A stretch of DNA of 64,000 bases, from NCBI RefSeq assembly GCF_032854445.1, contig NC_088303.1:9059501-9123500 (forward strand), written 5' to 3'. The notes beneath the pieces were generated by a model, which worked only from the letters and a program-made list of their open reading frames with translations, had not been told where the DNA came from and made no database searches. Positions 1 to 64,000 of this stretch are shown one piece after another. This DNA is from Liolophura sinensis. Lineage: Eukaryota; Mollusca; Polyplacophora; Chitonida; Chitonidae. Position numbers and translations under genes: made by a program. Each line of letters opens with the position of its first letter. Within the stretch, counting starts at the first letter, position 1.

Positions 1-439
1 TAAAGCCAATGCCTTACATGAAAAATGCTAAAGTTAAGGTGAAATACAGTAAACATGGTATACCCCATATCAGATAATATTGCTCTTTCAACAGTCAAGT
101 GACTTCATCTTCAGCAAACTCCATTTTCAAAACACGAAGTTAAAGTGTTTCCTTTTCAGTGAGCCAAACATGCCAAATAACTATAACTGCAAGTTGTTAA
201 AGAGTTTAGAAGAATTAAACACTGTCCAATGTTTCTTTGAAAACACTCCGACACTTATTAACAGACTGAACTTGCAACAAATTTGCAGCTTGAAGACTTA
301 TCCCGCACAGAAAAATACTTACAATAAACAACAGGTGCACAGAGTTTGGCCATCTCTTGGTGTAAAGGTCCAAAAACTTTAACAAGAGAGGTGTCTGAGG
401 AAAAAAAAGAATGCATATTGTGCAAGATATAGATTTGAT

Positions 440-505
440 ATTAATTTATTTGATTGGTATTTTGCGCCATGCTCAAGAATATTTCACTTATATGACTGCG
501 GAATA
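440..505 (-). repeat. SINE family A, 3' tail fragment
   Basis: Reverse-complement match to the end of the main tRNA-derived SINE of this window: the tttatttgattgg tail followed by ctcaagaatatttcactta. Only the 3' end is present. Confidence 0.6.
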
Positions 506-762
506 CTGATAAATGAATATGAGATCCAATTTTCTGAATAATCTATAAGGTTTAAACCAATGTATCAGACAGAAATTGACAGCTCGACATAAATAGGAAG
601 GCAGTAAGCACAAATTATTTTGTATAAATCATATAAATCAGACAAAAACAAATTTATTGAGGAATATCAATGGATGCTATGAACAAGGCACTCAGAAGAG
701 CACTTTCTTTTCAATAATATGCCAGCAGTGCTTTAATTCCATTGAATAATTCAGTAATTCAG

Positions 763-764
<2 letters not shown>

Positions 765-819
<55 letters not shown>
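765..819. repeat. (TA)n microsatellite
   Basis: About 27 uninterrupted TA dinucleotides. Confidence 0.95.
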
Positions 820-820
<1 letters not shown>

Positions 821-906
821 GTACAAAAGCGAAAGTACAAAAGCCTGGGCTTTAACGTCGTTATTAACAATTGTTCAGTCATATGACGATGATCCAGCTT
901 TGAGTG

Positions 907-1242
907 AGTGAGTGCTTGGGGTTTAATGTCGTACTTAAAAATTTTTCAGTCATATGATGACGAAGGAATCCTTAGAGTGCATATAATGTGCCTCTTTGTT
1001 GCAGGACAGATTTCCACCGCTCTTTTATCTAGTGCTGCTTCACTGAAAAGCCTTACCACAGGCAAGTGAGCTGCCCCGCCCGAGCCATCATACTGATACG
1101 GGTCAACCAGTCGTTGCACTATCCCCTTCATGCTGAACGCCAAGCGAGGAAGTTACAAATTCCTCTTTTAAGGTCTTACATGTGACTTGCCCTAGGATTG
1201 AACCTGGACACTCTATCAACTGTGCTGTCGGGGCCGGTATCT
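907..1242 (-). repeat. SINE family C, near full-length, with 11-bp target duplication
   Basis: On the minus strand this element starts with a tRNA-like head. It has a box A-like stretch (agcacagttgatagag) and, close behind it, a box B-like stretch (ggttcaatcct) at about 1196-1208. It ends in the accccaagcactcact tail. The direct repeat agctttgagtg at 896-906 and 1243-1253 is a perfect target-site duplication. It has landed next to an older fragment of a similar tail at about 845-895. A second copy lies at 46608-46926. Confidence 0.75.
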
Positions 1243-1424
1243 AGCTTTGAGTGTGCATGTACATTATTTATTTGTTTTGTTTATTTGGTTGTTTAATACA
1301 ATTAAATGGGATTAAATGTCCTAAAAGGTTAAGGATACTCTGAAAGTTTAGGGATGCACAATATTGCACAATGTGCAATAATACTACACGTGGGTTTGAA
1401 GTGAAACTTGTCATTTTGATTTGA

Positions 1425-1585
1425 TTTACATGAACTTGTCATTTATTTGATTGCTGTTAACTCAGGAATGTTTCACTTACAGGCACATGTATATATGATG
1501 ATGGCAGTCAGTTTTATGGGTGGAGGAGACTGGAGTGAATGGCATAAACCATCAACCTTTCGCAATAACTGATGTACATTCCCAC
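1425..1585 (-). repeat. SINE family B fragment
   Basis: Shares tttatgggtggaggag and accatcaacctttcgca-type segments with copies near 11990, 19915 and 34290. The fragment is diverged. Confidence 0.45.
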
Positions 1586-4556
1586 ACCTCTCCGGTCTTA
1601 TGTGTGAAGGTCTGCCAGAAATCCGTGGACAATCATCTCATCTTCAAAGCAAACCTCAAATCACCTTACTAAAATTACCAGCATTCTCAGAATCAGGAAA
1701 AAAGCGCAACTTAGTCACGGACGAAATTAATGGCCATTTAGGGTATGTACATGTACTGTTAAAACTCATAGCAGATGACAGAACAACTAAATATATCCTA
1801 CCTCATGAAACAAATCTCCATCATATGGAGAGACAGAGCCTCTTTGCAGTGACAACCCCTCCACAACTGTCAAAGCAACAGAAATAAAACAGGATGGAGA
1901 TTATTTATTTATTTATTCATAGTATAAGTGGAGTTAATACGAGAATACATCAATGATGTCAAGCCAATGTACACATCCTGTACCACAGGAGGTAAACTAC
2001 ACTGAACACTTTACCACTCCTGTTGTTTGCTGCAATTTGGACATAGTGACTCAGCATCAATGATCATCATGCATGGTGTGGACTGTGTTTAATTAGGAGC
2101 AACGAAGTAGGGAACACTTCTCATCATGTCAGTTATGGAAGTTAAATCACGTATGAAACTGCTTCATCACAACAAAAGGCCAAAACTTGGCTTTGTTGAC
2201 GTTCACAATGTACACATGCTGTGTCAACTTTTATGTGAAGTGCCCAGATTTGAGTAGCCTCTCTTTGATGTTTTGGCCTTTCAGACTAGAGTGTGTTTCA
2301 AATGCTGTGTATGTAATTTAAAGTGATAGTGACAGTTACTTTAGGCTCACAAGAAATTTGTAGCACAATAAAATTTGTACTTTTTGCCACACTTTCCAAC
2401 ACCTTTTAACCTATTATTAACCTCAACCTGAGGCTTGTGATTTGTATTAAATAAGAGATGTGGTAAAAATTTAAATTAGCCAAAATCCATGCTGAAAGCA
2501 GACATAATGCCCCGTTAACTCTTTCTGTAGTTCAAGATTGCTCTGATGTTAGGTGTGGCAAAATTTTGTAGGGCTGCACATCAACATCTGATGGTCTTTT
2601 CAAAAAACCTGATGCAGTTACCTGCCCTTGTCAAATATGTCAAGGCTGGCAAAACAACAGGTTGTTTTGAGCATTACGAAAGAATCTCTGGATGATGCTG
2701 CCTTGAAAATAACTGATCGACGTTGTGCTTGTGACAAACCAACAGGCGAAAAGTTAAGAAACGTGTGACTGCAAACTTGAACTTGGAGGAAATGTATTTG
2801 ACATGTAACTTTTGTCGCAAATGGCATGTCAAAATGCTATTGCATCTTCTTCAGGTTTTGAAAAGGAGCGCACTTTGACGTTGGTTTGGGGCCATCCTTG
2901 GCCGAACAAAATTTTGTCAAATCTAACTGGAGAGCAATCGGGGGAAATTTTAAATCAAGGCTGCTGTCACGTGGTAGAGTCACTTCATTTATGAACTATG
3001 CAGTTTTTCACAATGGACGTCTGAAAAGGGGCTCACTGACTAACAAAAGGATCAGTGAATCTTGTCTTTACAACTGCAGCAATTTCGGACTACACTTTCT
3101 GATGTTAAGCGGGCAATAATCGCACCAGCATAAAGTCAGCATAACTGGGACCGTTATTAGGAGACCAGTTTCCAACAGTAGGTTTTTTTATATTAACTAC
3201 GTCTATTTTCAGACTAACCACGATTCCATGCATTCACAGGAGTTGTAATTTCAACACATGTAGATATCCACGTCGGCAATCTTGTTCGGAAAAACCAAAG
3301 ACGCAACAAAATTCCAAATAAAAAACAAACAACAACTGGTGCAGCCATCTCCTCAACTGCACGATAGGTGTTTAGAAAATCGCGGACTAAGTCGTTAGGC
3401 GGAAAATCAAACAAGTAAAAATGAAAACAAAATATGTAGACAAGTTCAAAGTAGGAAAGGTAAATATACAAGGTAAAATACATGAAATGAAATATGTCCC
3501 CTTGGTGTCTTGTATAGATTTCCTTTCTATGACACTCTGAGCTTAATATGGAATAGTGTCTGCCAACTCTAAGGGTGGTTTAGCTTTTTGGCTACTGACT
3601 CGGTGGCTGACACATGGATAAATAAAGCAACGTGATAGCAACAAGAAGGACATTTGGCTTTATTTTCGTCGTCGATATTTTCGAATTTACGGCATAACAT
3701 TTATTCTCGTTATGCTAAAAGGTAATTTGGCCATTTACGTTGAGATAGACTTCAGACGGTAAGCATATAGCGCTGTTTTATTCTGATAGCTAAAGTTGAA
3801 ATAGGAAACCATCCGTCATATCGTGTTATAGCAATCCACCGATTTTTTTTTGTCGCCTGGTTCTGTCTGATATCTTGTGTCCTAAGGAACAGGAGGAAAG
3901 GCGTGGTGTAGGTGCATGAATGGCCACCTCGTGTGTATGGTGACGACTGCGCAACCTTCCCGTTAGTGAAATATCACCCCAAATCCATCTCGAGATACAA
4001 TTTATGCGGGTTAAAACCCGCTCTGGAGCGCTGTAACACCACTGATATAAGAGCGTTGAACTAGTATTACTCGCCAAATAGCACCCCGTCGCTAACTCAC
4101 AATATATGCCAGCCAATAAATCTTGTCACGGGGAGGGCTGGTTGCACACCGATATTCAAGAAAGGGCGTGGAATTGGGTTTAATGCATTGGGCAACAGAA
4201 GAAACAAACACAAAATTGCATAAACAGCCTTTTGTTGCATGCTCAAAGTTAGCCTCAGGCAAAACGCATGTGGATATGCAGGTATATACCCCTAAACACA
4301 AAAACAATATGGTATGCAAATGTAGGGCACACTCAGCAATTATACAGAAATCTGTGAAAGTCGGTGGAAGCTACACATGTATGTCTATGCAAAGCAAACA
4401 TATTTTCAAAATGTGGACAACCATTCAGGACTGCATTGGTGAAGCCAAATAGTGGCTACCTGCTATCAGACATGTCAGAAGGCTATTTTGGAGAAAAGGT
4501 TGAAAAATTTGCAGATGTTTTAACAGATGCCAATCATTATACAAATGCCATTTAGG

Positions 4557-5355
4557 AAATATAGCTTCCCACAGAATGCGCATTTCTTTTGTATATGCTT
4601 TCGAAAAAGTAACCATGCCCCCTTTTTCGATCCACAATAGCTCCCCCACACCCAACCTCTTTTGAAGAATGTTTGCACGTTGTTGAGATGGAATCACCTA
4701 CTATGTATTAGTCGTGATATTGCCCCCTACAAACTGCGCATTTCTGCTGCACATCCCCTCCTGAAAAAGTAACCCTGCCCCTTTTTCGATCCACAGTAGC
4801 CCCCAAAAATTTCCATTTAGATGAATGTTTGCATGTCATTGAGACGGAATCACCTACTTTATATTAGTCGTGACATACACACACAGCCTACACATTTCTT
4901 TTATATTTACCCTCAAAAAAGTTACTCTGGCCCTTTTTCAATCCACAATAACCCCTTAAAAATTCACTTCTGATGAATGTTTGCATGTCGTTGAGACCTA
5001 CTATACATGTATATCTGTTGTGATATAGCCCTCTACAGACTACGTATTTTGTATGTACCCCCAAAAAATTTACCATGCCCTTTTTTGATCCACAATAGCC
5101 CCCAAAAGAAATCTCTTTTCCAGAATGCTTACACGTCGTGAAGACTTAATCACCTACTATATATTAGTCGTGATATAGCCCTCCACAGACTGCAGATTTC
5201 TTTTACATATACCCCCGAAAAAGTATCCATGCCCGTTTTTGTCTCCCCATTATCCCCCAAAACGTCCCTAGTGATGAATGTTTCCACGTCGTTGGACAGA
5301 ATCACCTAGCATAAGTTGGGATATAGACTGCACATTTCTTTTGTATATATCCTAG
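4557..5355. repeat. Satellite array, period about 150 bp
   Basis: The landmark tagtcgtgatat or a close variant recurs at about 4709, 4865, 5014, 5165 and 5313, spacings of 148-156 bp. Each unit also carries a ccctttttcgatccacaat-like segment and a gaatgtttgcacgtcgttga-like segment in the same order. There are about five diverged copies in direct orientation, and no coding frame is conserved across units. Confidence 0.85.
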
Positions 5356-6012
5356 TCTATACTGCAGGAAAGAACACCCTGCCTGGCATGGCTTCCTGCA
5401 AAAAGGGGGCTTAAATGACATCCAGTCAAATTCACTGGAGGCAGACGCCAGGCACAGGCTTGACTAATGGAGGGAAAATATGTGGGGTGCTATAACACGA
5501 TATTGCCAAACCAGCCATAGTACCCAACAATAACTGTCTAAATAGTGGAGGCTAGCCCTAAAAATCAGCTGTGAACTTTCAATTTTGGTTAAGGCTGGGA
5601 CTACTATATACATAGTCTATAATAGTCGCAGGTTAAGGTCGAACTCATGGCAGCCGTCTCAGTAAATATGAGCCATCCTGAGACTGAATTAAAAAATTAT
5701 TGAGTTAGGTAGCAATCAAATAAATACATGTAATGAAGTGTAAATCTGCATAAAATAGTTTATCATTATACATATTCATTTATACAGTTTCCTCCTTGTT
5801 TAGTTTCCTCATTTGAACATACCCTTTTTAGGTGATGAAATAAAGTCTCTCATTGGTCAAAACCATGCTTACAAAATGTGGGAGTTGCACAAAGACAAGA
5901 TTAATTGATGTCTTTGTTGGTCACTGGCGCCCCACCTCTCGGATGTTCATCATCACAAGAAAATTTGTCAATGAATTGATGAATATTATCCATGTTACAG
6001 AAACCTAGTCTT

Positions 6013-6060
6013 TACAGTGTTCTTGAGTATGGCATAAAACACCAATCAAGTAAATAAATA
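6013..6060 (+). repeat. SINE family A, 3' tail fragment
   Basis: Ends in ataaaacaccaatcaagtaa and a taaataaata tail, as in complete copies. Confidence 0.6.
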
Positions 6061-6225
6061 GTTTGCAGTGGGACTTGTGAGAAGCAGGCAAATTTGTGAT
6101 ACCAAATGACCAAAGTAAATGTTAAGATCTTAACGCCACAAAATCATGTTTGTGTACCATGGAATTGTTTACATACATGTTGCTGAACATTTTGCAGAGA
6201 AATCCTGTGAGAGGTAGCATTCATT

Positions 6226-8386
6226 ATGGCACAGACAAACGGTGATTGTGTGAAAGTCCTCAAGGATTTGCTCTCCAAGAAATCAGGCAAATCTCAGGGT
6301 AAGACACCCTCTGGTGCACAGCCCACATTTTGGATGTTTACCGTGCCAGAGGTCCCAAAGGACAACTACAATGAGGTCTACCCAAATATTTTACTTGGAA
6401 ACAGGTAGGATATGATTTTTGTTTTCAGGATGTTTGAATGACAATAAAATTTCTTGAATGTTACTCTCTTTCCAAGGCCTCATAAATAGGCTTTTGTGAT
6501 TAGTCTTTGCTTAAGAAGGGCAGGGGAATCAAGGTCAAATTACCAATGTGTGACTGGATTTGGCAACTGCTTATAGAATTTGTTGAATTTCAGCTCCCTG
6601 GGTTGGCTATATTACATGTACCACATACTTGAAACATAGCTTTCGACTAAGAAAGTCACCTGCATACCTCATTCCACATTGAGTGATGGTTTCGCAGTGT
6701 GGCTTTGGATTCTAACAAACCAATGGGCAGGTTTCTGAAGTTAAATTGGGAAGAGCATAAGAAAAACTAGTTTAAGAACATGTAGTTTAAACTCCTAATC
6801 GTTAACTTATCATGTTATACTGTGTTTTATATCTCTCCATGTAAAGCTGAGTTTGCTCCATTGGTTTGGCAGGCATGTTGCCAAAGATAAGGCCCTCCTC
6901 CAACAACTGGAGGTGACCCACGTGCTGAATGCTGCCCAAGGTGTCAAGTTTAACCAGATCCCAACCTCCCAGGACTTCTATGAGGATGTCAGTATTCAGT
7001 ACCTGGGCATTCCAGCCATGGACATCTCCACTTATAAGATGTCCAAACATTTTGAAGAGGCAGCTGAATTTATAGACAAGGCATTATCATCAGGGGGTAA
7101 GTAAGAAACTGACTTTAGTAGTGGCTTGTTTTCTGGAGTACCCTACAGTAATTTACTGGGTATGTGGCGGAGCAGTTAAAGTTGCTTGCATCACTTGAGA
7201 AAAACTGGGTTCAAATCTGGCCTAGGGTGGGGACTATGTAGATTGCTGTCTCACTGCATGTTTATGGAACCTTGGTGACACAGACAGTTGACAGTGCCCA
7301 TGTGGTGATTCGTGTAATCTCAACATTCGCTTAACAGCCCCCGTTTCCCACCAAGTGTGCACATTTGGGAAACTTTGTCAGTAATTTGCCAAATGTCTGT
7401 GGTTTACCCCGGGCACTTCGGTTTCCTCCAGGCTGGTTTGGAGACCTAATGGTGAGAGAGTCCCAGTTGAAGTCAGGAGACCCCAGAATCAAACCCAGGT
7501 CAGATTATACCAAAGACTTTAAAAACGATACTTGCTGCTGTCTTGCTTGGTGCTCAGCACTGAGATGTCAGAGAGAGGAAACATGACTGGTAGGCCCGGA
7601 GTCAGTATAATGTGACAGGTTGGGGTGTCATGTCTGGTGTGTTTGGCATGATACATCAGTGGCGACAGCACTCGCCCTGCGACAGGAAGACACCATTTAT
7701 GTACACACACATAATTCCTTGTCATATGACTGAACTCATGCCGGCTTCCTCTCCGGCCGTAGGTGGGAAAGTCTGTCAGCTACCTGCAGATGGTTGTGGG
7801 TTTCCACTGGGCTCTGCCCGGTTTCCTCCCACCATGCATAATGCTGGTCATGGTCATGTAAGTGAAATATTCTTGAGCATGTCGTAAAACACCAATCAAA
7901 TAAATAAATCGTATGACTGAAAAAAAGTTCTGCGTTAAACCCTAAGCATTGATTCATTTCATTTCCGCCACAATAATATAAAATTTACCACCATCTTATA
8001 AGTGAAAAATTGTTAATTATGGTGTTAAACAAAAATTAAATAAAATACAGTAACTTAGCTGAGCACTAGAGTTTTGCTGGAGTAACAAGCTTTTGTTGGA
8101 TTGTGACTTTATTTGTCAAAGGCTGGATGTGAAGATGACCGACAGGCAGCCGATACCTGTGTGTGTGTTGTGTGTTTCAGGGAAAGTGTTTGTGCACTGC
8201 ATGATGGGAGTGAGCCGTTCAGCGACCCTCATTATAGCCTACCTCATGATGAAGAAGCAGATGACTGTGACCGACAGCATTATGCAGATTCGCAGCAAAC
8301 GAGCCATATTTCCAAACGATGGTTTTCTCCTTCAGCTGTGCACTCTTAATGAAGAGTTATATGGTCTTGTAACAGCTCCAAGTTAA
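6226..8386 (+). CDS. DUSP3: Atypical dual-specificity protein phosphatase (DUSP3/VHR-like)
   Basis: Joined exons 6226-6404, 6873-7096 and 8181-8386 encode 202 aa; the junctions have phases 2 and 1 and GT-AG ends. The enzyme class removes phosphate from Tyr and Thr/Ser, typically of MAP kinases, in cytosol or nucleus. The catalytic P-loop HCMMGVSRS is seen with nucleophile Cys141 and Arg147. The likely general acid is Asp110, in the IPAMD segment equivalent to the IKAND segment of VHR. Further family hallmarks are YPNILLGN, VTHVLNAAQG, AYLMM and PNDGFLLQLC. The N-terminal KVLKDLLSKKSG resembles the start of human DUSP3, and the protein is slightly longer than VHR (about 185 aa). It lacks the rhodanese/CH2 domain of typical MAPK phosphatases, hence atypical. 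DUSP13, DUSP26 and DUSP29 are close relatives, so the exact orthology is less certain than the enzyme class. The ATG follows a 5'UTR acceptor ending at 6197. Confidence 0.93.
7157..7465 (+). repeat. tRNA-derived SINE, family G (phosphatase intron 2)
   Basis: The head has a box A-like tggcggagcagttaaag and a box B-like gggttcaaatctgg (about 7207-7220), as in Leu/Ser-type tRNAs. The body includes cagtaatttgccaaatgtct and a gtttcctcc segment. Body relatives occur at about 13140-13370 and 52500-52690. Confidence 0.55.
7525..7735 (-). repeat. SINE family D fragment (phosphatase intron 2)
   Basis: Reverse-complement of the element seen at 45310-45625, 18675-18990 and 58465-58720. Shared segments include the gtcttcttgtggcag-type block and the gtgctgagcac block. 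Confidence 0.6.
7738..7910 (+). repeat. SINE family A, body and tail fragment (phosphatase intron 2)
   Basis: Runs from cttcctctccggccgtagg to the aaacaccaatcaaataaata tail; the tRNA head is missing. Confidence 0.75.
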
Positions 8387-8559
8387 CATAGAAAACTTCT
8401 TCAGTAAACTGTATGTTTGTTATTGTGTATATTTGGTAAGATTTTCAACAAATTCCACCATAGTACATATGTTTTGGCGTATTGGATGAATAGTGTCTCG
8501 TCCAGACAGGTTATTTTATATATGAATTTTTCTGTATGCCTCTACCTTGATTGCATCAA

Positions 8560-8622
8560 ACTCATTCTGCCTTCCTCTCCGGCCTTACGTGGGAAGGTCT
8601 TCCAGCAACCTTCAATAACCTT
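8560..8622 (+). repeat. SINE family A body fragment
   Basis: Carries gccttcctctccggcctta and gggaaggtct, matching the middle of full copies. Confidence 0.5.
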
Positions 8623-8627
8623 CACCG

Positions 8628-8785
8628 AATGGACTTTGAAATGAGCTATTTCAAGTCAAAAATGTGGATGTGATGTCACTGATACCCTCTGGCTCACTAT
8701 GGCCCACTGTAGAATCTGATGTTTTAAAACCATTTTACTCAGTTGGAAGAAGTTTAAAAAATTAGTCAAACTATTTTGCAGGATG
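8628..8785 (+). repeat. Interspersed repeat family F, copy 1
   Basis: Aligns with 39340-39490. Shared blocks include a diverged ttgaaatgagctatttcaag and the gatgttttaaaa segment. No coding or tRNA-like features are seen. Confidence 0.6.
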
Positions 8786-10690
8786 GTTTTTTTTATGGTT
8801 TGTTATCTTACTTATGCTTCATTTTAGTGTGTTCTTTGCCTTCAAAACAGTTTTGAACAACCTAGTCCCTCTAGATGGACTAAGTGTTCTATTTTAAGTT
8901 CTGACATTCATCGTAACACTGAGTCCATCAACGCCTCTCAAAAACATGATGCGGATATTAAACACCCATCTCCTTCCAACCCATGGCAGTCCAAATCACT
9001 TCCTCCATGGATTTATATGTAATTTTCCGGTGAAATCTCATAATTTACTATCCACACCACTGGAACTAATTCACTCACTGCCTTGTGGTCACACTGACTG
9101 CTAGAACTTTGGGGGTACCGAGTACCTTGCCGTAGACAACCATTTTGAAGTGTCGCGAGACCTACTTTTGGGTTTAAAATTTAACTGAGTTTCAGCACTG
9201 AAATGCTCAAGAAAACTATTACATTTCCATTGCTGTTTGCAAGAACAACTTCAATTGTCATAATCCAAACCAAAAAAGCATAAAAAAAGAACATGCATTT
9301 TAGAGCTGGTCAGTTTGGGTGCTGTTAGCCCAGACTTCATTGAAATCGGCCCCATGGAGTTGAAGTGCGCAGCTGTGTGGTGGTTTGTTTAAGAGGTGGC
9401 GATGGAATCAGTGTTACGAGGAATGTCAGGATATTAAAATAGCCCATTAAGTTCATCTTGATGGACTTTGAACAACTGAGCCCTGTACCTTCAGTTGTCT
9501 AATGAGACCCGGTAGACGTAGAGGATTTCACACCATGAAGACTGAATACCGGTACCACAAATCTTGTTAGGGCTATCTGGGATGAAGATAGACTTTGTGA
9601 AGCCAAAGACAGGGGTAAAGCAATTGCGAGTACAAGACCGTGGGCTCTAACTGCGGAGCTTCATATCCCTCCATCTATCTTAATCCCAGGGGCTATAGAG
9701 GTTGGAGTCGTGATAACCTATGAGAAGTAAATTGTTAAGTCGTTTATAACTTACTGTTCTCACAGTTGTTTATTTTATTATTATTTATGTCATTATTAGT
9801 AGTAGTAGTTTGTCAACACATTTGTGTAAATAATGCGACGTATAGCGTCCTTGTTGCCAGATCTGTCATAAGAGAAGTATAATAACAGATGTGGTCATGT
9901 GATATGTCACTTGTAGTTGTGAATGAAGTTTGGATATTTCACATTTACAGGAGTGAGTTAAGCTCATTCCCACTGTACAGTGATATGGTTGAAATATTAA
10001 TGATTTACACTACATTCATCTGTGTGTTAAAGAGAGTTTAATTTAATGTTATTATAGACGTTATTGTATTTTGCTTAACATGTTTTCATAACTGTGATAC
10101 CGGTAGTTAAACTATGATGGTTATTTGGGATTACACTTTGTGAGTATAACTCTCTATTTAGTGCTGGAAATTGGGCGAGACCATTGTACAGGTTTGAAAT
10201 AACGACCTCAAGACTCGCCCGTAAATGCTAACCCACAAAATCTTGTGATGTAGACTGTGATAGTTATATGTATGTACATGAGTTAACAAGATATTACATG
10301 CTTGTTAACTGTTTTATTAAATACGACCATTAACAGAATGTTTTGCTATAGAGGATTTTTTTTTTTACTATTTTTGGGTAATAAATAAAAATTATTCATC
10401 ATGTTCAAGGAGAATAAAAACAATTGTCAGAAATAGCATCCTTGTCAAAAGATGTGAGGCTTCATGAGGAATATCTCACCTGACAACAGGGATGCAGTTT
10501 GATACTTGTACAGGTGATATTTATGTCTGGGTGGGAAAATCAGTAACTGTGACCTTTGTTTAGCTGAGTTGAATTTTAAGTTGCACGTACATGAATATCT
10601 GCAGTGTATGTCTGCACATTAAGCCTTTTTACACTGCAGATTGTAACTTTGATACAGGTTTATGTACTTATTTACAAATATATATATATA

Positions 10691-11443
10691 CAGTGGACTT
10701 TCTCAACACCGACACCTTATATACCCGACGTCTTGTCAAAACCGACAACATTTCATGGTCCGTTTTCTGCTCCATTTGACTAATGTTAATTGCCTTCAGT
10801 AAACCGATTCTTGTCTATTCTCAATACCTACTGTGGTTTGTAGTACAAACATTTGCAGTGAGTGTTAATCTGTCATGTCAAATCGGACGCAGCGTGTTGC
10901 ACGACGTCCGACGGAATCCGAGTTTGGCTTCAACTTGCCTGCTCTCCAGGTGACGGAAGATCAGTGGGAAGGGAGATCATATGCTTATGTGAACTCTTGC
11001 CAACTTCAACCGGTCTCGATACTGTACCATACCTCCCGCGGAGATCAGAGTTTAGTCACTCTGTGAGTGAAAGATGAGTCTTACACTTAGTAGCTCAGTG
11101 ACTGAATACGAATGCCTCAAACAACAGTTGCCGTCACAATTTTCCCTGCCATTTTAAAGCGTCGCCGTGTGGAAATAAACTTGTGATAAATTCTATTTTT
11201 TGAAATGTAATTATGCGTAGGTACTAAAGTAAAGTACAGATCAGCTTCTTTCCATAGTTTGTGGCTATGAATCACTGTGCTCTTTAACAATTTAATTAAA
11301 CGTATATGTATGTACAATAGGCCTTCACATGTTGCTGTTGTTGTTGTTGTAGGCTACTTGCCCATATTTAATACACCGACATCTTGTCTCAACCTAGATT
11401 TTTGTTCGGTCCCGAGTACGGTCGGTTTACTGAGAGTCTACTG
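10691..11443. mobile_element. Non-autonomous Tigger/pogo-like DNA transposon
   Basis: The left end begins cagtggactttctcaacacc and the right end, reverse-complemented, begins cagtagactctcagtaaacc. These are imperfect terminal inverted repeats, followed inside by recurring ccgacac/gtcggt blocks. TA flanks both ends (10689-10690 and 11444-11445), as expected for Tc1/mariner/pogo insertion. The 753-bp interior has only short frames (one of 63 codons at 10875-11066) with no DDE transposase features, so it would need a transposase in trans. The CAGTRGACTCTC-type terminus is typical of Tigger/pogo elements. Confidence 0.7.
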
Positions 11444-11644
11444 TATAAACATGTGTATGCCCTATTGTAATCCAAGTAAGAACCACGATACACTCAAAAA
11501 TTTGTTCATCATTGTACACTACGTTTAATTTCTTTTTGAAGTACTAAATTGTTGCCAATGTATTTGAATGATGTTTTTAGATACCGTACACACATTTGAA
11601 TATTAGGCCCTACACCTATGTTGTCAAAAGCTCAAACCAGCTTG

Positions 11645-11914
11645 GGGGCCTCCGTGGCTCAGTCGGTTAGCGCGCTAGCGCAGCGTGATGACCCAGGAGC
11701 CTCTCACCAATGCGGTCGCTGTGAGTTCAAGTCCAGCTCATGCTGGCTTCCTCTCCGGCCGTAAGTGGGAAGGTCTGTCAGCAACCTGCGGATGGTCGTG
11801 GGTTTCCCCCGGGCTGTGCCCGGTTTCCACCCACCATAATGCTGGCCGCCGTCGTATAAGTGAAATATTCTTGAGTACGGCGTAAAACACCAATCAAAAA
11901 AAAAAAAAAAAAAA
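11645..11914 (+). mobile_element. SINE family A, full-length, with perfect 13-bp target duplication
   Basis: This is the reference copy in the window. The head is tRNA-like, with box A tggctcagtcggttagcgcg and box B gagttcaagtcc. The body holds cttcctctccggccgtaagt and the gggctgtgcccggttt block, and the tail is caccaatc followed by poly-A. The 13 bases tcaaaccagcttg occur immediately before (11632-11644) and after (11915-11927) the element, which shows retrotransposition and a fairly recent insertion. Confidence 0.92.
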
Positions 11915-11989
11915 TCAAACCAGCTTGTTTTGGATTTGCTTTAGTTTAGATTTTATTATCAATATGTTACAGTTGATGTGGTTGTTGCT

Positions 11990-12262
11990 TAATGTCATGT
12001 TCAAGAATTTTTGGCTTAGGCAATAGAGGCTAGTTTTATAGTTGGTGGTAACCAGCGTACCTAGGGTAAACCACCAACCTTTGGCAAGTAACTATCAAAC
12101 TCCCCATGTCAGATGTAGACATACACAGTAGATAAGTGGGCTTCACTGAATACTAAAGACTGAATAGCCATGAATTCCTAGTCCATGGCCAGGTTTGAAC
12201 CTTGACCTCATCTGTTCTAGCCATTGATAGGCAAAAACCTTAATTACCTTGGCCTGCTCCCT
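11990..12262 (-). repeat. SINE family B copy
   Basis: On the minus strand it has a tRNA-like head (aggccaaggtaattaaggt, then ggttcaaacctgg) and a body related to the copies at 1425, 19915 and 34290. Confidence 0.5.
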
Positions 12263-12444
12263 CAATTCAGCTGATGCATATTTTGATGCCATAAATTACG
12301 GTCATTTTTGTTGGTGAAAAATGAACAGGAGTGCCCAAATTAAATCACCATCATTTGACATTGTTTCCCCTGTCCAGAGGGCTTAATGTGTATACCTTAT
12401 TGGTGAAAGGCAATTAATTACAAAAAAAAAAAAAAAAATTGTAG

Positions 12445-12632
12445 TTGATTTATTTTTTTGATTGGAGTTTTACTACTGTACTGCAGAATTTATGGCCAGT
12501 ATTATGGTGTGAGGAAACCGAGCAGAGCCCTCGGAAACTCATGACCGTCTGTATGGGAATTGCTGACAGATCTTCCCACGAAGGGAAGGCCAGCACGAGC
12601 TGGACGGAGATTACAGCGATGCTAGAGGCTTG
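12445..12632 (-). repeat. SINE family A fragment
   Basis: Reverse-complement of the family A tail and body (tttttgattggagttttact, ggaaaccgagcagagccc). The tRNA head is degraded. Confidence 0.7.
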
Positions 12633-12668
12633 TGGATCATTGTGTTGCACCAGAACATTAACCGTAAC

Positions 12669-12893
12669 GCAGATGTCCCCAGAACTTCACAATGTAGATG
12701 TCCCTAGAACTCCACAACGCAGATGTCCCTAGAACTCCACAATGCAGATGTCCCCAGAACTCCACAACGCAGATGTCCCCAGAACTCCACAACGCAGATG
12801 TCCCCAGAACTCCACAACGCAGATGTCCCCAGAATTTCACAACACAGTTGTCCCCAGAACTCCACAATGCAGATGTCCCCAGAACTTTTTGTA
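12669..12893. repeat. 25-bp minisatellite, nine units
   Basis: Nine consecutive 25-bp units of the form gcagatgtccccagaactcc plus acaac/acaat. Several adjacent units are identical, so the array is young. Because 25 is not a multiple of three, the long frames seen on both strands are by-products of the periodicity, not genes. Confidence 0.95.
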
Positions 12894-13139
12894 AGATCAC
12901 CTTAGAAAGAGGACCACTATCAAACACTTTTTGAGTCACCACCGCTCTGAGAATAGTGCAGGGCTAACACAGTTCCAAGCCAGAAACTGAATTAACTGGC
13001 TGTTCAAAAACCCCTTTCTCAACCGTTAGTCGAGATACTAAACATTATGCATGGATGTATGGGTAGTGTTCTAGCTCTTGTGTTATTGGGAATTGAATGA
13101 CATCTATAAATGTAGGGATAACCTTTACTCAAGACAAGA

Positions 13140-13370
13140 TTATTTCACAGTGAATTTATTTTGTCACTGTCTGTGGGGCTTTGATGACAAACAGTTGAGC
13201 AGTCATGGAAGATCACTTATCTTCCACCAATCTGGTGAACTCCAGAAGTTAGTAAATTGCCAATGGTTGGTGGTTTATCCTGGGCAATCCAGTTTTCTCT
13301 GCCCATAAGACTGACCATTGTATAAGTGAAAAATTCTTCACCATGGCGTTAAAACAAGCAAATCAAAATA
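13140..13370 (+). repeat. SINE family G-like body and tail
   Basis: Shares agtaaattgccaatggttgg-type and tataagtgaaaaattcttc blocks with the element at 7157 and its tail near 7980-8045. Confidence 0.45.
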
Positions 13371-13380
13371 ATTGTTTTGA

Positions 13381-13497
13381 TTTATTTTTTTATTTGATTA
13401 GTGTTTTCTGCCGTACTCAAGAATATTTTACTTATATGACGGCAACCAGCATTATGGTGGGTGGAAACCGGGCAGAGCCTGGGGACCATCCACAGGT
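13381..13497 (-). repeat. SINE family A, 5'-truncated copy
   Basis: The reverse-complement tail and body end at the caggtt block. Flanking taattgttttga (13369-13380) and taattactttga (13498-13509) agree at 10 of 12 positions and may be an aged target duplication. Confidence 0.65.
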
Positions 13498-15437
13498 TAA
13501 TTACTTTGAGGTATATATATGACAAGAAGTCATGAAATGCAAGGCCTCAAGGGCCTTTATTCTTGCAACAATTGTACAAATAGCCAGGGCGTTAAAAACA
13601 TGGCCTTGATTGTACATGCCAAAAGCATCTTTTAATATATCACTATGCAAGCAGGAGTACTTCTGACTTAGTGACAGCTGGAAATGTTACCTGCTATGTA
13701 CACTAGCGGCCAAAGATCCCAATCTAAATGCACTCAACAATCAATGCCATCAGGGTACTGACAAGATCCCGTAACAGAAAAACACATTTGCTTGATATCT
13801 TTTGTTTTTTTCATTCTCATCGCAGAATAATCTCAGGATCTGTTTCTTAATTATTGATCAACAAGCTAATTAAATGCATAAAATATATAGAAAAAAAAAT
13901 AGAACCAACAAAAATGTGTACACAAAATCGTCTGTCATATTATTAATTACAAAACTCTTAAGGAAAAAACATCCCCAAAAACATACAATGTATCGACCAC
14001 AAAAAAGAAAAGAAAAAAAAAATTAGTTGGATGACATGGAAATAAAATTCCACTACTCACATCTGTCTATATAAATGCACATACTAGTACATTTCAATCA
14101 GACCTGGTCAGAGGTACTTCCATGGTTAACTAATTTTTCGCTCTTTAATTGTGAAGTAATGGATTGCCAAATAATTTAAATTAAACAGCAGGCCTAACCG
14201 AATTGCAGACTATATATTACATACACGTAAGCTAAAACACATCAGAATGGAGTAAGCCGTGAATTATTATGTTTTTTTTTTTTTTTTTTTGTTTTTTAAC
14301 AATAATCAACAATACCACATCTACGTGGTAGGAGCATACAAAATAATGGAAGTTCTCTTTGTGCAATTACACATACAGGTATGACAAAACTGTATCAAAG
14401 GCAGATTCACCTGGAAAGCTAACAGCTGCCACATACTACTGGCCACATAAGACTTCATCTCCCTCACAGATACTGGTAGTGTTCTCAGTTACATTATGCC
14501 ATTATTTGGTTATTTCAATTCCCAGATTTGTACTTCATACAGGTTTGCCCTTGATCTTTTACACGAGTTTTATCGTAATATACTTCACAGCTTGACTTCG
14601 TGCTGTCACATGTACCAAAACGGTACATTGGTAACAAGTTTGGGATAAACAAAGTCAATAACAGTCTCTGATACACAAAATACAGGTCACTTCATGTACA
14701 TATTTCCAGTAATGTATCAATAGCCAATTTGTCAACATAAATGACTGTATGTTCATTTGGCACACTATCATACTTTGTACATTCTGATGAATTTGTGAAA
14801 TTTAGCCAGACTAATGACGTGTACATGCACATATCGATCTCGAGCATTTTATTAATCTACATGCATCCACAAAATGCAAACTTCCAAACTCTGTTCAAGA
14901 AATGCACCTTAATATAAAATGACAAGACCTGAAGCTATTCCTTACCTGCTTTCGAAAAAGCCTTGAACATTCACCAGTACATAAAGCGTCTTGCCATTGG
15001 ACAGAGTTTATATGAAATTTTGTTTTAAACAACATCTTAAGTCATCCTTTCTGGTTGAATTTGTTGTAGACTTGGGGTACATGTACTTCTTTACAATGTA
15101 ATACTGCGTAATGAAAGGCCTTTGTAGAGGCTCATTCAGGGATTGTGTACCACAACAGATGGCTCTGCTTAAACTACAGCATCTAAACATATTCCACTCC
15201 ATTGGCAAGCTATCTGGCTGTCTTTATGGTTTTACTTTCAGCCACGTTCACACGGTCTGACTTGTACTATCAACTTCTCAAATTCAACTTCTTGTATCAA
15301 TAAAATCAAATAATTTACTGGAACCACATATTCTTGTGAGAGTCATTAAATAAAGAAACAAAATGGCTACTTACTACAACGAAGAAACGCTAATTTTAGA
15401 TTTTCCTGATGCGTATACATCAAGTCTGGCATAACAA

Positions 15438-15573
15438 GTTCATTTGTTTGATTGATGTTTTGCATCGTACTAAATAATATTTCACCTATGCAGCCGTGGC
15501 CAGCACTATGGTGGGAGGGAACCCGGCAGGGCCCTGGGGGCAACCCACAACCATCTGCAGGCTGCTGACAGAA
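15438..15573 (-). repeat. SINE family A, 5'-truncated copy with target duplication
   Basis: The reverse-complement tail and body stop at gcaggctgctgaca. Flanks ctggcataacaa (15426-15437) and ctggtataacaa (15574-15585) match at 11 of 12 bases. Confidence 0.75.
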
Positions 15574-16244
15574 CTGGTATAACAAAAAGCGCGTACCAAG
15601 AGTCGGTAATACAAATCCAAATGTGTGAACGAGGCATTCCCAAAATAAAAGCCTATATAATGGTCTAGTCAAATCCAGATTTCTATAAACCATTCCACAA
15701 TGATCATAGGCTAAGATCATTGTAACCACAATGGTAATACATGTGTAATTACTATGAAATTAGCCTACATTGTGGGCCCTGAAGTAAGCCTGTAACTTAA
15801 TGGTCACTGTCTGGTGGCAATACCTAAATAATAAAATGTGTTGAGAGATTTCATTTTTCAAGGTGACACAAGAGCGAAACTGCCCACATGTACAGTATGG
15901 CCAGTGATTACCTTCAAAGCAATTGCAGTTCTACATACTGTCTCAGTAAGATGTTTACCACATTGTCAATATTCAAAGACAACTATTAGCTGATAAGAGA
16001 ACAAGAAACACTGCTGACTGATTGTTGAGTGACATCTTGTGATTTTGTGGCCCTAGCATGTTTGACTTACCTACAGCATCCCAATGTTCTAATAAAGCCT
16101 GCTACACTTGAAATCCCATGAAGGGCATAGCTCACACCCATCAAGACCTCATAATGCAATTAGACTCTGTTTGATCAGATTAGCAATTCTGGAGTTAGTC
16201 ATTCATAGTACACTGATTATGTATAACAGTAAAATCAACCATTA

Positions 16245-16482
16245 TATGTAGCATGTGTAGGGGTTATGTAACATGTGTAGGGGTTATGTAGCATATATAG
16301 GGAGCATGTATTATGTAGCGGGGTAAGTAGAATTTAACAAGTGCAGAGGTATGTGGTATGTGCAGGGGGCATGTAGCATGTACAGAGGTATGAGGCAGGT
16401 GTTGGGGGCATGTAGCATGTGTAGGAGCCATGTAGCATGTGTAGGAGCCATGTAGCATGTGCAGAGGGTATGTGGCTTGTAC
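16245..16482. repeat. Degenerate minisatellite, unit about 18-21 bp
   Basis: Repeated catgtagcatgtgtagg-like units with drifting copies in direct orientation. They generate spurious repetitive frames. Confidence 0.8.
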
Positions 16483-17065
16483 ATGTTCTTTGTTTAAGCA
16501 CATCTGGTGTTTATACATGTATATACAAATAGATCTGACCAAAAGTCTTTGCTTGGAAATAACTCCTAGCCATAAAAAGATAGGCCACACACATACATAT
16601 ATAAATGTGTGTGTGTATATATATATATGTGAGTGTGTTAAAGAAACTTTGTTTATTAATAACTATCAACCCGTCCTGAATGGAAGCCATACTTGATCAC
16701 ACTTAATTAAGCATGCATTGTTGTACATTATTTAAGAATGCCATGTTTAATGTATATAATGAACTGTTTTGTTTGATTTTACCCTAATTTCTAAAGATTA
16801 GTATTATTACCCTTTTTGATCTCTCTCTGTGTATAGCTGTTCACAATGCTTTTGCATGTCCGCACTTGAATATTGGTTGTCCTAGTGACCATTTACTCCC
16901 TGGACACATGCCCGTGTACAAAGCCTGTATGTAGAACGGTTATACTTCATTTCTTGATAAGAACTTGACGTTCGAATCCTGCAGTCGGAATACAGATGTT
17001 GACAAGGTTTATTCGTTTTTTTATTCTATCATTTCTCCACATCAGAAAAATCTTACTTTTACACC

Positions 17066-17160
17066 TATATATATATATATATATCTATATATATATATCT
17101 ATCTATATATATATATATTATATATATACACACATACACACATACATACATACAATAGCA
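17066..17160. repeat. AT-rich microsatellite
   Basis: TA and ATCT repeats followed by acacatac repeats. Confidence 0.9.
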
Positions 17161-18163
17161 CCCTGCTCCTTTTGAATGCCTTTAGAATTGGGTCTTCTTG
17201 GTTGGGTAATGCTGTTAATACAATGCACATTACATACCTCTGCTCCAAGTTCATATATTAGTCCACATATTTCACTAATCGCTAAGCAATGAATGAGATG
17301 GCATTTGTACATGTATGAAAGCAGCTATGTTGTATAATCAAATCATCAGCTGTATTGTTTGACAACAATCTGATGAATACGATTCAACGTCCAATGGGAA
17401 TATTATTACATCCAATAATATTTGTCGGATTTGTTTCAAACGCCATACTCAAGAATCTTTCATTTACTTAACAACAGTCAGGTTTATGGGTTCTATGTTT
17501 AAGGTTTCTTAACAATGTGGGGGGAAATAGATTTGAACCAGTCACCAGTCACCTCATATGCCAAAGGATGAGATGTAAAAGTATAAAATGGCTATCAATT
17601 TCAAATGAAGATGTGACGAGGCTACATAACATCAAAAATGGAAAAACACACCGTGTTTATACAACATCTTGCAATGGTACATGGCAGATTCACTCAGAGG
17701 CAATTTGTACATGAAAACCAAATATGTACATTTTGGTTTACACACATTGTCAAGAAAAACAGCTGTTTGTTATGAACACTGCCCAGTTTTTTTCTTTCAC
17801 GAGTTTTTCTTTCACATTTGGCGTGTTTTCACGCTGAATGATTTAACGTCAAATGAAAACTGTTTGGTAGAAACAATTTTCTAAATTCGATCACCCAAAA
17901 CCTTTAATTTGCATGGCTTGATTTTGGGCAATTATTTACACAGGTTTCTTTAAGCACAACTCGTCACCAAATAATATTTTTACATGTACAACACTATGTA
18001 CATACATATAAATATAGTGAAAAAAAAAAAACTAACTCTTTCACTACGATGTCAATTTTGCATATCACACAGCCACACTCTATGCCCAATCACAAAGTCT
18101 TAGAGTTGTCTGCTCTTGTCATTAGGGTTATTCCCCTTTGAAAGCAGGGTAGGCAAGGTAGCC

Positions 18164-21100
18164 TTACACAAGATCCATACGCCGATAGTACAACAGATAA
18201 GGAACGCGAGGAGAAACAAACTTGAGCACTTGTTGTAGATTGACTTGTTTAACATTACTATCATCCATGTGAATCCAGCTGTTGATCCCAGTATGGTAGA
18301 CATCTGTTGTGTAATGGCCACCTGTAACGTTCTTCCCATGATGATAAACAACTGTGGGCAAACAGAAAAGGAATAACTCTATGGCTGTCATTTAAGGCAA
18401 CTTTTTTCATTAAGTCATAGTTTCTACAGTACAACTGTTATACTTCTAATTTTGACAATCTGCTTACACTGAAAACTCAAGAAGAAAGAGTCTGAGGCAT
18501 GGCCAAACAGAATTTGACCTTATTTACGGCCTAAAAATGTACATGTACAACTGTCAAGGGTTTCTGTCGGGCTGTGCCCGGTTTTCCTCTCACCATAATG
18601 ATAATAATAATAATAACTGACATATTCATCAGTATGGCCTAAAACACCAATCAAATAAATAAATACATATAGCTTTCAATTTTTCAGTCATAAGATGAGG
18701 AGTCACTAGATATGTGTACAAACATGGTGTCTTCTTGTGGCAGATCAAGTCCATGCTGTCAAAGCCCTGACACCACTGAAATATCATGCTAAAGACACCA
18801 GGCATAACACCCCATCCAGTCACATTACCCTGACACTGGGACAACCAGTCCGGTTTCCTTGTTCTAGCCTATCAGTGCTGAGCACCACGCGAGGCAGCAT
18901 TAGGTACCATTTTAAAGTCTTTGGTAAGACCTGACCCGTACTGATCCCAGGTTTCCCGACTTCCACACAAACCCTCTAACCATCCACACATGGCCACTGG
19001 CCGTTTTTACTACATGAAGTGGTACAAATATTGTCTGGATAACATGGGATGTCATACAAAACTCCACTTTATGGTGACATGAATCCAAAACCAAGCTCTG
19101 TTGACATTCACAAATCACATGTGCTGTGCAGATTATTCTGTTGTTTACAATATAATTTTTTTTCCTTTATTGTCAACCATACTTGTCAGATTATCACTAT
19201 TATTCATCATTTGCCATGTTATCTTTCACCTTGTGCCAAGGTGTATTGAATGACTGGACGACTGAACACCGCTCTGGCAGTATTTCACCCATATCATGAC
19301 AACAGGTCTTACTACCTTGACCTTGCAATGTGAATCAGAATTTTATTTTTGTGCAGTTAATTTATTGCCAAAGCATGATTATTCATGTACAAGTAATTTA
19401 CCTGCAAACAGTTTGTAATTTCTTTGACTTGCCGGCAGCTTTGAACGCACGTTGGGGGACAGTAAATCTGAATAATGTAAAAAACAGACATATTAACATT
19501 CTGATATTAACAAAATGACTCTTTGTACACACATCTATAACCCACAGATGTCAACGTTTACTTTCGCAATAACAATCAGCTCTCACCTTCGCTTTCAGAA
19601 ATTCTGTCTTTGTTCTAGTTACTTCATCTGACAATGAATTTAAAGCCACCACAGTAACATGACTCATTAAGTTTTATAAGGGATATGTTTGGGCTATAGC
19701 CTAACAGGATGTCTTCACTGGCATAGAAAACATATTGAGTTCATACAGGGGAAGTTTATTTTTAATCTTGAGCTGAAACATCAGTATTGCCTTTGGACAA
19801 ATGTTGAAATATTTCCTACAGCAATGTGTTATTACACTGCAGACCACACTAGCCTTTAACCCAGACCTTATTTCACATTCATATATATTGCTGTCTGTAT
19901 TCAATTCTTTATAGTCATACTGCAGAATTTTTCACTGATGTCATGGAACCCGAAGTTGGGGGAAGCGAAGAGGCAGGGGTAATCAACCAACCTTTGGTAT
20001 TACTGACAAACTTTCTCAGGTTCCATTGACTTGCACATCATTTTGGTGGAAGACAAGTGGACTTAAACGGCTGCGGAAATGGCCACATGAGTGCTGTTGA
20101 CCGATTACTGTTACCAAGTGAGAGCAGGGGAGTCTGCAAATTTCCTGCACTTTGTGCAAGCTACCAACTGAAAGGCTGGCAGGTTTGATAACTTTGCAGG
20201 ATTATTGGACAGCTATGTCTGAATACCAAAACTACTATTTTCCACAGGTCAGAGACATACATGCTCCTCACTCAATGACTGCTAAAATCCGTAGAGCATT
20301 TGCAGGTAGATGTGTAGTAAATTGCAATAGCCAAATGACAATACAGTACGCTGATAAATGAGTTATTGGCAATTGAATAGGGAGTTGAAATGAATTTTAC
20401 ATTATATGCAAATGTCTTTAAACATGCACTGAGCATTTCGTAGAGCACAGTGTAACATATAAGCTTGGTATATAAAACTACACATAATTTTGATATGATA
20501 CCAACACTTAAGTTTCTGATAAGCAAATAATTAAATTTCACACCAAACACATGGCTCTATTTATTTATTTACTTGATTGGTGTTTTACGCCGTACTCAAG
20601 AATATTTCACTTATACGACGAGGGCCAGCATTATGGTGGAGGGAAACCGAGCAAAACTCGAGGGAAACCCACGACCATCCGCAGGTTGCTGTCACATGGC
20701 TCTATATCATAAAAGTGGCTGAGCATGATCAGCATCAAACAAAATGTGGCTTGAAAGATCCTAAATACTGTACTTTCTGAAGACTAGATCATGGTAGACG
20801 AGGTAAGCTAACGTTTAAACTAGACCATTTTAGCATTTTAAGGGAACATTTTGAGTGTCACAAGAATGAGAGCTGCAGATCACATTTTGGTCATTTGGGG
20901 ATGTGTTCAGTGGTTTGTTCTCCTCCTCCTCCCCCCCCTCCCCCCCCATCATTCTCACACAAAACGGTAGCCTTCCCTCCAAGTTTATTTGGCTTTGAGA
21001 ACTGTGTACACTGACCTCTGTTGATTTCAAGGTCAGTTGCATAGTCTATCTTCTTCAGAAGTTTCTGACAGCCTCCGCTTTTGTCGTAAATAAAGAACTT

Positions 21101-24100
21101 GAGATGTAGAATAAGAACAGGGGGTAGTTCCTCAAGGGTAGTTCTGCGAGTCACTTCCACCTGTCAACACACAGGTATTTACTTCATATATTAATGTTTA
21201 AACCGATATATGCAAGAATGACAACGTACAACTGATTTCATTTGTGATCATGTGAACCATTAGACCATTAATATGTTGATAGAATAAATTAAACTTTTAA
21301 TACACACCCAAAAGAAAATCCTTAAAATCAATTTTAGACAAAAAATTCCTCCTCTGATTGTCGTTTAATGGCACTCATGTTATTTGAGACAAAAAGACTG
21401 ACACATTGTTTTTATAAGACAACTTGAAATTCTCACTATAAATCAACTTTTTAACAAACTCTCATTAAATACCATAAAATTTCCCCAGCAGACAACAGTC
21501 ATGAGTTCATGACAGTGAAGTGGATATCTCACCTGTGTCTTTGTTTTGGAGCAGGTAAATCCCTGTACAGACTCCTTACTGACCAAACCCTCAAGAGCCT
21601 CCTTCACTGTGTACACTTTCTCCGACTGAAACACAAAGCCATTGTAAACTGTTCACGTGCAAAAGTGAAAGTCATTTCCAAAGGCACAATCCTACATTAC
21701 ACTGCAGCAAGCCAGTATCTCCTTGAATTTCAATGAATACTACCTGGAAATACTCACGAGTCTTTACTGGAGGTACGAACGACCCCTCTCTCCTTCAGGA
21801 ATTTCTTCATAGGTTCACAAATGTTCAGAGCTCCTCTCAGCTCTAATCTAAAGTTTTTGTGCAACTTTTCAGGTTATGTCAGGTTCATGTTATAGTAATG
21901 GCAATCAAAAATAGCTGCCTATCATTTTCGACGGGTCACATAGCACAGTAGGACTATTACTACCTTTAACCAAGAAGTAATTTGAATTTGAAACTTTCCT
22001 ATGCGAAAGCTCTGAGTTTGACCAGGGAATTGCCACGCTCAATCTCTCAGATAACAGGTGTGCATATTGCATGACACGAAATTCTACGACAGGACTCCTG
22101 CTATTTGTGGACAAACACTAAATGAATTTGAATTATGAAATCTCACATTACAATTACTTCAAATTAAGACTGTATTACCTGGATATCCAGCTGAAGAGTG
22201 AAGAAGGGTTCCAACATGGCTGACTCCCGCGATCCTGCCTGGAAGACGGCCGAGCGGATCTGGCCGGCAAAAATGTCAGAAACGGGAGTCTTGGCAAAGT
22301 TAGCCTGATAAAGCAAGAAACGACATATAAGTGGGTAAAAACCGGAGCCCAAGGGATGTGAAATGGGTCTGTTGTTTTCTTCTATTTTAATTTTTCTTGT
22401 AGCTAATGACCAATTGGCTTCTACTACAAATGATAGGGTCTTCTCCGCCCACAAAATGCCTATCAGTTATTCTGTCTGTAATGTAGGACCCGGCCCCACC
22501 TTATCATGACATGACTTTAAACAGAATACATTGTACCAGAACGTCGAATTAAGACATACTGTCAGATTGTAGACATTTTCCCTTAACTTTTTTTTGGCAA
22601 CTAAGTCATTTATTTAATGCAGTACAATAGCAGAACTTGCTGTATAGTAACCCAAATGACAATTTTTTATTTTTAGCCCTTGCTACATCTTCCTCATGGC
22701 AAACACCAGAGAATGTCACAATGGAAATATCACAGTAGTTACTCTCCGCGGCTGCTGGTAGTGGTACATGAGCCTTTGCTGTCACCTTCAGTTTCTGAAA
22801 ACTAACAGGTGGAGAGCATCGCACACACAAACTACTCTGGGACTACTACAGGACTGTTTGCTTTAAATCTCGCGTGTACGCTGTAGTTTTCAGGAATTTA
22901 GGCGTATACACAAATTGTCATGGAAATTCAGTTCACTCTCTTTTAATTTTAGAAGCGTATCATCTAATTTTTAAGTGCATTTACGCCTGCACGCCCCTTA
23001 TCTGTAGCACTGGAGTCAAGGTCAAATGCCATACCCGCCATCTGAGGACTTCCACATTCTTCATTTTCACCATTTTGATCAGCCCAATGGTGCTGAGATT
23101 CATTTCCATTTGTGTCCTAATCGAGCATGAATATAGCTGAACAACAATCCTACTGTAATTTTGTAAACATTGAACAGGGGTCAAAATTACCAGCACAACC
23201 CCTAAGGAGGCTACCACCAGAACCAGGAATACGCAGGGCATGCTTCTGCAGGCGGCTCGTAAAGAACATAAATGATATAGAAGGCCTACTGTATGAAGAG
23301 TTCAAGCAGTGGGAGAAATATCCTTCCAGCATGTCAAATTTCTGAAAAAGCTATTTATCACTTGGTTCTTCATTGCCCAAGTCCACAACTTTAATCTGCC
23401 ATAGGTTACTGCTCAGACTATTGGACAGTGAGAGTAAACATGATGTCACCTTGCTGTCAATAATGGAGACGCAATGAAGCCATGACAAGATGAAGTTTCA
23501 CTACGCTTTTACTTGACTAAAAAAATCTAAAGAAATATTCGATACTGGTTTAAGATGCTTTGAATGGTAGTCTTTCAGTGGACATCACTATTAGTCAGGT
23601 GCCGTCTTTCACTTTAATGCAATTTGGCTTGTACGTAAACCATTATACTGATATAATTGATTGATGGTGTTTAAACGTATGTGTATGCCACACTAAGAAT
23701 ATTTCATTTATACCACAGCAATCAGGTTTACAGCTGGACAAAGCACAGGCAAAAATCTCCATGCTAAAACAAAACACCTGGCTGATCTACATGTATATAA
23801 CTGTGATGGATGGAACAAAGGAGAAGTTGTAAAGAGCATGTTAGACAGCTCTGCTTCAGGACAGTCATCAGAAAGCGCAATGCATACAATTGAATGTTTA
23901 CGCACAACACACCTTACGAGTAAAAACGCTTTTATTCCGTGGGCCGACTTGTTCCCACTGATCTTCCTCCTCACCATCAGCGCTCTGACCATCAGTCTCC
24001 AGGTAACCATTAGCAACCTCAGGCTCTGCCTCTGTTGTCAGGCAAAAATAACATGATATTGCACTTGTCAGACAGACTTCTAAAAACTATTCCAAATACT

Positions 24101-27100
24101 TTTACTTATATCTTTAAACCTTTGGAAACGAATTAAATGCATTTTAATGTTTGAATTCTATGGTGGCCTTTATGGAACATACTGCAAATGGCAGTGTACT
24201 TGTTTTAGACACTGTTCACTTACAGGTGAAACTTTTGTGATCATTATCTAAGTGACGTTTCTACATACAGACCTCTAAATGAAGTGATGTTAACAGCTTG
24301 AATGAGCTTTCTGTTGTACCCTGGATATACATGTACAAGTTCTGCCATACCTTGATGAAGATCATTGACACTGTTGACTTGAGCCACCTGTTTGATGGCA
24401 GCAGCCATCTCTTCATGAAGTCCATTTAGGACAAAGCTGAGGAATTCCTCGGCATCTTCTTGTTTACCTCCCTGATATACACAAAACAAAAAACACAGTT
24501 AAAATCCTGAATACTAATGGAAAAGTATGTAAGATGACTTCTTTCATAAAAAAAGCCCCAACAACAAGCTTCTGAAATGACAATAATTGGCAAAACTGAA
24601 ATTTCAGACACTGCACCAAAGATAGTTGGCTTGCTCTTGTACAAAATGTGTTTGACATTCACCTAAAAAATGTACGCACATGCAGTGTAAAGTTATCCTG
24701 AAGTCTGAGGACAAAAACTTCATTAAAAGCAGACGCTGAGCGAATGAAGGACAACACACAATTCAATATTACAGTCTTCTGGGAAATTCATACATATTTG
24801 CAGTTTTTACAGTTCAGAACTGTACAGTACCGTGTACAAAGCTGCAAACAAGTGGCAGGACATTGTCCCACACCAAATAGTATTTTGTCAGGACCAACTC
24901 AGAGGCACAGGACAAAACAGCCAGATAAGTAACAAAGGAACTTTTCTAATAATGTGAATAACTGGAAGATTTCCTGCGCCACCTTAAAAATTATTTTCAG
25001 GACGGTGCAGTCAAGCCTCGCAAGACTTTCACTTTTCTGCTAGTTTGGAGCAATATTGTTCAAGGGACACAACTGACCTTGAATGAGGAGCTGGACTCCA
25101 TAACTTGCAGCATCTTGTACACATTGGCTGGTTCAAATGCTGGGCCAGGAATAAGCTCTTGTACAATAACCTTCTTTTTACCTGCAACATTGAATGTTAT
25201 ATCATATTATGTTTCATAGGTACTGCACATAAAAAAAAAAACTCAGTGCACCGTGAAGATCTTGTTCATATTAACACATCCATATACACTTCATACACTA
25301 CACTGCATGGTTTTGAATCTTGATCACAGGAAATTAAAAAAAACACACTGCACAAATTTGGATCCTGATTGACTCAAATACACAGATTTCTCCGTTTCAT
25401 TTCGCCACGTAATCAGCACATGATCACTTTTTGTTACAATTGCCTTCCTTCTCTGTAGGTTGTCGTCATGGAAATGTTTTGCTCAGGTAAAAGTGAATAC
25501 ATATGCGTCTAACTGCCAGACTGCTGCCGTCTTTAACCATGTAAGCGATTCCTGAGCACCAGGTTAACTGTCTGCAGTTAAACTGAAATTTATTTATTTA
25601 TTTACTGTGTTTGTAACACAATCACCCACCTTTCTCAATTTTCTCCACTGGCTTTAACTGCATTGGGTAGAACTCATTCACAAACTCGACACTGAAATGG
25701 ATCATTAACAATTCAGTACATGTATCTCATGTATTACCACATTTGGATACACTATAGCCGTGCACACATTTACACGCTGAAAGCACATTCGAAGGAATAT
25801 TATCACTGTCATGCTCTACCCATCTTAAATTGAAATATTAACCTGAGTAACTTTTCATTCCTTTATTTTTTTTCCAAATAGCCATTTCCCACAATATTTC
25901 AATGATCTGAAAGCTATCAGACATACATGGGAGAATACAGTTGTAAAAGCCCAGCTGAATGTACCTCACCTGATAACATATCAGAAGCATAACTATCAAT
26001 ACATTTTATATATCTACAAAGTCCAGCCAGCTGGTGAAGTCTTCAGACTCTACTCACAGGCTATCCAAGATGGGGGTAGAGCTGGGTCCACGCGTCAGGG
26101 CAGGGAAGTTTGGCAGCTTCTGAAGCAAATGGTTTAAAGCAGGGCAGGCCAGCAGGGCTTGAAGAATCTCAACATCAGTTAAGGTAATAGATGCATTAGA
26201 ATCTAGATCAACATTTTCCTTTAGACCTGAGAAAATCTACTTTGTGGACGTGTTTATACGGTAGAAAACACAGCAGATCGCACGTGATATGTCCTCGCTG
26301 GTTGCTGGATGAGCTTCAGACATTCCCTAAAGTGCGTCCTCACGAATATTTCAGTCAGGAGTGTTGAGATGTGGAAATAAAACTAAGAAACGATTGACAG
26401 ACGGCAATGATGAACCGGATATTAAGCTAACAAGGTAACAAGTGCTACACATGAAACTATGGCATTCAGTAGCAGTGAATGCACTTGGTCAACTGTCTAC
26501 AGGTACGCAGGATGTTAACCATAGTTCAGCTAAGGACTCTCGGCCAGCTGCACATCAAATTTTTGATGGAAAATTAAATTAAATTAATCAACATGTGTAT
26601 GCTGAATTGCTGTTGATTTTTGTGTACATAGATCTGTCACCGAGTGAAGAGTAAGTAATCTGCCCTCAAGTTGACCTACATATAGATTGCACAGCTTCAT
26701 GTCCATGACATGATATAGTTTGTTTTCATACGTTTATACTGTATGCCGCACCAACCTATCCTCCCTGCGGTTGGAACAACCCTGCTGGACACTATGACAT
26801 TACTCTTACACAACTCATCGTCTCATCAGAATTATTGATAAATAATTCTATAACATGAGATACATGAACTCAATGAGACTAAGTCGTTGAGTTTTTATTA
26901 CAAGAAAATATGTTTCATGCTGTTTTCAATAATTTTCATATTGTACCTTCTCCATAAATTGAGACAATCCCTAACTGAGTAACCCTGAAGTAACCTGGAA
27001 GTGACACTACAGTGACAGCCGTGACACAGTATGCGCATAACAATACACAAGTTGTAAGCTACACTGTGGTACATGTACCTGGCAATATTCTGACAAAGGT

Positions 27101-29040
27101 GCACTTCAGTCAGGAGAAGTTAGAGACAACAGATTCAAACCAGCAACTTATTTATTTATTTGATTGGTGTTTTATGCTATATTCAAGAATAGTCCACTTT
27201 ATATATGATGGCAGCCAGCATTGCAGTGGGCATGGTGGAAGAAAACCAGGCTTGGGAAACCCACACGTATCCCAACAGCCAGACAGGAAATCAGATTGAA
27301 CTGGACTTCAACCCACAGGGACCATATTGGTGAGTGGCTCCTGTTCTGTACTGGGACGCTAACCACCTTGGCCACCAAACCAGCAGCAACTGCCACTTGG
27401 CCAGAGAAATCTGAACCCAATCATCATTATATCACATTCTTCACACCCTATAAAAGCAACAGCCCTTGCTAATACCACTTGTTCACCTCTATTTTATGAC
27501 AAAGGATACAGCATTGACATAGCACCAGTTGCCCCGATTTGTCAAGCCACGGGGCTGGAGAGGACTTGCTTCAAACGATGTCTGATACTTATCCAGGAGT
27601 TCTGCAAAATGAAACTTTACATGTACCCGTCCTGACATACATCTATGATATGATATTACATGTACACCCCCAATATACATCTATGATATGATATTACATG
27701 TACACCCCGACATACATCTGATACATTACATGTACATCCCCTGACATACATCTATGATATGATATTACATGTACACCCCGACATACATCTATGATACATT
27801 ACATGTACACCCCCTGACATACATCTATGATATGATATTACATGTACACCCCCGACGTACATCTATGATATATTACATGTACACCCCGACATACATCTAT
27901 GATATGATTTTACATGTACACCCGGACATACATCTATGATACATTACATGTACACCCCCTGACATACATCTATGATATGATATTACATGTACACCCCCAA
28001 TATACATCTATGATATGATATTACATGTACACCCCCTGACATACATATATGATATGATATTACATGTACACCCCCTGACATACATCTATGATATGATATT
28101 ACATGTACACCCCCGATATACATCTATGATATGATATTACATGTACACCCCGACATACATCTATGATATGATATTACATGTACACCCCCTGACATACATC
28201 TATGATATGATATTACATGTACACCCCCTGACATACATCTATGATACATTACATGTACATCCCGACATACATCTATGACATACGTCTATGATATGAAAAT
28301 GTCAGAACATGACACCAAGTGACCAGGCATATTATTACATGTATATGCAATTTGACATTTACATTTACAGCATTGGAATGTGTTACTGAACTGTTCGTCA
28401 ATAATTCTTGTTATTTACATCAAAGCAGAAAAAATGTGGGTGCGCTCATGAACCCAGATATACAAACTGGCAACACATGTAAAGGCTCTTGAAAGCACTT
28501 GCTCATTTCAAACCCTCAAAACTAATTTCAAACCCTGCAAATTGATTTCAAACCCTGAAAACCAATTCATCACAGGCATAGGTAGAAGACTAACAAAGGA
28601 AAACATCATGAAATTGTTAAGATTTATTTTTATCTATATGCAGAAAAAAATAAATAAAAAAAATAAAATTCCACTTGCCTCCGAAAAGCAGACTAGGATC
28701 AATTTTGAGATATGATAAATGGAAATTTGGATGAGCCATACATGTATCAACCATCTTGGATGATGTACACTAACAAAACGCAATTCCAACCATCAACTTT
28801 ATTTATCACCAGGAATTACTCAAGATTAATGGCAATTTCTTGATTTTATTTCAGTGTATCATGTTCCCTACGTCGACAAGTCATGGAGAGATGAAAAAGT
28901 GACAGCCATCCCAGGTTATAGCACAACAGCAATTCAAACATGTACACGTCATGGATTAACAGAAGTCATTTTTCCATGCACCAACCATCATTTTCTGGGC
29001 GAACTTGAGATCCTTCATTGATTAAATTAATTATCACTGC

Positions 29041-29074
<34 letters not shown>

Positions 29075-32000
29075 TGGCCTCCTTGTTGATAATGTAAAAT
29101 GATAATCAGCGCACACTGTATGTATTTTACATGTATTTCAGGATAGTCCAGTGAAGCTTGAAGACCTGCCCAGACAGCTTACAACCTAGCTAGAGCATCA
29201 GTATAGACTGACTCAAACTCGCAACCCTTGCAAAAACATATTCAAGTCATGAATCAAGATAGAATGGTCATGCATTAATGGCTTATGGAATATGTGGTTG
29301 TGACTCTTAGTCTGTAAAAGGACATTTCAAAAATGATGTGAAGAGAAAAAAAAAAACATTTGAGAAAATCAAAAATCATGCAACAATTGTACATGTATAC
29401 TAGAAACTAATCTGAATAGTGCACCCAGATGAATGTTCTGTGCATTATCTGCACTCTGTTGAAATATTACCCTTACTCATCAAAATGATTCAATCAACAA
29501 AAGCAGTTCAAAGCGAAGTCTGATTTAACTTACTGCCATTGTACTAGTCACATGAAATTTATGGGGAAAATCAGCCATCGGTAATGAGAAAATGCCTTTG
29601 AAGAAAAAACAAAATTTTATAGCGAATATAGTTAATGTTCAGATCTGGCAAAGAAGGTTTTAATGTTGCTACTATAAGCCATTTATCAAACTTTAGACTT
29701 CCGAAAACGAGTCACTCACGCCACCCTTATGTCAAACAAAGAACGATCTGAAGCGGAAGTAGGTCAAATTATTTGTAAGGTCTGGTTTGGCAGAGATCAA
29801 AGAAGCTTATTATCTGTCATGTTTGATTCCATACGCCTCTCAGCTTCCAAAAAATTGCCTCCTTAAAAGATTAGTGTCCAGATTTACTCAGTGGGTGACG
29901 TCATAGATGGCCAACTCAAGCCTAGCTGGCCTAAATAACCTGGGGATTCATGTCAAACTGGTGTCATTTTTGAGATGAATTTTAGCTACTCAGAAGCAAA
30001 TATACCGCCACATCAATTTGAACCCATAGTGGACGACACCGAAGTTCTGATTTATGACACTGACATCGCTGGCCAGATTCTGAGTTTTCACACTTTGAAT
30101 GATCTTTGTCCAGGTGTTTCCAACCACATTGGCAACATATACGGGCTGGTAAGCTACAGCTTTACCTTCACAATATAAATACAGGTAGGATGTGGACATT
30201 GGCATCACGGTGTACAGAGATTTCCTATCTATCAGATTTTGGCTCAGGTAATAGTATTTTCGGTTCAGTTAAAAGTACTGTGTGCAGGTGTCATTGTGGA
30301 AATTTCGCTGTATTCCTATCACAGTTTTCAGGTGTAAAATGGCGAGAGCATATATAAAATATGCATATATCGGTGGGTACAAAATCCTTCGTTCTTGTGC
30401 TGTAAATCCATGCCTTCCTTAAGGCCAAGTCATCTGAAAACAAACTCCATGGTTCTCTGATGACCTGTTTTTACAAACGTACGCTCAACAGCAAACCGTT
30501 TCGTGGAGAAATTTGATATGCTTGTTGTCACTCTTGTAGCTTTTTCAACACTAGACTAAATGGCGAAGCTCTGACAGCTCCTGAAAGTTGGATTTGTATG
30601 ATGTAAATCAGCCGGGATTACCCAGTGTTGGTGGAAAAAATGCATAAAACCAGCCTCATTATCTTTAATTGCCATATTACTCAGAATAATGTACCCTTTT
30701 TCATTATTTTTTCCCAGTCAACTTAATACATACACGAGTAGCTACATGTAATTATGAATGAATAATGACACTGGACACTAATCCTTTAAATATAATCCAC
30801 GCAGAGGGTTATGAAGATTTCTGTAAAAGGGTGATAACTCTTGCGAACAAGTTTCTTCGCAAAACTTTGGATATATGTTTAAATGGAGTTTATATTTAAA
30901 TTTTAAATATTTCTTTCAAAAAGCAACCTCAAACTGAATAAATATAACCAGTTACTGACTTTTTCATTCAATCAACAGACTAAATACCAGTCTGTCCCGA
31001 AGACTTCTATGAAGCCCTGATGTGTACATGTCCGAGATACATAAACAAAAATCTTTACTATTTCTCACAAGAAAATATGAACTTCAATGGCCCTATATTA
31101 TATCTAGGAATTTGACTTACCCCCCAACTGTTTGGCAGCACTGTCCTCGGAGGCAGGAACAGGAGTTTTAACATCCTCCTGGGGACTGGGGGTGTGGTTG
31201 ACCACCACAGGACTATTGTTGATAGCACCAGTAGCAGCAGGGCTTGCAGCAGCAGCTTGGTTTGATGTGCCCTTAAACAGCCCTGCCCAGGACACCTGTG
31301 GCTTAGGGGCTTGTGCAGGGACACTAGCCGCAGACGAAACAGTCAAGGCATCGGAACTGGCATCAGAGTCTTTTCTCTTATCATTTATAACCTCATCAGA
31401 CCGACAGTCAACTGATTTGTCAATCGTCTCTGTATTGTCAGGCTTTTTGATATCATCTGATATTGTAAGATTCTCTACTTTATCTAGAGGTTTGGACTTG
31501 TCAGAAGCCTCAGCTTCTACGGACTTAACATGGCCTTCTGGCTTAGATATATGCACGCCTGGCTCTGATATACATGCAGCTTCCTGTGGGTCTTTTTTTG
31601 AAGGAGAATCTGCAGCTTTGGCCACTTTCTTATTAGCACTGATATCATTTGGTTCAGTACTACAAGAGTTTGTCACAGTAACTTGTTTGCCACTGATAAA
31701 TTCATTTTGACCAGAGGGTTCTGAAGTCCTACAAGGGGAGGTAATCCTTGAATCCTGTGACACACTAGGTTCTGTCTTACCGTCTAGTACATGCACATAT
31801 TTCACATCTTTATTCACTTTTACAATATTATTGTCTTTAGCACATCCCGTAAGAGAGCTGTCCTCGTATATAACCTCTCCAAACTGAATGGGAGGAGAGT
31901 TACGTGGCCGCCGTTGGCTGGACTCTACATGCCTATGCTGACTTGAATCTTGAGGTTTGGGCTGAATCTTTTCAGTTGGGGACGGCCGCCTCATGTAATG

Positions 32001-35000
32001 CGTTTCAGTTTTCGCAACCTGCGGCATGATCTGCCGCTGGGGAGACCGCTCAGGCATTCCGAACCCCGGAGGATGTTGCCGCACATCCTGACTGACTATG
32101 GGAGGAGGCCGGGTGTCCACCGGGTTCCTCTGGTATGTAGGGGTCATTTCCATAGGAATGCCATGTTGGTGCTGGTTGACGGGCGAAGTCATGTGGGCTG
32201 GTGGGGGTGGCATTGTCAACAATCCATGTTGTTGTTGCATATGGCTGGCCAGCAGGGGAACACCTGGAGGATGCATCGGCATAGATACACCCCCTTGAAA
32301 TGGTGACATGGGATAACCTGGAGGCACAGAAAACATTGGTACCATACCCCCTCGGAGTCCAGTGAATCCACCCGCTGGCAGCATCACAGGGGAGGAAAGC
32401 ACTTGTGGTTGATGTGATGTAGGCGGCGCCACCATTGGAGGCAGTGCCTTATGGTAGCCAGAATTGTCTTTGTTGTGTAGCATGTAATTTAATTCTTCTG
32501 GCCTGTAGCTGACTGGGCTTCCAGTGAATGCTTCCTCTTGTGCGGCAATCTTTTCATAGTATCCAGGAGTACGTTTCTTTTTATTGCGTCTCTCATAAGT
32601 CTTCATACTTGCTAACAGCCTGCCAGTCCCGCGCTGTTTCCCATCAAAACTGCCTCCGTTCTCAGAGTAGAGCTCGTTACCGTCTGTGGGCGTAACTTCC
32701 CGGCTGCGGTCTGTAGAACCACGAGCACTCCCCGATGAGGAATCGTCCGATCTGTCATGATGGGCCACACTGTAACCTGAAGGGGAGGAACTGTGTTGAA
32801 AGGTCCTCGTGACACCACCCGCCTGGTTGGACACTGCTGGACCGTACCTTGTCAAGTCCACGCGGGTATCACTGTTTGGGTGAACATCGGTCGCTGGTTT
32901 ACCCTGAAGAACCACCTGTTCATTAATCTGACTGGGTATAGTGAAGCCCTCCACAGTAGTGGCTGTATCAGGGCCAGAGTTCTGTATAGAGCCTGTGACT
33001 GTAAAGCTTTGTTCGTGTCTTTCAGCGAGTGTTGGACCACTGAGATGCTCATGGTCAGCCTGTTTGACCAGCTCTCTCATCTGCACATCAACATTATCCC
33101 AAGGGAACTGAAAAGAAGAGAATAAAGCATGTGTTATTGAACATTTTAAAACCAATCTTCTTAGCAGGCAAGTTGTCATTAACTGAAAAATAATCTGTTT
33201 TATTTATTTTTTGATTCCTTATATGGCCAAATGATTAGATGTTTACACCAGTGATCAAGAATAGGCTGCATGCATAAAGGTTTATACAAGGGTCTTTGAA
33301 AAGGTTTACTGAATTTATAAAATGTATTAATGCCTTTCTTATTCCATTTTTAGTTTGTGACATATTCTATTGAGTACAAAATAAGCTTTTCAGTCCTCAT
33401 ATTATACGGTAAAACTGCCCTAAAAATCAGTTATCAGTTTTCAGCAGCACCCTGATCAGTGGTGTACATCCTGAACGGTGTCAAAAAATCTATGTGGAGC
33501 AAGAAAAGGTTGCGTTTTTTTTTTTTGGTGCATTTTTGCATTATTAAATATTAGCTTAAAAAATGGACATTTACAATCATCATTTAACTGTTACATCACA
33601 GGAATCCTCTAATATCATTACGTTTAAGCCTGTACTTCTGGGTGCTTGTTTACTTTTGGTTAAATCTCTTATATTTGGATTTGCCTAAACTGAAACATCC
33701 TTGAACAGATCCGTCACATACAACCAATAGTGAAAGAATACTGCAAGAAAAAAAAAAGTCACAAAATCACGCTTGTATCTAGTTCTGATAGAATAACATT
33801 GAATGGCTGAGCTTTGTCACAAAGTTTTTCATTATACATGAACAGTCTGAGCACACTACCCTGTCTGTTGCGTGCTATCTTATATGGCAAAACTGTTTCA
33901 CATGTAATTTAGAGCAACTGAGAAATTTATGAGTCTTAATACTTGTAATTTGATTATGGAGATCTATATGCTCGCCTCCAAACGGGTTGGTTTGCTTTCT
34001 TTTTCCATTTTCACTGCCTCATACATGTATGTATTAGCCTGTATTAGTGTGTTACAATAAAGTTAATACTCTAATTCCTCAACAGTTTTGCATGTGAAAG
34101 AGCACCTTTCAGTGCAATTTATGCTCATTTAAACTTTAACTTTGGAGACAAATCTAAATTGGTTGGGTTGGCCAATTAAGGACTTCACAATAAGTATAAT
34201 TTAATCAGTCTACAGAATAATGCCTTCAGAAAATTCTAGAGTAAACACCTTGCAAACATGCAAAAAGAAGAATTACAGTACTAGGTTTTATGTTTATTTA
34301 TTTGATTGGTGTGCTCAAGAATTTTTCATGACAATCATGTTTATGGGTGGAGGAATCCTAAGTGCGCATTGTAAACCCTGCTAGCTTTCACAAGGTGCTG
34401 GATAAACTTCCTGCCTTCAAGTGGCAAATGCCAATGTATATGTCAGAGCGACAGTTGAATTTAAACACACAACTTCACAGGTAAATTGCGTGCGGGCTGC
34501 AGCGAGCCAGAGTTTTAACCATTTGAGTTACATGTAGCAAGACACCTGTATATGTGCACATAAAATTATAGCAGTGGTCTAAACTGTTCTGATACATCTA
34601 AACTCAATCTTACCTCAACTTTTCTATCCCTAGCTCCTCGAGAGCGATGAAGGATTGCAAACACTTTATCATGCTCCTCATCACTCAGGTTGCTAAAGTC
34701 CCCAAAGGATAAATTCTGTATATAAAAGAGCATAAGTAAAACCTAATGACCATTTTCCAACACAATTTCTGAATTACATGTATTGGATAAGGAACCTGAT
34801 GGCAAATCACACAGGCCTTTCAAAATTACTTCAATTTTGAGAAGCCTGGTAATAAAAGTCAGATCACCATACAAGGAGAAGGAGCACCCGACATATCAAG
34901 GCACCTGTACATGTATGTGCTGAAACTTGGTCTGCAGAAATAAGACTGGAATGACAGACTGGATGATTGTATGAAAGTCATGAGAGTCTTGACTAGGTGT

Positions 35001-36799
35001 TTTCCATGACCTTCAAGCCAGGAAGGACTATAAATATGTCGACATTGGTTACAGCCTGCTGCCCAAAATGTTGATAAGAGCAACGTTAAACCCCAATCAA
35101 ACTAACAAATGGCCACTTTCACTTATATGCAGCCCATTTAGTCTCTGGCCTGGTCTTCACACTTATCCATCTTTAGGATGGCCTGTTAAAGCTTACGACA
35201 AATACAAGTGACTCATGGCACAATGGTAATAAAAACTACAATCAAATATTAATTACCAATGAAAGCAACATTTTGACAAAATCTTCATAATAATCTTTTG
35301 TAATGTTTCTAATAAATCCTTGGGCCATTTTAACATAGAAAATGGCCTAATGTGTTAGGCTGTTTAAACACAGACAGTGCAGTTTCCAAAACAAACAAAA
35401 GAGAAAATGGCTTCAAAAATCCTTCTGTTCTTCACACAGTAGTGTGTACTCAGTGAAGAGCAAAACAATTATACATAAGCTTTCTTCGAAGAGTGCTACA
35501 CAGAATACTGGCACATCTACACAGAATAATGCCACACAGAATGGAAACTTAATTTTTGGAGTGAATTCTAACTGACGCTGCAGCAGCCGTCACGCCTACC
35601 ACAATATCTGCTGCTAGTTTTAGTCAGAATATTCAGACTACACAGAATACTGTCACAGTTAAACAGAATACTGTCACAGCTACAATAGAACTGCTGCATC
35701 CTGTAAGGCTTATCACAATATTAGCTGTAAGTTCATACAATGTCACCATGACCTAGCCTTGCGGAATACACTAACTGGATTTTTAAAAATTGAATGATTA
35801 AGCGCTGAGGTACGTAAACATCAGAAATTGTTGAAAATTGAACTATATTTAATTGAACTATTATCACATATGCAGCAAGCTTTGCCGACTGGGTAGCTAA
35901 ATAGATACAATGTGATAACTTCGTGCACGCATGATCTGGGCTAAGGATGGCAGTGATCTCTGCATGTCAGTAAATAAGCCTATTTCAGGAATCTGGTGAG
36001 TTCACACAGGTTGAGACTAGACAGGGTGGGTCTCTCGCGAACGAATACCGCTAAAAGGTAGGGTTTTATGGCAGTTGCTAACTGCGCCGATGGGCAGACA
36101 GACCTGGCTATGCGAGATGTATATTCAGTCTAACAAGTACTGTAAAATCTCGCCTTTTATCTGCGTTAGTATGTGAAAGTTCCCATCCTGTTTCGTCCAT
36201 ATCTGCATAAACTTGTTAGACTCCTGAAAAGATGACTTGGCTTATATAAGCCATCCTTATAACGGATTATAAGGCTAACCATTCCCCTTCTTGGAAGAAT
36301 GCAGCAATGAGGCCAGGTCTGTCCGACCCTTTCGATTCATACACAAACAGACGTCTGCCATGTGATTGTTTAGATCTGTATTTTCCGATTTCCTATGTAC
36401 GCCCATACCTTCATCACTGCCATGACTCGCATGAGCAAACTACATTACCAACTAGCTTAGGCTATGTGGTGTCACGATTTATATGTGAAAGCCGTCGACT
36501 AGAATTAGGACCGTTTCCAACATAAAACACTGCATCTATTCTATAATCCATGTTCAACAACTGCAGATAAGTTGTTCAATGAAAGGAGTTTTAAAGAATG
36601 AAAGAAACGTGGGTGATAACACGCCCAGTGATCTGCGTGCAACGATGAGGCAAGACCCGGCGACCTCCATGTTGTAACGAAAATCTTAAATTCTAGTCAA
36701 ATATGCGTCTTTATTTAAAGATACGGGGTTAATCAATGATGAATCAAAGCCATTTCTTGTATTCTCACTCTATGACAATACCTGTGATCCAAACTCCAT
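18164..36799 (-). CDS. USP10: Ubiquitin carboxyl-terminal hydrolase 10 (USP10)
   Basis: Fourteen minus-strand exons, in coding order: 36799-36782, 34715-34614, 33107-31121, 27601-27510, 26167-26058, 25691-25630, 25181-25078, 24471-24351, 24031-23913, 22304-22179, 21625-21533, 21160-21016, 19467-19402, 18351-18164; 1110 aa. A cysteine protease that removes ubiquitin (in vertebrates from p53, 40S ribosomal proteins and others) and binds G3BP at stress granules. Residues 1-40 carry the G3BP-binding FGDF motif (F10-F13). Residues 41-702 are mostly low-complexity and disordered, with conserved islands [10 protein letters not shown] (about 214-224) and SWAGLFKG (from 646). The USP domain spans about 715-1110: Cys box GNWCYVNA with Cys729, [54 protein letters not shown], His box GGHYTTD with His1061, and Asp1078. 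The protein ends [10 protein letters not shown], like human USP10. It is about 310 residues longer than human USP10 (798 aa), mainly in the disordered region. All catalytic residues are present. Confidence 0.97.
18555..18664 (+). repeat. SINE family A tail fragment (intergenic/intron boundary of USP10)
   Basis: Contains gggctgtgcccggttt and aaacaccaatcaaataaata with a short ATA expansion. It lies in the last intron of USP10. Confidence 0.65.
18675..18990 (+). repeat. SINE family D copy (USP10 last intron)
   Basis: Carries the tttttcagtcata start block, gtgtcttcttgtggcag, cactgggacaaccagtc and gtgctgagcacc, shared with copies at 45310 and 58465. Confidence 0.6.
19915..20120 (-). repeat. SINE family B fragment (USP10 intron)
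   Basis: Contains aaccaacctttggtattac and related segments, as in the copy at 11990. Diverged. Confidence 0.4.
20561..20692 (-). mobile_element. SINE family A, 5'-truncated, with perfect 13-bp target duplication
   Basis: A 132-bp 3' portion of family A in the USP10 intron between exons 12 and 13. The direct repeat cacatggctctat at 20548-20560 and 20693-20705 brackets it exactly. The truncated 5' end with an intact duplication is typical of LINE-driven, target-primed reverse transcription. Confidence 0.9.
20917..20949. repeat. Pyrimidine-rich CTC/C tract in USP10 intron 12
   Basis: ctcctcctcc followed by two long C runs just past the donor of exon 12. On the coding strand this is a G-rich tract with runs of eight G. 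Confidence 0.8.
23107..23635 (+). repeat. Interspersed repeat family E, copy 1 (USP10 intron)
   Basis: Aligns over about 500 bp, same orientation, with 48738-49225. Shared blocks include gaaatatccttccag, a diverged ctatttat segment, tctgccata and cctttcagtggacat. No terminal inverted repeats or tRNA head are recognisable, and the reading frames of the two copies are not conserved. Class unknown. Confidence 0.75.
27148..27400 (-). repeat. SINE family A-related copy (USP10 intron 3)
   Basis: Begins tttatttatttgattggtgt and continues with cagccagcattgcagtgg. The distal half is diverged. It lies between exons 4 and 5. Confidence 0.55.
27510..27601 (-). other. USP10: USP10 exon 4: catalytic cysteine exon
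   Basis: A 92-nt exon encoding residues 703-733. It contains [17 protein letters not shown], the USP Cys box, with nucleophile Cys729. The acceptor is ttttgcag and the donor GCT|gtatcc departs from consensus at +3 to +6. A minisatellite array lies only about 35 bp upstream of its acceptor. Confidence 0.93.
27636..28300. repeat. Minisatellite of about 18 units, 34-39 bp each
   Basis: Units read catacatctatgatatgat plus attacatgtacacccc, with length variants lacking one atgat block. It lies in USP10 intron 3, immediately upstream (in transcript sense) of the catalytic-Cys exon. Confidence 0.95.
29039..29073. repeat. (TA)n(CA)n microsatellite
   Basis: Short TA run continuing into ACAC within USP10 intron 3. 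Confidence 0.9.
29867..30785. mobile_element. TTAA-flanked inverted-repeat DNA transposon, Kolobok-like
   Basis: The termini AAGATTAGTGTCCAG (29867-29881) and, reverse-complemented, AGGATTAGTGTCCAG (30771-30785) match at 14 of 15 bases. TTAA is duplicated at 29863-29866 and 30786-30789. TTAA duplications with RAG-type ends fit Kolobok (piggyBac is the alternative). The 919-bp interior is in plus orientation and includes a 67-codon frame at 29975-30178 starting [22 protein letters not shown] cysteine-rich stretch (VCRCHCGN) follows at about 30277-30300. It sits in USP10 intron 3 and is probably a decayed or non-autonomous copy. Confidence 0.8.
31121..33107 (-). other. USP10: USP10 exon 3: long exon for the disordered N-terminal region
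   Basis: A single 1987-nt exon encoding residues 41-702. It is rich in Ser, Pro, Gln and Lys. A Pro/Met/Gly-rich tract of about 100 residues ([19 protein letters not shown], then MPPPPAHM) lies in the middle. Conserved USP10 islands are the KKKRTPGYY motif and SWAGLFKG near the end. I found no clear PAM2-type PABP-binding motif (LNPxAPEF) of the kind reported for human USP10. Confidence 0.92.
34290..34530 (-). repeat. SINE family B copy (USP10 intron 2)
   Basis: Starts tttatttatttgattggtgt and continues with catgtttatgggtggagga. It is related to copies near 1425 and 11990, and a degraded tRNA-like head lies at its far end. Confidence 0.5.
34614..34715 (-). other. USP10: USP10 exon 2: G3BP-binding FGDF exon
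   Basis: A 102-nt, phase 0-0 exon encoding residues 7-40, beginning [23 protein letters not shown] falls at residues 10-13, the same numbering as in human USP10. The exon joins in frame to the six-codon exon 1 (MEFGSQ). Confidence 0.93.
35050..35110 (+). repeat. SINE-like 3' tail fragment (USP10 intron 1)
   Basis: Contains gcaacgttaaaccccaatca, the end block shared by several SINE families in this window. Confidence 0.4.
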
Positions 36800-36844
36800 G
36801 ACGGAATCTATTAAATTTCACAACATCATGCCGCTCGTAACGTG

Positions 36845-36855
36845 GTCGCCATTTT
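36845..36855 (-). promoter_or_regulatory. Possible YY1-type element at USP10 start region
   Basis: Reads AAAATGGCGAC on the USP10 strand, matching the YY1 consensus AANATGGCGNC, 46 nt upstream of the start codon in the orientation common at housekeeping promoters. A GCGCATGTGC stretch resembling an NRF1 site lies just upstream (about 36872-36882). Motif matches only. Confidence 0.4.
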
Positions 36856-37380
36856 CGCGGTAGTGTTCTAACGCGCATGTGCAGATTCCATCAAGGTCTA
36901 TAACTCTGTAAATGACTTGCCTCCCCTTCGCCCATGTTGAAGAATACATGGATACAACAGCTGCACTGTTTCCATTCTTGTATCTGGAAACAGCAGCGTT
37001 CTTTCCAGGTTGTGTGAGAAGTGAAAGAGAGAAACTTTTAGTGTGAAGAAATTTAGTTTACCTGAATATTCTCAGTTAACAGAATTAAAAAAAAAATCAA
37101 ATTTAAAAGCATGTGTTGACTGGGTTTGTCATACGGGAAAATTAGAGCCACGTGTTGATCTACAGTTACATTACTTACAGTACCGGTACTTGCGTTTTTA
37201 TTCACATATTTCTTATCCTTTCCATAACCGGTTCATATTTAAATTACCACCCCTGTATACAGCCAGTTCAGCCTGATACTCTGAAATGACTTGTTATGAT
37301 GCTGTTATGATTCTATAAAATCCCTTTGACCAAGGCTTAGTGTCCATTGTCATACAGGAATCCACGCATTCTTTACAAAT

Positions 37381-37469
37381 TCCTCGCCCCAGACCGGGTT
37401 TGAATCTGCTCCTGGTAAGTCATAACGGTTTTTTTTAAGAAAAGTGTCTTATCCACTCGACCACGAGGA
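37381..37469 (-). repeat. tRNA-Leu/Ser-like element (SINE head or tRNA pseudogene)
   Basis: On the minus strand the first seven bases (TCCTCGT) and last seven (GCGAGGA) can pair as an acceptor stem. A D-arm-like GTCGAGTGGATAAGAC and a box B-like GATTCAAACCC follow. A loop CTTAAAA between T and A runs would give anticodon UAA. The T-stem does not pair properly, so it is not a functional tRNA. At 89 nt it has the length of a Leu/Ser tRNA. Confidence 0.45.
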
Positions 37470-38866
37470 TGAAATGCCCAGAATACAACCCTCAGCAAAT
37501 CTGGTCCAATCAGAAAACATATATACTCCACTTTAATCCAGCAAGCATGTATGGCCAGCTTCTGCGCAGATTCAGTGGAGACACTGTACGTATAGTTCAA
37601 GTGTTTTGGCCGACTTTGGGGTTCTTAATTCTGTAAGAGTGATAACGCGTTTCTCCGCTCGTAATTAAGCACTATAAACACACTAGCCCCAACAAATGAC
37701 CGGAGCTTTCTATACTTACAAACGTATCTATTTATGACGTCAGTTGTTGATGAGCATCCTGGCTTTAATATATGCTCGAACCTTTTTCAGACGCCGTCAC
37801 GAGGATTCACCCTTTGGCGGGATATATTTGTTAAGGATTTGTCGAAGTAAAAGCCATTCCGAATGTGGAAATGAGCCCTTGTTCTGACGTGTAGTCAGAA
37901 CCCATTTTGACGAAAGTGGCTACGATGTCCTAGCTTGTTTTCGTCACGCACGTGTGCTTATAGGTCACAATAACCTGTGCTAAATTTCTCATCTGTAGGG
38001 AGCTTGGTTTAAAATTAACTTTGCATATATGATATCTGGCTATTTCTTACATCATTTTGGGACAACTGCAATAATTATTATTCTTCCTAGCTGAAGCCTG
38101 TTGTTCCTGCTCGGTGTGTGAAAATTTTAGAAGCTCCCCAATGGTCGGGTATATGACTTGATATACAGTGTATTTCGGGTGCTCCAATGATGTATGTACT
38201 ACTTTCTCTTTCTTTTTTTGTCTATGTTTGTAACTTTTTGATATACAGTCAAGAAATTAATTTTAGGGTTTAAATTTAAGCCCATTCATAAGGGTAACTA
38301 GACATTTAGATGCCCTTGAACTCGGCTGAACTGTCCATGATTTCAAAAGGCGGGCTGTGGATCATAATATACCAGAATCATTGTTCCTGAATGACCGTTT
38401 GAAAACATTGTCATGTCGCTATGTCTGCACTGTATGACACAGAAGCTGAAAACCGTTCGTGTAGAGTGCTTGGAAACCGCGAAACTGCATACAGTTCTAG
38501 TTAATCGTTATGATGACATGATGAAGATCACTGAATGAATGATTATGGCTTAACGCCACATGGGCAATTTCCCAGCCATATCGTGGCGAATGAAGATCAC
38601 TGAAATATAGTCTATAACAGACTTACATTAAGGCAAACAAACATATATAAGGGGTGACCATGTCAAATGAACTTAAAATGTTTTATAATCGGAATAAAAT
38701 AAACTCAAGGACAAATATATATGGTTTGCCACTCGCGTGTAAATCTACGTATGACAAGAATTTTCCGTGGCTTGTACACACATTAGCGTTAATATGAGTG
38801 CTTGTGCTTCTATTTTCCTCATTTGACAATAAGCGTGGATGCGAAATTGTGTGAACTCATATCTAG

Positions 38867-39110
38867 GGTGGCCTGGTGGTTAGCGTGATAGCGCAGCACA
38901 ATAACCCAGGAGCTTCACTGAGTCCAACCCATGCAGGCTTCCTCTCCGGTTGTACATTGAAAGGCCTGGTAGCATCCTTCATACCATGGGTCATGGGTTT
39001 TCCCCGGGTTCTCCGCGCATTATATGTAATGTTTCCTCGCATTATATGTAATGCTACATGGCTGCAATAAATGAAATATTGTTGAGTACAGCTTAAAAAA
39101 ACCCAACCAA
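38867..39110 (+). repeat. SINE family A, diverged full-length copy
   Basis: Head ggcctggtggttagcgtgat, body cttcctctccggttgtaca and gggttttccccgggttct, tail aaatattgttgagtaca. Old copy. Confidence 0.75.
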
Positions 39111-39339
39111 GTATATGTCAGATGGAAGGCCATTAAACAGGGTCGATTCGAAGTCAGATTTTATTTTTAGAATTTTCCCCACAAAGTAAGTTGCATTTGA
39201 AACTTTGGATTCTACGGTGATCTTTTCTGATCATATTCGCGTGATATTGAAAACAGTAACATCACATGAGGTCTTTGCCCCTTGTAATACACAGACTTAA
39301 TGCATATGCGTGTACATATTCATATGTATGAAAGTATTC

Positions 39340-39490
39340 ACAGAATGGACCTTGAAACGAACTATTTTCAAGCAAAAATATGGATATGACGTCATTGATT
39401 CTCAACAATTACCGTAGAATTCGATGTTTTAAAAGTATTTTATCCAGTGGAAAAAAATATTAAAAACAAACACTTTTCTGGACAGTGTTT
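39340..39490 (+). repeat. Interspersed repeat family F, copy 2
   Basis: Diverged match to 8628-8785 with the order of blocks kept. Confidence 0.6.
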
Positions 39491-40059
39491 AAATGGTTTT
39501 CATATGATATACAGGTCTACTTCAGTCGATCGACGTTTTTACTTCGCTGAAGTTTGTTGTAAAAAATGCGAAAAACTAGCTATATGAGACCAATAACAAT
39601 TCATATTTAACCATTGTTAAGTTTAAACTCCTGATCCAGCATGCCTACCATTAAAATTAACCACGGGCAAATGAAAGTTTGCATATCATTCACAAACGAA
39701 TACCTCCTGATATGTTGATTCTGTCTCAGTCACGTACCGGACAAGAAACGCCTCATATTCCTTCATCCAGACTGCTCTCAAGTCTTGGCGACAATCAGCG
39801 GCTGACAACACTCGAATGGCGGCTTTGGTGGTCTTACATCAAGTTCATTTAAGACTACTACCTTCTACCAATATAACACTGAAATAGCCTCCTCAGGCAA
39901 GTTCCAGGCATGCAACCCATTGTATATTCACTCAACAGTATTCTGTTGGTACAACATGGAGTAGCTGCTGTTCTTCAACACTGAATAGACCGCTTCGGTA
40001 GCCTAATGGTTACTTGCTTTCGGTAAGCTGTGTCAGTGAAACAGCAATAGATAAAAGAG

Positions 40060-40180
40060 GGGTGGAAATCCGTCCCGTCCCAAGGAGGCACATTACATGC
40101 ACTCAAATTACTATTTCGTCGTCATATGACTGAATAATTGTTAAGTACAACGTTAAACCCCAAGCACTTACTCATTCTCA
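40060..40180 (-). repeat. SINE family C tail fragment
   Basis: Contains cgtcgtcatatgactgaata and acgttaaaccccaagcactt, the reverse orientation of the copies at 907 and 46608. Confidence 0.65.
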
Positions 40181-40194
40181 TACACCTTTCCAGA

Positions 40195-40266
40195 TGCATA
40201 TAATGCTGGTCGCCGCGGTAAATATTCTTGAGTACGGCGTAAAACACGAATAAAATAAATAAATAA
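40195..40266 (+). repeat. SINE family A tail fragment
   Basis: tataatgctggtcgcc, attcttgagtacggcgtaaa and a taaataaataaa tail. Confidence 0.7.
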
Positions 40267-42929
40267 AGCTTTCCAGACGACGTCCACCGAAAATCTTAAC
40301 AAATTAGAAGTTTTAAAATATGTACACCCAAGAATAAAGCTAACCGGTGATATTGTTGTGCCGCCAGTAAATTGATAGTATTAGTGTGTAGCCTACTGTA
40401 AAAAAGTTCGGTAAAAGTTACAGTGAACTATTAAACAAGTTTGTACCAGGACTGTGCTGTTTCACTAGCCTTCTTGCTAGTGATATTTTATTTACCTTAT
40501 GGTGGTAAGAGCTTTCAGTTAAGCTCTTGCAAGTATACAGAGAGATTTATTTTGAGATGTACGCCACAAATTCACAAGTATTTAGTTTGGGCATGATGTA
40601 GAATAAAAGAAATATGAGATAACGTCTGAGATAGAGAATCAGAGCGTCAATTTCATTGGATAAACTGTCTGTACATACGTCTCTGGCTTGACCATTCAGG
40701 TATATGATAGTGCGATTCAAAGTGCAAAGGAGTGAGCATGGGACGTGGCTCGATCTTTCACCGTGACACCTTATATAGGGTAACAAGACGATTATGTGCG
40801 GTCACAACTAAGGCAGTGTGGTCAATGGAAGATATACTTTATCTATGCCCTTATTCTATATAACTGCAATGCGAGGAAGCATATCGTCAATTTTAACGTC
40901 TCGACCATAATTGGTGCAAGCAGTATAGAACACGGACGCGCAGGCCTATATGACCCTATATGGCTGCTATAGGTCTACTGTGTTGTTATATGTATGCTAC
41001 TCATATATAGTTCACCTGTCAGCTTGTCCATACTGTCTGTTAATACAACTCTATACCTGATACGCATGAGCTGAATAGGTATAATAGAAGCCAAGGCAAA
41101 GAAAACGAGGGATGAATGCGCGGGAGGTCATGTATACGTGCACTATGCGTACAGATACGGTGACCACATTAATACTCCCCCACCCCACCCCCCAGCCAAA
41201 TCATTCACATTTTCTGCGCGTGCATTGCAGAAATCTGTCCACTTCCTGTCACAGCTTTGACAAAACATTCAAAGGTAAATGCAGTCATAGAATATACATG
41301 TACATGCACGTAGATGTACACTCTTAAAACGCAGGTGCTGAGATGTCAACATTTGGGATGTGTAAGAACGATGAACATGGTTAAGAGCTGTAATGCACGG
41401 GAGCCAACATCTTAGCATGTTATGAGAATTACTTACTGGTAATTTACTTTACAACACGTTTTTTACCATTTATATTTTGAAATTGGAAGTAAAAAAAACA
41501 AACATGTCAGAATATTTTCTTTTGATTCAAGTATATGTGTATCTTATAATACATACGGCTATATGCATTTGCATTGTTTTAATGTTATTATATCTTAACT
41601 ATGATGACAACACACATTTTTGAATAATCCTAGACCAGTGACGTCTAATAAATTCCAATTAACATCACCGCATTTTTGTTTGATTTATTCTCATTAAGCC
41701 TTAATGGACACCGGGGGCGTGTAATTTAATACTTAAGCATTTCCATGAACAGTTAGAATAAAACTTTAACTGAGGTTAATTGACAACAGACCGTATTTCA
41801 CTGGTCAGGTGTGACCATTTGCCAATTATAACACTGTTGTCACTGCTCTTTATGCTCTTTTATTATATTAATATAACCTTTAAGTGCTATATGTCATTTA
41901 TCAAACATGAATTAACTGTTTCTTTAATCAAGTCATAGTTGATCTTATTTGTAAACAGAACAGCATGTCAGATGCAAGGCAGCTCATCCTTTCTCGAATG
42001 AGCGTGCTTACCATACGATAGCTCGCTTATGTATCATTTCTGGATTCTAGCCAACTAGGTATATATGTACAAACCCGGACCTTGAGAGACGAGGGAAAAC
42101 TGCATGCAAACACATGCATCCAGAATTGCCAACTCTATAAAAATTATACGCGGCACATAATGTATTCATAGCATGATAATTTTTCAGATTTTTTAAGCAA
42201 ATATAAAAAGCTCAGATTGTTCTTTCAAATAGCTCTAGAGGCGTATGCATAAACCCATCACGTCCACACAGTCTTTACCGCTAAAATTTTTTATGGCAAT
42301 ACATTGCTGTAAAAGTGTGGAATTCGTCGTCGGTCACTATCTGACGGGTACAGTTCACATATATATGTGACTAGCAGCCCAGTACAGACGGTCCCAATTT
42401 CACGCCGGGGTGATTTCTGCCCGTATTAACGCTGTCCTTCCCTTTGGCCCATATGCTGATACGCATTTTTACTAAGCGTACCTGAATTCGAAAAGAAAAA
42501 AGCCCGCGACGACAGTTTAAATGCCATCTGTCGTGGCAGCAGACGAAGAATGTGGCCGCTACCGGCTCGAGGAGAGCGATCGGCATCTGGGTATAAGGCT
42601 GTCGGAATTGACCAGTGCGTCTGGGTTAAGTCTGAAGGGGTTAGGCTATTGACAGAAGGAAGGCCAGTGCTATAATACCTGTATACACACAGCCTCTCTG
42701 TTACCGCCTGTAACCTCGCATAATCACATTTATGTTTGTAGAGCGGAGAAAAGCGAACACGATCGCTTCAATGTGTCGTGAGCGGAGACGGGTGGGCCCC
42801 TGGAACTGCACTGGGCGCAGAAGCTTTTCATGTAACGACACACCTTTGTCGCCGGTGTCAATCGGGAAGGTAAATTGAAACAAGGATTGGAATTTTCAAG
42901 TCGACGATTGAGTGAAAGTTTGTTTCAAA

Positions 42930-45900
42930 ATGGATGGGTTCGCACTCTGGCTGTTCACGGTGATTGTGTTAGTTTACCAGCTGAGTTCTCTGAGAGACAC
43001 CAGATCCAACGGACCTTTTCGATGGATGCGGTGGGACAGTTACGACGAAATTGACACAAAGTTTACGTCTGTTAATTCCAAAAACTGCATGACGAAGATG
43101 AAAGAGGATTTGATGTTTCCGGACTCGACCGTGGCTCAAAAACCGCAATTCAACCAACTGCCGACCCAACCTTGGTACCAGAATCGGACGACGCTTATCC
43201 ATATGCACAATATGGCACTCAACAGGGCCTTCTTCTACAGTTTTATTTTCCAAAAGTTGAACAAAACCGAGCAGTTTGCTTACCAGCCTGACTGGCAGTA
43301 CTATTACATGAGCGCCACTGCTGACGTCAACGCTAACCCTAACATGATTAACGGAAGCGCCGTGTTTTTCGCATTCAACTCTTCCTATCCCAACTGGTTT
43401 GTCACACTGCCTTTCAACACAACTCTCGAGCTATTTGCACCTAAATCCTGGCGATGGGATGACTACGGTGATCAAGATAACTGGCTTAGAGAACCGACCA
43501 AAAGGGTAGCCATGGTCAGGGACATTGGGGCCGGGCTAGGCAGCAACTATACTCATGACGCGTTTAAAATGAACCCGTGGTACACGGGTACCTCCACCGG
43601 GTTTAGGTGGCTTCCGGATAAAGATGCGAAAATGGACACTGTCACGAAGTTTACATACAGCGTGGGCATAAAATACTCCGATGTCACAGGAACTTTCGTC
43701 GCAGACGAGTATGAAGGTACGGCATTCTTCGGACCCGCCTCACCTGGCGCTTTGGACAAAGACATAGCCTTGCCCGTGCTTTTCACGAGACCCTATTACG
43801 ACTGTGGCCAGGCTAATAAATGGATCGTCAGTGCGTATTCTCCAATAGTTGACTTCATGCCCCGTTACAGCAATTGGACACATCTTAGGCGTGCCACGTA
43901 AGCATACTGATATATTATTACTATAAGGAGACCTGTACTCAAATGTGACGTGTACTCCGTTGTTCCGTTCTTTCCTTATAGTGCAGAGCCCTGACACTCG
44001 TATCTATACGGTATATATAGTTCACATGTACATGGACATGCTTGTTTGGTTCACGTGACGGTGTCGTTGACATAGTAACGACCACTTTATGGTATGCTGT
44101 CGTGAGCTATCAACAGTGCCACGAACACCTCCTGAATGTGACATTTCTTTGAGACAGAGACATCGCTCCTATTCATTTTCCATTTTCTTGTATCCAAAGT
44201 AGAGCAGACACGAATAATATATACGAGAATAGCGCTTTTATTAAACCGTGTATACATCCAGACACGGTATAAATACATCCACATTTACCACTTAGCCTAA
44301 TCTCTGTATCATATGTCTCATTTACAGCCCACAGATTATCGGTCCACAGCTTTACACATTTTTTCCAGCAGCTTAACGTATGTTTTTGTATCCGTTTCGC
44401 TTAGTTTATTTTAAAATTATGACGCACCAAATTTATCACGAGTATAGAGAATGTCACCATTATGATATGACTCAATCGGCTTAAAGATGAAGCCAGATGA
44501 TTAAACACATTATATGTACATGTATGATTCAGCATCTATATAGATGAAACTTAATGAGCTCTTAACAAATTATACAAGAATTAACAGAAGATACCCCACA
44601 CCTTCACTCTCTTCATCAGGGCAAATCCAGCCCAATAGCCCCAAAAATTACCTATCACAAAATGTCCGTCTCGTCTGTTCACGCGTTACTATTCAAACTG
44701 GGTAAGGAAGTTCCTAAATTCGTAATACGGGTCACATTATAACATTTTCAAATTTTAGAATCATTTTAACACTACAAATACACACAGAGGCTTAATATTT
44801 GCTAAAAGGAAATAATGGGAACTATTCTTATTAATGCAGAAAATGTGATTTGATTAGCGAGCATGGATTTTTTGCAAAAATCCTCGCCGTACATGCAGAT
44901 TGTACGTTGAAAGGATGGTAACCGTAAATAGTTGCTGCAGTGTAACCCCAACAACACATACATATCCGCAGATAATCCTCATCTTGGTCATCAAGTTTTA
45001 CGAAAATCCCATCCAAATTGTATGAGGAGATTCATTCACAAGAAATCCTGTCGATTGCTTTACTCTTCTATTTTAAACACTGGGAATAGCAAATGAGACA
45101 CAGGTAGTAATTCTTGAACTGAGCAAATTAATTTATTTTGGTTGCCAGAGTGTTCACTGTTAGTGGTCATAAATGTATCAATCCAACCAATTCTCTTGTT
45201 TCTAACTTGGAAAATCTGATCTACGTTATACTGTAATGTTTGTTTTCAAAACGGGTATAGCTAACACTCTCGTAAAACAAATATGCACGGTTCTGTACAC
45301 ACACTTGTTTGCGTAGAATGAATGAATGAAGGCTTGGGGTTTAACGTCGTACGTAACAATTTTTCAGTCATATGACGACGAGGCGCCATTACGTGTGTGT
45401 ACATATAATGTGTCTTCTTGTGGCAGGGCGATTCGATGCCTCCAAAGTGCTGCCGCCATTAAAGTATTATGACGAAGACACCAGACATGACACCCCACCT
45501 AGTCACATTATACTGACACTGGGCCAACCAGTCTTGTCTCCTTGCTCTAACCTCTGAGTGCTGAGAACCAAACGAGGTAGCAACAAGTACCATTTTTAAT
45601 GTCTTTGATATGGCCCGACCTGGCTCCCGATGTAAACAGTGTGTGTATATATCACATATACGTACAAAATCTTAAGCATACATACACACATAGTCTACAT
45701 ACACATAGGTGCACGTTGTGACACACATTTAAAGTGTAGGCACATAAAGATGATGTATGCAAGGTACACGTTAAAGTTCCTGCATGTGCAATTAAAGCTT
45801 TTTACAATTAACGTGTGTCCGTGGAACAGGTCTTGCGTAGTTTTTGTACATAATTGCTTTCAGCTGCAAATATAATGTGTTAGATTTAACAGAAAGTCTG

Positions 45901-48900
45901 CTATCTGAGTGATGCTAGAATATATTCTTTTATTGCGGCAGATTAATCTGTTAAATATAACACAAATATTCTGTTAATTCAACGTAACCACTCTGTTAGA
46001 CCAACAGGATATTGTGTTGAATATGTCACAAAATTGTGTTATAAGAACAGAAGACATTCTACTATCACTCAGACAACAAACTTTGTGTTAAATATAACAG
46101 ATTAATATTTTGAGTGTAGCAAGGTTACATTCGTTATGTATAACGTAAAATAGATCCTAAATTATATATATATATCTATGGATTCACCGAATATAATGTA
46201 TTTAGAGCTCTGTCCCTGTCCGAATTCTGTACCGTTAGCATTTATGCCAGTTATACATGTGATTTGGACTTCTCTGAAACCTTTCATTTCTAACATCTCG
46301 CCAAACACCCTTAAATTTCTTCAAATCCGTTCTCCAATGAGATTGGCACTGTTGTTGGAACAGACCATTCAGAAGTTTAGTTGTTATTATATAAAATTCC
46401 GCTATACGCTGTGTTATAGGAGACTTGTCAGTATTTATGTCTATTGAATCAACATGGTGATTTCAAGGACAGCTGCGACCAAATCGCGACAGAGATGTAT
46501 ACACGTACCTATATTTGTATTTGACATTGGAATTATTCGTAGAGTAACAGTTTGAAATTTGAATCTGAAGTCATGCCTGCAATCCTCCCGCATGCATGCG
46601 TAATTGAGTGAATGAGTGTTTGAGGTTTGACGTCGTATTTAACAATTTTTCAGATATATGACGACGAAGGAATCCTTACAGTGCATGTAATGTGCCTCTT
46701 TGTTGCAGGACGGATTTCCACCGCTCTTTTATCTAGTGCTGCCTCACTGAGACGTCTTACTGAAGGCAAGTAAGGCGCCCCGCCCGAGTCATTATACTGA
46801 TACAGGTCATCCAGTCGTTGCACTTTTCCCTTAATAGTGGGCGCCAAGCGAGCAAGTTCTAACTTCCTCTTTTAAAATCTATCTGTGACTCGACCCAGGA
46901 TTGACCCTGCACCTACCTCTCCCGAACATGGGTAATTGAAAAGTGATTATTGCTTCTATATTCTACTCTTCCAGCTTTATTAATTACTATTTATACATTA
47001 TGGTTGAGCCTCCGTGGCTCAGTTGGATAGTGCGCTAGCGCAGCGTAATGGCCCAGGAGCCTCTCACCAATACGGTCGCTATGAGCTCGTCCAGCTCATC
47101 CTGGCTTCCTCTCCGGCTGTAAGTGGGAAGGTCTGACAGCAACTTGCGGATGGTCGTGGGTTTTCCCCGGGCTCTGCCCGGTTTCCTCCCACTATAATAC
47201 TGGCCGCCGTCGTAGAAGTGAAATATCCTTGAGTACGACGTAAAGTACAAATCAAATAAATAAATAAATATATTATATATAACACGTTCCTTTGGTAATG
47301 AATGCTTTATTTTGTTTTGGATCTTACGACTACTAACTTGGAATACGGCTTTAAGGTGTACGGGAGGTGAACGATAAGTTTGAGATGACATGCATGGGAG
47401 TGCTTAGTTAGTCACGAAACCAAGATGGTCATTTACCCACTTGAAGGTTAGAATTTATGTTCAGGTGGGTAATCAGGAGGATAGCATTCTTGGTAATATA
47501 TATCCTGCATGTATGTAAATGTGGGTGTGGACAATGTAAAATCAAGGGTAGAATTCATGTCGTCTATCTAAATGAGAGGGTATAGAAAGAGCCGGGTATT
47601 CATGTACCTATAAGCTGCCAGGGAAGAAAAGCCAAGAAATATAAACCCTAATTTATTGCAACTGTTCTTATTAACATTATGCCGAAATCCGTTCATTCTT
47701 TAAGATCATGGCGATCTGACACATCGATCAGTAGAATGTATGTGATCTTGGTTGATAGCAAGTAGATTAAAGGACAAGACAGCACCTGGCTAAAACATAT
47801 TTCTATCGAAAGCAGTATTCTCAAGTTTTCTAAAAAGTATCATACTTTATTATTTCAATGAAATTTCACCGAATAACATGTAGAACAATATGACAATATT
47901 GCACAAATCGCTGGTGTTAATCGAGGCAGACATCCTGAGAGTTTTATCCAATGAAATACGTTGCTATCAGAATGCGCGGCCTAAGCTGTGACATAGTCTG
48001 TACCCATTCTCTCCATGATATTATTTGATTATAACACAGAACCACTGTATGTGATATCATTTTGAAATCGTTTACAAGGATTTAGTTACGTGTAGCCGAA
48101 GGGCCATTTCATACAGGGTTGTGGGATAGGTGTGTATCAGTTACGGTCCACCACAGACGTTAATTAATTTATTTACAAGCCGTCTAATATTCAACGATTG
48201 CATCACAAAAGTTATGTCATAGCATAATGTCTCGACTACAAAACCGCATTTATGTCCCCATAGATCCTAGGCCTACTTAGACGCGCTGTTTAAATTATAC
48301 AAATACATCTTTTGTCGTTCTTTTTAGCGTTTAGTCGGCAGTTTCCAAATAACAAGTATCAGGGTCAGTGAAAAATTCATTAGGGATGCCGGAGGTTATT
48401 GGGATTGACAAAACGGAATCTCACCGAACAGTGCTTAAAATTAATTATTCCTTATGATATATTGTTTTTTTCTCTAAGTTTATTAGAAGTGAAGAATTTA
48501 AATTTTGCTCCTTTGTCTTTTCTCGCATACAAGTGATGGGTTTTTCCCGTTTTGTTTTATAAAATATACTAAAATTATTGAAACGCCGTGTTCAAGCGGA
48601 GGTGCTTTCTCTAACGTCCGCGATAGCCAGGTCAACAGAGCTCTCATCTTAGACGCCACCACCACAAAACCGAAGCATAAAATTCAACGACAGTCGACTG
48701 CCTAGATCAGCCTCACTGGTGCTTAAATATATTTCCATTTGTTTCAGAATTGATCATGAATCTAGTTGTACGACAATCCTGTCGTAATTTATATACATTT
48801 AATATGGGTCAAAATAACCAGCACAACCTCTCTGGACGGTACGACCTGAACCAGGAATATCCCGGCCATGCATCAAGCGGGCTTACTTGTATCAACAGTT

Positions 48901-51900
48901 CAAGCGGTGGAAGAAATATCCTTCCAGTGTGTCCAGTTTCTGAGGAAGCTATTTATTGGACCCTCATCGCCGAAGTCCACAACATTTATCTGCCATAGAC
49001 TACTGCTTTGATTATAATACTGAAATACCTTCGAAGTTAGAGAGCTAGAGTAAACTTGACGTCACCTTCCTGTCGATAATGGAGGCGCACTGAAGCTGTG
49101 TCAACACAAAGTTTCACCAAACTTTTATTGAGTTGAAAAAAATTTTAAGATACTTTGAAAGGTAGCCTTTCAGTGGACATAAACATTAGTCGGTGCTGTC
49201 TTTCACTTTTACTACATGTACAGGAAACGCAAAACAGTGTATCTTGCATAGCCGTTTGAACCATATCCGCTAAGCCTTGACACGTGCTTTTGTCGAGTTG
49301 CAACTAGTAGAAATTTCGCAAGATTCAACCGAGACAACAGCTGGCCTATACATCCAATGTATTTTTGTTAAGTTTCATATTCTTTACATCAGACAATCCT
49401 GAAACAACTGACTGCATTTAGAAGGATGTTTTCTGTCAAATCAATGTTGAAAGCTTCATTACTCTCATAATACTGAAATGTTATAAATAACGTTGGTAAT
49501 GTTAAGGCCAACATTCTGGCAGTTGTACATGGATGGAGGTGGGAAAACGTTTATAGTGTCAGGTTAACGCTTAACTGGTAACACCTTCAAAATATTTAGG
49601 AAATGTTGTACGTAGCTTGGTGAAAAGTAATAATGCGGATTTGTACTTTTTGGATGAAATCCAGCATTTTGTTTGAAGGGCATGCTGTATGAAATCTTGC
49701 TGCGCGTTACTCTTGTTGTGGGTTACCTTTGTAGCGCGTTTATCTTGTTGGGTGTTACTCTTGTTGCGGGTTACCTTTGTTGCGCGCTAAAAGTTTGTTG
49801 GTAATTTGTCGCGAGACCGTAGTAGAGACGGTTTCCTCCTAATAGATGATCACAGTAGCATAAGCGAAATAGTCACAATTAACTTTTTGGGTGTGAAACG
49901 CTATTAAAATAAGTAAGTAGGTAGGTAGATCTTTATCGCTGCAAGTTGTCAAATACCGTTTTGTGGATTATGTATATACTTAAATGACTTGTCCTTATTG
50001 CTGCTTCGTTTGGCGCTCAGCACTCTGGGGTTATAAAGCAAGGAAACAAGGCTGGTGCTTCTAGTGTCAGCATAAATGTGTTTGAGTGTGATCTGATATC
50101 TGATGTCTTCCGGATGATACTTTAGTGGCGACAGCACCTTAGCGGCATGGACTTGCCACAAAAAGAAACAGTGTACGGACACCTAATGATTTCTTGTCGT
50201 TATATAACTGAAAAATTGTTGAATACGGAGTAAAAGCTTAAGCATATATATGTACTTAAATAACTGAGACTACTATTCCGCAAGACATTTGTTTGTTATC
50301 ATTTAGTGGCAATGACTATTCATACATTATATTGTACAGCGATATAACTGATGTACACGTAAAATTTGGATGTTTCACGAAACTGGGAAGCTTACATACG
50401 CTTTAAAATATTCCCCGTTGTGGCCATAACCGACATACGGAGTTTTACACGGGCTGTTGTTGAGTCAACCGCCGTGTAACCATCTGACATAGTATATCGC
50501 TGTAAGAAGTGCCCCTTACCCAGGGGTCATGTTCACGAGGGATGCACTATTTCTAGGACATTGTTAGGACAAAAGACGCGTATCCTCTACGGGTATTTTA
50601 TTACACAACTAGACAGAACAAGTTCTGTAATTTATTTGTCAAGGCAATATCTCATGCTGAAATTCGACACAAATGGATCTGAACTGGCGTGTGTTTTTAT
50701 TAACAAATACAACATTAAACTTCCATTCTGTCGAAACTCTGATAGACATGTGGGGTAAAATGTCATGAAATCCGAAGAAAACAGCTTTCAGAAAGGAATA
50801 TATGTTGGTAAAATAATACAAATAACCTCTGTAGAACCCCTGAACTACCCCTTAGGCGGGTAACATACCCCTTAGGACGTGCCTGAGAAAAACCTCCTTG
50901 TCTCTCCGGCTTTTTTAAGCTAAGTCAGCGCATGACACCTTGAATACAGCTAAATCTGTGTTACATATCGTGCTGTTCACGCTAAGATACTGTTCAAGGG
51001 CGAGGTTTCGGTCGTTAGTTTTGGAGATTTGGAATGTATATTTTACACTATTTACCTAATAGAGGAAAATATATAGGTTATTGGTATCGTTTTACTGATT
51101 TTCTTCCCTCTGAATTTCACCCCATTTAGTCCCTTGTATGTGTCTGTGTATATCTTCTACATCTCTCCACTGACAACACGCAAATACAGAGTAAATGTAT
51201 ACCAACTACATGTATGACTTTGGTATCATGTATAGTCGTTATCATGTTCATAATGGAAGAACGCGCTCTGTCGTGATAAAGATCTCTATGCTCTTGGCGG
51301 AGGAACATGTGGGGATATAGAACATTTGGATGGTGATAAAAAATCATTTTCAGAAACAATAGAATGAACCATTGATATTCATTGTTTGCTGTGTCCTTTA
51401 GTATTCATTTCTTTAACATTTAAACTTTAACTTCAAGGCGAAGTCTCATCTTCAGGCAGATGTGTTACATTACATTTTCGGCTAATGAGCTATGCTCATT
51501 TTGTCACTATTTCACTGTTTAGCTTAGCTTAGATTAGTTTATTTATTTTAGAAAACATCAAAGTCTATCTACAGAATTAAGGCATGCAGAATAAAGAGTA
51601 AAAATAGCAATTAAAACTGTACAAAGTACAGGTATAGAATGTTGCCATAAACATTTTTTTATTTGATTCTTTACATTTCCTTCAGAGCGAATCATGCCAG
51701 TGGTACAGTTACTTGTTGTAAATATCAGTCAACAGATTCTGAGGGCGTGACAAAAATGTATATTTGAGTAAGCTCATTCGACATGATTGAAACTGGAAGA
51801 GTCCAAAATGTTATGCGATCGTATTAGCCTAAACTTTTGTGGGGGGTTGCTCGACTAAATATGATGACTGCACTGTTCTTTCCCCTGAACGCTTGAGAGC

Positions 51901-54900
51901 AGATCTGTTGCAGATATATGCTGTAGAATTTGGATTATTATTTATAATGAAAATATTAATAACCTAATACACAAAATTAACCGCGGAACAGAATGGAGAC
52001 AAGATAAAAGGTCTGTGGCCACGGTTACCATTCTATAATGAAAATGAGGATTTCATCCAAATAAGTTGCTATGCATCTCGCTGTTTTCAGAACAAAATTA
52101 AATATTGTATATATTTTATTTCGAAACATTTCGTAGTACTGGCTGAATGTTCATGTTTCACTGAATATTACGTACCGTATGTGTATCACACAATGACGCC
52201 CTGAGAAGGATAAATGTGGGTTTATACCATGCTTCGTCCAGTTCATCAAAGACTTAATTACTGTATGTATATTATATTCTATGGTTGTAGGATCACTGCT
52301 CTGGTTGTTATAGACACTGATTTTAACAAACTGGATTTCAACGCATGCCCAGTAGCTGTTGGTAATCCTGGTCCGAGTTACCTGTCTGGGATAGACAGGT
52401 GTAAAACGAAGACGACAATGGTGAGTAATAAAGGCGGAGAAAACATAAAATGAAGTACCTTTATTAAGGACGTCAGGAGGTACACGAGAAACTGTATCTA
52501 GAATCTGTATCAGCTTTTGAGATGGTCTTGCACAGCCTAACGTTAGTTGAAGATCACTTGGCTTCCACCAAAATGATGTGGATATCTCAACGTCACATGA
52601 ACGTGAAAAAGTTCGTCAGTAACTTGCCAAAGAGCGATGGTTTATCGCGGACAAAGGTCTTGAAGGGTACTGCAAAAACGCATGATTCCTTTTAGACCGT
52701 GACAGATAGCCCATCGTAACGTTCCCACCGTAACGCTCAGCTCCGGTCACATAGGCTTCCACCGACAATTTTACTAAAAACACCGGCTCGAACCCTACCT
52801 AATTTTTGCTATCCACCGATTCCCTAAAACGGCCGAAATGTAATACTAGTATGTCAAAGCCGTCTTTCAACAGTAATCCAGCCGTTTAAAGTTTGGAATC
52901 GGACCTCTCAAATCAACTTCTGCCATGTCTGGAATTTGTTTTGTCAACTCAAGGCCGCTAGAATTTTATTCCACCCAACATTCTGTTTACAATGATTGCA
53001 ACTTTTAAAGAGAATGTTGGGTAGGATAAAATTTTCATATAATTACATACTTTAAACTTTTAGTTCGGGTATTGATGGTTATTCGTGATTCTATGTTATG
53101 ATGGCAGTGCAAGCATAAGATGGGCTTCGGCTTTAAGAGGGGTGGATACGTGTGTATATGTCGCCCAGGCTACAGGTACCCGATGTACGTCACCCCACCG
53201 TTTCAAGGCGTGGATTTGGAACGAGCCACGGAGTATGAATACAACAACAGTTACCAGTGCGACTCTGTCGACTGTGAGTGAGATGAAGTCTTATTTGATT
53301 TCTGGTCTTCCCTTTATATGTGCATGTAGGTAAATGAAACTGCAGTTTTAGGAAACCCTTCACTTTAGCTTGTTTGCATATAGTACAGCCGGTCTTAATT
53401 CACATTAAACGAACAATGTCGAGTTCGCTTCAATACAACTATAAATATGTAGGTGACTGCATCTGTTATTTTCGGACATATTGCATATTACATACGATAT
53501 TGCTCATCTCTTATAGACCAGGGCCCTCCGTGGCTCAGTTGGTTAGCGCGCTAGCGCAGCGTAATAAACCAGGGGCCTCTCACCAATGCGGTCGCCGTGA
53601 GTTCAAGTGCAGCTCATGTTGGCTTCCTTTTAGGCCGTACGTGGGAAGGTCTCTCAGCAACTTGCGGATGGTCGTTTGTTTCCCCCAGGTTTTGCCCGGT
53701 TTCGTGGCATAAGTGAAATATTTTTGAGTACGGCGTAAAACACCAATTAAATAAATAAATAAATATCTGATAGACCATATAGTGGCTATATATTATACGA
53801 TATTGCTTCTCTCTTATAGATCATCTAGAGATTATCTCTAGATATAGAATATTACTATAGAATATTACTTATCTAGACCATTTAGTGATTATCTCTTATA
53901 GGATGTTCTTATCTCTTATAGACCATATAGTGCTTATCTCGTATACGATATTTCTTATGGACCTGTTAATATGTGGTTATTTCTTACACCATGTTTCTTT
54001 TCTCGTATAGTTCATATTGTGCTTATCTCTTACAGAACATATAGTTGTTATCTCTTATACATCATCTCGAGATTATTATACGATATTGCTTTTAGTGACC
54101 ATACAGTGGTTATATTTTATACTATATTGCTTAGAGATCATCTACAGAAAATTGCTTATCTTTAATAGACAATATAGTAGTTATCTCCTATACAATATTG
54201 CTTATTCCTTATAGTAGTTATCTCTTATGTGATATTGCTTATCTTTTGTAGACCATATACTGATTATTTCTTTTACGATATTGCTGATCTCTTATAGTGA
54301 TTATTTTTTTACGATATTGCTGACCTCTTATAGTGATTATCTCTTAAACGATATGCCTTATATAGTTATATCCTGTACAATATTGCCTATCTATTATAGA
54401 CCATGTAGTGGTTATCTCGCAAACGATAGTTTTTATCACATATCTAAAGCCTTTATCTTTTTGTGTTGTGTATTTCACTCGCGCACATTGTATGTGTGTA
54501 GTATACACTGTCAAGTTACGGCCAAAGTTATCTTCTGACAATTGTGTGTATTTTTGAGATTTATTTCACCATTCATATCCAGGAAGAAACGGCCTGGTAT
54601 ATACAGAGCAACACTTGAACTTGGTCGATCATGCAGACCGAATGTTTCAATTCACTTCCCGCTGAGTTGGCTGCGGTTTGAGGACACTGGGTTTTATTGG
54701 AATATACATGTATCCATACACATCCAAGTTTTGTCAGATGCGATTGTTTACTCGTGATTTCGCGTGGTACCACCAATTGGGCTCATCATTTCATATACAG
54801 TGTATCACACTGCAAGGTGTGGTGGTTTCCTCTCGGTTTCCACAAATTAATGTGGTCTTCGTTAACGAATATAACGCACACTTAATTATTAAAGGGAAAC

Positions 54901-57900
54901 TATATAGTTGATGTCATGCAGTGAGCTAATGTGTCACTTTCAGAAACTCCATTATCCACGATTTAAATTGTATGCCTTTAATGGTACAGTAAAGTTTTTA
55001 TATTTTATATTACTGTGAATAAAAATTCTCTTAAACAAAAGACAACACGAGGCCAAATGTATATATACACCAATAAAATGTCCCATATTTTAAACAGCAT
55101 AACGTTGCTTTTGTGATGTTGCATAACCTAGATATCGCAGTTCATACTAATAAGAATCATGTATATTGAGACAATCGAAAGCTCCGTCATGTTGTCAGGG
55201 TTATCTAATCAGGAGTTATTTCTAAAACCCGAGAAGGCGTCTGTTTCCGGTTATATGTCACCCAAGCCCTGTTTATCCTTTTAACTATATGTGCGTTGAG
55301 TTTCCGGTCGCTCTAACATGGCACATCCAATGGTCTCGCAAAAATACCTTATTAGAAGTTGATTTGTACAGCGTTACCAAGCAGTTCCGAAAAATGTCGG
55401 TGAATTTCATCTCTCTTCCCAAATAACTTGTGTAAGATTATATTATTTTTGTCTTTTCTTTAAATCTTCATTTCTGTTTTGAACAGGGGCCCAGGTCCTT
55501 CCTAATATTGAATACGACAGAGATGTGCTGATGGGACGAGTATCAAGAATCAAGCAAGCGTATTTAACAGATATCGTGAAAACCCGAGGACTGAGATCGA
55601 TCAACTTGACCGCAGAGGCTTTCGGACCTCAGCTGAAGTTTTCTCGCCGGTACATGCCACGTCACTTTCGGGTTGGTCCCTCTCATGAAACTACAACGGC
55701 GGTGTCTCATTACGAGATCGTCCACAGCCACCAGCTGATGTATCGCTTCAGCGAAGAAAATGATCGCGGAAATCTGACTTGGTCAGTTTCTAGACGCGTG
55801 AGACGGAAACGATCGCTGTTCGATCAAACTAAACGCCATCGGATGGACAGAATCTTTCGCAAGAAGAAATCCGTCACGGCTGCGAACTGTGGCGGTCGTA
55901 GTGAAACAGAGTTACAGCTTCCGGGCGACGTCTCTTACGGCGTCGACGAGCAGTTTGAGGCCGAGGCACGTACCGCCTTGCGCCTTGCCCACTTCCTCTC
56001 TAACTATCTTCAAAATGTGAACTATGGCGAGAACTTTGGCGATATCCGAAGCGGAGGACATCTTCATGTTGATCATATGTTTGGAGAAGTCATCGCTAAC
56101 GTCATGTCCAATTACCGCCTGTGGTCCAGTGGGATTTTCTTCGAAAGAAATTCCTTCGAAAATTCGGATGGGTCGACACGCGAGTATTTCGGGCCTTACG
56201 CTTTTCGAACAGTAAAATCAACTTACGACGCTTTCGACTGGGCTGGGCTTAGGACACCTTACACAACGCAGGATTGGTTTGTGTCTATGAAGGACAGATG
56301 GGAGACAAACTTTGAGGGTTTGGTTAAGTACAAAATGAGACCCTACTTAAGATCAGACGTGAATGGAACGGGACATAAGCGGTTTGAGTACTTTCCGATG
56401 TCGTACAAAGCACCAGAGCTGAAACACGGTCGATGGAGCCGGCCGTATTTTAAGTGTGACGGCATAACTGATGACTGGGTCATGACCTTCACTGTGCCTT
56501 TTTTCGGGAGAACGCAGTTAAGAGATAGGCTGCAGTTCAGGTAACAGTACCGATCTGTAAGGTGGCTTATCAGTGCGATACAATTACTTTTGCATTTTCT
56601 GAATTTTTGCTAGTAAGGCGGCGTATCAAGCTGTTTTATCAGTAATCTTAGTTGATCGGTTTACATTTTAGCGAAGAAAATGTTTTACATATGAAATTAT
56701 TTTTTACGAGGAAATTGTTTATTACGAGGAAATTATTTTTTCACATGAAAAATGCCTCGGTGGAAATATTTCAACCGTGGTAGAAATCATTTACACCGTG
56801 GTGAAAATATTTCCAATACGGTGGAAATATTTTTCATGTAAAAAAAAATTTCCTCGCAAAGAAAAAAAAATTTTCCTCGTGAAAAACAATTCCTATATGA
56901 AACTGGTATGACCGGTGTTTTACGCCATACTCATTACGCATATTTCACTTATCCGACGGCGGCCAGCAATATGGTGGGAGGAAACTTGCAGAGCCAGGGG
57001 AATCCCACGACCATCCGTAGGTTGCTGAGAGTCCTTCTCACTTACGGCCGGAAAGGAAGTCAGGATGAGTTGGACTTGAACTCACAGCGACCGCATTGGT
57101 TGCATGGCACTAATAACCCACCGTAGATCTGTTTTGATGATTTACTTTTTAAAAATGGAAACCTACATGGAAAACGTGAATATAAAAAAGGATATGTTCA
57201 AAATTGATAAGGGGATTTGTTGAGTTTGCTGTCACATGACAGATTCAGTTGAATGCAGATTATTGTTTTCACAACGAACAACTGAGAAATAGTTCAGCAA
57301 CCAACGAAGGAAGCGGCCATTCCGCTTCTTGAGACCTCTGAGATGACAAATGGGAACTAAAGTAGAATCTCTTGACACGCTACGGAGAAAAACGTTTTAA
57401 TGACTGATTCACCTGGTAGCCAAATTATGATTATGAGCTGTCTCTTGTACTCTTTATACTGTCGTGAAAAAAGAAGAAGAAGCGGGAATTCACAATAGCT
57501 GCAAGACAACACAAGGAACAGATGTCTTTATGAACCCAGGTTTCCTTTAATATGAATATGCCATAATAACAAAACGAGGTTGACCAATAGTCAGACAGAC
57601 GCAACAGACAGACAGACGCACTGACAAACCGACAGAGCTCCTTATGCGGATCCTTGTGACTCTGGCTGATAAAAAACGAACTTTACGCATAATCTCCATA
57701 TCTAAACTTTTCAGAGGGGTCATCTCTGTGGACGTGAAGCTGGATGACCTTGACATATATCAGTGTCCTCAGCCCTTCTATGTGGCCAACGCTTTCAAAA
57801 ATACGGCCCGATGCGACGGACTCTCTACTGTGGTAAGTCACTGGATGTAAATGAGTTATACAACTACGGTATCTTCTGAGATATGTCTTTCTCGCCTGTT

Positions 57901-58986
57901 TTACGTTACTGTTCAGCTGTGTGAGTTTGCTAATTTGCGTGTTTTACGATACGTGCTTTTTGCAAATCACTGTCCTTCATTACAGTTATTGCAACAGTGC
58001 CCTATTTGTATTAGCGCTCCCCTTAATACAATGTGTACTTTGCTACATTTAGCACTTTGTTGCACTGCCGATTGCTACAGATTGTCATTTGTTACAGTGT
58101 ACCCTTTGATACAATATGCCCTTTGTTACAGTGTGCCCAGATTAAAGGGTTGAAGTTTATCGGCGGAGGGTATCGATGTAACTGCGCACCGGGGTTCGAG
58201 TACCCTCACAGAGATAAGAAGATGTGGATAGAGGGCCAGCTGCTTGAAAACGAGTATGAGAAGCAGCAGAAAGGGCTGTTTAGCAGGTAAGGAGCCGATC
58301 AGTGTCAGTTTGATGCTGGCAACAAATAAGAAAACCCAAGAAAAGTTTTGCAGTTTCGACTTGAAACTGTGCATGGTGTGCATGATATTTCTCTGATCTC
58401 ATTAGTATGTATACTAATGCTATAGACACCAGTGACAGTACAGACTTCACGTGAATGCCTGTCAGTATGCTTGGGGTTTAACGTCGCACTTAGCAGTTTT
58501 TCAGTTATATGACGACGAGGAATCATTAGGTGTATGGACTTTTATTGTGTCTTCTTGTGGCAGGGGGAGTCCGTGCCGCCAAAGTGTTGCAGTCACTGAA
58601 GTATCCTTCCGAAGACATTTTTTGTCATGCTTTGACCTCTCAGTGCCGAGCGCCACGCGAGGCAGCAGCAAGTATGACCCGACCCGGGTTTTTCACGCGA
58701 GGGTCGGAAAAGAACAGCCTTGGTAACTGGCGAACATATTGCATCCCAAAGCCTATATATCAGGGCATGGCGACCCAAGCGTGTTCTTAAGCTGACGCGG
58801 ATTTCCTTGTCATTGTGGTGTTGGGAAAATGGTTTCAGCGGTGGTTTACATGTCCATTATTAATTCTCTTGTTGTTCCAGGTACGACGACCTCAAGTGCC
58901 GAGTTTCCAGTGCTCCTATCCTCTACACCCATTCATTGCCGGTCCTCCTGCTGACATCCGTTCTATTTCGCATTGCTGGCCGTTGA
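42930..58986 (+). CDS. Tandem Cache-EGF protein, GPR158/179-type ectodomain without 7TM
   Basis: Exons 42930-43897, 52291-52420, 53108-53273, 55487-56540, 57715-57832, 58132-58286 and 58881-58986 join in frame to 898 aa. A signal peptide (WLFTVIVLVYQL) starts it. Unit 1 (about 40-421) and unit 2 (about 422-870) each have a Cache-like domain ending RPYYDC or RPYFKC, a linker strand (ALVVIDTDFNKLDFNACP; VISVDVKLDDLDIYQCP) and a six-cysteine EGF-like domain with GGYVCICRPGY or GGYRCNCAPGF. Cysteines fall at 342, 360, 367, 382, 384, 417 and at 790, 806, 813, 828, 830, 870; the central spacings are identical. This is the ectodomain plan of GPR158 (metabotropic glycine receptor) and GPR179, but no 7TM follows. 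About ten N-glycosylation sequons are present. A furin-type RRKR lies at 527-530, and a hydrophobic tail ends the protein. The role is probably extracellular ligand sensing or binding; the ligand is unknown. The ATG (aaaATGg) is the first in frame before the signal peptide. Confidence 0.88.
45310..45625 (+). repeat. SINE family D copy
   Basis: Blocks ggcttggggtttaacgtcgt, cagtcatatgacgacgagg, gtgtcttcttgtggcaggg, cactgggccaaccagtc and gtgctgagaacc. Confidence 0.7.
45866..46119. mobile_element. Palindromic MITE with arms of about 50 bp
   Basis: The left arm (tttaacagaaagtctgct, then ctgagtgatgctagaat) and the reverse-complement of the right arm (tttaacacaaagtttgtt, then ctgagtgatagtagaat) align along about 50 bp. 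The middle holds further copies of the ctgttaaatataacac motif in both orientations. It has no coding capacity and lies in intron 1 of the Cache-EGF gene. Exact ends and target duplication are not clear. Confidence 0.7.
46608..46926 (-). repeat. SINE family C, 5'-truncated, with target duplication
   Basis: Same family as 907-1242, lacking box A but retaining the box B region. Flanks catgcgtaattga (46595-46607) and catgggtaattga (46927-46939) match at 12 of 13. Confidence 0.75.
47007..47273 (+). repeat. SINE family A, full-length
   Basis: Head cctccgtggctcagttgg, body cttcctctccggctgtaagt and gggctctgcccggtttcc, tail with a (TAAA)n run. Box B carries a small deletion (gagctcgtcc). Confidence 0.9.
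48738..49225 (+). repeat. Interspersed repeat family E, copy 2
   Basis: Partner of 23107-23635 (see there). The substitutions and short gaps are spread evenly, and no reading frame is preserved between copies. Confidence 0.75.
49685..49795. repeat. Short degenerate tandem repeat
   Basis: Alternating ttgttgcgggttacctttg and cgttactcttgttgtggg-like units, about two to four copies. Confidence 0.6.
49985..50250 (-). repeat. SINE family D copy
   Basis: Reverse-complement blocks include ggcgctcagcactc, agtggcgacagcacc and attgttgaatacggag. Confidence 0.6.
53523..53755 (+). repeat. SINE family A, full-length
   Basis: Complete head (ctccgtggctcagttggtta) through the accaattaaataaataaata tail in intron 3 of the Cache-EGF gene. 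Flanking atagacca on both sides is compatible with a short target duplication, although the neighbouring tandem repeat carries the same word. Confidence 0.9.
53763..54440. repeat. AT-rich tandem array, unit about 45-50 bp
   Basis: Diverged units built from tagaccatatagtggttatc, tcttatacgatattgctt and tatctctta. About fourteen loose copies in intron 3 of the Cache-EGF gene. Confidence 0.8.
56684..56903. repeat. Long inverted repeat, arms of about 100 bp
   Basis: The left arm (tacgaggaaat, cacatgaaaaatgcctcgg, tggaaatatttcaaccgtgg) pairs with the right arm (ccgtggtgaaaatatttcc, tttttcatgtaa, atttcctcg, ttttcctcgtgaaa). Almost the whole 220 bp can fold as one hairpin. It lies in intron 4 of the Cache-EGF gene, directly beside a SINE. 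Probably a foldback MITE. Confidence 0.8.
56908..57125 (-). repeat. SINE family A copy
   Basis: Reverse-complement of the body and part of the head: cggtgttttacgccatactc, cggcggccagcaatatggtg, then gacttgaactcacagcgacc (box B region). Confidence 0.85.
57918..58131 (+). repeat. Cryptic tandem repeat upstream of Cache-EGF exon 6
   Basis: Loose units of cctttgttacagtgt and ctttgatacaatatg type run up to the exon 6 acceptor. Each complete unit contains an acceptor-like ttacag. Confidence 0.6.
58465..58720 (+). repeat. SINE family D copy (Cache-EGF last intron)
   Basis: tgcttggggtttaacgtcgc, cagttatatgacgacgagg, gtgtcttcttgtggcaggg and gtgccgagcgccacgcg. Confidence 0.7.
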
Positions 58987-61900
58987 TGTAGTGGCACGAG
59001 GGCAAGGTCTGACTCATGAAGTTGAACTACAGCATCCGCTAAGCTTCTCTGAAAGAAGGAACATTGCTAACAGGTCATTTGTTTGTACATTGGCTGTGGT
59101 GTGATGTTGGCGCCGGGGGCATGGGTGCAGTGATGCTGCTGCGATATGAGCGAAACATTGTGGTACTCGTACTGACGAAGTGGTAGGCCCTGTTGCGTGG
59201 TGGGGTGTTCAGTACGGTTTTCAAATGGCTACCCTGGACAAGTAACCAGCTGTATACCTGGCAGAGAAATAAACGAAGTCAGTACACGTATAGGAGCTTT
59301 GGTCAAAATATTAGACTACCTGTTCCATTTTCTTTCAACAAAAAGTAGCAGGCTGCAGATAGCTGGTAGCCAACTATAATGAACAGTTGTATTATTTCAG
59401 TATTTGGGGATTCGTTATGGTGCAGCGGGGAATAGGCTGGCTTCTACATATTCAATTATATGTTCAACAACCTTTTTCGCTTAGGAGAATTTCCACCAAA
59501 GAAGTCGTCAAACTCTTAATATATGTATATAATGTTATGGATATCCAGTTTGCCGCAGTATTGTTTGAGACATATCAAATGGTGATCGCAACGGAAATGT
59601 CTATAAAAGCATTAATGCTACGAGTACACTTGTAATAATAACTTATGCGTGCCATTTTTTCCCATTTTCATACCAAATGCATTCATGTATATAATATATC
59701 TGTCAACCTTACTTTACAGGTTTACTCTAGTACATGGGCACACTTAGTAAGGTTTTCATCGTACAATCAGTGTTCACACTAAGACATAAAATAACGCCTT
59801 TTGTATTGTTCTCAAATATTCTTCCCATAAAATTTCTATTTAATACTGGACTAACTTTAGCTTGGAAGAAAAAACCTGTGAATGACAGCTGGATAATTAA
59901 TCGGAAATATGCGAAAAATAATATTTTTAAATATCATATACTAATTTTGATACACAAAATAATTAAATAATAAAAGTGATGTTAGTAGAAATATTAAACA
60001 TGTGCCGAGTCATAAATGCGAGATGACTATAATTACCTGCGTGTACATCGAATTGACTTTAAGTGGTAGCATTCTACTTGATCTTTGTATAGATAGGACG
60101 CTGTAATTGTGACGATAAAAGGTAATGTGAGAATTCAATACAAAACTATTTGTTGGAGAAAGAAATCCATAAAGTATGAAATATCAGATTACCGAACATG
60201 ACTGTTCATGCATGACCACGTATACCTTTTGTTCTGGCTTAATTAATACTTGTGGTGAGTTCCTGTCCCCAAAGAACAAATACCACAAAAGTATGAGAAA
60301 AATCATGAGAAGTACCACAGATAATTATTTGAGACTATACATTGAACAAACGTCCATCAGCACTGTTTATAGTTATGGCATTCAACAGACCTCTTCAGAG
60401 AAAACCTTTGTAAAAAGTCGATGTAACCTATTGATCTATTACTGATTACGGATGAATCCGTTATATAGATGGATGAAAATGCAATCTGTCATGACTCAGA
60501 GAGCAGAGTTAACGGAAGATTGTATAAGGCTGTTGGATGTGTCAGTATTTGTTTGTGCATCAAATGCATTCCGTGTCTGTTCTGCAGCTTATTTCGTCCC
60601 CGAACTGAGGAGCTATAAGGTCACATTCCTGTCTCTCTGTCTGATTGTTATCTATCGAGTTATACTAAAAAGTTACCGGTACCAAGTTTGCCAGTTTCCA
60701 TGAAATGTGGAGGGGAACGTGTCAATGGTGTCACAGCGTTGTTTGAAACAAAACTGTAGACCCTGATCAAGCGTCAGGAAAGGACCAGCATCAGTTAAAA
60801 GATTGTGCAAATAACATGACGTTTGGTCATTTCTACACCTCTTGCTCAAATTTTAAAACTGAAACACTGTCTAATAAAACTGGGTTAAAGCTTCGCCTAT
60901 AACGCATTTTGGAGACGTTAACTTTTTGTGACAGATATGGGACGGATGTGTGACACATGTGTGACGAATGTTTGCCGTATTCGAAAAACAACTTCAAGTT
61001 GATGTATCTGTGTGCATGTGTTTTTACGAAAAAAATTACAAATACGTTTTAAAAACACATTGGTTTTGACTTTTTTTTTAGTTGATCAGGTTCATCTGAT
61101 TGCAGTCAACTTTGAATACAACTTAGTAGTAGGTTTTACTATTAAAACTTGTAGTCATAGAACGAAGAACAATCCCAACATCAGGGAATAATATTGAACG
61201 AAACAAGACCTTGGTTACGCAAGATATCCGGGACCAATGTTTTAGTCCCGTAAATACAGCCGCTTGTGAATCCGAACAGTAATTCGGACTCCACAGTGAC
61301 AAACAATCTATCATATCTTCATGTATTTTATTTATCTCTCATCCCATCGGAACAAATTTTATTTACTGGTACTTCTTTTTTTAACAAAATAGCTCTGTTT
61401 ACTATTAAAATTTATATTTTTATGTAATTTAATTTAAAGTATATAAAAAAATTTTACATTGCTTTGACAATTTCTATTTGACAGCCGACGTAACTTTTAA
61501 TTCAGGTTTGAACAACCAGACCCATAGAAACCAACTGTCTATAGAGGAGTTCATGCCAGCAAAACAATACCCAGTTAGCCATACTGAAGTGATGTCTACT
61601 TGGACGGGTATAGACGGACTACTCAGTATCGCTGCCAACCACTTTGTAGGGAGTACATGTATATGTAGGAGGCGTTTACAACGATTCTAAACTACATAAC
61701 GCGACAGTGACGTACAGGGAGCAAATAGCATGCACTTTTCTCTTGCTTCTCATCTTTATGTCTTTAACGTTACAATATAATATGTCAGCAGATACACCCG
61801 TCCGCTCTGCGCGCAGTTTTCACCAGTGTCGATACTTCAAATGTCCTTTAAAACAAGGGGGATAAATCTGAAACTACGATGATCTGTGAGTTACTCCTCT

Positions 61901-62954
61901 TGTATGGCACCATCAGTGCTGACACAAGGTACATACATGAATCACTTTCTCATCTCAATCTTTTGAAAAACATAAGAAAAATCCTGCACTGCGAATCCAT
62001 AGGAACCCTACACATGTACCATCAATCTTTGAAAATCACCGTTTTAGTCATACAGTCTAATTCAACTGGGGCCTGTTTTACGAAGCAATCGCAACCTGCG
62101 ACTGGTGTAACTCCACGGTAACATACAGTGAGGGGATACGTTTCTGTTGGCGCAGTGTTGCAACAGTTTTGTAGTTCGGGGTCCACTGCCCTAAAGACCT
62201 GCTCAGGTTGTTCCTCTTGGTCACTTAGTTTGGCGGCCATATTGGAACTAATGGAACGGATCCTTCTAAAATATGATATGATATGCATTTAGTGCGATAC
62301 CTTTTACACTTTGAAAAAGAAAATCTGTTAAAACTTTAGAAGGTCGTCACTAGTCGAATATATAACATTGTATAAAATTCTAAAAATTAACTGCGGTGAT
62401 TTTTGTCAAAGTGGTCAAAGTGTTCAACGTTTCACTGGAATTTGCACGAAATTCATAGGGGTTGAACCATTTTAAGCTACCATCAATAGTGATTTAAAGA
62501 CATCACCCTATTTCAGATATAGGAATTTAAGCCCATTCATTTAACCCAAACAGAGACGAACTAGACAATATTAGTTCTATGCTCTTTAACCGCCTAGTTA
62601 AGTGTCCACGATTTCCCAGAATGGCTTTTGTATCGTATAATATGCCAGCATCGCTGTGTTGCTGGTAAACCACCAAACCACTTATTTTTGACTGAGATTC
62701 AGCGTGTGATTCAAGTCGTAGCAAGATAAGTCCCTGTCGCTTAGTATACATGACAAGGTCTCTAGCTCACATCATACAAAAAGCCCTACTAAAACATGCT
62801 TTGGTAGAGTTAAATTGTTACTGTCTGTTTTTCTATAATAGAATATGTTAAACATGCACACAAGCAATATACATCAGGCTACATTCCTCTAGACTTACCA
62901 TTTAGAAAAGATAGGGATACGGGAGAGCCATCTTTGAAATAAGTATGTTGTCCT

Positions 62955-63065
62955 TAATTTATTTACTTATTTTATTTTATTGGTGCTTTACGCCGTGCAC
63001 TGAAAAATATTTCACTTATACGACAGCTCCCAGCATTATATATGGTGGTGAAATCCTATCCCCGC
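62955..63065 (-). repeat. SINE family A tail fragment
   Basis: tttattggtgctttacgccg, aaaatatttcacttatacga and a ccagcattatat block. Confidence 0.65.
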
Positions 63066-63672
63066 CTCAACTGTTCGGGCACCTTGGTTTAAATAATCGG
63101 TTGATGTCGCACGTAGGGTCACTTTGCTGGTGAATTTCTATGCGACATAAAATAGCATGCATGGAGATTAACATCACGGCGACTTTACGGCTGTGGTTTA
63201 CTTTTCCGTCTCCTTCATCCATAAAAATAACAACCGTTGTATGAACAAAAAAATGAGCACAAATCGAAAAATAAAATTCGAAATCTACCTTCATGTACCT
63301 CTTCCCGAAAGTGCGTCAAAACAACGAGCTATATTACTTAAATAAACCTGAGTTGTGAAGCATGTTAGAACTCGTATCGTAGGTGCTACTGTTTACACTT
63401 TAAACACTAAGTAGGTGTTAGCTAGGTGTTTAGTTGGGTTTCATGTCATGTCCGTTTCAGAATTAAATTACACATTACCCTGAACTCTACAGCTTTCGAG
63501 TCTCAGTTCAGGAAATTGACTATATAGTTACATATTTGTTCCTTGTCTTTCTTATACGATCACTGTAAAAGTGATATAATCCTTGCTGAAAGGCATGCAC
63601 TGATACAACCAATGATAACATCATAGCTGAAATCCTCTCGTGCAGATCGATATTCTGTCCATAGTCGTAGTC

Positions 63673-63737
63673 AAAAAAAAAAAAAAAAAAAAAAAATACA
63701 AAAATAAAAATACAAAAAAATACGAAAAAAAAAAAAA
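63673..63737. repeat. Poly-A rich stretch
   Basis: Long A runs interrupted by single T, C or G, possibly the decayed tail of a retroelement on the plus strand. Confidence 0.85.
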
Positions 63738-63929
63738 CGGCTACATACTAATATGTGTTTTAATATAGCTAAAATTTGCAGTGGTGCGAGAACTGAATAA
63801 TGAAAGTGTAAGATTTTTCACAATCGTTTTCTTGGCTGATCGGTTATATATTCCTTTACAAGTATTGAAATATTCGACGCTGTTTCGGCCACGGGTTTTC
63901 AAGTCACGAGGTATGTCATGGAGCATTGC

Positions 63930-64000
63930 GGGCCTCCGTGGCTCAGTTGGTTAGCGCGCTAGCGCAGCGTAATGACCCAGGAGTTTCTCGACCAATGCGG
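63930..64000 (+). repeat. SINE family A, cut by the window end
   Basis: Starts ggcctccgtggctcagttgg and proceeds through box A to accaatgcgg. The rest lies outside the window. Confidence 0.85.

Follow-up and report, generated by a model that had tools for sequence, protein, structure and literature searches.

The window analysed here, 64,000 nucleotides of the Liolophura sinensis genome, holds a gene on the forward strand (42930-58986) whose seven exons encode 898 codons followed by TGA. The preliminary description had read the same 898-amino-acid frame in seven exons, and the model rebuilt from sequence bears it out: all six introns are GT-AG, in phases 2, 0, 1, 2, 0 and 2. The junctions 43897/52291, 53273/55487 and 58286/58881, which it had also proposed, are reproduced with GT-AG borders and with phases that are kept in the paralogues. 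An in-frame stop lies just upstream of the start codon in exon 1, and the frame opens at 42912. The features are as follows:

42930..43897, + strand: exon 1, coding for aa 1-322; translation start, signal peptide (about aa 1-22) and the bulk of Cache module 1
52291..52420, + strand: exon 2; final Cache strand of module 1 together with the first cysteines of its EGF-like unit; enters in phase 2, exits in phase 0
53108..53273, + strand: exon 3; remainder of EGF-like unit 1, to C417; exits in phase 1
55487..56540, + strand: exon 4; most of Cache module 2, preceded by a basic linker (about aa 422-530)
55795..55812, + strand: RVRRKR (aa 525-530), a convertase-like site of the pattern R-x-[KR]-R at the linker end, directly before Ser531; candidate cleavage site
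57715..57832, + strand: exon 5; final Cache strand of module 2 together with the first cysteines of its EGF-like unit; entered and left in the phases of exon 2 (2 and 0)
58132..58286, + strand: exon 6; remainder of EGF-like unit 2 without its last cysteine
58881..58986, + strand: exon 7; sixth EGF cysteine (C870) within RYDDLKCRV, then small residues, a hydrophobic GPI-signal-like tail and TGA

Read on past its donor, exon 3 meets a stop after two codons. That the gene is real, and not a chance arrangement of frames, is confirmed at the level of sequence by its paralogues, which repeat the seven-exon model, the intron phases and the cysteines.

Domains and family of the window protein

Both modules match the Pfam family PF22572 (GPR158_179_EC), module 1 with 66.4 bits (3.5e-18) and module 2 with 83.7 bits (1.4e-23), and both pass the curated cut-off of 28.1 bits. 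Each is followed by a six-cysteine EGF-like unit (C342-C417 in module 1, C790-C870 in module 2). The two GPR158-type Cache-EGF modules of the preliminary description stand, and the protein has a predicted signal peptide. Module 2 also exceeds the cut-off of MCP-like_PDC_1 (35.0 bits, cut-off 27), a model of Cache-type sensors that has no match in module 1 in the Pfam search of the window protein. Among the six solved relatives listed at E<=1, the best are GPR158 (three distinct sequences) and GPR179 (two); the sixth match, an antibody chain (E 0.29), is unrelated. The profiles of the two modules align with each other over 320 columns (hhalign probability 99.7, E 1.8e-26). A Cache fold is predicted for both modules by sequence homology; AlphaFold models of single exons, made from two-row alignments, had a mean pLDDT of 37.5 for exon 4 and 28.8 for exon 1, values too low to judge the fold by. 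A class C 7TM domain is absent from the 898-aa frame in the Pfam search, and a VWA domain is absent among the nine Pfam families matched by the protein at E<=1.

Genome searches for the family with PF22572 (12 matches) and with a protein query (24 matches) yielded three tandem genes, three receptors and weak EGF-only places. The last of these, at 77.61 and 77.77 Mb of C1, were rejected as family members, since they match EGF stretches only. The genome-wide PF22572 search missed module 1 of the window gene itself, so that remote relatives might be missed as well. The two further tandem genes, C9b and C1b, are complete; a three-gene family had not been part of the preliminary description. All three genes are identical in two-module layout, seven-exon model, intron phases and full reading frame, and none of the 16 window-protein cysteines varies among them, at an amino-acid identity of 46-55%. 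Third codon positions are changed at 62-66% of sites and second positions at only 30-35%, which points to a long-standing constraint on the tandem protein; synonymous differences are saturated (pS 0.82-0.85). In exon 3 of C1b, two donors at most 4 bases apart keep the frame, and GTAAGC was chosen. Among the titles listed in literature searches, none concerns a GPR158-type protein that lacks a 7TM domain; uncharacterised relatives may well sit in sequence databases.

Pocket, linker and tail of the tandem proteins

The pocket residues of GPR158 reportedly described by Laboute in 2023 are Y269, E271 and D307, positions that agree with the chain numbering of the matched solved GPR158 structure. 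The acidic pocket residue is kept in module 1, and a Lys stands at that position in module 2, in all three genes. Module 1 carries PY[YF]DC and N-P-W-Y throughout the family; the corresponding stretches of module 2 are P[YRQ]FKC and QDWF, EEWF or NRWF. One of the three copies of module 1, that of C9b, has no Asp aligned with human D307. In an excerpt of a 2023 review, the motif of dCache_1AA amino-acid sensors is given as YxxxRxWY plus Y...D (PMC9901441). The Arg of this motif is missing from both modules, while W[YF] is kept in both and Y-x-D in module 1 only. With the motif Arg missing, and the Asp missing in C9b, amino-acid binding may have been lost or changed.

A pattern scan found R-x-[KR]-R between the modules of all three tandem proteins, with six occurrences in total, all within the linker. 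This candidate cleavage site is a further addition to the preliminary description. The number of cysteines is even in each module, and the two halves are not predicted to be disulphide-linked. Six glycosylation sequons are common to the three proteins, and all of them lie in module 1.

In each gene, the C-terminal tail consists of KCR[VI], small residues and a hydrophobic run; the paralogue exons were partly picked for hydrophobicity. In the scan for last exons, a hydrophobic run was required together with an early Cys (one candidate for the window gene, three for C9b, two for C1b), so that this property of the paralogue tails is in part a product of the selection. The choice among the candidates was made by KCR, which lay outside the scan criteria. 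The C9b tail runs 14 residues beyond its best hydrophobic 12-mer and ends in HDHNKYL, which makes this tail less typical of a GPI signal. The preliminary description had left the protein "secreted or membrane-tethered"; with a hydrophobic tail in three of three genes this narrows to probably tethered, and the tandem proteins are probably held at the membrane, by a putative GPI anchor.

Receptors and the origin of the tandem form

Strong mGlyR-type 7TM loci number only three in the whole genome (on C6, on C9 at 6.2 Mb and on C4), and each adjoins ectodomain exons of its own. No 7TM was found at any of the tandem genes by whole-genome searches with the Pfam family and with an mGlyR-type 7TM protein query, nor downstream of the window gene up to about 11 kb past its stop; the closest match to a class C 7TM lies some 1.57 Mb away. 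The absence of a receptor part, as first noted, is thereby upheld. In the three receptors, the EGF-like unit is followed by a four-cysteine D loop and then by TM1. According to an excerpt on the receptor structure, the D loop is held by two disulphides and contacts ECL2 (PMC8611064). Its four extra cysteines are present in all three receptors and in neither module of the tandem genes, a difference that the preliminary description had not recorded. The receptor models are partial: an N-terminal Cache exon was identified for C6 only; C4 yielded none, nor did the C9 receptor when the search was extended upstream by 10 kb (best E 3.1).

In a tree of tandem modules and receptors (11 rows, 104 columns), the modules 1 form one clade (100/100) and the modules 2 a separate clade (100/99), which means that the two-module form predates the gene duplications. 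By path, the C9 receptor (C9r) is the closest receptor to both modules, with a support of only 65/75 at the grouping fork, and each module sits nearer to C9r than the two modules do to one another, which favours an old duplication or a fusion. C9r shares its chromosome with two of the three tandem genes. A single clade for all six tandem modules is neither shown nor rejected (p-AU 0.562), and the tree does not decide between loss of the 7TM from a receptor, as the preliminary description proposed, and a separate ectodomain lineage. The ectodomain duplication put forward in the preliminary description is likely, because the intron phases of the two modules match; a fusion of two related ectodomains is the less likely alternative.

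Possible roles and comparison with known systems

The reading that we favour, with moderate confidence, is that of a tandem mGlyR-type ectodomain that is probably GPI-tethered and possibly cleaved, a surface subunit in the style of alpha2delta with a ligand-sensing module 1. Here, an extracellular protein with a signal peptide, two mGlyR/GPR158-type Cache-EGF modules, no D loop and no 7TM would be held at the cell surface by a GPI anchor. Module 1, glycosylated and with more of the amino-acid-type pocket, would sense or hold a small ligand, an amino acid for instance, and module 2, with Lys in its pocket, would be structural and carry the anchor. Cleavage within the linker by a proprotein convertase may separate the halves, and the two halves may pack like the Cache pair of the GPR158 dimer. 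The partner that the protein may modulate could be any of the animal's three mGlyR-type receptors, or something else. A sharper version, which we consider distinctly unlikely as a whole, is a single-chain pseudo-heterodimer, convertase-matured, in which the modules would pack as GPR158 protomers, module 1 binding the ligand and module 2 ligand-blind and GPI-anchored, and which, as an auxiliary subunit resembling alpha2delta, would tune receptors or channels that sense glycine or amines. If true, this would be an amino-acid-sensing accessory subunit made from the ligand-binding part of a GPCR.

The same pocket and linker may be read in other ways. If convertase cleavage or failed anchoring freed module 1, it could act as a decoy, a role that the preliminary description had raised beside that of a co-receptor: soluble or shed, it would buffer extracellular glycine or a related amine, thereby damping all three mGlyR-type receptors. 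The signal peptide with R-x-[KR]-R in every linker and the pocket acid retained in module 1 only speak for such a decoy, and the even cysteines, with no obvious disulphide joining the halves, fit release without proving it; however, since a hydrophobic C-terminus is conserved, at least part of the protein would be expected to remain membrane-bound, and we regard a decoy as improbable. It is also unlikely that the protein is an adhesion or synaptic-organiser protein without a ligand, whose ectodomains serve protein contacts only and whose pocket is a relic. Such a protein would account for the absent motif Arg, the Lys at the acidic position of module 2 and the one module 1 without Asp, but W[YF] and the PY[YF]DC of module 1 are kept in three of three genes at 46-55% identity, which a relic need not do, although these residues may be structural.

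We consider it highly improbable that the single frame is an artefact in which two distinct genes, or part of a receptor gene, were misjoined. The evidence comes from the sequence of one genome, and the stop two codons past the exon 3 donor would suit a separate gene; against this, exon 4 offers no start followed by a signal peptide, in all three genes exon 3 joins exon 4 in phase 1 with similar residues at the border (D-W-x-x-V-L-P in two of them), and a 7TM lies near none of the three.

In the favoured reading, a conserved receptor-less family would mean that the mGlyR module can work alone, and would suggest that mGlyR-type signalling in L. sinensis may have an extracellular regulator. The tandem proteins would also offer small extracellular proteins for testing the ligand and the pairing of the module; an excerpt of a 2026 nanobody paper states that a glycine-bound structure of mGlyR does not exist (PMC12834959).

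The Cache-EGF pair is described, in an excerpt, as a metazoan GPCR module (PMC12716839). Like GPR158 (mGlyR), GPR179 and the three L. sinensis receptors, the tandem proteins appear from their sequence to combine Cache with a six-cysteine EGF-like unit, with PF22572 in both modules, and they share with the three receptors Cache/EGF introns in phases 2 and 0. Unlike all of these, they have two modules per chain and a hydrophobic tail, and lack the D loop, the 7TM and the cytoplasmic part. With the dCache_1AA domains of bacterial chemoreceptors they share the MCP-like_PDC_1 match of module 2, W[YF] in both modules and Y-x-D in module 1; they differ in lacking the motif Arg, in their EGF unit and in eukaryotic secretion.

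Among animal proteins, only alpha2delta and Cachd1 are named as having identified dCache domains in an excerpt of a 2023 review, which describes for alpha2delta tandem Cache-type domains, a GPI-type signal, cleavage into two chains and an amino-acid motif in the first Cache (PMC9901441). The tandem protein differs from alpha2delta, a calcium-channel subunit, in having no VWA domain among its Pfam matches, GPR158-type ectodomains and halves that are not predicted to be disulphide-linked. The likeness to alpha2delta and Cachd1 is one of layout only, and would comprise the extracellular tandem Cache, the hydrophobic C-terminal tail, the candidate cleavage site and the partly kept amino-acid motif of the first Cache module. 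By this analogy, the tandem protein is best read as organised like alpha2delta.

A three-gene family of tandem Cache-EGF proteins

The spliced frame proposed in the preliminary description was borne out, with seven exons encoding 898 aa and GT-AG at all six introns. An in-frame stop lies directly upstream of the start, and the frame is open from 42912. The protein carries a single N-terminal hydrophobic stretch (signal peptide) and a single weaker C-terminal one, with no further stretch above the threshold used in 17-residue windows. A search with this protein across the genome it comes from (609 Mb in 632 contigs) gave 24 matches; those beyond the window comprise two more genes and weak matches at receptors.

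Window gene, 42930-58986, plus strand: 898 aa
C9b, C9:13.83 Mb, plus strand: complete gene model, 857 aa
C1b, C1:54.27-54.28 Mb, minus strand: complete gene model, 896 aa

Both paralogues share the seven exons and phases of the window gene (2,0,1 in module 1 and 2,0,2 in module 2, the first and second Cache-EGF halves), and every intron is GT-AG. Pairwise identity is 54.9% (window-C9b), 46.4% (window-C1b) and 47.3% (C9b-C1b), and codons differ at 62-66% of third and 30-35% of second positions. Each of the 16 cysteines in the window protein is conserved in all three proteins; C9b and C1b have 20 each. In the tree, modules 1 form one clade and modules 2 another, with full support (100/100 and 100/99), which means that the two-module gene is older than its copying.

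The Pfam family PF22572 (GPR158_179_EC) matches the whole window protein in two stretches (4.4e-42), and the separated halves at 3.5e-18 (module 1) and 1.4e-23 (module 2). In a PDB search with the single window sequence, GPR158 (7.9e-13) and GPR179 (8.1e-9) were both matched via module 2; three-gene profiles matched GPR158 with module 2 (3e-12) and module 1 (1.6e-7), and for each module the five sequences among the matches listed were all GPR158 or GPR179. The two module profiles align over 320 columns (E 1.8e-26), so that module 1 is homologous along its full length, including the Cache part. Two AlphaFold models were of too low quality for use.

Several repeats lie in the introns and downstream of the window gene.

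47009-47185, 53525-53703, 56997-57100 (inverted), 63934-64000: repeat CCTCCGTGGCTCAGTTGG... headed by a tRNA-like part, introns and downstream
45316-45480, 46605-46667, 58453-58617: second dispersed repeat, introns 1 and 6
53760-54457: degenerate AT-rich tandem array, units of ~37-46 nt, intron 3

The first (CCTCCGTGGCTCAGTTGG..., copies 84-88% alike) looks like a SINE, and the intron repeats are reminiscent of molluscan SINEs. Copies of the second, TTTAACGTCG...TTTTTCAG...ATGACGACGA, are 79-84% alike. Elsewhere in the window, 31104-33203 (minus strand) holds an open frame of 699 aa in a single long exon-like stretch. Pfam gave nothing for it at E<=0.1; its end (SWAGLFKG...) is reminiscent of USP10.

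Receptors of the same genome and the 7TM domain

The class C 7TM family gave 39 matches in the whole genome, the closest lying ~1.57 Mb from the window gene, 3.16 Mb from C9b and 11.3 Mb from C1b. With the TM stretches of the C6 receptor itself as query, 13 matches were found; the seven strongest lie at C6:53.82, C9:6.22 and C4:20.81 Mb, and the other six (E 0.03-0.8) at none of the tandem genes. These three loci, which represent this genome's mGlyR-type receptors, also hold PF22572 exons. In a search limited to a small local set, the C6 receptor's N-terminal Cache exon matches the module profile over positions 68-229 with E 3.4e-5. In the ~11 kb scanned downstream of the window gene stop, neither a TM exon nor a third module was found.

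Five class C 7TM matches cluster on C10 at 24.52-24.65 Mb; one of them has nine in-frame stops.

C10:24524688: class C 7TM match
C10:24564878: class C 7TM match
C10:24576072: class C 7TM match
C10:24621159: class C 7TM match
C10:24645481: class C 7TM match

All three receptors have four extra cysteines after the sixth EGF cysteine (C..C..GC..C....C), followed by TM1. In GPR158 this D loop is described as holding two disulphides and contacting ECL2 (PMC8611064). It is absent from both modules of the tandem genes. Module 1 is followed by a basic linker, which contains the only R-x-[KR]-R sites (two per protein), and module 2 ends in KCR[VI], after which come some small residues and then a hydrophobic tail. 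Two of the three tails terminate <=2 residues past the best hydrophobic 12-mer, as would be expected of a GPI signal; C9b has 14 residues past it. The tandem proteins are predicted, and likely, to be GPI-anchored. In alpha2delta, a hydrophobic domain and short putative intracellular sequence are likewise exchanged for a GPI anchor (PMC9901441).

Asymmetry of the two modules

The residue aligned to human GPR158 E271, a position implicated in glycine binding and located here by the PDB match alignment, is Asp in all three modules 1 and Lys in all three modules 2. It is also Asp in the C6 and C9 receptors, the two where the exon was found. An Asp aligned to D307 is present in 3/3 modules 2 and 2/3 modules 1. 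Modules 1 and 2 alike have the W[YF] pair, and neither they nor the C6 receptor have the Arg that belongs to the general amino-acid motif. Six N-glycosylation sequons are common to the three genes, all in module 1; module 2 has none common to all.

Origin and likeness to alpha2delta

The Cache and EGF introns of the three receptors have phase 2 and phase 0, as in both modules, which makes modules and receptors homologous at the gene level. By tree path, the receptor nearest to both modules is that at C9:6.2 Mb (weak support, 65/75), on the same chromosome as the window gene and C9b. On the evidence of one genome, the family may have arisen by 7TM loss from a receptor, as the preliminary description had it, or from an ectodomain-only gene that came first. 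It is a new arrangement within a known domain family, and none of the titles listed by the literature searches concerned a 7TM-less GPR158-type protein.

GPR158 ectodomains pair side by side via Cache helices (PMC8611064), and a tandem chain could pair its two modules intramolecularly in this fashion. Given this potential pairing and an alpha2delta-like layout, the preferred reading is that the protein would be tethered and act as a sensor or an accessory subunit, in which module 1 would be the ligand-binding half. The order of signal peptide, motif-richer Cache unit, convertase-like site, second Cache unit and GPI-like tail resembles that of alpha2delta, which has a GPI anchor, is cleaved in two and bears an amino-acid motif in the first of its dCache domains (PMC9901441, PMC5092059).
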